From positions 2,232,001-2,296,000 of the forward strand of contig NZ_CP132381.1 of assembly GCF_030758615.1 (NCBI RefSeq): DNA of 64,000 nucleotides. The letters are read 5' to 3'. This document shows positions 1-64,000 of this stretch, one piece after another. The DNA is from Gilliamella apis (GTDB taxonomy: Bacteria > Pseudomonadota > Gammaproteobacteria > Enterobacterales > Orbaceae). How positions within the stretch are numbered: position 1 is the stretch's first letter; each line of letters starts with the position of its first letter. The position numbers and the translations under genes are program-made. Below the pieces are notes generated by a model. That model made no database searches. It was not told the DNA's origin and worked only from the letters and a program-made list of their open reading frames with translations.

Positions 1-359
1 CATTTTAGGATCGTTTGACTTAAATCAATTGCTTTTTGAGTGGACATTATTTTTTCTATATCAACTCCTATGCTTTCAACCTCATTTGAGTGTTTTATTG
101 TAACCACAGTTACAAAATTATTAGATTGAGATATTGAACCAGCTATGTTTTTAGGCCATAAAACGGCTCCGTTGGAACTTTTTAGTCTCCAGTAATATTC
201 TCCATCACGCAATAAGTTTTCTAATGCCGTAGCTGAACACATTCTACTAGCTAAGAACTCTATTTTTCTTCTTACTGGAAATTATTGAACATCTTTTTTT
301 AATTTTAATGGTAAATCATCAAAATTATTAATATTAAAATTATCTACTGAAAATGGCAA
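1..359 (-). pseudogene. EntD-type 4'-phosphopantetheinyl transferase, interrupted and cut by the window edge
   Basis: The reverse strand encodes a clear EntD-like protein: an LPFS start-like stretch, a basic RRKIEFLASR segment, LWPKNIAGSISQS (the WP..GSISHS motif) and SIGVDIEKI, whose aspartate and glutamate bind magnesium in this family. These enzymes attach the phosphopantetheine arm to carrier domains of siderophore synthetases. A TAA stop lies in frame at 282-284, just before the RRK segment, and there is no ATG between it and the preceding in-frame stop; the only start candidate is a TTG at 357-359. The rest of the gene lies beyond base 1. I read it as a decaying gene. A sequencing error at the stop, or translation starting inside the gene, are alternatives. 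Homology is secure; loss of function is less so. Confidence 0.65.
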
Positions 360-579
360 AAAGATTGCGAAATATTTTGAGATCCTATAATAAAATTTTT
401 GGTGATAGGTTTAAAATAGCCAAAAATACGTTTGTATTGTTCTTGATTAACTTTATATATGATATGTGTTATCCTTTAGTTAGTTTTAGTTAATCGAATT
501 ACGTATATATAGTCTTTACATATGGTTTATGTTACTGTTTTTGATGACAAGGATGTTTATTTAGCAAGGATAAAATATC

Positions 580-1398
580 ATGTTAGACAATGATTTGTTA
601 GTTAAAGTGCACCGACAAAATTTATCTACATTGCTTTTTATAAACAATATCACGACGGATTGGCATCGTCACCCTTCTCTTCAATTGACAATATCATTGC
701 ACAATATGTCTTTTGAACTAGAAACACCAGATGAAAAAAAAGATGTGTTTGGTTTTATTATTCAATCAAATGTTCCTCATAAACTGAGCGCACCAGATGT
801 CTGTTGTATTAATTTGCTTATTGACCCAGAAAATCCCTATTATCACTTATTATCGCATTTTACTGAAACTAATCCTGTTTATTTTCTAACTAAAGAAGAA
901 GCATTAAAAATTGCCAGTTATTTTATGAAATCTGTTACGATTAGCCAACCATTTGATCTTTATCACGTCTATAAGTTATTACGTGAGTCAGATCCTAATT
1001 GTTCATGTGATCAAGATAACCGCATTAATAAAGCAGTCTCCATTATTTCATCATTACCCATAAAGCAAATTTCATCGAGGGAAATCGCCGAAAAAATACA
1101 CCTTTCTGAAAGTCGCTTTCTTCATCTTTTTCGTTCTGAGTTGGGTATTAATTTCAGGGGTTATCTATTGTGGAAAAGATTACAGGATGTAATTGATACA
1201 CTCGACTCCCCTACAACACTGACAAAATTAGCCAATGATATGGGATTTTCTGATTCGGCTCATTTTAGCAGAACATGTTTATCTAGTTTGGGGCTGAGAC
1301 CATCACAACTGAAACGAGCTTTAATAATTGATAATAAAGACACTATATGCGGAAAACATTACTGTTTGTACAGCGTATTTCAGGCATTACATACCTAA
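580..1398 (+). CDS. AraC-family transcriptional regulator
   Basis: A 272-residue protein with an N-terminal cupin-like sensor part (WHRHP near residues 28-32, the usual first metal/ligand-pocket motif of this fold) and a C-terminal AraC/XylS DNA-binding region from about residue 148 to 248. The first helix-turn-helix reads SSREIAEKIHLSESRFLHLF and the second LTKLANDMGFSDSAHFSRTC, followed by the conserved GLRPSQLKR end. The start is an ATG with AAGGAT upstream. It diverges from the broken EntD-like gene, so it may once have controlled that locus in response to iron or siderophore, as PchR/YbtA-type AraC regulators do; this is inference from position only. The inducer cannot be read from the sequence. 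Confidence 0.85.
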   Translation: MLDNDLLVKVHRQNLSTLLFINNITTDWHRHPSLQLTISLHNMSFELETPDEKKDVFGFIIQSNVPHKLSAPDVCCINLLIDPENPYYHLLSHFTETNPVYFLTKEEALKIASYFMKSVTISQPFDLYHVYKLLRESDPNCSCDQDNRINKAVSIISSLPIKQISSREIAEKIHLSESRFLHLFRSELGINFRGYLLWKRLQDVIDTLDSPTTLTKLANDMGFSDSAHFSRTCLSSLGLRPSQLKRALIIDNKDTICGKHYCLYSVFQALHT

Positions 1399-2152
1399 AA
1401 TACACTGTATTATCGTTTATATACTACTAACTGAATATAAGATTCTTCATTTCAGAAATATTGACCAAAGATTGCATTTGATTAATCGCAATACCATTGA
1501 GCTGTATCAAGCGTTCGCAAGCACTTATACCTTGATGAATTAAGACTGAGTTAATACTTTCCAAATTAGATAAAATGACTAATTGCTCTTTTGAATCATT
1601 ATGTAAACAATTAACAATGCATCCGAATATGGAAAAAATACACTTGATAAATATTGAAGATAGTATGTTACATTTTCATATTGAGTACAAAACTAGAGGA
1701 ACACCTATTCCTCATACACATCGTTATTATGATAAAAAATTAAATTTAATCAATATACGTTTAACCGAGAATATAACTATATAAAAAATATATATTTGCA
1801 AGTATTCTATCTGGAATTTTTTGGTAAAGAAATAACTGATTTCAGGATAAGTCATTTTTATTGTAGTGTTAGTTATCTTTCTTCCCTGTAGTATCACTTC
1901 ATCATTTATTTGTAAAAATAATTGAGGAGTGTATACCATCAAATTAATATTTGGGGATTAATAAAGCACTCTCGTTTGGATGATTATGGATAAAGGAGTT
2001 AGCTATGCTTAAGGCTCATTCTAACTAACAAACTATTGCCTAAAGAGACATATTACTACAAAAGTATAACATCCTATTTAGGCATTAAAGTTCATGATGT
2101 ACTAGAAATAACAAAATAAATATAGATTTAATAGTACTGAAACAGTCTTTGA
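1399..2152. other. Gene-poor AT-rich stretch with one weak small ORF
   Basis: No recognisable gene. The best reading frame is 1575-1784 on the plus strand (69 codons, ends RLTENITI), without a convincing ribosome-binding site and without recognisable homology. At about 2024-2119 a run of codons ending HDVLEITK is open but has no ATG and looks like the tail of a decayed gene. The region separates the AraC regulator from the convergent SWIM operon and has the look of gene debris. Confidence 0.5.
1575..1784 (+). CDS. Small hypothetical ORF, weakly supported
   Basis: An ATG-initiated frame of 69 codons containing the stretch TPIPHTHRYYDKK. No good Shine-Dalgarno sequence precedes it, no signal peptide or membrane segment is visible, and I recognise no family. 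It could be an orphan gene or the fragment of a decayed one. Listed only because nothing else occupies the stretch. Confidence 0.2.
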   Translation: MTNCSFESLCKQLTMHPNMEKIHLINIEDSMLHFHIEYKTRGTPIPHTHRYYDKKLNLINIRLTENITI

Positions 2153-5100
2153 TTAAAGGTTAATATTTAAATCTTCTTGCAACTGTTTTGCTTTCGCAAC
2201 TGCTGTTGACTTTAATTTTGATGAAGCTATTTCGTGCAGACCTTCCCATTTAGCATCTTTGTTTGTTATGTAACCACGCAATGCAGCTTCTTTCAAATAA
2301 GCAGCATACTGTAACGATATATCTAAAATACGATTTGTCCAGACTGGTATTTTTTCCCCTCGACTAACAAGATTACCAACAAAACGAACACATTCAATTA
2401 AAATAGGCCAAAGTAGCGGTAAAAATTTAATTTCTTTTTCTAATGACCTAATAAGTTTTGCAGGACTTACAATGGGATTTTTTAAAAATAGTAAAATTGC
2501 TCTACGAACAGTTCCTTCATCAATACGACCCGTTAAAACATAATTTTCAGCAAAATAGGCACCCTCGCCATCTTGAGCAAGAAGCCCAATAACAACCATT
2601 AATAAAGTATTCGATAATGCGGGTATTTCTGTACTAGATAATGGTTCATATTTATTACTTAGCCAATTTAGAAATAATGAAACATTTGATAATGCTGGTA
2701 TTTTTGTACTAGACAATGGGCCATCTTCATTTTTTAACCAATTTCGATATTTGCTGACCAGTAAGGCTTTTTTATCATTATCCCAATGCAAATAAACACT
2801 TTTCTGGCTATCCGTTGTAAATTTAGGCTGTTCTATGGGGGCTGGATATGCTTGACATTGCCCTTCTTCTAAATCATAAAACCAATTTGTTTTTACTATA
2901 TGAAAAACTCGGTCATTAATATCTGGTAGTTTCAATGTAAAAATGAAAGCGGAATTAGATTTGCTTTGCTCAAATAAATCAATTGAGATAATAGCGCCAT
3001 CATCAAGTACCGGAATGTTTTTTTCTTTTTTAGGCCAAATTTTATCAAAATCAGTTACATTAACTTCATTAGATTTTTTTGATTTAACAGACTTAATGTC
3101 TGGTAATTGAGTAATAATATATTTTGCTACATTGATTACCCGTGAACTGCCTGTTTTTTCAGCTAAAGTTCTCAAACCTAAAAGATCCAGTTGATTTGGC
3201 GACGCAAGTCCATTGGTAACTGCAAACTGAACTTCGGGTAAAAATTCTGCTATAGCATTTACAATTTCATCAGTTCCCACTAGTAATCTCGGCGCTTTTA
3301 AAGAGGCTAAAATTAATTCGTCTAAAATTGGCCATACAACAGATAAAAGCCCTTGCTGAGCAATATTTGACAGCGTTGCAACTAAGCTAACTAATTTAGA
3401 AGGAGTGCTATTTATCCAGTCTAGTAAGAAAACATCAGCAATTCCTGGTATAAGCAAACCTCTTTCCCATGCCTCATTCACGGCTAAGGCTATATCAGCT
3501 ATAGCACGGGGTGATGCTGAACGCTGTGCAGCGAGAATATTCATTGCAACACCAGCAGTAAACGGTATTTGCCGTTTTGCAATTTGCCTAAAAATGAGGC
3601 CTTTGGCATGCTCCATTTCATTGAATGAGGAAACACTCAGTCGAATAGCCGCATCACCCCAGAGCGGAAACACAGAAAATGCACTAGTAGTCAAATCACG
3701 TAAAGAATCAAACCGTTTAGGAAAGTATTGTAATGATGGAGTGGTTGGAATTTTTATATCCCCAAAATATTCCTCATTATAATCTAATAAAACTTCTTTT
3801 ACAGGGCAATCAAGATAAGCTAAAACTATGTCACCAGCGTTAACAGGCATTTTTTTACCTGATTGTAAAATGACATCAACCTTTAACGTTTTTAATAAGT
3901 TTAAATTTTTACTACTTTGTGTTTTGGTATCCAAACGAGTTAAAGCTAAAAATATATCTGCTTCAAGTGCATGAATATTATTTTTCTGATATTTTTCTAG
4001 CCGTTTACAAAGATCATCAACTGTAATTGAAAGATCACTCTTACTGGGAGTTGATAAAATACAAGGTAATTGATCTAAATTTTTACAAACTACATAATTA
4101 CGAGCATGCAATACTTCATGTACCATATCTTTCTGATCAGCGCCCCAATAGCCTTCAGGTTCGATTCCTTTCACCCAACAAGCAATTAAATAAAATAGCA
4201 CATCAAAAGATATTGTTTTCAATCCAGCCAAACTTGTTTTAGCCGATTGAGGATCGGTATAAGCGATCTTATTTGCAACAGCTAAAAATCTTTCAGCAAC
4301 AGTATCACAAACAAACTCTCTTCGATTAACCAGTTCACTGGCAAGCTCTGTTAGTGCTTGAGGTGTAACTTCTCCCCAATCAAATTGAGGACATATCCAT
4401 AAAGATGGTGTTTTTTGCCAAAGATGTTTAATGTCCTGTGTATGACTTTCTTCAATTTGTGCATAATTGAGTTGCCAATGGTTAGCCAATTGACGAGCTA
4501 ACTTTGCAATAGATTTATCTTTATCGTCACACCATATCGCCAGCCATGGTGTGAGTTGCGCTACATCATTAGGGGCTACTCTTGTCATTGCTGTTTTTAA
4601 AACTAACTGTTTTGTTGATTTAACCTTTGCTGAAAATGAGGCTATCATTACCTCATTAAAAAGTTCATCATCAACATTCTCAATCAATATAGGCGCAATT
4701 TTTGCAATTACACTTGATTCACCTTTGGCAAGTAAAGGAATCAAAATTGCTGCTCTTTCATGTAACGTTGTAGTACTTATCCCCAACTCATCTATAGCAC
4801 TAACCCAAACCTTTCTATCCCCAGGTCGAATAGCATTATCTAACGCAAAAAAGATAAACTCTATTGCATCGTGTTTTGAGAGCCAACCTTGTTTAACACC
4901 TTCGATAAATACAGAAAAGAATGGTCCGGTTGCAGGTACATTGACGGCAATCCCTATTTTAATATGCTCAGAAAACCTGCGTTTTATTTGTTCTTGTGTT
5001 GGTAACTCTTGTGTCGATACTGCTCTAGAATAGTCTTCAGCAGGTAATCCCATGGACAAAGCAGCATAAACGGCCCAATCTTTCATATATTCGTAGCTTT

Positions 5101-5548
5101 CAGGAATAGCTAAATTTAACTGATCAACAAGTTGAACTGCAATATCACCAAATACACTTGAAGAGTGTTCAAATACTCTTCTTCTGGATACGCAAGCTTT
5201 GCTGATAAAGTTAGTCGCATACTTTTCACCCTTATCCTTAATAATAGGCAGTAATAATGGCCTATCAGCAAAATAAGCAAACTCTAGAGCACGGGTGATA
5301 GAAACTCCAATCCTAATAGCATACAATGTAATATGTTTGAGATTGCATTCAATATATCCTTCATTGGTGTAAGTACTGTTCGCTTCTCTTTTAATAAGAC
5401 GCTCCCAGTCTCCATTTTTTAGACCATTCAGCGCAATTTTTTGTTGTTCTTTTGTTCCTAGTGGTTGCTGTAATATGGTATCTATAGTTACTTTTTCCCA
5501 TCCCAAAGAGTTAAAAATAGCGACGGCTTCTTCAAGCTTAGAGTTCAT
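2153..5548 (-). CDS. Large alpha-helical protein partnered with SWIM protein (possibly DUF6493-like)
   Basis: An 1131-residue protein without signal peptide or membrane segments, made largely of short amphipathic helices in the style of HEAT/armadillo repeats. I see no catalytic motif (no Walker box, no HD, no nuclease signature). Its start overlaps the stop of the upstream SWIM-protein gene by 11 bases, so the two are co-translated. In several bacterial phyla, SWIM proteins are encoded beside long helical proteins of the DUF6493 kind together with a MoxR-type AAA ATPase and a von Willebrand A protein; in E. coli the comparable set is yehL-yehM-yehP-yehQ. Neither the ATPase nor the vWA partner is present here. 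The family name is from memory and tentative. The protein carries an internal 25-residue tandem duplication near residues 936-985. The cellular role is unknown. Confidence 0.7.
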   Translation of the reverse strand: MNSKLEEAVAIFNSLGWEKVTIDTILQQPLGTKEQQKIALNGLKNGDWERLIKREANSTYTNEGYIECNLKHITLYAIRIGVSITRALEFAYFADRPLLLPIIKDKGEKYATNFISKACVSRRRVFEHSSSVFGDIAVQLVDQLNLAIPESYEYMKDWAVYAALSMGLPAEDYSRAVSTQELPTQEQIKRRFSEHIKIGIAVNVPATGPFFSVFIEGVKQGWLSKHDAIEFIFFALDNAIRPGDRKVWVSAIDELGISTTTLHERAAILIPLLAKGESSVIAKIAPILIENVDDELFNEVMIASFSAKVKSTKQLVLKTAMTRVAPNDVAQLTPWLAIWCDDKDKSIAKLARQLANHWQLNYAQIEESHTQDIKHLWQKTPSLWICPQFDWGEVTPQALTELASELVNRREFVCDTVAERFLAVANKIAYTDPQSAKTSLAGLKTISFDVLFYLIACWVKGIEPEGYWGADQKDMVHEVLHARNYVVCKNLDQLPCILSTPSKSDLSITVDDLCKRLEKYQKNNIHALEADIFLALTRLDTKTQSSKNLNLLKTLKVDVILQSGKKMPVNAGDIVLAYLDCPVKEVLLDYNEEYFGDIKIPTTPSLQYFPKRFDSLRDLTTSAFSVFPLWGDAAIRLSVSSFNEMEHAKGLIFRQIAKRQIPFTAGVAMNILAAQRSASPRAIADIALAVNEAWERGLLIPGIADVFLLDWINSTPSKLVSLVATLSNIAQQGLLSVVWPILDELILASLKAPRLLVGTDEIVNAIAEFLPEVQFAVTNGLASPNQLDLLGLRTLAEKTGSSRVINVAKYIITQLPDIKSVKSKKSNEVNVTDFDKIWPKKEKNIPVLDDGAIISIDLFEQSKSNSAFIFTLKLPDINDRVFHIVKTNWFYDLEEGQCQAYPAPIEQPKFTTDSQKSVYLHWDNDKKALLVSKYRNWLKNEDGPLSSTKIPALSNVSLFLNWLSNKYEPLSSTEIPALSNTLLMVVIGLLAQDGEGAYFAENYVLTGRIDEGTVRRAILLFLKNPIVSPAKLIRSLEKEIKFLPLLWPILIECVRFVGNLVSRGEKIPVWTNRILDISLQYAAYLKEAALRGYITNKDAKWEGLHEIASSKLKSTAVAKAKQLQEDLNINL
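2594..2743 (-). repeat. Two imperfect tandem copies of a 75-bp unit inside the large helical protein
   Basis: Two adjacent 25-codon units (2669-2743, then 2594-2668) encode NWLKNEDGPLSSTKIPALSN and NWLSNKYEPLSSTEIPALSN, each followed by a short hydrophobic tail. The reading frame is preserved. The DNA copies have diverged by only a few bases, so the duplication looks fairly recent. It may lengthen a surface loop between helices. Confidence 0.85.
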
Positions 5549-6893
5549 AAATACCTTCCTTGATTTGTACAGCTAAAACGTGCTTACAGGGGCCTTTTTT
5601 CTGTTGATTTTTAAGATACCAACTACATGTACATTGAGGATTGCAATTCAATTGATTTGTTGGAATAGACACTCGATAACTATCATCTGTAGAATTGACT
5701 ATCCATGTCATCTCATCAATTTTTTCGATCCGATCAACTAATTTATGCGCACCAATAAGCCGTGGGTTATCTTTTAAAACTCGGTTCGGATCTTCTGGTA
5801 ACTCGCGATGAAAATAAGAACCTTCATATGCATCAAACCCAAGTTTTCCACAAACGGCAAGATAAGCAAGTGCCCGCTCAATGCGATAATCCTCTAATGC
5901 TGAAGCATTTGACAATTGTTCTTTATTAATAAGCGCATCAAACTGTAAAAGATCATTCACTATTTTTGAATCTTTTTGTTCTGCTGATGAAACTAAAGAG
6001 GTTAACAATACTCCTTCACCAGAATATCCTTGCCATGCTTCAGCTGTTAAGCTGAGTGTTAAACGAGCGCCCAAAAGGCTTACTTCAATCATGCATGGCC
6101 CCTGCTCGTTATTTTGCAAACAGTAAAAGGTTAAACTTATAATATTAGTTATTAGACGTTTAAGTGCATTAAGACGATGCAAGCCAGATATATAAACACT
6201 ATGCGTATCGCTTCTAGGCATTAATTTAATACCTGAACGCGATAGTACAAGCCAACCAGATTGATTTTTACTCGTTACATTAGGTAGAGTACTCACAAAC
6301 ATTTGTGCTTGAGGTCCTTTTATTGTAAAAACTGGCTTCATGTTTTTATGGATTTCAGCGATATTGCCTAAAGCTCTTATCCACCGATTAGGCATTTGAA
6401 CAGGCCGTTGTAAAATGATTTTATCTAACCCTTTGAGATGATTGCCTTTATCCTCTATATGCCGTGTTACTAACCCTTGATCACCTATATTTAAATGAAG
6501 TCTGTCTTTACTATTAACCTTAGCAAGAGCTTGTCTTAAACCAATACCAATATCAACATTAGTAGTACCTCGATAAATCTCTCCATCAAGGCCTTCTCTT
6601 AATAAATCTAAACGTGCATATACCCCATTACAGGCAGAAAAACACTCTGCTCTTACACGATCGCCTTGCGCTGAAAGTACCGGATCTTTTTGAAACTCAG
6701 GCTTATACTGGAAATAGTTCGTAGAAGTAATGTCTGCTAATACAAGCAATCCTCTTGCAATAATTTGAGGGTAAAGAGCAAAACCAGAAAAAAATACCGG
6801 ATGATTAACAATACCTGTTGGCGTCAATGCAGGAGAAAGCGCTAAAGCTAGTGCTCCATCAGTAAAATTTGATTGCTGAAAAAAAGCTCGCAC
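5538..6893 (-). CDS. SWIM zinc-finger protein
   Basis: A 451-residue protein ending in a SWIM-type zinc finger: Cys421-x-Cys423, then twelve residues, Cys436-x-His438 (CTCSW ... GPCKHVLA). SWIM domains are thought to mediate nucleic-acid or protein contacts. The preceding 400 residues have no motif that I recognise. It is the first gene of a leftward two-gene operon whose second gene overlaps it by 11 bases. In E. coli the SWIM protein YehQ sits beside a MoxR ATPase and a vWA protein, which suggests a chaperone-like or conflict-related assembly, but here only the SWIM and helical members are present. The ATG at 6891-6893 begins MRAFFQQSNF; a later start is not excluded. Confidence 0.8.
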   Translation of the reverse strand: MRAFFQQSNFTDGALALALSPALTPTGIVNHPVFFSGFALYPQIIARGLLVLADITSTNYFQYKPEFQKDPVLSAQGDRVRAECFSACNGVYARLDLLREGLDGEIYRGTTNVDIGIGLRQALAKVNSKDRLHLNIGDQGLVTRHIEDKGNHLKGLDKIILQRPVQMPNRWIRALGNIAEIHKNMKPVFTIKGPQAQMFVSTLPNVTSKNQSGWLVLSRSGIKLMPRSDTHSVYISGLHRLNALKRLITNIISLTFYCLQNNEQGPCMIEVSLLGARLTLSLTAEAWQGYSGEGVLLTSLVSSAEQKDSKIVNDLLQFDALINKEQLSNASALEDYRIERALAYLAVCGKLGFDAYEGSYFHRELPEDPNRVLKDNPRLIGAHKLVDRIEKIDEMTWIVNSTDDSYRVSIPTNQLNCNPQCTCSWYLKNQQKKGPCKHVLAVQIKEGIYEL

Positions 6894-7225
6894 GTTTTTT
6901 CCTAAATAAAAAAATTAAAACAAATACTACATATTATATCTGTTACGATTATATTGTTTATTAATAATTAGTTTATCAAAAAACACCAAAAAAGTGAGTT
7001 TTTTTAAAGGGAAACATTGCTTTTAGCATTTATTTATTAGAAGATTATTTATGTTCGGTTTTTTATGAAAAATATCTGTTTTTTACTCTTATCTGTCCAT
7101 TGTGTTGGCAATATTGAGCGCCAAACATTTCTACAATAACCAAATTGAAATGCAATAAACGGCGATCTTTACTGAAATGCATATTTAGATAATTTGTTGC
7201 ATATAAAAATATAGGAATATGACAC
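6894..7225. other. Divergent intergenic region
   Basis: 332 bases of AT-rich DNA between the divergent SWIM operon and the small exported protein. It should hold both promoters. I see no tRNA, strong hairpin or operator-like palindrome in it, and the reading frames on either strand look random. Confidence 0.5.
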
Positions 7226-7813
7226 ATGAAAGAACTATTAAAACAAATCACTATATTATCTTTGTTGTTTGCTGCTCCATTATTTGCCACCCCAAATACT
7301 GAAAATATATCCATATTTAAAAAACAGAAAGAAGTTTTAAATGATGGAATAGAATATTTAACTTACTCAGCAGATATTGATGATGGTCGCTTTGTATTTA
7401 TTATTAATAATTATTCTGATAAAAACGATTATTCCAGAGAAGCGGTCGCAAGATATATCATCGGTAACAATATTTATCGTGTAGTTTCGGTTGAGTTTTG
7501 TGTTGATGAATCAGATCTATGTGGTGAGTTATTTACATTGTTAACTACGGTAGAAAAATTTGCTGATACTTTTTATCGAGGTGAAGAGCCTACAGATTAC
7601 ATTTGGAAGATCACTTACGTTAAAAACGATAAATTAGTCACTATTGAAGAATTTGCTACAATACCTAAAGTAGGTGATTTGAATGATTTTGTTGGTAAAA
7701 TTCCTTCAGATGAAGAGGAAGATATGGACTCTTCTATAAAGTATAATGAACAAGATATTAATTATAAACCATACATTCTAGACTGGAGTTATGGACCTAA
7801 AGTCAAACCATAA
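7226..7813 (+). CDS. Small exported hypothetical protein
   Basis: A 195-residue protein with a good Sec signal peptide: MKELLKQ, a hydrophobic core ILSLLFAAPL, and a likely cleavage after LFA near residue 22. The mature part is acidic and polar, with two cysteines (FCVDESDLCG) that could pair in the periplasm. An AGGA box lies 8 bases before the ATG. I recognise no family. It stands alone, convergent with the siderophore receptor, sharing a palindromic terminator. A periplasmic or secreted location is likely; no function can be assigned. Confidence 0.7.
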   Translation: MKELLKQITILSLLFAAPLFATPNTENISIFKKQKEVLNDGIEYLTYSADIDDGRFVFIINNYSDKNDYSREAVARYIIGNNIYRVVSVEFCVDESDLCGELFTLLTTVEKFADTFYRGEEPTDYIWKITYVKNDKLVTIEEFATIPKVGDLNDFVGKIPSDEEEDMDSSIKYNEQDINYKPYILDWSYGPKVKP

Positions 7814-7912
7814 TATAGAAAGCTAATTTCATTTTAAACTGTTCAAATATAAACCAACAAGGATGAACTTTCTAACTGTCTTATTTTAATGATACCTTTT
7901 TAAATAGTATAA

Positions 7913-7938
7913 AAAATGCAAACAATTGTTTGCATTTT
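7913..7938. terminator. Bidirectional intrinsic terminator
   Basis: A perfect 26-base palindrome (AAAATGCAAACAA and its complement) lies between two convergent genes, with A-tracts and T-tracts on its flanks. It can serve as terminator for the small exported protein (plus) and for the siderophore receptor (minus). Confidence 0.8.
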
Positions 7939-7957
7939 ATTAGTTTAAAGTTGATAG

Positions 7958-9994
7958 CTACCATTTATAGCTAAGCGTTCCAACCACACTGCGTTCCGCA
8001 CCGTAATAACACCAATAACTACAACCTGATATATATTTTTTGTCGGTTAAGTTAGTTGCATTAACTTGTACTGACCATGATTTATTAAACTGATATTTAA
8101 CCATTGCATCCCATAAGGTATAACTAGGTACACTTTCATTTGGATAATAGACTTCATCAACAGTTTTACCAATATAACGAAGCCCTGATCCAACAGTTAA
8201 CCCATCAAACTGACCATCAAATTTATAATTTACCCAAGCTGAAGCAGCATGTTTTGGAATTAATGAACTACGTGTTGTCAATGAAGCTGTTTGATCTGTT
8301 TTAGCATGAGTGTAAGTATAAGCAAAATCCATATCTATACTTTTAGTAATATCAGCCTTTATTTGTAACTCTACACCTTTACTGCGTGTTTCTAATGTTT
8401 GTGATGCTTGCCCTGTCCCATTAGAAACAAATGAATTCTGAGATTTAATATCAAAATAGGCCAGAGTGAATGTACCATTAAACCAATCAGGCTCATACTT
8501 CCCCCCTACTTCCCACTGTTTTGCTTCATAAGGTCGATACATTGTTTTGTTGACACTATCATAACCATACACTGGCAAAAATGATTCTGAATAATTTATA
8601 TAAGGTGCGATATTACTATCAAAAATATACATTAAACCTGCATTGTAGGCATTGTGGTTATAATCACGATTAAAATCAGAACCACTCCAGTATCCATCAT
8701 TTTTTATTTTGCTATGACGCATACCTTGATTGAAAATCAGTTTATTATCAAAAGTCAGTTTATTTTGTACATATGCACCTAATTCTTGTGCTTTTAATTT
8801 AAAAGGCGAATAACTACCTGTAATATTTGAATGGGTTAATCTTGGTTTAAAACGATTCACTGTACTAGCGCTGCCACTAAAATTATTTCCACTCATATTG
8901 GTATTTAAATAATCAATTCCAATTAATAATGTGTCTCGCCAATTTCCATATTCAAAATCTTTAGAAAGGCGATTATCAATTGTATGAGTATTGTTAATAC
9001 CTATTTGAGAATATGCAAAACGTGAATAATTTTTTCCATCAACTGTTGGTGTGAAATCCATACCATAAACACCTGATAAATCTAAATCTTGATGAGCATA
9101 TTTATAGTTTTGTGTAAAAACAAATCCATTATTAAATTGATGTCTAAATTCATAACCGACTGTTTCTGATTTACGATTAAAATTATCAAAATCTTTATCA
9201 CCATAATAAGTATCCCTTGCTACTTTCCCATATTTAGAATGAAATAGCGTGCCATAAGCAGGGAAAAATCCATTTTCAGGAATGCCAAAATCACGTTGGA
9301 AACTTGATAATAAAGTTAAAGAAGTTAGTTCATTTATGTCCCATGTTAAACTTGGCGCAAAATAATAATGCTTTAATCCAGTTTTAGTTTGTTGTCCATT
9401 TTCATCTCGATAGGCACCCACTACTCGATATCGTATATCATCAGTTAATATGCCACTATAATCTCCATTTATTCCTACTTGTGCATGTGTTCCATAAAAC
9501 ACATTAACTTCACCAGCCGGAGTATTTTTGGGGCGTTTGGTTATCATATTGACAGTACCGCCAGGTTTAGATGAACCATATAGTTGAGAACTTGCGCCCT
9601 TTAATATTTCTATTTTTTCCAGTCCGAAAATTTCAGGTGTTGAACCAAAATAACTATAAGTAAATTGAGGCATACCGTCTAAAGTAAAAGAAGCATCTAA
9701 CCCTCTAATTTTCAACCAATTTGTTCGGCCATCATGACCATATGAACTATTCAATACGCCAGAAGTATAAGATAGTGCTTCGTCAACTTTTTTATAGTCT
9801 TTATCTTTAATCTGCTTTTCATCAATAGAATCTGTCGATTGCGTATCATAAAATTTGACCGTGCCTGTTTTAGCCATTGAACCAACAACTTCCATTGTAT
9901 CGGTTGTTTCAGCATATGCGATGATAGGTAAAACAGATAATATAGAACAAGCTAAAATGCGATTTTTAGGTTTAAAATGAGTTGAATAACTCAT
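7958..9994 (-). CDS. TonB-dependent siderophore receptor, FhuA-like
   Basis: A 678-residue outer-membrane receptor. Signal peptide about residues 1-28 (cleavage after AYA), then a plug domain with the typical TonB-dependent motifs: LSYTSGVLNSSYG, WLKIRGLDASFTLDG, GLEKIEILKGASSQLYGSSK and PGGTVNMITKRP. A long beta-barrel follows, ending in an aromatic residue (GTLSYKW). The CSYWCYYGAERSVVGTLSY ending closely resembles the C-terminus of E. coli FhuA (ferrichrome receptor), including the paired cysteines. It probably binds a hydroxamate-type ferric siderophore and passes it to FhuD-FhuB-FhuC, encoded just upstream in the same direction. A strong AAAGGAG box precedes the ATG. The ligand, whether the peptide made by the nearby synthetase or a foreign xenosiderophore, cannot be decided from sequence. 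Confidence 0.93.
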   Translation of the reverse strand: MSYSTHFKPKNRILACSILSVLPIIAYAETTDTMEVVGSMAKTGTVKFYDTQSTDSIDEKQIKDKDYKKVDEALSYTSGVLNSSYGHDGRTNWLKIRGLDASFTLDGMPQFTYSYFGSTPEIFGLEKIEILKGASSQLYGSSKPGGTVNMITKRPKNTPAGEVNVFYGTHAQVGINGDYSGILTDDIRYRVVGAYRDENGQQTKTGLKHYYFAPSLTWDINELTSLTLLSSFQRDFGIPENGFFPAYGTLFHSKYGKVARDTYYGDKDFDNFNRKSETVGYEFRHQFNNGFVFTQNYKYAHQDLDLSGVYGMDFTPTVDGKNYSRFAYSQIGINNTHTIDNRLSKDFEYGNWRDTLLIGIDYLNTNMSGNNFSGSASTVNRFKPRLTHSNITGSYSPFKLKAQELGAYVQNKLTFDNKLIFNQGMRHSKIKNDGYWSGSDFNRDYNHNAYNAGLMYIFDSNIAPYINYSESFLPVYGYDSVNKTMYRPYEAKQWEVGGKYEPDWFNGTFTLAYFDIKSQNSFVSNGTGQASQTLETRSKGVELQIKADITKSIDMDFAYTYTHAKTDQTASLTTRSSLIPKHAASAWVNYKFDGQFDGLTVGSGLRYIGKTVDEVYYPNESVPSYTLWDAMVKYQFNKSWSVQVNATNLTDKKYISGCSYWCYYGAERSVVGTLSYKW

Positions 9995-10145
9995 AGTTTT
10001 CTCCTTTTTGGTGATGAACTGAGTTCATGTAGTTGATCATTGAACTCCTCAATAATGCCATCAGTATGCTCAAAATATTGTTATCATGACTAATAGCAAA
10101 AATAGTATGACCATATGGTTTAAAAGTTTGCAAAAAAGCCGACAT
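9991..10145 (-). pseudogene. Frameshifted C-terminal remnant of a YojI/PvdE-type ABC exporter
   Basis: Directly after the fhuB stop, an open frame reads FLQTFKPYGHTIFAISHDNN, which matches the H-loop region of cyclic-peptide-export ABC proteins (YojI: GKTIFAISHDDHYF). About base 10,075 the match continues in the +1 frame as YFEHTDGIIEEFNDQLHELS and runs to a TGA overlapping the receptor start. A one-base loss explains the shift. The membrane domain, Walker A and signature motifs are all missing, so this is a remnant. Exporters of this family secrete peptides such as pyoverdine precursors and microcin J25, so the locus probably once contained its own peptide exporter between fhuB and the receptor. 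Confidence 0.72.
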
Positions 10146-10147
10146 TA

Positions 10148-12121
10148 TCAAGAACGCCTTATTAGATAGATAAAGCAAGACCCACCAATCAGTGATGCCA
10201 TAACTCCTGTCGGAATTTCATAAGGAAACATAATATTACGACCTAACCAATCAGCAGCGATCATTAATATGCTTCCAATTAGCGATGACATGAGTAATTG
10301 GTTACGGATGAAATGAAAACCAATAATCCGAGTCATTAATGGCGCAAGTAGACCAATGAAACTAAGTGGTCCAATTTGTAATGTGGCTAAAGTAATTAAA
10401 ATGGTCGAAACGACAATTAATAAAAAACGGACAATATTGCTATTCATTCCTAATGCATTACTCATATTTTCTGGCAATTCCAACAAGCTTATTGACCGTG
10501 AAAATATTAATAATATAAATAAAATGAATAATGCTACTAAAAATATCACCACACTACTTAGTAGCCCACTACTGTATGTTGATCCCGATAACCATATTAA
10601 TAAATATTGAATACGCGGATCGCCAGTAACTAAAAATAATTGAATCAGAGCCGTTAAAAAAGCGGCAAAAGCTATTCCCGTTAAAACCACTTTTTCAGGT
10701 TGGAATTTATTTTTAATATTAATTGCAATAATAAATAAAAAGGTCAGTAGAGCACCCAATAATCCCGGCAACCAAAGTGGCATGATGTCAGACCCCATCG
10801 TCATAACTGTGACAATAATAGCAATAGCTGCACCTGAGCTAATACCTAACAAATCAGGGCTAGCCAGAGAATTATGGGTCATGCATTGCAGTAAAACGCC
10901 ACACGTGCTTAACATGATTCCAGCCGAAATGGCGGTGATAATTCTTGGTAATTTAATGTTTATAAGAGAATGATTCCAACCAGTCGATATAAAACCGTAT
11001 TGTGTATTACTGATTGTTAAACTAAACCATAATAATATTAAGATTATTAATATCGCTAATATCCAGTGTCCCCTTGTTTTTATAGGCGTTAATAAATCAC
11101 ATCGAGTTAAAGAGTTATTACTTGATATACTAATTGTTGTAGGTAATGCTTTGAAAATTAAATAAAGTAATAAAGGTGTTCCAATAAATGCACTGACTGT
11201 GCCGACAGGCAAATAAAAAGAACAATAGAACTGGATAATAACTAAAAGACAATCTGTTAATAATAAAATTAATCCTGCTGTTGTATATGAAAAGAGAAGC
11301 TTGTGCCAGGCTTTAGTTAACTGCAATTGATTAATCATGGTAGCTGCGGCTAGGCCGATAAATCCAATCATCCCGACTAAACTTAGTGTTATAGCACATA
11401 AATAAGCGACAAACAAAATACAGACAACACGGATCACCACTACCGGTACACCTAAACTTTTTGCTTGAGTTTCACCTAATTGCATAACTTCAAATGCGCG
11501 CAATAATAAAATCAGGATGGAAAATGCAATCAAAGAGACAATAACTATCTGTTTGACATCATGCCAACTATCTTGAATTAATGAGCCAGCTTGCCAAGCA
11601 AAAATATTTTTAGCCGCTTCAGGATGGAATATAACTAATGCTGTGGCTAATGCTCCCAAATATAAATTTAATATCAAACCTGACAGTAGCATTCTGATTG
11701 GTAAAAATTGATTACGATAAGACATCATAAACACAAGCAGTAAACTGGCAAGTCCACCAAAGAATGCAATCATTGCACTACTTAACCAAAGTAATAATGA
11801 TGGTATAAAAAGATGAGTGCCCAGTAGGGCAATATAAGCACCGCTACTTACAGCTAACGTTGAATCAGAGGCTAAGGGATTATAAGTAACTTGCTGTAGA
11901 ATGATGGTACTAATACCTAATGCCCCTCCAACCAATAAAGCCATAGTAAAGCGAGGTAACCAGTTATCGACAAGAATTATACGTTTTAATACACTTACTT
12001 GAATTAAATCAACTTGCAAAAAAGGCTGATGTAACTCATGCACAATAATCCAAACGATTGCTATCAGTGCAAGTAAAAAAAGAGATAAATTAATTAAGAT
12101 GATTTTCTTCAATGCCGACAT
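10148..12121 (-). CDS. fhuB: Ferric hydroxamate ABC transporter permease, fused double domain
   Basis: A 657-residue inner-membrane protein with two homologous FecCD-type permease halves (roughly 1-330 and 331-657), the arrangement and length typical of FhuB (E. coli 660). Each half has the family features: LPRFTMALLVGGALGISTII and QQVTYNPLAS in the first, LPRIITAISAGIMLSTCGVL and QCMTHNSLASPDLLGISSGA in the second. About 20 transmembrane segments are expected. It moves the iron-siderophore complex delivered by FhuD into the cytoplasm using FhuC. It starts 4 bases after fhuD and is followed directly by the exporter remnant and the receptor. Confidence 0.95.
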   Translation of the reverse strand: MSALKKIILINLSLFLLALIAIVWIIVHELHQPFLQVDLIQVSVLKRIILVDNWLPRFTMALLVGGALGISTIILQQVTYNPLASDSTLAVSSGAYIALLGTHLFIPSLLLWLSSAMIAFFGGLASLLLVFMMSYRNQFLPIRMLLSGLILNLYLGALATALVIFHPEAAKNIFAWQAGSLIQDSWHDVKQIVIVSLIAFSILILLLRAFEVMQLGETQAKSLGVPVVVIRVVCILFVAYLCAITLSLVGMIGFIGLAAATMINQLQLTKAWHKLLFSYTTAGLILLLTDCLLVIIQFYCSFYLPVGTVSAFIGTPLLLYLIFKALPTTISISSNNSLTRCDLLTPIKTRGHWILAILIILILLWFSLTISNTQYGFISTGWNHSLINIKLPRIITAISAGIMLSTCGVLLQCMTHNSLASPDLLGISSGAAIAIIVTVMTMGSDIMPLWLPGLLGALLTFLFIIAINIKNKFQPEKVVLTGIAFAAFLTALIQLFLVTGDPRIQYLLIWLSGSTYSSGLLSSVVIFLVALFILFILLIFSRSISLLELPENMSNALGMNSNIVRFLLIVVSTILITLATLQIGPLSFIGLLAPLMTRIIGFHFIRNQLLMSSLIGSILMIAADWLGRNIMFPYEIPTGVMASLIGGSCFIYLIRRS

Positions 12122-12125
12122 ACAA

Positions 12126-13034
12126 TCACCATGTATTCACTGTTTGCTTAGTTAAAGCGTTAGTTAATGAATAACTAAACCGTTGCATTGAAGGTAACGC
12201 TCCAAATCCCCACACGGAGGGTAAAATATAATAATTTCCCTGCTGACTAAATGGCAACTTTTGCCATAATGAATTCTTTTCTAATTGCTGATTAACATTA
12301 GCTGGATAAGGTTTAACAATAATAAGACTCGTATTTTTAGGTAATGTCGTTAAGTCAATTAAACTAATTTGACTAAATCCCCATGCATTTGTCGAATGTT
12401 GCCATGCATTATCTAATTTCAATTTGGTTAATACCACACCATATAAACTATTGGCGCCATAGATACGTAATTGATGAGAATCAATAAATTGCACAACTGC
12501 ATAGGACTGTTTTGGTATTTTCTTTAAGCGTTGGATATTATCGGTAAACTGTTTTTCGGTCTGGCTTATCAATATCTGAGCTTGTGTGGTTTTATTGACT
12601 AGTTGCGCTAATTTTTCTGTTGTTTGCACGATGTGCGACCAACTTGTACCTTCATTTGTGTAAAAATCAATTGCAGCTAAATTTATGGGAATAATATTTT
12701 TAGGGATCAGATTTTGTGTCCAAGTTGAATTTATCAATAGAGTCGGTTTTAAATTAGCAATCACTTCTAAATTAGGTTGTGATCGTAACCCTAAATCAAC
12801 AATATTATCATTTAAGACAGGTTCACTTACCCACGTGGCATACTCTTTTGTATCACCTACTCCCACTAACGGTGCTTGTAAAGCTAATAATGTTTCTGCA
12901 ATAGTCCAATCCGTAGTGATAATTCTAGTTGGGTTATCAAATTGTGCATAATCCTGATTACTATCAGGTAAATGCGTTATCCATAAAATAGAGCTTACAA
13001 TCACAAGGCTAATTAGGGTTATTTTGAACTTCAT
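12126..13034 (-). CDS. fhuD: Ferric hydroxamate periplasmic binding protein
   Basis: A 302-residue substrate-binding protein of the FhuD/BtuF cluster. It has an N-terminal membrane/signal segment (ITLISLVIVSSILWIT, residues 4-19), then the RIITTDWTIAETLLAL start of the fold, VGVGDTKEYATWV, and the FhuD-like C-terminal lobe LRIYGANSLYGVVLTKLKL and NAWGFSQISL. I see no lipobox cysteine, so it is either cleaved or held by its uncleaved segment. It captures ferric hydroxamates in the periplasm and docks on FhuB. Its ATG overlaps the fhuC stop (ATGA), so the two are translationally coupled. Confidence 0.93.
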   Translation of the reverse strand: MKFKITLISLVIVSSILWITHLPDSNQDYAQFDNPTRIITTDWTIAETLLALQAPLVGVGDTKEYATWVSEPVLNDNIVDLGLRSQPNLEVIANLKPTLLINSTWTQNLIPKNIIPINLAAIDFYTNEGTSWSHIVQTTEKLAQLVNKTTQAQILISQTEKQFTDNIQRLKKIPKQSYAVVQFIDSHQLRIYGANSLYGVVLTKLKLDNAWQHSTNAWGFSQISLIDLTTLPKNTSLIIVKPYPANVNQQLEKNSLWQKLPFSQQGNYYILPSVWGFGALPSMQRFSYSLTNALTKQTVNTW

Positions 13035-13795
13035 GCTAAAGCAACCTTATGACTTCGAGTAGGATGATCAATGATCTCAAAATGAACACCATAAATTTTC
13101 TGTAAAATCGATGGTGTAATCATCTGTTTTGTCGGTAAATCAAAAATTAAGTGACCTTGTTTAAAAGCTAATAGCTGGTCACAAAACTCACTGGCCAAAT
13201 TAATATCATGAAGAACAATAATAGTGGTTATTCGATGCTTTTGGGCCAGCTGTCGAAGTAATTTCATTACTTCAATTTGATAATTAATATCTAACGCTGA
13301 AAGAGGTTCATCAAGTAAAAGATATTGACTTTGCTGAGCTAAACACATGGATAACCAAACTCGTTGACGTTCTCCTCCTGACAGTGAGCTTAAGTAGCGT
13401 TCTTTAAGATGTGCAGTATTTGTTTGTATTAATGCTTGATCAACAATTTTATAATCTTTTTCCGTATAGCGATCAAGTACACCATGCCATGCAAATCGCC
13501 CTAATTTAACCAGTTCTTTAACCGGCAGATTAATGTCAGTAGGCAAATATTGTGGTAAATAACTCAGTATTCTCGCGAGCTGTTTATGTGAATAGTGAGT
13601 CAGTTCTTTTTCATCTAATGTGATAACACCAGATGTTGCGGCAATTTGCTTTGCTAATAATTTAATAAATGTCGATTTGCCAGAACCGTTATGACCAACA
13701 ATACCATAGACAAGCCCTGGTTGAAATTGAGTCGTTACATGATTAACAACAAGGGTATCTTGAATTTGGTATTCAATATCTTGAGCAATAAGCAT
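13031..13795 (-). CDS. fhuC: Ferric hydroxamate ABC transporter ATPase
   Basis: A 254-residue ABC ATPase of the FepC/FhuC type. Walker A is GIVGHNGSGKSTF (about residues 32-44), the signature LSGGERQRVWLSMCLAQQ, Walker B YLLLDEPLSALDI, and the switch histidine VLHDINLASEFCD. It powers FhuB. It is the first of three tightly packed genes fhuC-fhuD-fhuB and starts 59 bases after the MFS gene, so the whole group from the MFS gene to the receptor is probably one transcript. The order fhuC, fhuD, fhuB is that of E. coli, with the receptor moved to the end. Confidence 0.95.
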   Translation of the reverse strand: MLIAQDIEYQIQDTLVVNHVTTQFQPGLVYGIVGHNGSGKSTFIKLLAKQIAATSGVITLDEKELTHYSHKQLARILSYLPQYLPTDINLPVKELVKLGRFAWHGVLDRYTEKDYKIVDQALIQTNTAHLKERYLSSLSGGERQRVWLSMCLAQQSQYLLLDEPLSALDINYQIEVMKLLRQLAQKHRITTIIVLHDINLASEFCDQLLAFKQGHLIFDLPTKQMITPSILQKIYGVHFEIIDHPTRSHKVALA

Positions 13796-13854
13796 ACTAA
13801 TTTAATTATCCATCCAATTACGCTTTAAAGTTATCCTATCTACCTATTCTGATA

Positions 13855-15069
13855 CTATTTTCCCATTGTTCGACTTGCATAAAATGCATTTAAAAATGCC
13901 AATACTATTGAGCCGATTACAACTGGAAAATAACCAAATTTTTGTGCAAGATAATAACTTAGTGATATTACGATAAATCCACATATAAAACTTGGCGCTG
14001 ATTGAGCATTACAAGCAGTAGAACGTGCCTGTGAACTATCTGAGTTGTCCATTATGATGGCAGTAATCGCAATAGACATTAAAGGTAAACTAAAGAAGTA
14101 AAGAAAACAGGCTAAATAGACATTAAAAATATTAACATAACCTAACGAGATCGGGATGAATGCAAGTAAACCAAAAGCATGAAAAAGTAATGAATATGTT
14201 AAACTTTGTTTCCTAGATAATCGCTTGAGGATTTTTGCAACTAATATAACAGCCACTAAGCTAACAATGGATCCAAATACTTTTAATAAAATAGCAATAT
14301 CTGATAATGCCCAACCATCATCGACAAGTATTGGTGATAATAGATTATAAGCCGGTAAGAAACTAAACGGCATAAGTATCAAAATAATTAACCAATTAAT
14401 TCTACCTTTCCAGATGATAATCAGATCTTTCCAATATTTAGGATCCATATTTTCATATATTGGTTTATTTTGACAGTAACGGTACTCTTCAAAAAAGAAA
14501 AGTTGAATTAATGTAAATCCAATTAAAATAGCAATTAATAATAAACAACCCATCCAACCAATATAGGCATAAAGTAGTAAAATTACTCCGCCACCTAAAA
14601 TATTACCTATCATAGAACCACTGGTTTTGATACTTGAAATTAGATAACGTTGCTGAACTAAAAAAATATTACAGGCTAATCCTGATATGGCTAATTCTTG
14701 AGTTGCAGTCATGGTCGAAAAAATAAAAATGATGGGTAAAATGATATAAAACTGTTTTATAGGATCTAACAAAGCTATAAAGATTAAGCATACTAACATT
14801 AGCGTTAAAGAGATAAATAACCAATTGCGATAATGAGATATTCGTCTTTTTAAATATTTATCAATAACAGGTGCCCATAAAATTTTTAAACCAATTGGTA
14901 ACATCATTAAAGGAATAAGACTTAATTGGTCTAACTCCATGCCATCTTTTCTTAGGATTAAAGCTAAGGCGATAGTCAAAAAGCCAATACCAACATATTC
15001 TGTAATATAAAGACTTACAAATAATAACCATACATTTTTAGGTAATTTAATTGTTGCTTTGTCATTCAT
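13855..15069 (-). CDS. MFS permease, AmpG / RhtX-FptX siderophore-transporter type
   Basis: A 404-residue major-facilitator protein with about 12 hydrophobic segments. The opening LPKNVWLLFVSLYITEYVGI, the LMMLPIGLKILWAPVIDKY loop and the TATQELAISGLA segment resemble the AmpG-like group that includes the single-component siderophore importers RhtX and FptX. In this position, directly upstream of fhuCDB and downstream of a receptor pseudogene and Fur box, a siderophore importer or exporter is the most likely role. The direction of transport cannot be told from sequence. AAAGGAAA lies before the ATG. General MFS assignment is certain; the siderophore link is inferred from homology and context. 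Confidence 0.8.
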   Translation of the reverse strand: MNDKATIKLPKNVWLLFVSLYITEYVGIGFLTIALALILRKDGMELDQLSLIPLMMLPIGLKILWAPVIDKYLKRRISHYRNWLFISLTLMLVCLIFIALLDPIKQFYIILPIIFIFSTMTATQELAISGLACNIFLVQQRYLISSIKTSGSMIGNILGGGVILLLYAYIGWMGCLLLIAILIGFTLIQLFFFEEYRYCQNKPIYENMDPKYWKDLIIIWKGRINWLIILILMPFSFLPAYNLLSPILVDDGWALSDIAILLKVFGSIVSLVAVILVAKILKRLSRKQSLTYSLLFHAFGLLAFIPISLGYVNIFNVYLACFLYFFSLPLMSIAITAIIMDNSDSSQARSTACNAQSAPSFICGFIVISLSYYLAQKFGYFPVVIGSIVLAFLNAFYASRTMGK

Positions 15070-15191
15070 TTACTAATTTTCCTTTTGCAGTACCTATTTT
15101 GTGGTCATAATATTTTCATTAATACCATTCTTTAGTAGTAAAAAATAAAACAAATTTAGACCTTTCGTACATATAATATTTAACTGATTTA

Positions 15192-15448
15192 TCAATAGTT
15201 TATTTGTGCAGAAATACCTACTTGTCGTGGTTGCTGATAAGTGCTATATCGAGAATATGAGGACATAAGGCTTACTATGTCAATTCACTACGTTGTCCCC
15301 CTTCGCCAGTAACAGTAATTGTCTCCAATTTATCTTTTTCATTATCTTCCTTGATATTTTTAATTTTATTTTCAGCTAGAACAATAGAGCTATAACAGCT
15401 TATAAGGCACAAGCTAAATAAATTAAATTTTGCAGTTATTTTTTTCAT
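15192..15448 (-). pseudogene. TonB-dependent receptor reduced to its two ends
   Basis: The N-terminal piece, from the ATG at 15446-15448, encodes a signal peptide (MKKITAKFNLFSLCLISCYS, ending VLAEN) and a TonB box with the LETITVTG motif typical of siderophore receptors; it stops at a TAG after RSELT. Fourteen bases further on, in another frame, is a typical outer-membrane barrel ending: YQQPRQVGISAQINY followed by a stop at 15192-15194. Plug and barrel are gone. The simplest reading is one large internal deletion joining both ends of a full receptor gene. It sits under a Fur-box-like sequence at the head of the iron-uptake operon, so its promoter may still serve the genes downstream. Confidence 0.75.
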
Positions 15449-15463
15449 CCGAATCGCACAGTT

Positions 15464-15482
15464 GATAATGATTTTCATTTGC
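15464..15482 (-). promoter_or_regulatory. Fur box candidate
   Basis: GATAATGATTTTCATTTGC matches 15 of 19 positions of the Fur consensus GATAATGATAATCATTATC. It lies 16 bases upstream of the likely start of the receptor pseudogene, and the MFS-fhuCDB-receptor genes follow in the same direction with no obvious terminator between. Iron repression of the whole uptake locus from here is a reasonable inference. Confidence 0.6.
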
Positions 15483-15605
15483 GATCATATAGATTGGAAA
15501 ATAAGCTGTCAAATTACTGTTTAAAAAAAATCAATATTATTAAATTAACTTGATTTTATTCAGAAGGAATAACTAAAATTTATAATCAAGTTAAATGATA
15601 TATAA

Positions 15606-15634
15606 AATAAAAAACCCTAGTTAAACTAGGGTTT
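15606..15634 (-). terminator. Intrinsic terminator of the aspT-aspD operon
   Basis: A 9-bp perfect stem (AAACCCTAG / CTAGGGTTT) with a 5-base loop, followed on the minus strand by a T-rich tract. It lies about 35 bases after the aspD stop. Confidence 0.85.
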
Positions 15635-15669
15635 GATATGTAGACAGATGAATTAATCTAAATGATTAA

Positions 15670-17283
<1,614 letters not shown>

Positions 17284-17300
17284 TTAATTTGAGATGTCAA

Positions 17301-19001
17301 TTAAACAAAAGCAACAACTAATGGTCCCAATAATGTTAGGAAAACATTAGCTAAAGCATAGGTAATAGCAAAAGAATTGGTAGGCGTTGAGTTACCAGCT
17401 TTATTAAGTACTTCACCAAAAGCAGGATTCGCACTACGAGAGCCAGCTAAAGCGCCAGCAAATACCGCTGAATTTTTATAACCTAGTACATACTTGCCAA
17501 AATAAATGCCAAGTAACATCGGCAATAAAGTCACTACAACACCAATTAAGAATAATGAAAGACCTTGATCTTTAATCGTATTAATGGCTTGTAAACCTGA
17601 GCTAAGACCAACCACTGCTACAAAGCCAGCTAAGCCAAAATCTTTAAGTAGTTGCACAGCTCCGGTTGGAATATTTCCAACAGTTTGATGCAAGGAGCGA
17701 TACCAACCAAACAATAATCCTGATAATAATGCACCACCACCTGCACCTAAAGTGATTGGAATATCACTGACTCTAATCACAATAAGACCAATTATAAGTC
17801 CAACAACAAGACCTAAACCATGGAATATCCAATCAGTTTTTTCACTTTTGGTAATCGGCGCACCAATTCTATCTACTACACGTCTTAAGTCACCATCAGT
17901 ACCATAAATAGTAATGACATCACCTAACTTAAATACCATATCATTATTTAATGGCAATGGTTGTCCATCACGATGAACAGCAATTAAATAAATACCATGC
18001 TTTAACTTCATCACTTCGTCAGATGAAAGCACTTGCGTTAAATTTTGACCGACATATCGAGTATTACGCATTTCAACATCTTGAGTATTCATCACCACAT
18101 CCATACCTTGTGCTGAATTCACTTCTTCACCCAATAAATCAGCTGCAGCAATCATGGCATCCCGATGACCAACAACTAAAATAATATCTTTGGCTTTTAA
18201 TAAGGTTTCAGGTGCAGCTTCAATAATACGATTGCCACGTTTGATTCGTTCAATACTAATACCATTAATAACCTTTTCTAAACTTTCAACGGTTTGATTA
18301 ACCTTATTAGTAATTCGGTATAAGCGACCAGTTACATCAGACAAAGCAAAATTCTGGCCATTACCTAATAAAAGCGAACCATGTAATTGTTCTGCTTCGG
18401 CCTGAATTGCATCATCATTAATTTCACGCCCCATAATTTTCGGCAAAATATTTACACAGACAATAATAGCGCCAAGTGAACCGAAGATATAAGTCACAGC
18501 ATAACCAATGGTCACATTACCTTGTAATCTGCTTAACTCTTCTGGACTTAAACCTAGCTGAGTCAACGCGTCAGATGCTGTACCCATAATAGCTGATTGT
18601 GTTAATCCTCCTGCAGCTAAACCAGCAGCAAGGCCTTTATCTAAATTGAATAATTTGGCTAAAACTACTACCGTTACAAAACCAGCAACAGCAATAAATA
18701 ACGCTAAAAAGATTTCACGCAGAGTTTTAACTCCTAATGAACGGAAAAATTGTGGTCCACTTTCGAACCCGACAGCATAAATAAATAGGGCGAAAAGCAC
18801 AGCTTTAACGCCAGCATCGACAGTAACACCAAATACACTTAATGCCACTGCCACCAATAATGAACCAGCAACGCCACCTAATTGAAATTTACCGATTCGA
18901 ATTCCACCAATCAAATACCCTAAACTTAAAGAAAGAAATAAAAGTATTTCGGGTGAATGCTTAAGTCCATCTAAAATCCAATTTGAAAGCCATTGAAACA
19001 T
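17301..19001 (-). CDS. aspT: Aspartate:alanine antiporter
   Basis: A 566-residue inner-membrane exchanger of the AAE family: an N-terminal membrane block with five or so hydrophobic segments, two central cytoplasmic TrkA-C domains (about residues 200-370), and a C-terminal membrane block. The repeated GGLTQSAIMGTASDAL and GALAGSRSANPAFGEVL motifs are the paired signatures of the family. I start it at the ATG at 18999-19001 (MFQWLSNW), which has GAGGA at proper spacing; an upstream TTG in frame would add five residues. It exchanges external aspartate for the alanine produced by AspD. Transcribed first in the aspT-aspD operon. Confidence 0.93.
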   Translation of the reverse strand: MFQWLSNWILDGLKHSPEILLFLSLSLGYLIGGIRIGKFQLGGVAGSLLVAVALSVFGVTVDAGVKAVLFALFIYAVGFESGPQFFRSLGVKTLREIFLALFIAVAGFVTVVVLAKLFNLDKGLAAGLAAGGLTQSAIMGTASDALTQLGLSPEELSRLQGNVTIGYAVTYIFGSLGAIIVCVNILPKIMGREINDDAIQAEAEQLHGSLLLGNGQNFALSDVTGRLYRITNKVNQTVESLEKVINGISIERIKRGNRIIEAAPETLLKAKDIILVVGHRDAMIAAADLLGEEVNSAQGMDVVMNTQDVEMRNTRYVGQNLTQVLSSDEVMKLKHGIYLIAVHRDGQPLPLNNDMVFKLGDVITIYGTDGDLRRVVDRIGAPITKSEKTDWIFHGLGLVVGLIIGLIVIRVSDIPITLGAGGGALLSGLLFGWYRSLHQTVGNIPTGAVQLLKDFGLAGFVAVVGLSSGLQAINTIKDQGLSLFLIGVVVTLLPMLLGIYFGKYVLGYKNSAVFAGALAGSRSANPAFGEVLNKAGNSTPTNSFAITYALANVFLTLLGPLVVAFV

Positions 19002-19072
19002 AATAATTGTCCTCAAGTGCTAAGATTTATGAAATAGAAAAAGATAGAAAAGAAAAGATTGGAACTTGAATA

Positions 19073-19096
19073 ATATTCATACTTATTTATGAATAT
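19073..19096. repeat. Inverted repeat upstream of aspT
   Basis: ATATTCATA and TATGAATAT flank a 6-base loop, about 72 bases before the aspT start. It has no T-tract on either side, so it is more like an operator than a terminator. The binding protein is unknown. Confidence 0.35.
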
Positions 19097-19186
19097 GGAT
19101 ATATTTTAAACTTCAATACCAAGAATAGATAGTTAATTTTAACGATTAATATTATTGTCAGTAATGAAGTAAGGCGTGATAATTGA

Positions 19187-19852
19187 TTACTGCCAAAATT
19201 GATCAAGTTGTAAAGGAATAACTTGCACATTGCCAACTATTGGATATAAAGAAGCCAAAGACAACCGATATTCATTGGCAAAGCTTTGACTATAAACGAA
19301 CCAGCTTGTGTGGTTAATTTCAACGATCTCATCATTACAAAAAGGGAATGGTAACTCAAACGAAGATGGTGAAAGATAAAACCCCTGCCCTTGAGCTTTC
19401 ATAATTGCTTCTTTTAATGTCCATAATTGAAAGAAATCAAAATGTGGATTATTAAGTGCAATTTGATACTCATTTTCAGTCATAACATTCTGATAATCAA
19501 TAATGTTAATTGGCGTAATATATTCAATATCAATGCCAACTTCGCCATTAGTACTATATACACAAGCAACCCAATTATGAGCATGTGAAATATTGAAATG
19601 TCCTTGCATTGAATGAATAAATGGTTTTCGATAAGGACCGTAATCAATGACGGGTAAACAGGATTGTTCAAATTTTTCATGACGATGCAAAGAATAAAGC
19701 AACAGCAGTTTGCCAACTAAATTGCGACATTTATCTCGATCAAATCTAAATTTCTCGATATCTAACTGTGCAGAGTGGCTAAGTATTTTTTTTTGATCTT
19801 TTAAAACAGACCACGACAGATTATTGATATTCGCTAAATAAATAAAGTTCAT
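19187..19852 (-). CDS. Sfp-type 4'-phosphopantetheinyl transferase
   Basis: A 221-residue enzyme of the Sfp/Gsp family. Motifs: GPYRKPFI, GHFNISHAHNWVACVY, GEVGIDIEYI (magnesium-binding D and E) and LWTLKEAIMKAQGQGF (W..KEA.. K). It attaches the phosphopantetheine of coenzyme A to carrier serines, converting the apo-synthetase to its active form. It lies 63 bases downstream of the giant synthetase gene in the same direction, separated by a hairpin, so it is almost certainly the activating enzyme for the four carrier domains there. It belongs to a different branch from the EntD-type pseudogene at the left end of the window. Confidence 0.93.
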   Translation of the reverse strand: MNFIYLANINNLSWSVLKDQKKILSHSAQLDIEKFRFDRDKCRNLVGKLLLLYSLHRHEKFEQSCLPVIDYGPYRKPFIHSMQGHFNISHAHNWVACVYSTNGEVGIDIEYITPINIIDYQNVMTENEYQIALNNPHFDFFQLWTLKEAIMKAQGQGFYLSPSSFELPFPFCNDEIVEINHTSWFVYSQSFANEYRLSLASLYPIVGNVQVIPLQLDQFWQ

Positions 19853-19870
19853 TATCTTTACCTAAAAAGC

Positions 19871-19901
19871 ATCCCCTTAAAATAAGATTTTTTAAGGGGA
19901 T
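19871..19901 (-). terminator. Hairpin between the synthetase and PPTase genes
   Basis: ATCCCCTTAAAA pairs with TTTTAAGGGGAT around a short loop; on the minus strand it is followed by GCTTTTTAGG. It could be a weak or partial terminator that lowers PPTase expression relative to the synthetase. Confidence 0.55.
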
Positions 19902-19915
19902 AATTAACATTAAGG

Positions 19916-22900
19916 TTATAAAATCTGAGCTAAGATCTCTTGTTCATGAGATAAAATTGTGTAGTGACCACAATCTAACTTAACCAATTTTAATTGAGAA
20001 TTATCTTCTAAATAAGTATCAATATTATTTAATACATATTTTTCAGCTATATCTCCACCTTGTTCAATCTGTGTAGCTTTAAACAACACTACTTGAGTCT
20101 GTTTCAATTGAGCAGATAATGGCTGTACAACGAGCTTGTTATCAATTTTTGCAAAATTCTCAATTTCACCGCGTACATGTGCAGGTATATTTAATCGATC
20201 CATAGCACGAGTAATGTTAACTGGATGCTTATATTGATCTAAATCCCGCTCTTTTAATAGCCAAGAATCCAATAGATAAACTTCAATATTTTCGATTCCT
20301 TGCTGTTCAAGTAGTACTGCGATTTGTAACGCAATGTTGCCACCTAAAGACCAACCAAATAATTTTATTGGCAGATCTTTTGTTGCAACTTTACTGATAT
20401 GATCCAGATAATATTGCGCTAATACATTGAGATCCTCGATAGGTTTGTCATGATATAAATTGTAAGAATCTACACCAAAACAGCTGTATTTTGAGGATAA
20501 CTTATTCGCTAATGATTGATAAACATCACAACCGCTTAATCCTGGGTGGATCATGAAAATTTGTGGTTTTTCATGATTTGTTCTTAATTCCACAATAGGA
20601 TTAAACTGCTGTTGAGTCGTTGAGATTTTTTTCGCTAACTCCCGAATTGTATTAACGCTTAAAATATCAACTAAACGCATTTTAACTTTAAATGCATCAT
20701 TAATTCGGTTATTAAGCATCATAGCTAAGATACTATTACCACCTAATCGGAAGAAACTATCTTGCATACTAATTTCTTCAGCAGGAATTTTAAGGATATT
20801 AGCAACGACTTCACATAATGTTCTTTCAGCATCATTTTCTGGCGCAACATACTCAACCTTATCGGTAAGCTCTGGTTTTGGTAGCGCTCGACGATTTAAC
20901 TTACCATTTGAGGTAATTGGTAATTCAGTTAAATATATAAATGCTGACGGAATCATATATCCTGGTAAAGTTTCACTTAAATGAGCTTGTAATAATTGGC
21001 TATCAATCTCCTCATTAGCAAGATAATAAGCAACCAAATACTTGCTGCCCGAAGCCTGTTCATAAGCGATAACGATACTATGTTTGATTCCATTAAATTG
21101 GGTTAATCGAGCTTCAATTTCACCAAGTTCTATTCTGAATCCACGAATTTTAACTTGGAAGTCATTACGACCTAAATACTCAATATTACCATCAGCTAAA
21201 GAACGAACAAGATCGCCAGTTTTATAAATTCTACCATTGTAATCTTGCTCTTTTTCTACTTCCGTTTGGAACGGATTAGCAATAAAACGTTCATTCGATA
21301 ATGGAATGTTATTTAGATAACCTCTAGCAACATTATCACCACCGACATACAACTCACCTATTCCGCCAATAGGTACTGGTTGTAATAATTCATTAAGAAC
21401 ATAAGCTGAAGTATTAGCAACAGGTTTACCAATTAATACTTGTGAAATATTCGGATTATTACAATCATAATAAAGTACATCAATGGTTGCTTCTGTTGGT
21501 CCATAAAGATTGTGTATCTCACAGTTTGGCATCAACACTTGACATTTTTTCACTTCATAAAGGTTAAGTGCTTCACCACTACAGAACAGATATTTTAATC
21601 CCTGAACTTTTGGAACCAAATTAGGTTGTGCTTCTAATGTTTCCACAAATGCAACTAACATAGATGGCACAAAATGTAATACGGTGATTTGTTCAGCTTC
21701 AATCAACTCTGCAAGATAGACATTATCTTTATAAAGTTCTGAATGAGCAAAGACAATACAAGCACCATACCAATTCGCCCAAAATAGCTCCCACACCGAG
21801 ACATCAAAGGTATAATTCGTTTTTTGTAAAATATGATCCTTTTCAGTAATCGGATATTCGTTATTCATCCAAATAATACGGTTAACCGCGCCTTGATGCT
21901 CTAACATTACACCTTTTGGCATACCGGTCGTACCACTGGTATAAATCACATAAGCTAAGTTTTTAGGCTGAGCTAATGGTGTTGGGTTAGTTGTTGGATA
22001 TTTACTTAAGCAATCAATAGTTTGTGAGGATTGCAAGTTCAATGCAACTTGATCCTTAGAAACTAACGAATTGATTTTTTCATAACTTAAGTTAGTAGTT
22101 AATACAACCTTAGCTTTTGTATCTTCGATCATATAACTGAGACGATCTTCTGGCATATTAGGATCCATTGGTACATAAGCTCCTCCTGCCTTCAAGATAG
22201 CTAAAATACTTACTAACATGTATTTACAACGTTCAAGACAGATTGCCACCAAATCATCAGGCTGAATATCAAAGTTTTCACGCAAATAATGTGCTAGCTG
22301 ATTAGCTTGTTCATTAAGTTCTTGATAGGTCAAGCGATCATTTTCATAAACTAAAGCTAGATTATTTGGTGTTTTTAATACTTGTCTTTCAAACAATTGA
22401 TGCATTGTCACATCTGTTGGATAATCGCAACGCGTCTTATTCCAATCAAAGATCACTTTTTGATAAGTTGAGTTATCAATTAAACGTAAATCTGACAGAA
22501 CTTGTTGCTGTTGATACATCTTTGTAAATTGCTGCAAGATTGATTCATAAATAGTGATATAGTGTTCAATAGTCTGCGGCTTATAGAGTTTAGTCGCATA
22601 GTTGAATAAGCCAGTTATCGCTGGTTTAGAATCATCAAGCATCACGGTCATATCAAACTTAGCAGCTTGATAACTTGCATTGTCATTATTATAACGCTGC
22701 AATAAATTACCCTCTTTCCCATCTTCACCAAATGACTGTACGCCAAACATTACTTGGAAAATAGGATGTCGCGAAGTATCTTTTTCAATAGATAACGCAT
22801 CCACTAAGCGCTCAAATGGTAGATCTTGATATTGTTGAGCTTGTGTAATTAATTCACTAGTCTGCAAAATGAACATTTTTAGACTGTCGCTTGGTTCAAT

Positions 22901-25900
22901 ACATTTTCTTAATGCTAATGTATTAACAAAGAAGCCAATGGTATTTTCTGTACCCTGATAATTTCTTCCTGCAATTGGTGAACCAATGACAATATCTTTT
23001 TGATTACTAAATGAACTAAGTAGTAAATAGAAACCACTGAGTAGTACAGAATAAACACTAACATTGAGTTCTTTTGCCAATGAACGTATTTGTTGGCTGA
23101 CATCATAATCAAGCTCAAACATAACATTTTGACCTGTATAATCAATTTGTTGTGGACGAACATAGTCAGTCGGCAAATTAAGCGGTTCAAAATCAGCTAG
23201 TTGATCTTGCCAGAACTGCAATTGCTGATTCAAAATATCACCTTGCAAATACTGCCGCTGCCATAAAGCAAAGTCTTTATATTGCACGTCGACAGGTGGT
23301 AAGTTAAGTGTTACCGTTTGATTACTATCACCTAAAGATAAAACCTCATAGTATTGATATAACTGTCTGAACTCATTAATGAACAGATCAATTGACCAAC
23401 CATCAAATGCAATATGGTGGATCACAATACTCATATAATACTCTTGAGCTAATTGATAGCGACAAATCGAAATCGGTAACTCATGAGATAACATTATTAC
23501 TTTGTATATATGATTATGAATCGCTTTATCTAATTCAGCTTGGCTATCACAATAATGATTTTCGATTACCAACGGTTGCTGTTGCAAACTTATCACTTGT
23601 TGGTAGGCAACACCATCTGCTGTATTTTTAATTAATGAACGCAATACTTCATGGCGCTGAACAATTTCGTGTAAAGCTTGCTCAACAAACGAGATATTAG
23701 TCTCTGGCAGAAGTTTAAATACTAGTGGTATATTGTATGCGTTGCTACCACCTTCATAACAATCGATGAACCATAAGCGTTCCTGCGCAAAGGATAATCT
23801 CTGTTCTTGTTCATTAGCCACCTTCTGTATGGTAATTGATTGACGTTTTTGATGATTACTGTCAATAAATTTCGCAATTTCCTGAATGGTACGATATGTA
23901 AAAATATCACCTACACGCACATCACGTTCAAAAGTCTTGGCTATTCTACTTGACAACTTAATAGCTAAAATACTGTTACCACCTAATCTGAAGAAGTCAT
24001 CGACTACACTAATTGAGTCAATATCCATATCTAATAATTCAGCTATATCAGCAACTAACTGTTGTTCAGTCACTGTACTAGGAGCAACATAACTTTCTTG
24101 CATAACAAAGTTAGGTTTTGGCAATGCTTTACGATCAATTTTACCATTCACATTAACAGGCATAACCGTTAGGTGTACAAAGGCTGCAGGAACCATATAT
24201 TCAGGTAATGTTTTTTCTAAATAGCTGGTTAATTCAGTCTGATCTATTGCTGTATCAGATACATAGTAAGCAGTAAGATATTTATTACCTTGATTATTAG
24301 TCAGCGCCACAACAAGTACCTGCTTAATTTGAGGATGACTGATTAATCGCGTTTCAATCTCACCTAATTCAATTCTGAAACCACGAATTTTAACCTGAAA
24401 ATCATTACGACCAATATATTCAATATGACCGTTTGGTAAATAACGAACCAGATCGCCCGTTTTATAGATTCGAGCATTATAATTTTGCGCTTTTTCCTCA
24501 CTGGTTTGGAATGGATTTGCAATAAATGTCTGATTTGTTAATTCAGGGTTATTTAGATAACCACGACCAACACCAGCACCACCAATATATAATTCACCAA
24601 TAACACCAGGAGGCACAGGACGTAAATATTCATCAAGAACATATAAAGTTACGTTTTTAATGGCTGTTCCCAAATCTGTATTTAAGTCATCTTTATTATA
24701 ACGATGAGCCATAGCCCAAACAGTCGTTTCACTTGGTCCATAAACATTAATTAACTTGATACCCTGCTGGCAGTAAAGATTAACTAATTTAGCATTAACA
24801 GCTTCACCACCCACTGTCAATACAGGAACAGAAAGTAGTTCATCTTGATCAAGTAAAGCTGGTGGGATAAAGGCAAAATCAATATGTTGATCTTGGGTAT
24901 ATTTTGATAATGCTATAAAGTCTAAACGTTTATCCTCTGACAGAATGTGCAACTGATGACCATTAAGTAAGGCGTTATATATTTCGAAAGCATGTGCATC
25001 AAAAATATAATTTGAATACCACAGAACATTTTTTTGTTCTTGTTCATGATGACATGGCTGTAGATCTAAAATGTCTTGCTGAACTGTTGCTAAATTAGCT
25101 ATTCCATGGTGTTCGATCATTACCCCTTTTGGTAGTCCGGTGGTACCACTCGTATAAATTACATACGCCAAATGATGGGCTTGTGTTGATGTAACCAGAT
25201 TGTGCTTATCAAACTGTGAAAGTTTGTTAGCCATTGATGGATCATCAACAGCAATAACTTCTGGTTGCAATTCCGTTTTTAATTGAATTAATTCTTTAGC
25301 ATAATGAGCGTGAGTTAACACTCCTTTCGCTTTAGTATCATTAAGAATTAACTCTACTCGTTCTGCTGGCGTACTTGGACTAATCGGCACATAAGCCGCT
25401 CCTGCTTTCAGCACAGCTAAAATACTTACTATCATATATTGCGATTTATCTAAATATAACGCAATTAAATCATCAGGTTGAATTGATAATTGAGATCGTA
25501 AATAATTTGCCAGTTGATTCGCTTGTTCATTCAAACTTTGATAGGTTAATGTTATCCCTTCATAAACAACTGCAATAGAGTCAGGTGTTTTCTGAACTTG
25601 CTCTTCAAACAATCGGCTCGCCAGTTTATGATTTTCAAATGGAACGATATTTTTTTGTTGGTTAACGATTAATTGGTCATACTCTTGCTCAGTTAATAAG
25701 TTAAGCTTAGATGCCTCTATAGCTGGATTTTTAGCTAAATGTGTTAAGGTTAATTCTATTCCTTTCAATACACGTTCTATAGCTGTGTCATTAAAGAGTT
25801 CTCCAGCATATTTGATTTTAATCGATAACTTACCTGCACTCTCGAAGATCACAATTCCGAGAGGATAATCAAGTTTTTCATGACCACCTTGAAACACAAT

Positions 25901-28900
25901 TTTTAATTCATCTTGTTCGCTTTCTGATAATGGATAATTTTCAAATACGAATAATGAGTTAAATAAACGTGTACCAGATTTTTGTAATTCAATCAGATTC
26001 ATATTACTGTTATTATTCACATTATTAATATGTGATTGTAACATTTTGATAGTTTCAATGACGCTACCATCAGTATGCTCTAAAATTACAGGTAATGTAT
26101 TAATATAAAGTCCGATAGAGTTTTCTATACCGTCAATCGGTAAATTACGACCTGATAATGTCATACCAACAACGGTAGTGTTGCTATTACCAAAAATGCT
26201 TAATTGTTGATGCCAGCAATATTGAACCAAAGCATTTAATGTAAACTCATTGTTTTTACATAAAGATTTTAATTCTTCACATTGTTGGGAACCAATCTCT
26301 ATCGAAATTTCTTGTGGATCTTCAACATATTTATGGTCAGATAAATTAATATGCCCTAAATCCGCTTTAAGTAAGCTCTCTAGATTTTCAGGTTCAAGTT
26401 CAACATTAAGGTATTGTTTCCAGAATGATGCCGTCTCATTGGTTTTACTTTGTAAGTAAGATTGTGCAGCTAAATAGCTACTATCTTCTTGGATAATAAC
26501 CTCTTTTTGATGTAATAAAGATAAATAATTTTGATGTACATCATTAAGTAAGATAGGTAAACTCCAACCATCTAAAATAGCATGATGATTATTAAATAAA
26601 CATCGATAATACTCATCAGAACATTTAACTAAAGTCACTCTAAATAGTTGGCCTTTCATTAAATCATAACCGATTTGTTCATCTTGTTTAATCAATTGAT
26701 TGATACTGACTTGTTGTTGCTCTTGAGTTTGATTGCTAAGATCAACAAATTGCCACGCAAAATCAGATTGTTTATCAATAATCTGTACCAGCTCTTCCAC
26801 CCATGAGAAACGTAATCGTAATGATGGGAATTTTTGCTGTGTAAGATGCCATGCTTGTTTAAGCAAATTGATATCTAGTGAATTGTGATAATCCCAAATC
26901 ATCTGAATTCGATAAGCATTATCCGAATCTCCCTGCGAAACAGCATGATAGATAAACCCTTGCTGTAAACTATTTGCAGGATAAATTGCCTCTATTTCTT
27001 TATCGCTTTGTAATGAATTAAGCAGTGTTGGAGAGATCACGTTATTAATATCAGATTGTGTCAAATAGCTTCGTTCAATCAGTACTAGTTGATTAATGAG
27101 CTCATTAAGCTGCTGAGTAAATGCCGTAACTAAAGCTTCACCATGTACATTATTGACGTATCCTGTAATAGCAAATTGTAATTGATCATCCAAAATACCG
27201 CCATTAACGGATAAAAAGTCAGTCATGCGATTATTTGGAGACATTTCTAAACCACTATCTTCATCGCTAAATCGCCATTTATTAGCTTTTTCAGTACTAT
27301 CAAATTGGCCTAAATAGTTAAAACTAATCGCTGGTAAAGCTTGTTTAATATACCCCACCAAATAACCGTAACCTACACCATGGTTAGGTATTTGTCTTAA
27401 GGTATCTTTAATCATGGCAACATTATTAATAACATTCTGGTTATTTACCATTAGTTTAACTGGATACATACTGGTAAACCAACCAACCGTGTTATTAATA
27501 TCAATTTCACTGTAGAGATCTTCTCGTCCATGACCTTCTAATAAAATATAGTGATCATTACCACTGAATACCAATTTTAACGCTTGCGCGAGCGCTGTTA
27601 ATAAAATATCGTTAATTTCTGTGCCATATACCTTATTAACTTGGCTAAGTAAACGAGATGTTTGCGTCTTAGATAGCTGCATTTTAGCTTGATATAGCGT
27701 ATCAACACGATGTTGATCAAGGTGATTATGATACTGATTAATATCAGCCAATATAGTTTGCCAATAAGCAGATTCTTGCTCATTGGCAATTAGCGTTGAA
27801 TACTGCTGTTGTTTATTGACCCATTGACGATAACTACTACCTTTTTCACCAAGAATATCTTTAACATTGATATTGGCATCAACGGATGATTGTTGGCTTA
27901 AATATTGATAAATAGCTTCTAGGTCATCTTTAATGATACGCCAACTTACTACATCAATATTTAAATGATGTGCAGCGACATGAATACGAGCAGAATTATC
28001 ATCAAAACCAGTTAAATAACCAAAATGACATAACGCCCCTTGATTAAAGGTAAAATGGCTTTGCCAATCAGTCAATAATTGTTGAATCTTATCTTGTGAC
28101 CAACCAGATATATTTTGAGTAGAAAATGGCAACAGATCAGGCAATGATTGATATGTTGCGGCTGAATCATGATAATTAACCCGTAACATATCATGATATT
28201 CAAGCAATTTTTGGACACTTAGTTTGAGTAAATCAACGTTTAGCATTGGAACTTTAAGCAAAAAGGCTTGATTCCAATGGTGATAGTCTTGGAATCGGCC
28301 AACTTCAACTTCTTTAAAGAACCACTGTTGAATAGGTGAAAGTTCAAGAGTTCCAGTTAAAATTCCTTGTTCGGTTTCCACATTGGCTTTTGATTCATGG
28401 CGATTATTAATCACATGGTTACTTAAAGCTTCTACCGTTCTTAAATTAAAAATATCTTTAATAGATAGATAATAATTAAGAGCCTGTTTAATTCGGTTGG
28501 TAAGCTGGATACTGCTAATACTGTCCGCACCGAGTTTAAAGAAGTCATCATGAATACTGATTTCATTGGCTTGTAAACCAAGTATATTGGCAAAGGTTTG
28601 ACAAAAAATAGCTTCAGTTTCATTTGTTGGACCAACGTAGTTTTGCTCATCAAGAAGCTGTGGTGTTGGTAACGCTTTACGATCCAATTTACCATTCATG
28701 TTCATTGGCATAGCGTCAAGATAAACAAACGCAGCTGGGATCATATATTCAGGAAGAGACTTCTGTAAATAATCAATTAGTTGATCTTGAGTCAATGGTT
28801 GTTTAGCCACATAATAAGCTGCAATATATTTAGCTCCAGCACTATTTTTCAAAGCTAGTACAGCAGCTTGTTGAATATCTGGATGACTAATTAAACAAGC

Positions 28901-31900
28901 TTCAATTTCTGCAAGTTCAATTCTGAATCCACGAATTTTAACTTGGAAATCATTACGACCAATATAATCAACATTGCCGTCAGCTAAATAACGAACTAAA
29001 TCACCTGTTTTATAGATTCGCGCATTATAATTTTGTGCCTTTTCAACAACAGTCTGGAATGGGTTTTGAATAAATACTTTATCTGTCAGTTCTGGTTTAT
29101 GTAAATAACCACGACCAACACCTTCCCCGCCAATATAAAGTTCACCAATTGCCCCTTCAGGTACTGGACGAAGTTGTTCATCTAAAATATACAATGAAGT
29201 ATTTGTCAACGCTTTACCGATAGGAACACTGTAAATAAATGGTTCTTGAGCTAAATTAGTTAAATAAGTAACAGCAAATACAGTGGTTTCGGTTGGACCA
29301 TAACCATTAACCACTTTGACATGCGGATAAAGTTGATGGCATTTATTAATATGATGTGCCGATAAAGCTTCACCACCGACAAGTATGTAATTTAATAATT
29401 TTAAATTAGCAACTTCATTATCGATTAACGCATTGAAAAAGGTGGTTGTACAGAAGAAATTAGTAATTTTTTTATCAGCAATTAACTCATTAAACTGTTC
29501 TAAATCTAAAAATGTCTCTTTTTCAATAATAACTAACGGTACACCATTAAGTATAGGTGTGTAAAAATCATAAACAGAACCGTCAAATTGATAACCTGAG
29601 ATACTTAGTAAACGATCATCAGAATTGATTTTGACATAATTAGCATTAACAATATAGTTATTAAGATTTCTATGCTCTATGAGTGTTCCTTTTGGATTTC
29701 CCGTTGTTCCACTCGTATAGATAACATAAGCTAAATCATGCGGTTTCACTTTAATCAAAAGATTATCTTTCGCATAATGTTGTAGATTGTCAACAAAATC
29801 AGCTTGATCAACAGCTACTATGGATAAATTAGGGGCTAAACCAGTTAATTTATTACAATGATTTTCGGTTGTAAGAACTGCTTTAACTTGCGCATCTTGC
29901 ATTATGAATTCGTTACGTGTATCTGGCGCATTAGGATCCAATGGAACATAGGCGCCACCAGCCTTCAAAATAGCTAAGAAGCAGATCAAGATATATTGTG
30001 AACGATCGAGATAAAGACCAATCAAATCGTTAGGTTTTATATCAAAATGCTCTTTAAGGTAACGCGCTAGCTGATTGGATTGCTCATTAATTTGTTGATA
30101 AGTCAGTTCATTGTTTTGGAAAATGACTGCAATATTATCAGGTATTTGCTGAGCTTTTTCTTCAAACAATTCTGCAATAGACTTGTCCCTTGCATAATGT
30201 TGAAACGGTTTATTTTTATCAAAGACCAATCTATCGAAAGTAGCCGCATCAACTAACCGCATTTCAGTTAACGGTTGTTCTAACTGACACAGTTGAGCAA
30301 ACTGTTCTAAAATAGTTTGATAAATAGTGATGTAGTGCTCAATTGTTTCTTGGCGATAGAGTTTGCAAGCATAATTAAATAGACCAGTAATAGCTGATTT
30401 AGAGTCATCAAGCATTACCGTCATATCAAACTTAGCAGATTGATAATTAACAATTTCACTTTGATATAAACTTAATAGCTCTTCAATTTTACCATTATGT
30501 ATCGCTGACCCAAATGATTGTACACCAAACATTACTTGGAATATTGGATGCCGTGAAGAATCTTTTTCAATAGCTAATGCATCAACTAATCGTTCAAATG
30601 GCAAATCTTGATATTGTTGAGCTTGGGTGACTAACTCACTGGTTTGTAAAATGAATGATTTTAAACTGTCTTTCGGATCAATACATTTACGTAGTGCGAT
30701 AGTATTAACAAAAAAGCCTATAGTATTTTCAATACCTGAATAATTTCTACCCGCAATTGGAGAACCAACAACTACATCTTTCTGATTGCTAAAAGTACCT
30801 AATAATAGATAGAAACCACTCAACAATACCGAATAGACACTCACATTAAGTTCATTAGCTAATGAACGGATTTGTTGACTTATTTGTTCATTAAGTTCAA
30901 AAGGAATATCATGACCAGTGTAATCAATCTCACGTGGACGAGGGTAATCAGTAGGCAGATTAAGTTGTTCAAAATCTTCTAACTGTCTTTTCCAGAAATT
31001 TAATTGATTATTTAAAAAATCACCTTTTAAAAGATCACGTTGCCATAAAGCGAAATCTTTATATTGAACTTCGACTGCCGGTAAGCGTAATGTTTCAGCG
31101 TATTGGTTATCTCCTTGAGATAAAGCCGTAACATAATGATAAAGATTAACTAACTCGTCTAAAAAGACATCTGTTGACCAACCATCAAATGCAATATGAT
31201 GAATGACAATGCTTAAATAACTTTCACCAGCAAATTGATAACAGCAAACATAAATCGGTAATTCTTCGGATAAATTAAATATTCTATGCAGATCCTCATA
31301 AATTGTCGCTTCAAGTTCTGCTTTGTTTGAACAGTTTTGTTTATTAATCTTCCATGGGAATTTTTGTAAATCAATAACTTGCTGATAGCCAATACCTTGT
31401 GCATTCGTTTTAATTAAAGAACGTAAAACTTCGTGTCGTTCGATAATTGCGTATATTGCTTTTTCAAGTAGATTAATATCTGTCGTGCTTGTTAGTTTAA
31501 ATGCCAATGGAACATTGTAAGCATTACTACCACCTTCATAAGAATCGATAAACCATAGACGTTCTTGCGCAAAAGATAATAATTGTTGCTCAATATGTTC
31601 AACAGGTATGACATTAATTATCTGTCTTTTTTCTTGGTTCTTATCAATGAATTGAGCTATTTTTTGTGTGGTACGTAAAGTAAAAATATCAGCCACTCGA
31701 ATAGAACGATCAAATTCTCGAGTCAACTTACTTGATAATTTGATAGCTAAAATACTATTACCACCTAAACGGAAGAAGTCATCTGTGATACTGATAGCAC
31801 TCTCTTCAAATCCTAATAAACTGGCGATTGCCTCTACAATTGAATGCTCAGTGGTTGAGCTAGGTGCAAGATAGCTAGTTTGGGTCATTAAGGTTGGTTT

Positions 31901-34798
31901 TGGTAATGCTCTTTGATCAGTTTTACCATTAATCGTCATAGGCATAGCGAGTAAATGAACAAATGCTGAAGGAACCATATATTCAGGTAACACATTGTTT
32001 AAATACGCTACTAATTCTTCTGTATCAAGTTCATTATCAGCGACATAATATGCTGCTAAATATTTATAACCACCTTGATTATTTAGTGCTAATACCGTGG
32101 CTTGTTTGATCTGTGGATGCATCATTAAATGCGTTTCGATCTCACCAAGCTCTATACGGAAACCACGGATTTTTACTTGGAAGTCATTACGACCGATATA
32201 TTCAATATTACCATCAGGCAACAAACGGACTAAATCACCTGTTTTATAAATACGATCATTATAGTTTTGTTTTCGTTCATCTTCAGTTTGAAATGGATTT
32301 TTAATGAATACTTTATTAGTCATCTCAACATTGTTCAGATAACCACGACCGACTCCTGCACCGCCAATATAAAGCTCACCAATACAGCCAACAGGTAATG
32401 GGCGACGTTGTGGATTTAAAACATATAAAGAGGTATTTGGTAAGGCTACACCAATAGGAACATTGTTAACGAATGATGTTTGACATTGATTAGTTAGATA
32501 AGTTGTAGCAAGACAAGTCGTTTCTGTTGGGCCATAAGCATTCAATAGGTTAACATTTGGGTATAACTTAAGGCATTTATTTACGTGAACCGCTGATAAA
32601 GCTTCTCCTGCTGCTAGAATATAGCGTAATTTTGCTATATTAGGTAACTGAGCATCAACTAACGTGTTGAAAAATGTTGATATAGCTAGGATATTGGTAA
32701 TATCATATTGCTCAATTAACTGATTAAATTTATCTAAATCTAAGAGATTTTCTTTAGCGGTAATAACGACGCCAGCACCATTGAGTAAAGCCATGAATAT
32801 TTCATAAATTGATGCATCAAAATGATATCCTGCAATACATAATATGCGATCTGACTCATCAACTTCGACGTAATTAGCATCAACGACTAAACGATTAACA
32901 CAGTGTTGCTCAATTAATGTTCCTTTCGGATTTCCCGTTGTTCCGCTAGTATAAATAACATAAGCTAAATCATTAGGTTTAGTTTCGATAACAGTATTAT
33001 CTGTTGAATAATTTTGTAAGGTTGCAATAAAAGATGGATCATCAACCGGAACACTTGCAACAGTTGGCATTAACTCATTCAGTTTATCAACATAATGAGA
33101 TTGTGTAATAACTGCACGAATATTGGCATCCTCTAAAATATATTTATTACGTTCAGGAGGTGCAGTTGGATCGATCGGAACATAGGCGGCTCCAGATTTA
33201 AGTACTGCTATAATAGCAACAATAATTTGTTCAGTACGATCTAAATAAAGGCCCACTAAATCATTTGGTTTGATAGAAAAGTGATCTTGAAGGTAGTGAG
33301 CAAATTGATTGGCTTTGTTGTTTAATTCAGAGTAGGACATCTCAATTTGTTCAAATAACACAGCGGTATTGTTTGGTGTTTTTTGACATTGCTCTTCAAA
33401 TAATTGAGCAATTATTTTATCCCTTTTATAAGGTTGTTGAGTTTGATTTATATCATGAATTAAAACTTTTAATTCATCTTCATCCAGTACCTCAATATCA
33501 TTTACTAAAATATCGGCTTGATCATTACTTAAATAGTTAAGTAATTTTATAAACAATCTCTGATAGAACATCACAAGTTGTTCAACCAGTTGTTTATCAA
33601 ATTGCTGTTCACTAAATTTAACGCGATAGTTAATTTGGTTGTTATGTTCTTCTTGCTCAAACACCAATTTATTAGATAAATCTATTTGAAATTCATGATT
33701 AACAGCTTCATCAATCATCCCATTCAGATTCATTTTATGATCTCGAACAAAGGTTTGCACAAACGCCACATCTAGAATATTAGCATTCTCAGCAAATTGC
33801 ATAATATCGTAAACTGGTAAGTATCTAGCGCCAGTTTGTTTAACCTTTTTATAATGAAGCAAAATATTTTGTATAACAGATTCTAAAGTTGAATTTTCTT
33901 CAAAATGGTAAACAACCGGTAATGTATTAATATGAGCGCCGTAGATTAATTCTTTACCTTCATTAAAAGCAATTGGATAAACAAGAGGAATTGCGCTTTG
34001 AGACGTCATTTTGTTTAATAACAACGCCGCTACTAATTGACCGAATAAGTAAGGTGTTATCTTATATTTACGTCGTATTGCTTTAACTTGATTATAAATG
34101 TTTTCATCATAGCTAAAAGTAAATTCACTAATATGAGGTTTAAATTGATTTAATTGCTTTGGTTTTTCGGTTGCTAACTTTAAGAAAGTAAAGTCGATAT
34201 TTTTTACATCTTGTAACTCTTCTTTCCAGAAATCTTCCATCTGCTGTTTTTGCGTTGTTAAAATTTCATGATACGAATCATTAAGTTTTTCATGCAATTG
34301 AGCTTGTGCTTCATATGACGGTAGCTCATAAGGTATATCGTTATAATATTGACTTAGTTTATCCCAAAACTCTTGTGTACTTACTCCATCAACTAAAATA
34401 TGATGAAATACTAAAATAATTCGATATTGTTGATGGTCAACTCGAATAACATGAAGTCTCGCAGAAATATCCTTTTCTAAATCAAAGGGTTCCGAAACTA
34501 TTTTACTGATATCTTCGTTAGTTAAGGGCTGATCGTGATAAACTAATAATGTTTTTAATTTATCTTCTGTGATTGACTCTCTTTTTTGCCAGAAAATACC
34601 ATCTTCCTGATTTACAATGAAACTCCTGAAAACAAAATGTTCATTAACCACATTCTTAAAACTTTCAAAAAGTTTTTTTCGATTGAGTTCTCCAGAGATT
34701 ATATTATCACATACAATGTTGTAATCACTTCTTGATGGGTTTGCTAACCATTCATAATAAAAAATTGATTGATAGGGAGTAAGTCTTATTTTCTTCAT
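19916..34798 (-). CDS. Four-module non-ribosomal peptide synthetase with thioesterase
   Basis: A 4960-residue synthetase read without interruption. Module 1: condensation (FHHILVDG, His132-His133), adenylation (FDASIYE, Asp661), carrier (Ser1015). Module 2: condensation (HHIAFDGWS, 1200), adenylation (Asp1739), carrier with the epimerase-type LGADSI (Ser2093), epimerase (HHLNIDVVSW 2277, EGHGRE, NYLGQF). Module 3: condensation (HHAILDGWS, 2738; expected D-to-L type), adenylation (Asp3267), carrier (Ser3609). Module 4: condensation (3794), adenylation (Asp4332), carrier (Ser4689), thioesterase (GWSLGG, Ser4817; LLDSW; final GHYTIL). Specificity residues of module 4, D-V-W-H-F-S-L-I-D-K, are the serine code. 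I read modules 1-3 as DAYLLAACLK, DGYFLGGVFK and DAFFTGVVWK; none is a code I can assign (module 2 is loosely like isoleucine). A condensation domain at the very N-terminus suggests an acyl starter. Product: a probably acylated tetrapeptide, D at position 2, Ser at 4, released or cyclised by the thioesterase. No MbtH partner, hydroxylase or catechol gene is nearby. Confidence 0.96.
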   Translation of the reverse strand: MKKIRLTPYQSIFYYEWLANPSRSDYNIVCDNIISGELNRKKLFESFKNVVNEHFVFRSFIVNQEDGIFWQKRESITEDKLKTLLVYHDQPLTNEDISKIVSEPFDLEKDISARLHVIRVDHQQYRIILVFHHILVDGVSTQEFWDKLSQYYNDIPYELPSYEAQAQLHEKLNDSYHEILTTQKQQMEDFWKEELQDVKNIDFTFLKLATEKPKQLNQFKPHISEFTFSYDENIYNQVKAIRRKYKITPYLFGQLVAALLLNKMTSQSAIPLVYPIAFNEGKELIYGAHINTLPVVYHFEENSTLESVIQNILLHYKKVKQTGARYLPVYDIMQFAENANILDVAFVQTFVRDHKMNLNGMIDEAVNHEFQIDLSNKLVFEQEEHNNQINYRVKFSEQQFDKQLVEQLVMFYQRLFIKLLNYLSNDQADILVNDIEVLDEDELKVLIHDINQTQQPYKRDKIIAQLFEEQCQKTPNNTAVLFEQIEMSYSELNNKANQFAHYLQDHFSIKPNDLVGLYLDRTEQIIVAIIAVLKSGAAYVPIDPTAPPERNKYILEDANIRAVITQSHYVDKLNELMPTVASVPVDDPSFIATLQNYSTDNTVIETKPNDLAYVIYTSGTTGNPKGTLIEQHCVNRLVVDANYVEVDESDRILCIAGYHFDASIYEIFMALLNGAGVVITAKENLLDLDKFNQLIEQYDITNILAISTFFNTLVDAQLPNIAKLRYILAAGEALSAVHVNKCLKLYPNVNLLNAYGPTETTCLATTYLTNQCQTSFVNNVPIGVALPNTSLYVLNPQRRPLPVGCIGELYIGGAGVGRGYLNNVEMTNKVFIKNPFQTEDERKQNYNDRIYKTGDLVRLLPDGNIEYIGRNDFQVKIRGFRIELGEIETHLMMHPQIKQATVLALNNQGGYKYLAAYYVADNELDTEELVAYLNNVLPEYMVPSAFVHLLAMPMTINGKTDQRALPKPTLMTQTSYLAPSSTTEHSIVEAIASLLGFEESAISITDDFFRLGGNSILAIKLSSKLTREFDRSIRVADIFTLRTTQKIAQFIDKNQEKRQIINVIPVEHIEQQLLSFAQERLWFIDSYEGGSNAYNVPLAFKLTSTTDINLLEKAIYAIIERHEVLRSLIKTNAQGIGYQQVIDLQKFPWKINKQNCSNKAELEATIYEDLHRIFNLSEELPIYVCCYQFAGESYLSIVIHHIAFDGWSTDVFLDELVNLYHYVTALSQGDNQYAETLRLPAVEVQYKDFALWQRDLLKGDFLNNQLNFWKRQLEDFEQLNLPTDYPRPREIDYTGHDIPFELNEQISQQIRSLANELNVSVYSVLLSGFYLLLGTFSNQKDVVVGSPIAGRNYSGIENTIGFFVNTIALRKCIDPKDSLKSFILQTSELVTQAQQYQDLPFERLVDALAIEKDSSRHPIFQVMFGVQSFGSAIHNGKIEELLSLYQSEIVNYQSAKFDMTVMLDDSKSAITGLFNYACKLYRQETIEHYITIYQTILEQFAQLCQLEQPLTEMRLVDAATFDRLVFDKNKPFQHYARDKSIAELFEEKAQQIPDNIAVIFQNNELTYQQINEQSNQLARYLKEHFDIKPNDLIGLYLDRSQYILICFLAILKAGGAYVPLDPNAPDTRNEFIMQDAQVKAVLTTENHCNKLTGLAPNLSIVAVDQADFVDNLQHYAKDNLLIKVKPHDLAYVIYTSGTTGNPKGTLIEHRNLNNYIVNANYVKINSDDRLLSISGYQFDGSVYDFYTPILNGVPLVIIEKETFLDLEQFNELIADKKITNFFCTTTFFNALIDNEVANLKLLNYILVGGEALSAHHINKCHQLYPHVKVVNGYGPTETTVFAVTYLTNLAQEPFIYSVPIGKALTNTSLYILDEQLRPVPEGAIGELYIGGEGVGRGYLHKPELTDKVFIQNPFQTVVEKAQNYNARIYKTGDLVRYLADGNVDYIGRNDFQVKIRGFRIELAEIEACLISHPDIQQAAVLALKNSAGAKYIAAYYVAKQPLTQDQLIDYLQKSLPEYMIPAAFVYLDAMPMNMNGKLDRKALPTPQLLDEQNYVGPTNETEAIFCQTFANILGLQANEISIHDDFFKLGADSISSIQLTNRIKQALNYYLSIKDIFNLRTVEALSNHVINNRHESKANVETEQGILTGTLELSPIQQWFFKEVEVGRFQDYHHWNQAFLLKVPMLNVDLLKLSVQKLLEYHDMLRVNYHDSAATYQSLPDLLPFSTQNISGWSQDKIQQLLTDWQSHFTFNQGALCHFGYLTGFDDNSARIHVAAHHLNIDVVSWRIIKDDLEAIYQYLSQQSSVDANINVKDILGEKGSSYRQWVNKQQQYSTLIANEQESAYWQTILADINQYHNHLDQHRVDTLYQAKMQLSKTQTSRLLSQVNKVYGTEINDILLTALAQALKLVFSGNDHYILLEGHGREDLYSEIDINNTVGWFTSMYPVKLMVNNQNVINNVAMIKDTLRQIPNHGVGYGYLVGYIKQALPAISFNYLGQFDSTEKANKWRFSDEDSGLEMSPNNRMTDFLSVNGGILDDQLQFAITGYVNNVHGEALVTAFTQQLNELINQLVLIERSYLTQSDINNVISPTLLNSLQSDKEIEAIYPANSLQQGFIYHAVSQGDSDNAYRIQMIWDYHNSLDINLLKQAWHLTQQKFPSLRLRFSWVEELVQIIDKQSDFAWQFVDLSNQTQEQQQVSINQLIKQDEQIGYDLMKGQLFRVTLVKCSDEYYRCLFNNHHAILDGWSLPILLNDVHQNYLSLLHQKEVIIQEDSSYLAAQSYLQSKTNETASFWKQYLNVELEPENLESLLKADLGHINLSDHKYVEDPQEISIEIGSQQCEELKSLCKNNEFTLNALVQYCWHQQLSIFGNSNTTVVGMTLSGRNLPIDGIENSIGLYINTLPVILEHTDGSVIETIKMLQSHINNVNNNSNMNLIELQKSGTRLFNSLFVFENYPLSESEQDELKIVFQGGHEKLDYPLGIVIFESAGKLSIKIKYAGELFNDTAIERVLKGIELTLTHLAKNPAIEASKLNLLTEQEYDQLIVNQQKNIVPFENHKLASRLFEEQVQKTPDSIAVVYEGITLTYQSLNEQANQLANYLRSQLSIQPDDLIALYLDKSQYMIVSILAVLKAGAAYVPISPSTPAERVELILNDTKAKGVLTHAHYAKELIQLKTELQPEVIAVDDPSMANKLSQFDKHNLVTSTQAHHLAYVIYTSGTTGLPKGVMIEHHGIANLATVQQDILDLQPCHHEQEQKNVLWYSNYIFDAHAFEIYNALLNGHQLHILSEDKRLDFIALSKYTQDQHIDFAFIPPALLDQDELLSVPVLTVGGEAVNAKLVNLYCQQGIKLINVYGPSETTVWAMAHRYNKDDLNTDLGTAIKNVTLYVLDEYLRPVPPGVIGELYIGGAGVGRGYLNNPELTNQTFIANPFQTSEEKAQNYNARIYKTGDLVRYLPNGHIEYIGRNDFQVKIRGFRIELGEIETRLISHPQIKQVLVVALTNNQGNKYLTAYYVSDTAIDQTELTSYLEKTLPEYMVPAAFVHLTVMPVNVNGKIDRKALPKPNFVMQESYVAPSTVTEQQLVADIAELLDMDIDSISVVDDFFRLGGNSILAIKLSSRIAKTFERDVRVGDIFTYRTIQEIAKFIDSNHQKRQSITIQKVANEQEQRLSFAQERLWFIDCYEGGSNAYNIPLVFKLLPETNISFVEQALHEIVQRHEVLRSLIKNTADGVAYQQVISLQQQPLVIENHYCDSQAELDKAIHNHIYKVIMLSHELPISICRYQLAQEYYMSIVIHHIAFDGWSIDLFINEFRQLYQYYEVLSLGDSNQTVTLNLPPVDVQYKDFALWQRQYLQGDILNQQLQFWQDQLADFEPLNLPTDYVRPQQIDYTGQNVMFELDYDVSQQIRSLAKELNVSVYSVLLSGFYLLLSSFSNQKDIVIGSPIAGRNYQGTENTIGFFVNTLALRKCIEPSDSLKMFILQTSELITQAQQYQDLPFERLVDALSIEKDTSRHPIFQVMFGVQSFGEDGKEGNLLQRYNNDNASYQAAKFDMTVMLDDSKPAITGLFNYATKLYKPQTIEHYITIYESILQQFTKMYQQQQVLSDLRLIDNSTYQKVIFDWNKTRCDYPTDVTMHQLFERQVLKTPNNLALVYENDRLTYQELNEQANQLAHYLRENFDIQPDDLVAICLERCKYMLVSILAILKAGGAYVPMDPNMPEDRLSYMIEDTKAKVVLTTNLSYEKINSLVSKDQVALNLQSSQTIDCLSKYPTTNPTPLAQPKNLAYVIYTSGTTGMPKGVMLEHQGAVNRIIWMNNEYPITEKDHILQKTNYTFDVSVWELFWANWYGACIVFAHSELYKDNVYLAELIEAEQITVLHFVPSMLVAFVETLEAQPNLVPKVQGLKYLFCSGEALNLYEVKKCQVLMPNCEIHNLYGPTEATIDVLYYDCNNPNISQVLIGKPVANTSAYVLNELLQPVPIGGIGELYVGGDNVARGYLNNIPLSNERFIANPFQTEVEKEQDYNGRIYKTGDLVRSLADGNIEYLGRNDFQVKIRGFRIELGEIEARLTQFNGIKHSIVIAYEQASGSKYLVAYYLANEEIDSQLLQAHLSETLPGYMIPSAFIYLTELPITSNGKLNRRALPKPELTDKVEYVAPENDAERTLCEVVANILKIPAEEISMQDSFFRLGGNSILAMMLNNRINDAFKVKMRLVDILSVNTIRELAKKISTTQQQFNPIVELRTNHEKPQIFMIHPGLSGCDVYQSLANKLSSKYSCFGVDSYNLYHDKPIEDLNVLAQYYLDHISKVATKDLPIKLFGWSLGGNIALQIAVLLEQQGIENIEVYLLDSWLLKERDLDQYKHPVNITRAMDRLNIPAHVRGEIENFAKIDNKLVVQPLSAQLKQTQVVLFKATQIEQGGDIAEKYVLNNIDTYLEDNSQLKLVKLDCGHYTILSHEQEILAQIL

Positions 34799-35797
34799 CT
34801 TTCTTGCCTATAAAAATAGTATTTGTTTTATAAAATTACAATCATTTCGTACTACTCCTTTTTTGGGCTACTACACAAGTTTTCGATTCCTTTATGAAAA
34901 CCTAATAACTAACGTTGATAAATTAGAAATATTTTTTAATTTATATACTATATATATTATCTGTTTGTGTAAACGGTTTCAATCAAACTATGTTAATATT
35001 GTGATTTTAATTATGTTTTTTACATCAATTTTATAAAAGTCAATTTTTTTAGCGAGTTGTTAAAATGGATTTTCTTTGGCAAAAAGAAATATTTCACAAA
35101 AAACAAATATTTAATATAATTTAAAAATATTAACAAAACTTTATATTTTTATGCTAAAGTTTTTATTAGATGGAAAACAGTGAGTTTGCTGTATTTTTAA
35201 TCAACTAATGAAAGTGATAACGGCTTTATTCATCAGTTAGAAAACGCCAAACAAAACTCTTTTATGTGTATTGAGTATCATGGTGATGGGTTAATTATGT
35301 TTTTCTCTTCAATATAAGCAATAATATTATTTATAAGCTATATTGGGGACAAATTAATTAAATCAGCTTGATTTTTAGGCTTATGACCTACCAAAAAGTC
35401 CAATAATAATAATGATTAGACTAGAGGATGAGAATACAACCTTTCTTGCGAGCGGCTTATATCAATAATAAAGATTATAATACAACATTAAACATGGTCA
35501 TTACGAAGCGTTCAACAATTCAATTTTTTATTTCATATTTAGTAAAACTATTTCAAAAAACAATTTCATTATTTCCCTTTTATTTTGTTACATCCCATTT
35601 ATCTTACCATTTTGTTATTATCTATCATGTTCTAATTCACAGTTAATCACATTATATTGTCAAAAACAGTGAATAATAAAATTTAATATCAATAATAAAT
35701 TAAATATAAAAAGGCCCAAATAATGTTTGAAAAAGTGATAATGAGATTTGGGGGTTAAAAAACCCCTCTCCTCAATTTTTTTTAACTTATTAACAGA
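34799..35797. other. Long AT-rich region upstream of the synthetase gene
   Basis: About 1 kb with no convincing gene. It must hold the synthetase promoter. A GalR-like sequence lies at 34967-34982. Around 35199-35320 a frame without a start (ends EYHGDGLIMFFSSI) may be gene debris. A 72-codon frame at 35428-35646 has random-looking composition. GGGG/CCCC hairpin at 35750-35766. No Fur-box-like sequence of good quality is visible. Confidence 0.5.
34967..34982. promoter_or_regulatory. GalR/LacI-family operator-like sequence
   Basis: GTGTAAACGGTTTCAA resembles the E. coli gal external operator (GTGTAAACGATTCCAC) and matches TGTAANCGNTTACA at all but one defined position. It lies about 170 bases before the synthetase start. 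One imperfect match in AT-rich DNA is weak evidence. Confidence 0.3.
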
Positions 35798-35798
35798 T

Positions 35799-35828
35799 AA
35801 AAAATAGCGCTATACAGCGCTATTTTTA
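35799..35828 (-). terminator. Intrinsic terminator of purHD
   Basis: AATAGCGCT and AGCGCTATT flank a 4-base loop, with T-tracts at both ends. It lies 12 bases after the purD stop on the minus strand and is nearly symmetrical, so it may act in both directions. Confidence 0.85.
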
Positions 35829-35840
35829 TTGATTAGTCTT

Positions 35841-37130
35841 CTAACTATTTTTTTCTCGTTCAATAGCTCGATAACCAATATCATGACGATAGTAACAACC
35901 ATGCCAATAGATATTTTTAAGTTGTCCATAGGCATATTGTTGAGCATCAGATACCGTGTTACCTAATGCAGTAACACAAAGAACTCGCCCACCATTAGTA
36001 TATACTTGTCCATTTTCTAAGCTGGTTCCAGCATGAAAGACTTTGCAATCTTGATCTATTTCAGCAGGTAAGCCTAAAATGACATCTTTAGTATTGTAAT
36101 CACCAGGGTATCCACCTGCAGCAAGAACTACCCCTAAAGCAGGTCTTGGATCCCATTGAGATTTAACTGTGTTCAATTTACCCTCTACAGCAGCTAAACA
36201 GAGTTCAACCAAATCAGATTGCATTCGCATCATTATTGGTTGGGTTTCAGGATCACCAAATCGACAGTTAAATTCAATAACTTTTGGATTACCTTGTTTA
36301 TCAATCATTAAACCGGCATAAAGAAAGCCAACATACACATTACCTTCCTGTGCCATGCCATTAACTGTTGGATAGATGACTTGTTCCATCACTTTAGTAA
36401 ATACATCATCAGTTACCACTGGCGCTGGTGAATATGCACCCATTCCACCAGTATTAAGACCTGTATCACCATCCCCTACTCGTTTATGATCTTGACTGGT
36501 TGCCATTGGTTCAATATGTTTACCATCGACCATAACAATAAAACTGGCTTCCTCACCATCAAGAAACTCTTCAATGACTACTCTATGACCAGCATCACCA
36601 AAGGCATTACCAGCTAACATATCATGTACAGCATCTTCAGCTTCTTTTAGTGTCATAGCGACAATCACACCTTTACCAGCAGCTAAACCATCGGCTTTTA
36701 TCACAATTGGCGCACCTTTTTGGCGAATATATGCAATAGCAGGCTCAATTTCTGTAAAATTCTGGTATTCAGCCGTTGGGATATTGTGACGAGCTAAGAA
36801 GTCTTTAGTAAAAGCTTTTGATCCCTCTAACTGTGCAGCCGCTTTAGATGGGCCAAAAATTTTCAATCCAGCTTTTTGAAAACTGTCAACAATGCCGATA
36901 ACTAATGGCGCCTCTGGTCCGACTATGGTTAAGTCTATTTGTTGCTCCTGTGCGAAATTTAATAGTCCAGCAATGTCAGTTGCTTTTATATTGATGTTTT
37001 CTAAATTTGCTTCAAGTGCGGTACCTGCATTACCCGGTGCAACAAATACTTTGGTCACTAATGGTGATTGTGCAGCTTTCCATGCTAAGGCATGTTCACG
37101 CCCACCATTACCGATAACTAAAACTTTCAT
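35841..37130 (-). CDS. purD: Phosphoribosylamine--glycine ligase (GAR synthetase)
   Basis: A 429-residue ATP-grasp enzyme for the second step of purine synthesis, joining glycine to phosphoribosylamine. It begins MKVLVIGNGGREHALAW, the invariant N-terminus, and carries FAPSKAA-type FGPSKAAAQLEGSK, IKADGLAAGKGV, the GDGDTGLNTGGMGAYSP loop and EFNCRFGDPETQ. I chose the ATG at 37128-37130, which has AAGGA seven bases upstream and matches the family start; a TTG five codons earlier is in frame but not needed. It follows purH by 27 bases, as in E. coli purHD. Confidence 0.97.
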   Translation of the reverse strand: MKVLVIGNGGREHALAWKAAQSPLVTKVFVAPGNAGTALEANLENINIKATDIAGLLNFAQEQQIDLTIVGPEAPLVIGIVDSFQKAGLKIFGPSKAAAQLEGSKAFTKDFLARHNIPTAEYQNFTEIEPAIAYIRQKGAPIVIKADGLAAGKGVIVAMTLKEAEDAVHDMLAGNAFGDAGHRVVIEEFLDGEEASFIVMVDGKHIEPMATSQDHKRVGDGDTGLNTGGMGAYSPAPVVTDDVFTKVMEQVIYPTVNGMAQEGNVYVGFLYAGLMIDKQGNPKVIEFNCRFGDPETQPIMMRMQSDLVELCLAAVEGKLNTVKSQWDPRPALGVVLAAGGYPGDYNTKDVILGLPAEIDQDCKVFHAGTSLENGQVYTNGGRVLCVTALGNTVSDAQQYAYGQLKNIYWHGCYYRHDIGYRAIEREKNS

Positions 37131-37157
37131 ACAAGGTCCTTTCAATACTTTTAAAGA

Positions 37158-38750
37158 TTAATGCCTAAAATGACGCATATTGGTAAAAATCATCGCAATA
37201 TTATGCTCGTTTGCAGCTTGTATCACTTCATCATCACGAATCGATCCACCAGGTTGTATAACGCAAGTAACGCCCACCGCAGCGGCCGCATCTACGCCAT
37301 CCCTAAATGGAAAGAAAGCATCAGAAGCAACCACCGAACCAGCAACTTCTAAATTTTCATCTTTTGCTTTGATGCCGGCAATTTTCGCTGAATAAACACG
37401 GCTCATTTGCCCTGCACCAATACCAATTGTCATATTATCTTTGGCATAAACAATGGCGTTAGATTTAACAAATTTTGCTACCTTCCAACAAAATAGCGCA
37501 TCGGATAGTTCTTTTTCAGTTGGTTGGCGTTTGGTAACAACTTTTAACTGATCTTTAGTAACCATACCTAAATCTTTTTCTTGTACAAGAACCCCACCAT
37601 TAACACGTTTAAAATCTAAACTAGTTGTAGAATTACTCGACCAACTACCACATTCAAGTACACGAACATTCTTTTTAGTTTGTGTGATAGCTAATGCTTC
37701 TTGGTCAATTGAAGGTGCAATAATCACTTCAACAAATTGTTTATCGACAATAGTTTGGGCGGTCTTAGCATCTAAAGGGCGATTAAAAGCAATAATGCCA
37801 CCAAATGCAGAGGTTGGGTCAGTTTTAAAAGCATTTAAATATGCAGTTAAAATATTATCACTTACTGCAACACCGCAAGGGTTGGCATGTTTGACAATTA
37901 CACAAGCAGGTTCATCAAAGGATTTTACACATTCCAATGCAGCATCAGTATCGGCAATATTATTATAGGATAATTCTTTACCTTGTAGCTGTTTAGCGGT
38001 TGCAATAGAGGCTTGCTCAAGCTGTTCTTCAACATAAAACGCAGCTTGTTGATGAGCATTTTCACCATAGCGCATATCTTGTTTTTTAATAAACTGCAGA
38101 TTTAAAGTTCGAGGAAACTCTCCAGCAGGCTTATCAGTGTCACCATAATATGGTGGGACAAGTTTACCAAAATAGTTAGCAATCATGCCGTCATATTGAG
38201 CTGTATGTTCAAAAGCTTTTATTGCTAGACTAAAACGATATTTAAAGGAGAGGCAATTTTGTTGATTATCCAACATATCAATGATTGTGTTATAGTCTTG
38301 ACAATCAACCACAATCGCAACATCTTTATTATTTTTGGCGGCAGAACGTACCATGGTTGGCCCACCAATATCGATATTTTCTATCGCATCTTCTAAACTA
38401 CAATTTGGATCAGCAACAGTTTTTGCAAAAGGGTATAAGTTCACAACAACCATATCAATTGGATCGATCTGATGTTGTTGCATGACGTCATCATCAACAC
38501 CTCGACGGCCTAAAATACCACCATGTATTTTAGGATGTAAGGTTTTAACTCGACCATCCATCATTTCAGGAAAACCAGTATAATTAGATACTTCTGTAAC
38601 AGGAATATGGTTGTCAATTAATAGTTTGGCGGTACCACCAGTGGAAAGGAGTTCTACATTACGCTCTGATAAGGCTTTGGCAAATTCAATAATTCCTGTT
38701 TTATCAGAAACACTAAGTAGAGCACGACGGATAGGACGAAACTGCTGCAT
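37158..38750 (-). CDS. purH: Bifunctional AICAR transformylase / IMP cyclohydrolase
   Basis: A 530-residue enzyme for the last two steps of IMP synthesis. The N-terminal cyclohydrolase domain shows [12 protein letters not shown] and [11 protein letters not shown], and [20 protein letters not shown]; the transformylase domain has the [13 protein letters not shown] and [12 protein letters not shown] motifs and ends NMRHFRH. Length matches E. coli (529). First gene of the purHD operon. I see no PurR-type operator in the 170 bases upstream. Confidence 0.97.
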
Positions 38751-38881
38751 GAAAAAGCTCCGAAATTAAAATTCTAAATCCAAGTCAGTGAGAGGCTATT
38801 ATATATAAAACCAGAGTAGATGTTTAGCATTAACTTTTGAAAAATAAATCGGAACAGGAGTTAATAAATTAGAAAGTAATC

Positions 38882-38907
38882 ATCAGGCAAAATCTTGCCT
38901 GATTTTT
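38882..38907. terminator. Hairpin after era
   Basis: ATCAGGCAA pairs with TTGCCTGAT around a 4-base loop, 18 bases after the era stop. The clean T-tract is on the plus-strand side; on the minus strand the following bases are only moderately T-rich, so termination of the era operon here is likely but not certain. Confidence 0.55.
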
Positions 38908-38924
38908 ATACAAAAGAATTTGGA

Positions 38925-39830
38925 TTAATCGTCACTATAGCCTAAACTTCGAAGTGCTCGCTCATCATCAGCCCAGCCGGCTTTAACTTTTACCCACAAT
39001 TCTAAATGAACTTTATTATCAAAAAATAATTGCATATCTTTACGTGCTTCTATACCAATTTTTTTGATTTTTTCACCTTTATTACCAATGACCATTTTCT
39101 TTTGACCATCACGTTCAACTAAAATTAAACCATTGATACGGTACATGCCAGTACGTTCATCGACTTTAAATTGTTCTATTTCAACCGTGACAGAATAAGG
39201 TAGTTCATCACCTAAAAAGCGCATTAGTTTTTCACGGATGATTTCTGATGCCATAAACCGTTGTGAACGATCAGTAATATAATCTTCTGGGAAATGATGT
39301 TCACCAACAGGTAAATGTTTTTTTACAATGTCTTTGATGATATCAACGCCTTCGCCTTTTTCAGCACTAATAGGCACAACATCCAAAAAGTTGATCTTTT
39401 GGCTGATTTCTTGAATATGAGGCAACAGCTGGGTTTTGTCCGTAACATTGTCAATTTTATTGATCACCAGTAATACGGGTGCCTTACAATCTTTAAGTTT
39501 GCCTGCAACCATTTCATCATCATCAGTCCAGTGTGTGCCTTCAACAACAAAGATAACCAATTCAACATCACCAATTGAACTGCTAGCAGCACGATTCATT
39601 AAACGGTTAATCGCTCTTTTTTCTTCAATATGAAGACCGGGGGTATCAATATAGATAATTTGATCGTCACCTTGAGTATCAATACCTACAATACGGTGGC
39701 GTGTAGTTTGTGCCTTGCGTGAAGTTATTGATACTTTTTGGCCAAGTAGTTGATTTAATAAAGTTGATTTGCCGACATTCGGTCTACCGACGATGGCAAC
39801 AAATCCACAATGTTGTTTTGATTCTGTCAT
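38925..39830 (-). CDS. era: Ribosome-assembly GTPase Era
   Basis: A 301-residue GTPase that binds 16S rRNA near its 3' end during 30S maturation. G1 is [14 protein letters not shown]3 DTPGLH, G4 NKID, G5 SAEKGEG; the C-terminal KH domain has [16 protein letters not shown]. Length equals E. coli Era. Its ATG overlaps the rnc stop by 4 bases. In E. coli recO and pdxJ follow; here the next genes are purHD, so the operon has been cut after era. Confidence 0.97.
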
Positions 39831-40501
39831 TTTATACCTAATTGGTTTAGTGCTTCTTGAGCTGCGGCTTGTTCAGCCTTACGACGGCTTAAACCTCGTC
39901 CTAAATATTGATGATCATCATTGTCAATTTTACATTGAATGAGAAACTCTTGCTCATGATTATCACCAGTAACTTCAAGAATTAAATAGCATGGTCGTTC
40001 ATGTCGAATACCTTGCAAATATTCCTGTAATCGTGTTTTAGCATCTTTTTGCTTAATGCCCGGTTTAATTTCGTTTAAACGTGTTGTATACCAAGCTAAA
40101 ATTAACTGACGAATATTTTCAATATTACTATCTAGATAAACAGCACCGATGATAGCTTCCACGGCATCAGAAATAATCGACTCACGGCGATAACCACCAC
40201 TTTTTAATTCGCCTTGACCTAAGATAAGGTAATCACCTAATTTAAACGCTTTACCCATTTCAGCAAGAGTTTGACCACAAACTAAACTTGCTCTCATTTG
40301 GCTAAGATCACCTTCATCTTGCTTGCTAAATCGATGATAAAGTTCATCAGCAATAACAAAACTAAGGATTGAATCACCTAAAAACTCTAGCCGCTCATTG
40401 TGCATTTTATTCGCACTGCGATGAGTTAGTGCGAGTTGCAGTAAAGATGTATCATTAAAATGATAACCAATCGATTGTTGTATTTGATTCAAATTTTTCA
40501 T
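39827..40501 (-). CDS. rnc: Ribonuclease III
   Basis: A 224-residue endonuclease for double-stranded RNA, processing rRNA precursors and many mRNAs. The catalytic signature is [20 protein letters not shown], the second acidic site [13 protein letters not shown], and the C-terminal double-stranded-RNA-binding domain begins [12 protein letters not shown] and ends [16 protein letters not shown] start it at the ATG at 40499-40501 (MKNLNQIQ), which matches the family length (E. coli 226); a longer frame would overlap lepB. Eleven bases separate it from lepB. Confidence 0.96.
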
Positions 40502-40512
40502 AGTTATCACTG

Positions 40513-41514
40513 TTAGTGGATCCCACCGATACGGCTGAATCGAATTCCTGTAGGCCATTCATCAGGTTGTTTTTCAAAACTAATCCAAATGGCGGTTGCA
40601 CGACCAACAAAGTTTTCTTCGGGAACAAAACCAAAATATCGGCTATCACCACTATTATCACGATTGTCACCCATCATAAAGTAATTACCTTGTGGTACTA
40701 CCCAAGTAGCAACCGGTTGACCTTTTTGATGATAATAATAACTCGGATCTTCCTCTATTCCTGACGTGGTTAAAATATCATGCGACTTGTTACCCAAGGT
40801 TTCTTGTTGAATTTTTATATCAAACGTTCTCATGGATTGAGAATCAACAATACCTTTGTCCTTATATTGTTCCAAGGTATAAAAACTTGGGTTAGATTTA
40901 TCTTTTTCGTGTACTTGTTTCCAATTACTTGGTTGTGGTTGAGTATAGTGCAAATCTAATGGTTCAGATCGTTGACCAACACAATTATTATCCGCTGTTT
41001 GACACGCAGGATAAATAACTATTTTCTTTTCATTAACCAAATAAACAATCTTATCGCCAGGTAAACCAACCACACGTTTAATTAGATCCATTTGCGGTAT
41101 GTTAGGGTGTTTAAATACAGCAACATCACCTCTTTGGGGTTTTCCTGTAGCAATTAGTACTTTATTGTTAATTGGATTTTTTAAGCCATAAGAAAATTTT
41201 TCTACAGCAATAAAATCACCAATTAATAAAGTTTGCATCATTGACCCTGAAGGAATTTGAAAGGGTTCATAGATAAATGAACGAATAACAAAAACTACGA
41301 ATAAAACCGGAAAAAAAGATGCTAAGCTTTCTACCCAACCTTTTGGTTTTCCAACCTCAGCAAGGATTCGCCCATCAACCTCACCATTATGGGCTTTACG
41401 CACTTCTTCTACTTTACGTTGTCTAGCTGGTTTCCATCTAAATTTTTCTAAAAACCAGAAGATTGCGGTAATAAAGGTTGCTAGTGTTAATATGATGGCA
41501 AATGTTCCAGCCAT
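40513..41514 (-). CDS. lepB: Signal peptidase I
   Basis: A 333-residue inner-membrane protease that removes Sec signal peptides. Two N-terminal membrane segments (residues 4-22 and about 62-80), then the catalytic serine in [14 protein letters not shown], the lysine in [14 protein letters not shown], and the closing [20 protein letters not shown] motif. It lies 20 bases after lepA in the conserved lepA-lepB-rnc-era order. Confidence 0.97.
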
Positions 41515-41534
41515 TTGTTTTCCTCTTTAACTGA

Positions 41535-43331
41535 TTAATCTTTTCCTACATGCAAAATTGCTAAAAACGCTTCTTGAGGCAGTTCAACATTACCTACTTG
41601 CTTCATGCGTTTTTTACCCTCTTTTTGCTTCTGTAAAAGTTTCTTTTTACGACTAACGTCACCGCCATAACATTTGGCTAATACGTTTTTGCGTAATTGT
41701 TTTACTGTAGAACGTGCTATTACATGATTACCTATTGCCGCTTGAATTGCTATATCAAACTGTTGACGAGGAATAAGATCTTTCATCTTTTCCACTAATT
41801 CTCGGCCACGGTAAGGTGCATTATCTTTGTGCGTGATAAGTGCCAATGCATCAACTCGTTCACCATTAATCAATACATCAAGTCTTACCATGTCAGCAAC
41901 TTGGAAACGTTTAAAACTATAATCTAAGGAAGCATAACCACGTGAAGTCGACTTAAGTTTATCAAAGAAATCCAACACAACTTCGGTCATTGGTATTTCG
42001 TAAGTTAATGCAACTTGATTGCCATGATAAACCATATTAACTTGTACACCACGTTTTTCAGCACATAATGTTATTACATTACCTAAGTAAGTTTGTGGTA
42101 CTAAAATATTACATTCAGCTATCGGCTCACGCAGTTCTTGAATATTATTTACGGCCGGTAGTTTAGCAGGGCTATCAACATAAATGATTTCATTTTGAGT
42201 GGTTAAAACCTCATAAACTACCGTTGGAGCTGTTGTAATAAGATCAAGGTTATATTCGCGCTCTAATCGTTCTTGAATGATTTCCATATGCAACAAGCCA
42301 AGGAAACCACAACGGAAACCAAATCCTAATGCACCTGAATTTTCTGGTTCATAAAAAAGTGAAGCATCGTTAAGGCTTAATTTACCTAATGCATCACGAA
42401 ATGCTTCGTAATCATCTGAGCTAGTTGGAAACAAACCTGCATAGACTTGTGGTTTAACTTTCTTAAAACCTGGTAATGCTTTCTCAGCAGGTGCTCTAGC
42501 TGATGTTAAGGTATCACCAACTGGTGCACCTAAGATATCTTTAATAGCACAAACCACCCATCCTACTTCACCGCAATGTAAACAGTCTTTATCAACTTGT
42601 TTTGGTGTAAAGATACCTAAACGATCAACATTATAAGTCATTCCGGTACTCATAACTTTGATTTTCTCACCTTTGCGCAGTTCACCATTTTTAATACGAA
42701 TTAGTGATACAACACCTAGGTAGTTATCAAACCATGAGTCAATAATTAGCGCTTGTAATGGTGCATTGGAATCACCTTCGGGTGCAGGAATATCATGAAC
42801 AAGTTGTTCAAGTACATCAACTACTCCAACACCGGTTTTCGCTGAACATCTGACTGCATTGCTAGCATCTATACCAACAATGTCTTCAATCTCTTCTGCC
42901 ACTCGTTCAGGTTCAGCCGCAGGTAAATCGATCTTATTAAGTACTGGCACGACTTCTAGATCCATATCGAGTGCCGTATAACAATTGGCAAGTGTTTGCG
43001 CTTCAACACCTTGTCCAGCATCGACTACCAATAATGCTCCTTCGCATGCAGCTAACGAGCGTGATACTTCATAAGAGAAGTCGACATGTCCAGGAGTATC
43101 AATAAAATTCAGCTGATATGTTTGGCCATCTTTAGCATGAAAATCTAAAGTAACACTTTGAGCTTTAATCGTAATCCCTCGTTCACGTTCCAAATCCATC
43201 GAGTCTAGAACTTGAGCTTCCATTTCGCGATCAGAAAGTCCACCACAAATTTGGATAATACGATCAGAAAGCGTTGATTTACCATGGTCAATATGAGCAA
43301 TAATTGAAAAATTGCGGATATTTTTATTCAT
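41535..43331 (-). CDS. lepA: Elongation factor 4 (LepA)
   Basis: A 598-residue translational GTPase. G1 [24 protein letters not shown] switch, [20 protein letters not shown], followed by EF-G-like domains and the LepA-specific C-terminus ending [12 protein letters not shown]. It remodels stalled or back-translocated ribosomes and assists ribosome assembly. Length nearly equals E. coli (599). Confidence 0.97.
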
Positions 43332-43458
43332 ATCAATAAGTTATATTTTAGTTATGTACTGTTAATTATCATTAATGTTATTGGTTATAAATAACAAGTC
43401 AAATAATCACGAATTTGAAAGCAGACATTCTACACATTAATAGTGAGTAAGCATAGTG

Positions 43459-44460
43459 TTATCGAGAGTTTTCCGATGATTTCTCAACAATATTTTGTGC
43501 AATTTTTTCTATTGTCACTTGTGGTAAATTGCCAATAATTATAATATTTTTATTACCCATGTTAGTTGAGAAAATCGTTCGGCCACCTTGCTGTATAATT
43601 TGATTTAATTGACTGGCCTGCTCTAAAGAAACATTTACAGTAAATGAAAACACACCATCAGAAAACAGCTTAGTTGCTATATCAGAGCTATAAAAATTTA
43701 CATTATAAGCAGCTATCTCTTTAAACCCTTTAGGTAACCATGCTAAATGCCAAGCATCAAGAAGATTATTTTGTTTTTCAATTGATAATAAAATTGGGTA
43801 GGTTCGATTATCAATATAATTTTTAAATTTTTTTGCATCAAAGTCTTTATCGAGATCAACCACTTTTAATTGATTAACAATATCATTATCTTCATCTAGT
43901 AAATCAATGCGTAGAGGTAAAAAATTTTCATCATCGATCCATATAACATAACTGTAACGATCTTTATCTTTAGCAATAATTTTGACTAATTGAGCGCCTC
44001 GGTTAGCCGTTCTAGCTTTTCCTAATAAAATAAAATCATAAATATTAGCTAATGAATTAAAATCATTATAAACAACGTCAGGAAAAGCTTCTGTAATGCG
44101 GGAACTTGAAATCGAAAAAGAAGGACTATCTGGTTGAAAATAACTAGTAGTATTATTATGTAAAATAATCTCTTTAGCTGGACCTTCAAGATAAAGTAGT
44201 TGAGCATTAATATTCTCTTTCTTATCAGCACCTAAATGATTATATTCAAAAGTAGTTGCATATTGATCTTTATCTTGGGCAACAAAATGAATTTGATAAT
44301 CTCGTGTCTGCACCGCTTTGGTCATTTTATTGAGTAAACTCAGTGCATCATGTGTTTCTTCAGCCATAACTGATGCGGAGAAAAATATAAAAAACAGAGT
44401 AATAATAAAATTGTTACTCTGTTTCAGCTTAAGTGTTATCAAAGAATAAAGAAAATTCAT
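43459..44460 (-). CDS. rseB: Sigma-E factor regulatory protein RseB
   Basis: A 333-residue periplasmic protein with a signal peptide ending SASVMA near residue 33, a LolA-like N-terminal lipid-sensing domain and the MucB/RseB C-terminal domain (AWHLAWLPKGFKEIAAY, VSLEQA, GNLPQVTIEKIAQNIV). It binds RseA and blocks its cleavage until misassembled lipopolysaccharide or porins appear. It starts 6 bases after rseA. The gap to lepA is only 127 bases, so rseC, next in E. coli, is absent. Confidence 0.93.
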   Translation of the reverse strand: MNFLYSLITLKLKQSNNFIITLFFIFFSASVMAEETHDALSLLNKMTKAVQTRDYQIHFVAQDKDQYATTFEYNHLGADKKENINAQLLYLEGPAKEIILHNNTTSYFQPDSPSFSISSSRITEAFPDVVYNDFNSLANIYDFILLGKARTANRGAQLVKIIAKDKDRYSYVIWIDDENFLPLRIDLLDEDNDIVNQLKVVDLDKDFDAKKFKNYIDNRTYPILLSIEKQNNLLDAWHLAWLPKGFKEIAAYNVNFYSSDIATKLFSDGVFSFTVNVSLEQASQLNQIIQQGGRTIFSTNMGNKNIIIIGNLPQVTIEKIAQNIVEKSSENSR

Positions 44461-44466
44461 TTTAAG

Positions 44467-45027
44467 TTAACGGGCATTTAACCTTTTTTGTAATTCATAA
44501 TCTTGAACCAACAACCTAATCTTATCATATTGTCTTTTTTCAAGAAGTTGTTGATCATTATGTTGTTGTATACCACCAACAGGCGCAACGTTTACTCCCA
44601 TAGGGATAGTATTTAGCGTAGGCGCACCACTAACTTCATCTGATTGACCTTGATGATATTGGACTCCAGCAATAATAGCTAATGTAACGCAAGCAGCTAA
44701 TCCAACTTGACTAACTTTAGCCATAATATCTTTCATTCGAATCCAGAATAGATTTTCGGCTTTTGGAATTAAAATCTCACTTTGAGATGGTTGCTCAGTT
44801 AATTGTGGATATAAATCATCATCAGCAATCGCCATAGCAACTTGATTAGTAATATCTAATGTTAATGAACTACCGTGCAATTCTCCTCGCATTGCGTCTC
44901 TTACAATATGATAACGATGCCAGCAGGATTGCAAACTTTCATTATGGCTAACCATCTCAACAACGTGTTGATCTGTTAATTCACCATCCATTAATAATGA
45001 AAGTTGCTGTTTCTGTTCTATTTGCAT
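44467..45027 (-). CDS. rseA: Anti-sigma-E factor RseA
   Basis: A 186-residue single-pass inner-membrane protein. The cytoplasmic N-terminal domain (LSLLMDGELTDQHVVEMV, CWHRYHIVRDAMRGEL) is the sigma-binding part; a membrane helix follows at about 97-117 (VGLAACVTLAIIAGVQY) and the short periplasmic tail should contact RseB. Under envelope stress it is degraded by DegS and RseP, releasing sigma-E. Thirty residues shorter than the E. coli protein, mainly in the periplasmic part. Confidence 0.93.
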   Translation of the reverse strand: MQIEQKQQLSLLMDGELTDQHVVEMVSHNESLQSCWHRYHIVRDAMRGELHGSSLTLDITNQVAMAIADDDLYPQLTEQPSQSEILIPKAENLFWIRMKDIMAKVSQVGLAACVTLAIIAGVQYHQGQSDEVSGAPTLNTIPMGVNVAPVGGIQQHNDQQLLEKRQYDKIRLLVQDYELQKRLNAR

Positions 45028-45062
45028 AGTAGATACCTTAAATGTCTTGCTACTTAATTTAT

Positions 45063-45635
45063 TTAACCAATTAAAGGTTTAATTTTTTCATCAATAGCAT
45101 CACGAGCTCTAAAAATACGTGATCTAACTGTTCCAACCGGTGTTCCCATAATTTCGGCAATTTCCTCATAACTTAGACCGTCAATTTCACGTAATGTGAT
45201 AGCTGTTCTCAAATCATCAGGTAATGCTTCAATTGCATCAAATACAACTTTTTCAACTTCTTTAGAAAGAACTAAACTTTCTGGGTTATCGACATCTCTC
45301 AATGAGTCGGCACCTTCATAACTTTCAGCTTCACTAGCATCAATATCCGAAGATGGCGGTCGTCGACCTTGCGAAATTAAATAATTTTTTGCTGTATTAA
45401 CCGCAATTCGGTACAACCAAGTATAAAAAATACTTTCACCCTTAAAAGAACTTAACGAACGATAAGCTTTGATAAAGGTTTCTTGCACAACATCAGGGAC
45501 CTCAGAAGGTAAAACGTAACGTGATACCAAATGAGCTAGCTTATTTTGATAACGAACAACAAGTAAATTAAACGCATTTTTATCTCCGTTTAAAACGCGA
45601 TCAACTAAAACTTGGTCTGTTATTTGCTCCCCCAT
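45063..45635 (-). CDS. rpoE: RNA polymerase sigma-E factor
   Basis: A 190-residue ECF sigma factor. Region 2 is FNLLVVRYQNKLAHLVSRYV with DVVQETFIKAYRSL and FYTWLYRIAVNTAKNYL; region 4 is EALPDDLRTAITLREIDGLS and EEIAEIMGTPVGTVRSRIFR. It directs transcription of envelope-stress genes and is held by RseA. First gene of rpoE-rseA-rseB, behind a promoter of its own type. Confidence 0.97.
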   Translation of the reverse strand: MGEQITDQVLVDRVLNGDKNAFNLLVVRYQNKLAHLVSRYVLPSEVPDVVQETFIKAYRSLSSFKGESIFYTWLYRIAVNTAKNYLISQGRRPPSSDIDASEAESYEGADSLRDVDNPESLVLSKEVEKVVFDAIEALPDDLRTAITLREIDGLSYEEIAEIMGTPVGTVRSRIFRARDAIDEKIKPLIG

Positions 45636-45697
45636 TAAAGGCCATTCCTTATTATGTTAATAACTATTAGTTGGCCCAAAACTGTGCACTCTAACAG

Positions 45698-45725
45698 TTA
45701 GATTCGTAAATTTAAAAAAAGTTCC
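45698..45725 (-). promoter_or_regulatory. Sigma-E-type autoregulatory promoter of rpoE
   Basis: On the minus strand, GGAACTT (45719-45725) is followed after 16 bases by TCTAA (45698-45702). The -35 matches the sigma-E consensus fully and the -10 matches the TCTAA/TCTGA form; the predicted start is about 55 bases before rpoE. Confidence 0.8.
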
Positions 45726-45836
45726 CATTATTTTAATAGAAATTTCATTTTTTTAATCAATCATTTTCATTTTTAATTATTTATATACTAAAAAATAATG
45801 ATTTTATTAAATTTTTGGATAAATTTTTTTAGATAA

Positions 45837-48308
45837 TTAATTCAATAAGAAGATTTCGCGCTCACCCGCATCATTATACGTGATCTGATAAAATTGCGGT
45901 AAATTAAAATTAACTGAGCTACTGGTAGTGAAAGTAAAACGGTCATCAGATAATACATAAAAATCATTAATATCTTTAACCATATTTTCTTTAGTACCAT
46001 TACAATTACGGTATATTTCTATTTGATTATGTTCATTTAAAATATATAAATCAAATCCTGAAGTGGTATCTTCAAAGAAGAATTGAATAATACCTTCATA
46101 AGCGACGCTATCTATCTCTTTAGGTAATTCATTACTTTCATCTAAGATATTTAACGGCCTACCTTGAACCTTATTATTCGATACCGCTCCATAAAAATCA
46201 ATAGCATTTTCAAACTGATGAAATGAAACGCCAAACCGCTCAAAAAATAGATACCATGAAGCACCATCGATTCTAAGTGGTTTGACTTGAGTTAAATTAT
46301 TTTTAGTAGTAGTTAATCGTAAATCAACACAGTCATCCATCAGTTTTTTCATTTGTTTACGGATTTCATGACTAAGATGTTTACTATAACAGAAAATTTC
46401 GACTGAGTTAGGTAAATCAGCATCTTTATGCATACGATTAAGTAATGCTTTTATAGCTTCAAGTACACATAAAGAACCGCTAAAATGTAACACTCGAATC
46501 TCATTCCATGAGTTACGATAAAGTAAATCGATAGAACCAACTAAGCTTAATTCTTGCTTGCCATAATTTAAAACATTAGTACTAATTTCATCCTCAAGTT
46601 CTAAATTAATAGTTGGATCATCTTCTAAATTCAAGATAATAGCTAAATGGCGTATTTCACAAGGCCCATATAACTGTTCCTCAGTTGCGGTAGGTACATC
46701 TATCGGAAAATAATTTTTCAGATCTTCGATGAGCTTGGTTATTCTTTGATTTTCTCGTTCATCACCATCGTAATAATAAAAATTGGTTGAATCAGAAATT
46801 AAACCATTAAAGTAACACCAACCAACTAATTTGACTAAGTATTTACTATATTCTAAGTATTGATGACCGATAATAGAATTTAGTTTAGGTGTTTGATTAT
46901 AAACATACCAACCGGCTCGATTAATACGATCTTCTTTGACATGAATAAAAGTTAATACCTCTTCTTGCAGATTATCCGAAATATTAAGTTTTAATGTTGA
47001 AATTTTACCCGGTAAAACTTCAAAAGAGGCATATAATTTACGAGTCAATATGGCCAAATCTTGTGGGCTAATAAGTGAATCTAAGTTATTACGACGCCCA
47101 AAATTGAGTAAATTACGATAACCTGTCATCATTGTGTGGAGCATTATTTCGTGTATTTCACGTACTTGTTCTATTTTCCATGTTTTACTGGCGTCCAATT
47201 TTACCAATAACTTATGCTTCCATCCCCATTGTTGAACTAATTCATGTAATATTTTACGACGCCATGATGATGGTTGATCATTATCTGATAATTTTTCATT
47301 TACTTTTAAATAAAAGCAATGTCTTACCAACTCAAGACGTTGAAAATCTCTAATTTCAATTAGATAATTGGAAATTCGATCTAACAACATAGAGTATGAA
47401 TCAAGATAATGATGAACGTGAATTTCACCTTTTTGAATATACTCGCGCATTTCATAAGCAATTGGTCTATTTTCAGGATAGATTGAAGAATAAACTTCAA
47501 GTAGTAATGTTTTTAATACAGCTTTAAATGGTGAATCGATACTTTTATAGAGTTGCCATAAACTTGCACCAAAATACTCTTCTGCAGACAATCCTGTAAG
47601 TGGTCCAAAATCGATCCATTCTTCACGTTTGATTATATTAGCAACCACCAATGCTTGAACACATGTTTCATAAGTTGGGTAAGTAACATCATTAATTGTA
47701 AAATCAGCTGGAACTGCAAACCATAGCAGTCGTTTACCAGCTAAAAGATTGGCCGAACGATAGAACTCTTCAAGCAATAAAATATGTTGTGCTGAACCAC
47801 AGTTTTCACCCATCAAACATTCATGATGTTGGTTGATAAATCGATCGACATCAACGACAAATAAAGTAAGTTTTACACCAAGTTTTTCAGCCCACTCTTC
47901 AATCAATCGACACTTTGTTATTAAAGCTTGCTTTTTAACTTTAGATAAATTATTTTCGATACAAACCCATATATCAAGATCCGAGGTAACTGCCTGTCCT
48001 ATAGAGCAAGTACTACCCATTGAATATAGTGCAGATATATCAGAATATTTTTTCTGTGTAGTGTTATTAAAATTGAAACAATGTTGTAGTTGTTCAATAA
48101 TCTCGTTTGAAGGTTGATAGTATGCAATACCTGATGGCGTATCTATATTTAGATAACCTGGAAGATCTGGATGATGAAAATGAAAAAGCACTGGTAACAA
48201 TGAAAAAACTCGTTGGAATTCCAAAGGCATTCCACTCCGAGCTCGCTCATGTTTCAGAATAGCAAGATCATCAAGTTCTTTTTTTATGTTATTAATATCG
48301 TATTGCAT
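45837..48308 (-). CDS. cyaA: Class I adenylate cyclase
   Basis: An 823-residue enterobacterial-type adenylate cyclase that makes cAMP for CRP. The catalytic N-terminal half contains LYSMGSTCSIGQAVTSDLDIWVC, the family signature with the two metal-binding aspartates, and MGENCGSAQHILLLEEFYRS. The C-terminal regulatory half, the target of the glucose PTS in E. coli, is less conserved. Slightly shorter than E. coli (848). It diverges from nudL. A perfect CRP site at 58525-58540 shows that the cAMP produced has a target in this window. Confidence 0.95.
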   Translation of the reverse strand: MQYDINNIKKELDDLAILKHERARSGMPLEFQRVFSLLPVLFHFHHPDLPGYLNIDTPSGIAYYQPSNEIIEQLQHCFNFNNTTQKKYSDISALYSMGSTCSIGQAVTSDLDIWVCIENNLSKVKKQALITKCRLIEEWAEKLGVKLTLFVVDVDRFINQHHECLMGENCGSAQHILLLEEFYRSANLLAGKRLLWFAVPADFTINDVTYPTYETCVQALVVANIIKREEWIDFGPLTGLSAEEYFGASLWQLYKSIDSPFKAVLKTLLLEVYSSIYPENRPIAYEMREYIQKGEIHVHHYLDSYSMLLDRISNYLIEIRDFQRLELVRHCFYLKVNEKLSDNDQPSSWRRKILHELVQQWGWKHKLLVKLDASKTWKIEQVREIHEIMLHTMMTGYRNLLNFGRRNNLDSLISPQDLAILTRKLYASFEVLPGKISTLKLNISDNLQEEVLTFIHVKEDRINRAGWYVYNQTPKLNSIIGHQYLEYSKYLVKLVGWCYFNGLISDSTNFYYYDGDERENQRITKLIEDLKNYFPIDVPTATEEQLYGPCEIRHLAIILNLEDDPTINLELEDEISTNVLNYGKQELSLVGSIDLLYRNSWNEIRVLHFSGSLCVLEAIKALLNRMHKDADLPNSVEIFCYSKHLSHEIRKQMKKLMDDCVDLRLTTTKNNLTQVKPLRIDGASWYLFFERFGVSFHQFENAIDFYGAVSNNKVQGRPLNILDESNELPKEIDSVAYEGIIQFFFEDTTSGFDLYILNEHNQIEIYRNCNGTKENMVKDINDFYVLSDDRFTFTTSSSVNFNLPQFYQITYNDAGEREIFLLN

Positions 48309-48416
48309 AGTATGATTCAGGTGAAACAGATGTACTATTGACGAACAATTTCTCCAATAAGTTTATATTATAACGTAAAAAGAATGTAAATCTAAAAATA
48401 AAACGAAATAAATATT

Positions 48417-49040
48417 ATGACCACAATAAAAAAAATATCACAATCTTTAAAAAAAACCAAAAACCAATTTCATACTATCAATAAAGCTGCTGTTTTAATC
48501 CCAATTATAACTATCGAAAATCAATTACACCTACTCTTTCAAGTACGTTCAAAGAAACTTAAATGGCAACCCGGTGATATTTGCTTTCCTGGTGGTCGCG
48601 TTGAAGCAACTGATGATAACCCTGAATATACAGCTAAACGTGAAACCTTTGAAGAGTTAGGCATTACTATTGATCAAATAACTATTTTAGGACAATTACC
48701 GAAATTTATTGCTTCGTTAGGAATGATGATTTATCCATTTGTCGCAAAAATTGAATCTTTAGATAATTTGCTACTTAATCAAGATGAAGTTGAATCTATT
48801 TTTACGGTTCCACTTGAATGGTTTATTAACCATCAACCGAAACAAGCCACTATGTTAGTTGGTTTTAAACCTGACGACAATTTTCCATTTGAATTGGTAC
48901 CTAATCGAACAGCAAATTGGCAACAAAAGTCACAACATGATGTTTATTTTTATAAATATGAAAATTTTGTTATTTGGGGATTAACTGCACAAATTATTAA
49001 TAGTTTTATAAGAACCATCAAATGTAATGCCCAATTATAA
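48417..49040 (+). CDS. nudL: Nudix CoA pyrophosphatase, NudL-like
   Basis: A 207-residue Nudix hydrolase. The Nudix box is RETFEELGI preceded by CFPGGRVEATD, and KLKWQPGDICFPGGR is typical of the CoA/NUDT7 group to which E. coli NudL (YeaB) belongs. It probably splits coenzyme A or its derivatives to 3',5'-ADP and phosphopantetheine. It starts with MTTIKKISQS and diverges from cyaA. The substrate is inferred from motif resemblance. Confidence 0.85.
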   Translation: MTTIKKISQSLKKTKNQFHTINKAAVLIPIITIENQLHLLFQVRSKKLKWQPGDICFPGGRVEATDDNPEYTAKRETFEELGITIDQITILGQLPKFIASLGMMIYPFVAKIESLDNLLLNQDEVESIFTVPLEWFINHQPKQATMLVGFKPDDNFPFELVPNRTANWQQKSQHDVYFYKYENFVIWGLTAQIINSFIRTIKCNAQL

Positions 49041-49340
49041 ATTACAGCTAAATTAAATATGATTCAGTTTTGACTTTAACATAAAATGCTTTAAGAAAAA
49101 TTTTTTCAAAAAAAACCAAGTGGTACCTACACAAATATTTTGATTAATATATACTATTAATCGGTTATTTCTCATTTCTATCATTTCTACCCTGTTTTAT
49201 CTAGCTGTCTGAAAGAATTAGTAAAAAAATTATTTCGAGAGCGTTATTCTTGTTTAAAAAACTCTCATGCAATACCCTCATAGAATAAGCGTTACAAATT
49301 GTTTTTTAATTTTTATAACATAAATATGAAGGACATTATT
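49041..49340. other. Intergenic region before the YdgH-like gene
   Basis: 300 AT-rich bases. GAGAG and CTCTC around 49230-49267 could form a weak stem. No gene, operator or clear terminator is visible; it should contain the promoter of the YdgH-like gene. Confidence 0.4.
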
Positions 49341-50141
49341 ATGAAACGTTTTAATAAATCATCTATTGCATTAACTTTACTATTATCTCTACCTGTTGCC
49401 AATACTTATGCGGCATTACCATTAACAGCTGAAGAAAGTAATAACCTCATTCCTTACAAAGAAATTTCAGTAACTGGTAGCTATTTACAAGCACAAAATG
49501 CAGCAGATGATATATCTAAAGCTGCTGATGAAGCTGGAGCAAAATATTATCATATCACTGGTATTGAACAACCAGCTACTGGAACTTCAACCGATCGTGC
49601 TATTGTTTATGCTGATATTTATTTATCAAATGCTCCAATTGCTGTGAGCAAAGATGAAGCTACCCATAACGGCATTGTACTTTATCCACGATCTAAAGCT
49701 CTTTATTATTTACCATTTGAAATAGTCAAATTCAAAGGTAGCTACAACAACACATCTGAAATAATGGATTCAGCAAGTAAAATAGCTGCTGAAAAAAATG
49801 CTTATGCATTTTATGTGTATTCAATTACTGCCGATGATGTTAAAAATAATGAGCAGGAAATCGATGTTGCTTTATATAAAAAAGATGCACCTGTCCGTGA
49901 CTTTATTATCTCTAAAGCAATTGCAGGTCAAGATGCTTATGAAATCACTAGTGATGCTTTCAAAGTAATGAAACCTTATCAAACTATTGTGTTCCATGGC
50001 ACATTTAATAATACTAGCGAAATTAGTGCCGCTGCACAAAAATATGCTATCGCTAATGATGCTCATTTCTATTATGTTAAAGAAGTCTCTGCCAATCGTG
50101 CCGACACAGCTCAAACAGTTTATGTAAATTTATATAAATAA
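49341..50141 (+). CDS. ydgH: YdgH-like periplasmic protein with three DUF1471 domains
   Basis: A 266-residue exported protein. I start it at the ATG at 49341, which has GAAGGA upstream and gives a clean signal peptide (MKRFNKSSIALTLLLSLPVA, cleavage after TYA); the longer frame would spoil it. Three copies of the small DUF1471/BhsA-McbA fold follow at about 35-85, 120-180 and 205-266. The marks are YKEISVTGSYLQAQNAADDI, VKFKGSYNNTSEIMDSASK and IVFHGTFNNTSEISAAAQK, each closed by a VYADIYL/VALYK/VNLYK strand. The three-domain plan matches E. coli YdgH, a periplasmic protein linked to stress and surface properties. Exact role unproved. Confidence 0.88.
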   Translation: MKRFNKSSIALTLLLSLPVANTYAALPLTAEESNNLIPYKEISVTGSYLQAQNAADDISKAADEAGAKYYHITGIEQPATGTSTDRAIVYADIYLSNAPIAVSKDEATHNGIVLYPRSKALYYLPFEIVKFKGSYNNTSEIMDSASKIAAEKNAYAFYVYSITADDVKNNEQEIDVALYKKDAPVRDFIISKAIAGQDAYEITSDAFKVMKPYQTIVFHGTFNNTSEISAAAQKYAIANDAHFYYVKEVSANRADTAQTVYVNLYK

Positions 50142-50158
50142 CGATCCACTACATAATT

Positions 50159-50199
50159 ATCCATGTGTTAAATGCCATATTTTCACACATGGATTTTTT
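50159..50199 (+). terminator. Intrinsic terminator of the YdgH-like gene
   Basis: ATCCATGTG pairs with CACATGGAT across an 18-base loop that can shorten by pairing inside, followed by six T. It lies 18 bases after the stop. Confidence 0.75.
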
Positions 50200-50374
50200 A
50201 CGTAACTAAACTTTTAGTTTCAAGCTCTACCTAATAATGCAATTCATAAGAAAAACATTTTTATCCAAGAATTAAGCTTTTTACGATCTAAGTTTGTAGT
50301 AATAAGTATCAGCATAATTTAAACACAATAAATGTATTTTTTATTTAAATTTAAGAATTAAAAGGTAAGGTAAG

Positions 50375-51880
50375 ATGATGTTATTGAAAGGATTTAAATT
50401 TATTCTGTTTTCTCAATTTCCATGGTTAACACGATTTATCATATTCTTTTTAATTTCAGTGTTTTTAATGAACGATTTAGCTTTGGCTTTGGATGCAAAA
50501 ACAGTAGCAGTTATTCATGGTTCTGCCCCCTATTTTATTAACCCAGATGCGATAGGCATAAATGGATCTCGAGAATATAATCAACAAAACTTTCACTATT
50601 TTGGAGTAAAATTACAAACTACAATAAACGCTGAATTGAATAGTTTAAATGACACAATAAAATCCATAAATTTCCCTCAGGTTGATCCTAATACCACCAC
50701 ACCCAATCAATTGTTAACGATGTTAAAGTCTGATTATGGTTTTGAACCTATAATAATGCCATTTTCACCTACTAATCCAATTGATAGCCAGAATGTCTCT
50801 GATGATGACGGCGATGTTATAGCCAAAATAACCCCACCTGATGACGGTTTTAAAATAGATTGGTTCTATCGAGCAGCCAATATATCTTATTTATTATTGG
50901 AACCAGATAGAGATAGAACCTTTTGTGAACTAGCACGGTTGGGGTGGAATCCGTATATCAGAATTTCAGGCACCATTGCTTTAGTCTCTGAATATGGCAT
51001 ACCAAATTATACAATTTATTCTACGCCCAAGAGTGATTTTTTGATTTACAATGCGATCAAACCTACCGTTTGTGCCAATCGACCATCAATTGTAAACTCA
51101 TTTCCTTTCGAAAATAGAGATTATACTGGCGACTGGGCCCATTTAACTTGGGGCGATAACAATCAATACATAGTTGATTCTGGTTTCGTTAATAAAGTCA
51201 GTTCTGGTGGTTTTCCAAATACAGGGTTTGATCAAGCACGATTTCTCATGTTTATAGCTGGCGTACCATTTGATTTATCGACAATAACATCATCAAATAG
51301 TTCAAAGGGAGTAAATGTAGAGATAAAAAAAATTAGTGATAATGATGTAGATAGCCACCTAGCTAACACGGCTGTTCAAGTCAAATTGCTAGGAGAAGCC
51401 ACTGAAGCAAATCCTACATTTTCTATAAAATCCAACGGTGAAGATATTTATTCGTTTACTATTAAGAAATGGTTTTCCGCACCCAGCCAAGATTTTTATC
51501 CTTATAATCAACGTAGAAGTATTTGTCAGGGAAACTATATCATTCCATCTATTGAAGATTTAACCAACAGTGACCAAAGTCTTATAACGAGTGGTGGTGC
51601 TTGCCAGTCTGATAATAACTCAGATAATTGTCTAGCTATTACAACAAATCACTATTATCGTCGGGTTGGAAACAATCTTTTAGCTGAATGGGGTGATGTA
51701 ACTAACGAAGAAAACTATTATCATCACACCTATCCCGGTAACCATTTCCCTAAAGGACGTTTATATTGGACTTCGGACGAAAGAGATAGTAATAACCAAT
51801 ATGCAGTAGGTGCAACAAAAGGCGCTATTGAATGGCAGTTAAAAGATAATGAATTATATTTTGTTTGTGTGCTGAAATAG
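50375..51880 (+). CDS. Exported adhesin-like protein with lectin-type C-terminal domain
   Basis: A 501-residue protein with an N-terminal hydrophobic segment (FIIFFLISVFLMNDLALALD, about 22-41) serving as a signal peptide, cut probably after ALA. The mature protein is rich in Asn, Asp, Ser and aromatic residues, with cysteines at the C-terminal end. The last 140 residues (ICQGNYIIPSIEDLTN, LAEWGDVT, GRLYWTSDERD, LYFVCVLK) resemble the C-terminal adhesion domain (DUF823-like, C-type-lectin-like) found on invasin-like proteins, where WTS and a final V.CV strand are typical. Unlike those proteins it lacks an outer-membrane barrel and Ig repeats. It is monocistronic with its own terminator. Host-surface or glycan binding is a guess from the domain. 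Confidence 0.65.
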   Translation: MMLLKGFKFILFSQFPWLTRFIIFFLISVFLMNDLALALDAKTVAVIHGSAPYFINPDAIGINGSREYNQQNFHYFGVKLQTTINAELNSLNDTIKSINFPQVDPNTTTPNQLLTMLKSDYGFEPIIMPFSPTNPIDSQNVSDDDGDVIAKITPPDDGFKIDWFYRAANISYLLLEPDRDRTFCELARLGWNPYIRISGTIALVSEYGIPNYTIYSTPKSDFLIYNAIKPTVCANRPSIVNSFPFENRDYTGDWAHLTWGDNNQYIVDSGFVNKVSSGGFPNTGFDQARFLMFIAGVPFDLSTITSSNSSKGVNVEIKKISDNDVDSHLANTAVQVKLLGEATEANPTFSIKSNGEDIYSFTIKKWFSAPSQDFYPYNQRRSICQGNYIIPSIEDLTNSDQSLITSGGACQSDNNSDNCLAITTNHYYRRVGNNLLAEWGDVTNEENYYHHTYPGNHFPKGRLYWTSDERDSNNQYAVGATKGAIEWQLKDNELYFVCVLK

Positions 51881-51893
51881 AAAATACATTCAT

Positions 51894-51928
51894 AAATTGC
51901 GTTATAAGAAGGTATAGCGCAATTTTTA
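51894..51928 (+). terminator. Intrinsic terminator of the adhesin-like gene
   Basis: AAATTGCGTTATA and TATAGCGCAATTT form a long stem with a 6-base loop and one mismatch, followed by a T-tract. It begins 14 bases after the stop. Confidence 0.88.
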
Positions 51929-52131
51929 TTCTTATTATAGTTAGAATAATTCTAATTTAGCTTTTAAAAAGCAGATAATCTACTTTAGTATTTACTGTTA
52001 AAAGCAACTCATCATTTATATACTAAATAAGACAAGTAAACTTAATCAAAAAATAAATAGTGGCTGATTTTTCAAAGATGATTATTAATTCACTCAAAAA
52101 AGTGATACATAGATAATGTTTGAAAATTAAA

Positions 52132-52206
52132 TGGCTGGGGTACCAGGATTCGAACCTGGGCATGGCGGGATCAAAACCCGCTGCCTTACCGCTTGGCTAT
52201 ACCCCA
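52132..52206 (-). tRNA. tRNA-Gln (UUG), second copy
   Basis: The minus strand reads TGGGGTATAGCC at the 5' end, anticodon loop TTTTGAT (anticodon TTG), T-loop GGTTCGAATCC and an encoded CCA. The acceptor stem pairs TGGGGTA with TACCCCA. Last gene of the four-tRNA cluster; differs from the other Gln copy by one base in the variable region. Confidence 0.96.
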
Positions 52207-52337
52207 ATATGAATGGAGATTAGATATCTAGTAAATCTACTAATTCCGCATATTTTTATAGAATTGATTATAGTGGCAAAGTTCCAATATAAAAAATAGA
52301 CTAAAAAGTCAGATATAAAAATATGAGCAGATTGGAA

Positions 52338-52412
52338 TGGCTGGGGTACCAGGATTCGAACCTGGGCGTGGCGGGATCAAAACCCGCTGCCTTACCGCTT
52401 GGCTATACCCCA
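52338..52412 (-). tRNA. tRNA-Gln (UUG), first copy
   Basis: Same structure and anticodon (TTG) as the neighbouring copy, with encoded CCA. The 131 bases between the two Gln genes are AT-rich and contain nothing recognisable. In E. coli the corresponding cluster also carries CUG-decoding Gln genes; none is seen here. Confidence 0.96.
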
Positions 52413-52438
52413 ATAAAGGATAGACATTAAGATTAAAA

Positions 52439-52524
52439 TGGTGCGGGTGGAGAGACTTGAACTCACACACCTTGCGGCGCCAGAACCTAAATCTGGTGCG
52501 TCTACCAATTTCGCCACACCCGCA
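52439..52524 (-). tRNA. tRNA-Leu (UAG)
   Basis: The 86-base cloverleaf begins TGCGGGTGTGGCGAAATTGG, has anticodon loop ATTTAGG (anticodon TAG), the long class II variable arm expected of leucine, and encoded CCA. Confidence 0.96.
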
Positions 52525-52560
52525 CTGTATACTTTCGGTAAAGATACAAACTAACCTTAA

Positions 52561-52637
52561 TGGTGGCTACGACGGGATTCGAACCTGTGACCCCATCATT
52601 ATGAGTGATGTGCTCTAACCAGCTGAGCTACGTAGCC
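52561..52637 (-). tRNA. tRNA-Met (CAU), elongator
   Basis: Begins GGCTACGTAGCTCAGCTGG, anticodon loop CTCATAA (anticodon CAT), T-loop GGTTCGAATCC, encoded CCA. The paired first acceptor base (G with C) marks it as elongator rather than initiator. First gene of the cluster Met-Leu-Gln-Gln, the E. coli metT-leuW-gln order. Confidence 0.94.
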
Positions 52638-52675
52638 ATTTCATTCGCAACGTCATAACCAACACTGCGAGGCGC

Positions 52676-52704
52676 ATTATGCTTGTGTTACGGCAAATCG
52701 TCAA
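52676..52704 (-). promoter_or_regulatory. Sigma-70 promoter of the tRNA cluster
   Basis: TTGACG (52699-52704), 17 bases, CATAAT (52676-52681), then a G+C-rich discriminator (GCGCCTCGC). The discriminator is typical of stable-RNA promoters under stringent control. It points at the Met tRNA about 39 bases on. Confidence 0.82.
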
Positions 52705-52754
52705 CCCTTTTTTTTAGATATTTTAAAAAAAAGTGACGATTGATTAAGATGCAA

Positions 52755-53852
52755 TCAAATACCGTTTAATAACACTTCAATTCGCCTTTTTTGTAACTCA
52801 TTATGAATTAACTTTCCAGTATAACCTTCGGCAATAATATTTTGAACATCGACAGCTAGAGCTAATTTATATGCTTGTTCAAGGTATTGAGCTTGAGGAA
52901 ATAATTCCGTTTTAGCATAAGATTGGCTAGCAATTATCAATTGATTAAGATGGGCTGGATTGCGCCATACATCTATTTTATTGAACAATTCGATAATTTG
53001 TTCCGCAGTTAACTGTATCACATTAGCAACACTATTGTGAAATTGCTGCACCATAATTGCTAATTTCGTATATTGATTGGGGGCTTTAATTTGTAAACAA
53101 AGTTTTTCTAGCTCAGTTTTGGATGCAAACTCACCGCACAAGACTGCAAAGCGCACAGTCAAATCATCAGTCAATAAAGTCGATTTTTTTAATGCATCAG
53201 TAATAGTGCAGGAAAGTTTGAGAGATGGAAATAATAACGCTAAAGCACCACATTGTTCCAATACTTGAAAATAAACTTGAGGATCCTCAGTCGCTAGCGC
53301 CTTTTCAGTCTCTTTCCATACTCTTTCTGCTGTAAGGGTATTTATTTCACCTGCAGAGACCATCTCTTTCATTAAATTACTCGTTTCAGCAACGATTCTA
53401 AAACCTAAATGGTGATAACGGGCAGCAAAACGAGCCACACGTAAAATTCGTAGCGGATCTTCTCTGAACGCAGGAGAAACATGGCGTAATAATTTAAGCT
53501 TAATATCATTAACACCATGATAAGGATCGACAATATTGCCTTCTTGATCCATGGCAATCGCATTTATAGTAAGATCTCGTCGAATAAGATCTTGCTCTAA
53601 AGTAATATCTTTACTAAAGTCACATATAAAGCCTGTATAGCCTTTACCTGATTTCCGCTCTGTTCGAGCCAAAGCATACTCTTCTTTAGTTTTGGGGTGT
53701 AAAAAAACAGGAAAATCTTTACCAACTTGTTGGTAACCTAATGCCAGAAGTTCATCTGGGGTTGCACCAACCACAACCCAATCTCGATCAACAACAGGGA
53801 GATGTAGCAATCTATCTCTAACTGAACCACCAACAAGATAGATTTTACTCAT
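52755..53852 (-). CDS. cca: CCA-adding tRNA nucleotidyltransferase lacking a functional HD domain
   Basis: A 365-residue class II CCA-adding enzyme. The N-terminal catalytic part is intact: IYLVGGSVRDRLL, the metal-binding DRDWVVVG, TERKSGKGYTGF, RRDLTINAIA, and the DPLRILRVARFAARY primer/ATP motif. E. coli Cca (412 residues) continues into an HD phosphohydrolase domain with an HDLGKG motif; here the aligned stretch reads LTVRFAVLCGEFASKTELEK, with H-D replaced by G-E and about 20 residues missing. tRNA repair should work; phosphatase and phosphodiesterase activities should be lost. It follows ygiM with no gap, as in E. coli. Confidence 0.94.
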   Translation of the reverse strand: MSKIYLVGGSVRDRLLHLPVVDRDWVVVGATPDELLALGYQQVGKDFPVFLHPKTKEEYALARTERKSGKGYTGFICDFSKDITLEQDLIRRDLTINAIAMDQEGNIVDPYHGVNDIKLKLLRHVSPAFREDPLRILRVARFAARYHHLGFRIVAETSNLMKEMVSAGEINTLTAERVWKETEKALATEDPQVYFQVLEQCGALALLFPSLKLSCTITDALKKSTLLTDDLTVRFAVLCGEFASKTELEKLCLQIKAPNQYTKLAIMVQQFHNSVANVIQLTAEQIIELFNKIDVWRNPAHLNQLIIASQSYAKTELFPQAQYLEQAYKLALAVDVQNIIAEGYTGKLIHNELQKRRIEVLLNGI

Positions 53853-54467
53853 TTAACGCATCCAACGATCTTTTTTACGACGACCAGGCATAATAGCCGG
53901 CAAAATAAGACCTAGAAGGAAACCACCACCAGCAACTAAGCCACCATAAGTAAACCAAGTTACAATCAGATCACGGCGCTTATCATCAACTTGATTTAAC
54001 ATAGACTCAAGCTTCATATCTTGCTGTTTATTAAGTTGTTCTAACTCATTATTCTTAGCTTGTAGGCTTTCAATCGTTTGTTCAGCTTTTTGTAGTTTTT
54101 CCGCATAATCTCGGATGGCATTTTGTTGATTTTTTTCTGCATTATCAACTTTATCTTTATACTCAGCGAGTTGTGCTTCTAATGATGGCACAAGTTCTTT
54201 AAAACTAGGTTGATCTTTTAATTTATTAGACTCAATCCAAGCTGAATTACCATTAGAAAGCTGTATCCTGGTATATTTGCCATCAGCACTTTTTTCAAGT
54301 TCAATTACTTTTTGACCGGCTTTAACTGCGTTTGAATAGGCATATTGTGAACCTGGGCCACGACGTAAATAAATATCAACATTTTCAGTAACATATTTAT
54401 CAACAGCATTGGCACTAAAAGCTACAGCAATAAAAGAAAGTAAAGTAATAATATTCTGTTTTTTCAT
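53853..54467 (-). CDS. ygiM: SH3-domain membrane-anchored protein YgiM
   Basis: A 204-residue protein: signal peptide (MKKQNIITLLSFIAVAFSAN), bacterial SH3 domain (about 24-85; VDIYLRRGPGSQYAYSNAVK, GNSAWIESNKL), a coiled coil of about 70 residues (QLAEYKDKVDNAEKNQQNAI), and a C-terminal membrane helix (GGLVAGGGFLLGLILPAIMP) followed by a basic tail. This is the TIGR04211 plan and the length is that of E. coli YgiM (206). Located in the periplasm, anchored by its C-terminus; function unknown. Abuts cca. Confidence 0.92.
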   Translation of the reverse strand: MKKQNIITLLSFIAVAFSANAVDKYVTENVDIYLRRGPGSQYAYSNAVKAGQKVIELEKSADGKYTRIQLSNGNSAWIESNKLKDQPSFKELVPSLEAQLAEYKDKVDNAEKNQQNAIRDYAEKLQKAEQTIESLQAKNNELEQLNKQQDMKLESMLNQVDDKRRDLIVTWFTYGGLVAGGGFLLGLILPAIMPGRRKKDRWMR

Positions 54468-54760
54468 GATATTTTAAATTTTTACCCACAATAAAAACAT
54501 AATAACACAAAATGTAGGCTTTTCGCACAACCATTTGTAATAAAAATTTGTGAAGTTTAACTCTTTATTAATAACAAAATAAAATCGAATATATCGATTC
54601 ACTATATGAATCAAAAAACAACACCTCAATGATATTAATCAATTAAAAATCATAATATTAATATTAGAAAAATAATGATAAATATAGATAATCTATCTTA
54701 AATAACCTAGATATATGGAGCATTTTAGTCAGTCAAACCTATGCTATTTATAACTTAAAA

Positions 54761-54774
54761 TGTAATCGATTACA
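54761..54774. promoter_or_regulatory. GalR/GalS-type operator
   Basis: TGTAATCGATTACA is a perfect 14-bp palindrome and fits the GalR/GalS half-site rule TGTAANCGNTTACA. It lies about 710 bases before the repressor gene. The identical sequence occurs at 58601-58614 before the porin. Two identical copies flanking the regulator and its convergent neighbour make a real operator likely. Confidence 0.72.
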
Positions 54775-55259
54775 TTAAAATAAATATCTACCTGATAATT
54801 GTACTAATAGTAACTGTAAGGGATTTACCAATTAACATAGAAATAAGCTATTTCTTAAAGGGGAGAGCATCTAATTAACGCTTGACAGCAGTCTTATAAT
54901 ATAAAATTATCATGTAGCAAATTGGCATCAAAAAATATCTATATTTATAAATTTATCATTGCTAAATTTACATAAAAAACTGATTCTTTGAGAGCTAAAT
55001 TAGCATCACTAATATGATTACTAATGAACTACACCAGATTAAAATTTTAGAACTCAGCAAAATATCGAGTTAATAATCAATAATTATGCTATGCAATCTA
55101 TCATCCAACACCATTGGTTAATGAATATTTATTTACTATTACTAGAACTAAACCTAATTACACCATGTTAATAGGAGTAATAACAAACTAAGATGTTTAA
55201 TTTTTTCATTAAATTTTACAGCTTAATATATTCAATCTGCTACATTAATATTTTTTTAC

Positions 55260-55271
55260 TGAAACGATTCA
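55260..55271. promoter_or_regulatory. Cra/LacI-family operator-like palindrome
   Basis: TGAAACGATTCA has TGAA/TTCA half-sites around a CG centre, as in FruR/Cra sites (TGAAACGTTTCA). It is about 213 bases before the GalR-like gene. A single match, so weak. Confidence 0.35.
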
Positions 55272-55483
55272 TATAAAAATGAGCTTATTGGCAAACTAAA
55301 AATTTTGTTCTATTATAACCAGTTAAGTAGATATTCAGAATATTAAAGGTTGTATCAATAGCGAATATAATCGAAATATTTGAATCTTAGGTTTTCCGCC
55401 AATTTACGAGATATTTATTTTAACCAATCGATAATCTAAAAACTCTATATTGGCAATGAGTTAAAAAGTTAAAAGGATTTTTT

Positions 55484-56488
55484 ATGGCGACAATAAAAGA
55501 TGTTGCAAAGCTAGCAAAAGTTTCCGTTGCAACGGTATCACGGGTAATTAATGACGCTGACAATGTAAGTGATAAGACTCGTGAAACAGTAAAAAGAGCC
55601 ATGGAAAAATTAAATTATTATCCTGATGCTAACGCCCGAGCGTTATCCCAACAAAACTCTAATACTATTGGCATCGTGGTAGCAGACCTATCCGATCCAT
55701 TTTCTGGCGCAATGATTAGTACTGTTGAAAAAGTTGCAGCGAAAAACGGCCATTTTTTGCTAATTGGTAATGGATATCATAATAAACAGCAAGAATATAG
55801 AGCTATAACCAATCTTATAGAACATCGTTGTTCTTCTTTAGTTGTGCATGCAAAAATGTTACCCGATGATCAATTAATAAAATTAATGCAACAAATACCT
55901 GGTATGGTCCTAATTAATCGGATATTAAAAGGTTTTGAAAAACGCTGTATTGCGCTTGATAGTCGTTATGGCTCATACCTAGCAGTTAAACATTTAATTC
56001 AGCATGGTCATACCAACATTGGATATTTAAGTTCTAAACATAGCATATCTGATGCAATAGATAGATTGCAGGGCTATAAAGATGCATTAATCGAACATAA
56101 TATTGATATTAATGATAACTTTATTGCCTTCGCTTCGCCTAATGAAGAAGGTGGAGAACAAGCCATGATGTCTCTTTTAGAACGAAATCGACAAATTACG
56201 GCAATTGCCTGTTACAATGATTCAATGGCAGCTGGGGCTATGTCAGTATTATATGATAATGATATAAAAATTCCGAATGATGTTTCAATTATTGGCTTTG
56301 ATGATCTTTTAATTGCTCGGTATCTACATCCTAAGCTAACAACCATTCGTTATCCACTACACACAATGGCCGAACAAGCTGCTGAACTTGCATTACGATT
56401 AGCAAAAGGAGAGCCGCCTCCGACGAACTTAATTAATGTATTTATTCCAACGTTAACAAAGCGATACTCAGTTAACAATATCGGCTAA
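55484..56488 (+). CDS. LacI-family repressor, GalR/GalS-like
   Basis: A 334-residue regulator. The N-terminal helix-turn-helix is MATIKDVAKLAKVSVATVSR with the hinge NANARALSQQ-type segment; the periplasmic-binding-protein-like effector domain follows (IGIVVADLSDPFSGAMI, GMVLINRIL, HGHTNIGYLSS, IACYNDSMAAGAM, SIIGFDDLLIARYLHPKLTT). Along its length it reads closely like E. coli GalS and GalR, which respond to galactose. The recognition helix VSVATVSRVIN is that of GalR/GalS, in agreement with the TGTAATCGATTACA sites at 54761 and 58601. It is convergent with the porin. The effector sugar here may differ, since no galactose genes are nearby. Confidence 0.88.
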   Translation: MATIKDVAKLAKVSVATVSRVINDADNVSDKTRETVKRAMEKLNYYPDANARALSQQNSNTIGIVVADLSDPFSGAMISTVEKVAAKNGHFLLIGNGYHNKQQEYRAITNLIEHRCSSLVVHAKMLPDDQLIKLMQQIPGMVLINRILKGFEKRCIALDSRYGSYLAVKHLIQHGHTNIGYLSSKHSISDAIDRLQGYKDALIEHNIDINDNFIAFASPNEEGGEQAMMSLLERNRQITAIACYNDSMAAGAMSVLYDNDIKIPNDVSIIGFDDLLIARYLHPKLTTIRYPLHTMAEQAAELALRLAKGEPPPTNLINVFIPTLTKRYSVNNIG

Positions 56489-56522
56489 TATATTAAGTTT
56501 AAAGCTAACAAATCTCTTAGAA

Positions 56523-56557
56523 AATGTCGAAAACCTATAATTATCGTTTTCGACATT
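56523..56557. terminator. Hairpin between the convergent repressor and porin genes
   Basis: AATGTCGAAAAC and GTTTTCGACATT pair perfectly around an 11-base loop. Flanks are T/A-rich without a strict T-tract. Probably a two-way terminator. Confidence 0.7.
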
Positions 56558-56586
56558 AATATTATATTTCACCCTGACAAGATTAT

Positions 56587-58338
<1,752 letters not shown>

Positions 58339-58381
58339 TCATTATTTAATAGAGATTAAAGAAGTCTCAAAAAATTGAGAC

Positions 58382-58427
58382 AAAAAAAAACCTAAAGCGT
58401 AGATTAATAATCTATGCTTTAGGTTTT
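58382..58427 (-). terminator. Leader terminator of the porin gene
   Basis: On the minus strand CCTAAAGCATAGATT pairs with AATCTACGCTTTAGG, with one mismatch, followed by nine T. It stands about 50 bases before the porin ATG, so transcripts from the upstream promoter must read through it. Its first arm overlaps the antiterminator, so the two structures exclude each other. Confidence 0.88.
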
Positions 58428-58455
58428 GCCCGTTATACTGCTACGGTAGCAATCC
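58422..58455 (-). promoter_or_regulatory. BglG/LicT-type ribonucleic antiterminator (RAT)
   Basis: On the minus strand the leader reads GGATTGCTACCG, eleven bases, then CGGGCAAAACC, running on into TAAAGC of the terminator arm. This is the RAT pattern of the E. coli bgl leader (GGATTGTTACCG ... CGGGCAAAACC) and of B. subtilis sac/lic leaders. When a PTS-controlled antiterminator protein binds, the terminator cannot fold and the porin is made. The apical loop is longer than usual. No bglG-family gene is in the window, so the protein must act from elsewhere. Confidence 0.85.
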
Positions 58456-58524
58456 AACGCTTATTAAATAAGCTTATTTACTATAACCAATAAACTTGAT
58501 CATTTAACAAATAAATCTTTGGAA

Positions 58525-58540
58525 TGTGACACTTGTCACA
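58525..58540. promoter_or_regulatory. CRP-cAMP binding site
   Basis: TGTGACACTTGTCACA is an exact match to TGTGA-N6-TCACA. It lies about 200 bases before the porin start and upstream of the RAT. A TTAAAT about 29 bases from its centre could be the -10 of a class II promoter. Confidence 0.85.
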
Positions 58541-58600
58541 TTAATATTTTACGTCTGTCAAAGTTCATTGTTTTTTATAATATTTTTAAATAAAATTTAA

Positions 58601-58614
58601 TGTAATCGATTACA
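58601..58614. promoter_or_regulatory. GalR/GalS-type operator before the porin
   Basis: TGTAATCGATTACA, identical to the site at 54761-54774. Its centre is 75 bases upstream of the CRP site centre, a spacing near seven helical turns, which would place repressor and CRP on the same DNA face. Confidence 0.72.
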
Positions 58615-59093
58615 AAAAATATTGGTAAAACTATTTTTTAGCAAACAAATATTTATGCTTAGCAAGTAAAATCATAATATTAATTAACAATTGTTAAACT
58701 ACAAACTATTGAAAAGACAATCTAATAATTTGATTATTGCTGAAATGGTCAACAGACAAAAATAAAGATTATTTATCAGTATTTTCATCAAAAAAATGAT
58801 CACGATAGAAAGCAGGAAGAACAATGAACAACAATATTTATTTGTGTGTATGATTTTATCTATAAGTGATTTGTTTAGGCATGTAAAAATTCTCAGCAAC
58901 TGCTAACTTAATGGCCATATTACAATAATTGAAAATAAGTATGCATTATCGTATTGGCGGTTACCAATCAAATGATAAAAGTGAATATGTACTGACTAAA
59001 AAAATCATCATAATAAATAGATAGTTAACGATAAAACCAACACGATTTTGTTGTCCAGATATCGCAAAATCACAAATATTTGTGCCTCGTTAT
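58615..59093. other. Intergenic region between the porin control region and recB
   Basis: About 480 AT-rich bases with no recognisable gene; a 66-codon frame at 58699-58899 (minus) is hydrophobic by composition but lacks a start signal and homology. I see no terminator for recB here. Confidence 0.4.
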
Positions 59094-62000
59094 TTAAGTT
59101 AAATCTATCCCATCAAATAACTTATCGAGTTTTTCTATAAACTGTTGCTTTGGTCGATGATAAAATATCCCTTGTTTAGGAAGTCCCCGTAAAAATAGAT
59201 AATAAATACCACCAAAATGAGTTTCATATCGATAATCAGCTAAACGGCTTCGTAAAAATCGATGCAGGGCTAAACAATAAATTTGATACTGAAGATCATA
59301 ACGATGCTCACACATAACTTGATTTAAGGCTGACTCGGTATAAGCCTCCACCCCGTCACCTAACCAATTTGATTTATAATCAACAATATAATATTTACCC
59401 TGATACTCAAACACTAAATCGATAAATCCTTTTAGCATACCTTGTACAGTTTCAAAATCTAATGAAGGACATTGTTTGGATAAATCATCATACTCTTTAC
59501 ATAAACTATCTAATTGCTTACTGGTCACTGCACTGCGAATGGGAAAATAAAATTGTAATTCATTAATACATTGGCTATTTAATATATCGGCTAATAACGG
59601 GCCCTCTTGAGTTTGATCTGTTTTTTTATTTAGTTTCGTTGCTAAAACGTGTTGCAACCAATCACTTAGCACTGTTAACCAATGTGGTGATAAACTCAAT
59701 TTTTTAATCGTATTAGCGCACAAATCATCGGCATTAGTTGGCGTTAGATTTTCCATAATGGAATGCAATAATGTACCCACATATGCACCTTTTGGAAAAT
59801 GATGGATATCATATTGCTCTTCAGTAGATAATGAATCGGCGGATTCGGGAATATTTTCACGCCAATCACTAATCATAGTTGAATTAAGACCAACCAAATT
59901 ATTATGCTTTTGTAATTCGGTATAACTGGTTACACGCCAACTATTAGATAATTTACGTTTAAATACATTGGCGGCAAGTGAAAGATTGGCGGCTAATTCA
60001 GGATTATACTGCTCACCTAAAATAGGTAATTGTAATTCAACCAAATTAGCAAATTTAGCAATTGAACGTAAGTCACCTTTTAATAAATAATCAATCGCTG
60101 ATTGACTGTTTTTTAATGATGCTAACCCAACGCTACAATGAAAGATTGAACGTGTCATAGCAACATAAAGTAAACGTAAATCTTCGGCTAAACGTTCATC
60201 TTCAATCTGTTGTTTTATTTCATCGGTTAATAGCCAAGCATAAGTTGGTTGATAGTCATTATTTTTGTCATGATAAAACTGACTATCTGAATTTCGAAAT
60301 TGAGCTGCAAATGGTAACCAAACAATAGGAAACTCTAAACCTTTAGATTTATGAATAGTAATAATTTTTACTAAATTTTCATCACTTTCTAATCGTTGCT
60401 CATGATTTTCTAAATTTGCATCAGGACTGACAATTTGTCTTGATAACCAACGAACCAAAGCATGTGGACTATCAAGTTCGTCGGCCGCTTCTTGCAATAG
60501 CTCGCCTAGATGCATCAAATTAGTTAAAGTACGTTCACCATTTGGGCTAGCTAATATATTTTCAGCTAACTGACGTTTTTTCATCATCCGGCGCAACATG
60601 ACTAACACACCATAATATTGCCAGATAATCTGATACTGTTTAAACTCCTCTATCAAACCTTCCCATATATCTTGATCGTCGGTTATTTGCTCAAGTTCAG
60701 TCATGGTTTGACCCAACAGTGTCGTCATTAAAGCTAAGCGTAGAGCCGATTCGTTTTCTGGCATAAGCACTGCTTGTAATAAACACAGGACCTCCTGTGC
60801 TTCTTTAGCCAGAAAGACACTACTCCGATTAGATAAATAAACGCTTTTAACTCCAACACTGGTTAACTTTTGTTGGATAATCTCAGCTTCGTATCCGGTA
60901 CGGACTAAAATGGCAATATCAGCAGTTGTAATTGGTCGTTGACCATTTTTATCCTTCAATAAAATGGTCGGATCCATCAACCACGTCACAATCTGCTTAG
61001 CACAACAGTTAGCGATATGTTCCTGATAATCCGTTTTTGAGCTAACTTCATCAGGTAATAAGTATGCAGTTAAAGCATTAACCTCTTGATTATTGATAAT
61101 TAAACCTTTTTGTTGATTACGTTCGGCACTTTCCATTGGTAAAAATGGAATATTTTCAAAAATAAACGGATTATCATGATGATTAAACAATGCATTAACC
61201 GCATTCACCATCGATGATGAAGAACGATGGTTGACCTGCATAGTAAAATTATTTTCACCGGTTGATGATTTTGCTTTTAGATATGTAAAAATATCTGCAC
61301 CACGGAAGCTATAAATCGCTTGTTTAGGATCACCAATAAACAGTAACCCAGTCTCTTTCGGATAACGATTATAGATACGATCAAAAATTTTATACTGCAC
61401 CGGATCTGTATCTTGAAATTCATCAATCAGCGCTACACAGTATTTTTTCGCAATACTCTCTGCTAATCGATTACCATTTCTAGCACGTAGAGCTCGGTTC
61501 AACTGGCTTAAGAGATCATCAAAGCTCATTTCACCACGTTTGATCTTCTGAATATAAATACGCTTTTGAATGACTTTAACGATATCCATTAGAACTTCGC
61601 CACGTAAATCAATAGAACTATTACATAGCGCTTCAATACGCTCAAAAACGGCATGAGTCGGAGGATTTTTACCTTGCTTAGTTTTTTCAATTAAAATCGA
61701 CTGACTAAATTTAGTTAACTCACTAGGCAGTTTAAATGAACGGATTGGCATCTGCGCCCAGGCAGTAACTTTAGCCAACCAATTAGGTAAATTACGGCTA
61801 CTATAGGATTGTTTATTAACGCCTGATTGAGCAATTATTTCTGGCAGATCGGCAATTGAATCTAACCACTGTTTTTTGATCAGACTGATCTGCTGAAAAT
61901 ATTTTTGATAAAATTGCTGAATCTTGCCACTGATATCAATATGTTCTTCTTGCTGCTCATCAAATTCAAAATTTAAATAAGGTCTGATATCGGATAGCAA

Positions 62001-62579
62001 TCTTTCTGGATCCTGCCAATAGTCAAGAATCAGGTAGGCTAATGCTTTGTCGAGAGGAACAAAGTAGTGACGCCAAAAATCTTGCACAACTTGTAACTTT
62101 AGATCTTGTTCATCAGTTATCAATGTTTGTTCAAACAGTACACCTGATTCGAAAGCATGACTAGTCAATATACGTTGACAAAAACCATGAATCGTATAAA
62201 TCGCCGCATCATCCATTGATTGTTGTGCTTGGGTTAATTTCTGTATTGCTTGGTTGCTATCATCAACTAAATCAATTAATTGTTGATAAATTGGATCATC
62301 ATGATGACCTTTTAACAACCCTAATCGTAATTCTTGAATATTTTGCCTGATACGAGATCGCAGTTCTTGAGTAGCGGCTTTAGTAAAGGTCACCACTAAA
62401 ATCTGATTAACATCAAGAGGTGTGGGATAACTGTTTTTACCAATCCCCAATAATAATCGCAGATAAATAAATGCGAGCGAATAGGTTTTACCCGTTCCTG
62501 CTGACGCTTCGATTAGCGTTCGACCAGTTAAAGGCAAATCAAATAAGTTAAGCTTTTTTATTCCACTACATGAAACCAT
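59094..62579 (-). CDS. recB: Exodeoxyribonuclease V beta subunit
   Basis: A 1161-residue UvrD-type 3'-5' helicase-nuclease of RecBCD (E. coli 1180). Walker A IEASAGTGKTYSL, ILVVTFTKAATQELRSRI, the CALIDEFQDTDPVQY Walker B, GDPKQAIYSFRGAD, and ITIHKSKGLEFPIVWLPF and LLYVAMTRS helicase motifs. The C-terminal nuclease domain has GFIDLVFEYQGKYYIVDYKS with the catalytic D and K. It loads RecA at double-strand breaks. It starts inside the end of sixA (22-base overlap) with AGGGA before the ATG. recC, ptrA and recD, its usual neighbours, are not here. Confidence 0.95.
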   Translation of the reverse strand: MVSCSGIKKLNLFDLPLTGRTLIEASAGTGKTYSLAFIYLRLLLGIGKNSYPTPLDVNQILVVTFTKAATQELRSRIRQNIQELRLGLLKGHHDDPIYQQLIDLVDDSNQAIQKLTQAQQSMDDAAIYTIHGFCQRILTSHAFESGVLFEQTLITDEQDLKLQVVQDFWRHYFVPLDKALAYLILDYWQDPERLLSDIRPYLNFEFDEQQEEHIDISGKIQQFYQKYFQQISLIKKQWLDSIADLPEIIAQSGVNKQSYSSRNLPNWLAKVTAWAQMPIRSFKLPSELTKFSQSILIEKTKQGKNPPTHAVFERIEALCNSSIDLRGEVLMDIVKVIQKRIYIQKIKRGEMSFDDLLSQLNRALRARNGNRLAESIAKKYCVALIDEFQDTDPVQYKIFDRIYNRYPKETGLLFIGDPKQAIYSFRGADIFTYLKAKSSTGENNFTMQVNHRSSSSMVNAVNALFNHHDNPFIFENIPFLPMESAERNQQKGLIINNQEVNALTAYLLPDEVSSKTDYQEHIANCCAKQIVTWLMDPTILLKDKNGQRPITTADIAILVRTGYEAEIIQQKLTSVGVKSVYLSNRSSVFLAKEAQEVLCLLQAVLMPENESALRLALMTTLLGQTMTELEQITDDQDIWEGLIEEFKQYQIIWQYYGVLVMLRRMMKKRQLAENILASPNGERTLTNLMHLGELLQEAADELDSPHALVRWLSRQIVSPDANLENHEQRLESDENLVKIITIHKSKGLEFPIVWLPFAAQFRNSDSQFYHDKNNDYQPTYAWLLTDEIKQQIEDERLAEDLRLLYVAMTRSIFHCSVGLASLKNSQSAIDYLLKGDLRSIAKFANLVELQLPILGEQYNPELAANLSLAANVFKRKLSNSWRVTSYTELQKHNNLVGLNSTMISDWRENIPESADSLSTEEQYDIHHFPKGAYVGTLLHSIMENLTPTNADDLCANTIKKLSLSPHWLTVLSDWLQHVLATKLNKKTDQTQEGPLLADILNSQCINELQFYFPIRSAVTSKQLDSLCKEYDDLSKQCPSLDFETVQGMLKGFIDLVFEYQGKYYIVDYKSNWLGDGVEAYTESALNQVMCEHRYDLQYQIYCLALHRFLRSRLADYRYETHFGGIYYLFLRGLPKQGIFYHRPKQQFIEKLDKLFDGIDLT

Positions 62580-63016
62580 TCTAGCTTCCCTGCCGTATTG
62601 GCGGATAAATCAACACAAGCAATAGCAGCTGTAGGAAACATTGGCGGTGATACATCTGGACATAACTCATTAACCAAATAACCAACTAGAGGTAGATGCG
62701 AAACAATAATCACATTTTCGATACCACGATCGGGCAGTGTCATTAATAAATCAGCAATATGAGAAGGGCTACCACCAGGTACCAAAAGATTATCAGTTTC
62801 CAATTGAGAAACTCGGCAGTGAGAGGATAATTCAGTGAAAGTCTGTTGGGCTCTTAAATAAGGACTGACTAACCCTAAATCAAATTTAAAATTTTGTTGA
62901 TTAAGCCATAGTCCAGCTTGACAGGCTTGTTTTAAACCATAATCAGTTAAAGTACGACTTGCATCAGATGAAGCAGCAAAACCTGCCTCACCATGTCTCA
63001 TAATACAAACTTTCAT
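62558..63016 (-). CDS. sixA: Phosphohistidine phosphatase SixA
   Basis: A 152-residue histidine phosphatase. The catalytic RHG is at the start (CIMRHGEAGF), with SPYLRAQQTF and IIVSHLPLVGYLVNELCPDV, nearly the E. coli SixA wording, and PPMFPTAAIA. In E. coli it removes phosphate from PTS-type histidines (NPr/PtsO). It lies 10 bases after yfcZ and overlaps recB. In E. coli sixA and yfcZ are separated by fadJ-fadI; those genes are absent here. Confidence 0.93.
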   Translation of the reverse strand: MKVCIMRHGEAGFAASSDASRTLTDYGLKQACQAGLWLNQQNFKFDLGLVSPYLRAQQTFTELSSHCRVSQLETDNLLVPGGSPSHIADLLMTLPDRGIENVIIVSHLPLVGYLVNELCPDVSPPMFPTAAIACVDLSANTAGKLEWFHVVE

Positions 63017-63026
63017 AAATGAATAA

Positions 63027-63323
63027 TTAACGTAATTTCAATTGAAAAATCATACATTCAGCGCCACAGCAGAAAGTAAATTTAGCTGTTAATTTATAGC
63101 CATTTTCAACTTTATCGATGCTGCTGTTAATTTCACAAGGCTCTGTTTCAACAGCTTTTGCAGCTTGAGTTAATGTAGCTAATTTGGCATTTGCTTCTGA
63201 TTCAGATGTAAAAACATGCTCATATTCTGCACTACAATCTTCATTGTCTATAATTGTACCTACATCAACGCAACAACATGCAGGTGTTTCGTTAGCTTTA
63301 CATTTATTTAAAGAATCTGTCAT
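63027..63323 (-). CDS. yfcZ: YfcZ/YiiS-family protein (DUF406)
   Basis: A 98-residue cysteine-rich protein closely matching E. coli YfcZ: NETPACCCVDVGTIIDNEDC at the start and the FTFCCGAECMIFQLKLR end. Eleven cysteines in 98 residues suggest metal binding or redox sensitivity. Function unknown. First gene of yfcZ-sixA-recB, diverging from the MFS gene. Confidence 0.92.
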   Translation of the reverse strand: MTDSLNKCKANETPACCCVDVGTIIDNEDCSAEYEHVFTSESEANAKLATLTQAAKAVETEPCEINSSIDKVENGYKLTAKFTFCCGAECMIFQLKLR

Positions 63324-63474
63324 TGTGTACCTCTACCTCTGTTTTACCGATTAATATGGCATTAGTATACTCTTAATCACAATTAAGGGCAAAATGTTAA
63401 AAACCTTTACCACAACACAAATTTTTGGCGTATATTAAAGTTTTATTGTTATTTTTCTGAATTAATCAAACCAC

Positions 63475-64000
63475 ATGATGCAACAAAATAGTCACGTCCG
63501 AAAAATGGCGATTTTAGTCGCTGCGACGTTTTTCATGGAAAATCTAGACGCTACAGTGATCACCACGGCAATTCCAGCTATGGCAAAATCATTTTTAACC
63601 AATCCTCAAGATTTATCTATTGGGATTAGCGCCTATATGCTAGCACTTACAATTGGTTTACCTGCCAGTGGCTGGATCGCTAACCGTTTCACCGCCTATC
63701 GAGTCTTTTCGATTTCGATTATTTTATTTATGTTAGCATCAATATTGTGTGCCATATCGACTAATCTGACCATGTTTACCATCGCAAGATTAATTCAAGG
63801 TTTAGGTGGATCATTAATGGTGCCTGTAGGCAGAACGGTGGTATTAAGTCGAACGGAAAAACAACATTTAGTCAGCACCATTTCTATTTTAGTTTGGCCA
63901 GGCTTAATTGCGCCATTAATGGGGCCGATTATTGGTGGCTTCTTTGCTCAATATCTAACATGGCACTGGATATTTCTTCTTAATATTCCATTAGGTTTTA
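63475..64000 (+). CDS. DHA2-type MFS drug exporter, N-terminal part
   Basis: The first 175 codons of a major-facilitator exporter, cut by the window end. It has FFMENLDATVITTAIPAMAK (motif D1 of the 14-segment DHA2 group), ISAYMLALTIGLPASGWIA, ARLIQGLGGSLMVPVGRTVV and a PLMGPIIGGFFAQY antiporter motif C. It resembles E. coli HsrA and MdtD. Likely proton-driven efflux. Two ATGs in tandem (63475 and 63478) are possible starts. Confidence 0.88.
   Translation, partial: MMQQNSHVRKMAILVAATFFMENLDATVITTAIPAMAKSFLTNPQDLSIGISAYMLALTIGLPASGWIANRFTAYRVFSISIILFMLASILCAISTNLTMFTIARLIQGLGGSLMVPVGRTVVLSRTEKQHLVSTISILVWPGLIAPLMGPIIGGFFAQYLTWHWIFLLNIPLGF

What the first reader, a model, noticed from the sequence alone, without database searches (positions are those of the whole stretch)
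19187..34798. Uncharacterised tetrapeptide synthetase with its own activating enzyme
One uninterrupted 4960-residue protein has the order C-A-T / C-A-T-E / C-A-T / C-A-T-TE. All domains keep their catalytic residues, so the system looks live. The last adenylation domain carries the serine code; the other three codes match nothing I know with confidence. An N-terminal condensation domain suggests an acyl cap. The predicted product is acyl-X1-D-X2-X3-Ser, possibly a lactone. I recall no described product for such a locus in this bacterial group.
Basis: partly seen in the sequence, partly recalled or inferred. Interest (0 to 1): 0.78.

Follow-up and report, generated by a model that had tools for sequence, protein, structure and literature searches.

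The report
Peptide synthetase between phage-like ends
A gut bacterium of a family that lives largely in insects carries a two-gene unit for an unknown serine-ended small peptide, and the unit appears to have come from a related species and sits inside the footprint of a Mu-type jumping phage.

Summary
It holds every condensation-type domain found in the genome. A4 carries a serine code; A1 and A2 look aliphatic; A3 is unassigned. Acyl cap and release mode are not shown.

The unit was acquired horizontally: NRPS dS to two related species is 0.24, against 1.05-1.84 for five other genes. It lies in a 16,475-bp insertion (19165-35639) with the hallmarks of the family's Mu-like phages: TG...CA ends, a 120-bp right end 83-92% identical to theirs, a short similar left end, and a 5/6-bp target duplication (6/6 in the two prophages with both ends located). 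The sister species has an aryl-polyene cluster between purD and aspT instead. No phage gene remains inside.

So: a new NRPS of ordinary architecture in an unusual mobile setting. Product, activity and order of events remain unproven.

The parts
19916..34798 (-). NRPS, 4960 aa, C-A-T / C-A-T-E / C-A-T / C-A-T-TE
31619..34798 (-). module 1: C1-A1-T1, code DAYLLAACLK (aliphatic, inferred)
   Evidence: C1 clade
26999..31618 (-). module 2: C2-A2-T2-E, code DGYFLGGVFK (aliphatic, inferred), epimerised to D (inferred)
23849..26998 (-). module 3: C3-A3-T3, code DAFFTGVVWK, substrate not assigned
19919..23848 (-). module 4: C4-A4-T4-TE, code DVWHFSLIDK (serine)
   Evidence: same code as a bacillomycin synthetase domain, one residue from EntF
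19187..19852 (-). PPTase, 221 aa (PF01648), 63 bp downstream of the NRPS stop
   Evidence: linked in 5 of 6 copies
19179..35214 (-). cassette shared with G015 (92.6% DNA), G003 (93.2%) and, from 19186, G031 (88.2%): PPTase, NRPS and about 415 bp upstream
35521..35639 (-). right end of Mu-like prophages, starting TGAATTAGAACATG
35215..35520 (-). unassigned DNA inside the insertion; part of it (to 35327) matches a solo phage end in G023 at 75%
19165..19186 (+). left terminus TGAAGTAAGGCGTGATAATTGA; resembles left ends of the G031 (15 of 22) and G026 prophages
19159..19164 (+). target-site duplication copy CAGTAA
35640..35645 (+). target-site duplication copy CAGTTA (5 of 6)
17301..19016 (-). aspT, host gene flanking the insertion (not part of the unit)
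35841..37145 (-). purD, host gene flanking the insertion (not part of the unit)

Best explanation
A two-gene biosynthetic unit. Inferred steps: the PPTase arms the four carrier domains; the NRPS joins hydrophobic residue 1, a hydrophobic residue 2 that E turns to D, an unassigned residue 3 and serine; C1 most likely attaches an acyl group to residue 1; TE frees the product as an acid or, by using an internal hydroxyl, a lactone. Shown: the unit was acquired horizontally from a lineage near G003/G015 and now lies in an insertion of 16,475 bp upstream of aspT whose borders bear the right end, TG...CA termini and target duplication typical of the family's Mu-like transposable phages. Inferred: phage-type transposition made this insertion, either with the NRPS already between the phage ends or as a prophage whose interior was later exchanged for the NRPS.
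For: Domains and motifs intact. Codes read with a method that returns the expected codes for EntF and the bacillomycin synthetases (expected values recalled). NRPS+PPTase adjacent in 5 of 6 family copies while the neighbours differ from the window's. NRPS dS 0.244 (G015) and 0.241 (G003) against 1.05-1.84 for purD, purH, lepA, lepB, rseB; PPTase dS 0.360 and 0.195; between G015 and G003 NRPS and the five genes agree (0.173 against 0.155-0.357). NRPS dN/dS 0.12 for these two pairs. In sister G017 the two flanks of the insertion (up to 19164, and 35640-35729) are contiguous. The right end matches prophages carrying Mor, transposase and transposition protein and 6 IMG/VR contigs. The two prophages with both ends located have TG...CA and perfect 6-bp duplications; the insertion has TG...CA and 5 of 6.
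Against: No phage gene lies inside the insertion and only about 20 bp of left end remain, so it may not be movable now. The left-end match is short: 57 of 3796 plus-strand TG sites of the window, itself included, score as well. A stricter first test, the 14-base terminus with up to 3 mismatches, did not find the left ends of the G031, G026 and G003 prophages. For G003 no left end was found later either. In the possible donors the unit is not between phage ends. The duplication is 5 of 6. The TE has the highest dN/dS of the protein (0.37 and 0.31 against G015 and G003). Acyl cap, residue 3 and release mode rest on inference; there are no expression or product data here.
Confidence: 0.65

Rival explanations
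1. It makes a siderophore, with the TonB receptor, FhuBCD and RhtX/FptX-type transporter downstream (7958-15069) as its uptake system.
For: Those genes lie 4-11 kb from the PPTase and resemble hydroxamate-siderophore types; the last module resembles EntF (below its NCBIfam cut-off) and has a serine code.
Against: None of the 5 other NRPS copies has these genes beside it in the 40 kb read; sister G017 has the iron genes at 95-98% identity and no match to the NRPS E-C3 query. The own genome has only two marginal hits for the hydroxylase family (24.5 and 21.6 bits, cut-off 21.3). No Fur-like site upstream of the NRPS (13 of 19, shuffle P 0.34), while the MFS gene of the iron operon has one (16 of 19, P 0.007). 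The cassette holds no gene besides NRPS and PPTase (ORFs of 120 aa or more).
Confidence: 0.07
2. The NRPS arrived by ordinary homologous or illegitimate recombination and the phage end is a leftover of an older prophage at the same spot.
For: Solo phage ends without phage genes exist elsewhere: 3 of the 15 ends read. The left end is short and about 300 bp next to the right end are of unknown origin.
Against: Both outer borders coincide with a near-perfect target duplication and with TG...CA termini, and the left terminus resembles phage left ends; a leftover right end predicts this at one border only, unless the prophage's left terminus also survived.
Confidence: 0.3
3. A silent, decaying relic with no product.
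For: No expression data; patchy distribution (6 of 44 family genomes hold the four-module form).
Against: No stop and no lost motif in any of the 6 four-module copies; NRPS dN/dS 0.10-0.15 against own.
Confidence: 0.1

Closest known systems
Five-module NRPS of the Orbus-group genus (G037 = Orbus hercynius DSM 22228, G039, G040)
   Same: First C domain in the same clade, E-C3 region 44-45% identical, serine-type code at the end, PPTase next to it in 2 of 3
   Different: About 6000 aa, five modules, E in module 1, first code DASTIAAVCK or DASTVAAVCK (tyrosine-type, recalled)
Four-module NRPS of Orbus hercynius (L045), of G040, and of three further genomes of the window's genus
   Same: Same domain order and nearly the same length; PPTase next to it in 4 of these 5 (not G040)
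   Different: Different chromosomal place; A1 and A2 codes differ
Chitinophaga sp. CF118 NRPS (L067)
   Same: Closest first C domain outside the family; E-C3 48% identical in its best segment
   Different: Different codes and at least two E domains
EntF (enterobactin) module
   Same: Serine code DVWHFSLVDK, C-A-T-TE order (recalled)
   Different: One module; enterobactin genes surround it
Mu-like transposable prophages of the same genus (G031, G026)
   Same: TG...CA ends, right end 91-92% identical, similar left terminus, 6-bp target duplication
   Different: 34-35 kb with phage genes; the NRPS insertion has none

Membership tests
Modular type I NRPS | C, A, T repeats with intact core motifs and a terminal TE | tested here: met
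Modular type I NRPS | activates amino acids and releases a peptide | not testable with these tools
   needs assay or LC-MS
Siderophore cluster | conserved linkage with uptake genes | tested here: not met
   0 of 5 other copies
Siderophore cluster | chelating-group biosynthesis (hydroxylase family PF13434) in the genome | tested here: inconclusive
   two marginal hits (24.5 and 21.6 bits, cut-off 21.3) for a family that also hits 12 of 14 control genomes; catechol genes were not searched genome-wide
Siderophore cluster | Fur box upstream of the NRPS | tested here: not met
   13 of 19, P 0.34
Aureusimine NRPS AusA (NF047350) | score over the NCBIfam cut-off | tested here: met
   2532.6 against 2500, with 5 stretches
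Aureusimine NRPS AusA (NF047350) | two modules ending in a reductase domain (recalled) | tested here: not met
   four modules ending in TE; so not filed as AusA
Lipopeptide NRPS | starter-type first C domain | tested here: inconclusive
   separate clade of N-terminal C domains; the rhizomide starter C 7c1h is 50th of the 50 Foldseek rows shown, with C domains of other types above it
Mu-like transposable element | TG...CA termini and short target duplication | tested here: met
   TG...CA; duplication 5 of 6 bp
Mu-like transposable element | end sequences of the phage | tested here: met
   right end 120 columns at 83-92% to ends with phage genes; left end only a short match, missed by a stricter test
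Mu-like transposable element | transposase genes inside | tested here: not met
   only NRPS and PPTase among ORFs of 120 aa or more; so 'phage-end-bounded insertion', not a phage

The most novel reading that the evidence does not exclude
A Mu-like phage carried, or lent its ends to, a whole NRPS pathway, moving it between gut-symbiont species as cargo into an interval where the sister species keeps an aryl-polyene cluster, so that species differ in one chromosomal slot by which metabolite they make.
Probability: 0.35. Interest if true: 0.75.

Novelty: new variant of a known kind. Interest (0 to 1): 0.5.

Why it matters
Surveys list NRPS clusters as common and variable in bee-gut Gilliamella (PMC9598484, PMC10673953; passages read), with no route of spread and no product for them in the passages seen. 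If this reading holds, it gives one concrete route (phage-type transposition), a defined two-gene unit small enough to express whole, and sister species that differ in whether one interval holds an NRPS or an aryl-polyene cluster. Deletion of the aryl-polyene cluster has been made and tested for gut colonisation in the related Frischella (PMC10104596, passages read), so consequences are testable.

Tried and rejected
Siderophore reading from the neighbouring iron genes: judged unlikely on synteny, sister genome and Fur-site tests.

AusA membership suggested by the NCBIfam score: rejected, wrong domain order.

Typing C1 as a lipid starter: sequence search against solved structures, a C-domain tree and a predicted structure (mean pLDDT 75.6) with Foldseek did not settle it. 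VIA-align was unavailable.

Direct replacement of the aryl-polyene cluster: weakened. G034 (86% complete, contig ending 35 bases into the aspT-side flank) shows purD, two small genes and the uninterrupted target site without that cluster at this place, so loss or absence of the aryl-polyene genes and the NRPS insertion may be separate events.

NRPS and aryl-polyene excluding each other: the MMPL gene of the cluster is in 17 of 44 genomes and in 0 of 7 carriers of the four- or five-module NRPS; Fisher P 0.032, or 0.067 for the 6 four-module carriers, not corrected for kinship; a lead only.

A class of phage-end cargo elements: for the solo end in G004 some chance 6-base-plus-CA matches turned up but none with the left-end core motif searched; G024's gave none before its contig end; G023's runs towards a contig end. 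First genome-contig scan found nothing. No match in viral contigs proved to encode a relative of the E-C3 region.

Full report
What is there. The window is part of a 2,714,786-base single-contig genome. That the window's own genus is Gilliamella is my inference from the size of the genus and the group, not shown. The NRPS is on the minus strand, 19916-34798, 4960 aa; the PPTase is 19187-19852. Pfam and motif scans confirm C-A-T / C-A-T-E / C-A-T / C-A-T-TE with intact cores. All five condensation-type matches of the genome are in this protein.

Conservation. An 891-aa E-C3 piece (the tool takes at most 3000 aa) was searched in 44 family genomes: 10 matched. Six, own included, hold the four-module form: G000, G015, G003, G031, G037, G040; the five others are 94, 94, 90, 69 and 59% identical to own. 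Three hold a five-module form of about 6000 aa (G037, G039, G040). The PPTase lies next to the four-module NRPS in 5 of 6 and next to the five-module form in 2 of 3. No other gene of the window recurs beside these copies, apart from one ABC ATPase, 27% like FhuC, about 10 kb from the G037 copy; G015, G003 and G031 share some neighbours with each other.

Substrates. Codes were read by alignment, with EntF and the bacillomycin synthetases as controls; these gave the serine, threonine, asparagine, tyrosine, proline and glutamate codes I recall for them. Own codes: A1 DAYLLAACLK, A2 DGYFLGGVFK, A3 DAFFTGVVWK, A4 DVWHFSLIDK. A4 is serine. The Orbus hercynius copy reads DAYFLGGTFK and DAYFLGATFK at A1 and A2, near valine-type codes (recalled), so A1/A2 are read as aliphatic. 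A3 is the same in G000, G015, G003, G031 and G037, differs in G040, and stays unassigned. Between own and G015, A1 differs at 2 of 9 and A2 at 3 of 9 code positions, A3 and A4 at none. In the same pair dS is 0.44-0.47 over A1's first two thirds and 0.39-0.47 over A2's last two thirds, and 0.14-0.29 in the other 14 blocks measured; towards G003 the rise is smaller (A1 core 0.33, A2 core and end 0.39-0.43), and towards G031 there is no such contrast. Parts of A1 and A2 may therefore come from another source, which could change the product; this is suggestive only (5 of 18 code positions, P 0.004-0.03 by background). TE evolves fastest at the protein level (dN/dS 0.37, 0.31, 0.20 against G015, G003, G031).

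First C domain. In a tree of 339 C-type domains (338 typed by their order in the protein, plus EntF; 52 C-terminal, cut or unclear ones dropped) C1 sits in a clade of 12 rows, all N-terminal, support 1.0; by the distance lists these are nine from the family's NRPSs, two repeats of the Orbus hercynius ones and one from Chitinophaga sp. CF118. Of C3's 22 nearest rows outside the family set, 15 are E-preceded and 7 are not. C1 is thus a special first domain; that it attaches an acyl group is inference.

Horizontal origin. For G000 against G015, G003 and G031, NRPS dS is 0.244, 0.241 and 0.488, PPTase dS 0.360, 0.195 and 0.564. For purD, purH, lepA, lepB and rseB it is 1.05-1.53, 1.07-1.84 and 1.22-1.43, values near saturation. 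Between G015 and G003 NRPS dS is 0.173 and the five genes 0.155-0.357; between G015 and G031 0.458 and 0.334-0.621. So the unit looks vertical among those three and horizontal into the window's lineage. NRPS dN/dS against own is 0.10-0.15 in the five comparisons (dS about 2 in the two most distant).

The insertion. Shared cassette DNA runs from 19179 to 35204-35214. Homology with the sister G017 (PurD 98%, AspT 99.5%) stops at 19164 on the aspT side and resumes at 35747 at purD. In addition 35640-35729 matches G017 13941-14030 at 81%, which in G017 lies directly against the aspT-side flank. Hence the insertion is 19165-35639. Its first 120 bp from the purD side are the right end of Mu-like prophages. 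Of 15 ends read, 12 have phage genes next to them and 3 are solo; the match begins at the terminal TG in 12 of 15. Ends in G031, G026 and G003 also adjoin phage genes. Such prophages carry Mor (PF08765), transposase and transposition protein (PHROGs; the G003 transposase lies in two frames). An exact degenerate 32-base pattern of this end is in 6 IMG/VR contigs of 37.0-39.4 kb; at least one of these looks like the same contig as G020's (same length and position), so they are not all independent. In the two prophages with both ends located, G031 (35,439 bp) and G026 (34,403 bp), the target duplications are TTTAAC and AATAGG, 6 of 6 each; in G003 no left end was found. The NRPS insertion has TG...CA and CAGTAA/CAGTTA, and its left terminus matches G031's at 15 of 22. 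A first, stricter search with its 14 terminal bases had missed these left ends.

The slot. In G017 and G006 the purD-aspT interval holds what Pfam on the G017 proteins shows to be an aryl-polyene cluster: ketosynthases, ApeP-like dehydratase, two carrier proteins, an AMP-binding enzyme, acyltransferase, glycosyltransferase and an MMPL-family protein; G022 and G016 have similar genes beyond purD. Its MMPL gene is in 17 of 44 genomes and not in the window's genome. In the other 25 of 30 purD loci read besides own and these four, the 1500 bases beyond purD match neither cluster. G034 shows the target site whole without that cluster.

Siderophore reading. The transport genes at 7958-15069 resemble hydroxamate types, but G017 has them without the NRPS, the NRPS copies elsewhere lack them, and the Fur-like site is upstream of the transporter and not of the NRPS. 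Catechol biosynthesis was not searched genome-wide.

Literature. Passages of PMC9598484 and PMC10673953 report NRPS clusters among the commonest in Gilliamella, without a product for them in the passages seen. PMC12282196 passages list NRPS classes over Gilliamella, Orbus and Entomomonas together. PMC10104596 passages describe the aryl-polyene cluster of Frischella. PMC13331135 passages mention Mu-like phages only as a keyword class. Four searches around Mu-like phages or prophage cargo and NRPS clusters listed no paper whose title or abstract start describes such cargo (listings only, subscription journals mostly not covered).

Verdict. The enzyme is a new member of an ordinary kind; its setting between Mu-like phage ends after transfer between species is the unusual part. 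Shown: architecture, conservation, horizontal origin, insertion borders, right end, near-perfect duplication. Inferred: product, acyl cap, release, and whether the NRPS travelled as cargo or replaced a prophage's interior.

Noticed in passing
window 7958-15069: Hydroxamate-type iron-uptake operon (TonB receptor, FhuB, FhuD, FhuC, RhtX/FptX-type MFS; most below the NCBIfam cut-offs) with a Fur-like site (16 of 19) upstream of the MFS gene; receptor found in G017 and G034 at 97-98%, in G039, G040, G042 at 53-57%.
   Followed up: partly
window 15670-19016: Aspartate 4-decarboxylase and aspartate-alanine antiporter pair next to the insertion.
   Followed up: no
G000:C1:2065206-2065478: A further ACPS-family gene (142-aa frame); no frame of that length among the matches of G017, G006, G015, G003 or G031.
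   Followed up: no
L030/L031, L032/L033, L034/L035: Five-module, about 6000-aa NRPS in three Orbus-group genomes, first code tyrosine-type, last code serine-type.
   Followed up: partly
L192 9620-11400: Transposase of the G003 Mu-like prophage lies in two frames, so that prophage may be defective.
   Followed up: no
window 2153-6893: An 1131-aa protein and a neighbouring 451-aa SWIM-type protein (label by eye) of unknown role, minus strand.
   Followed up: no
G023:C15:251-564: Solo Mu-like end that shares about 190 bp beyond the common end with the window's insertion, near a contig border.
   Followed up: partly
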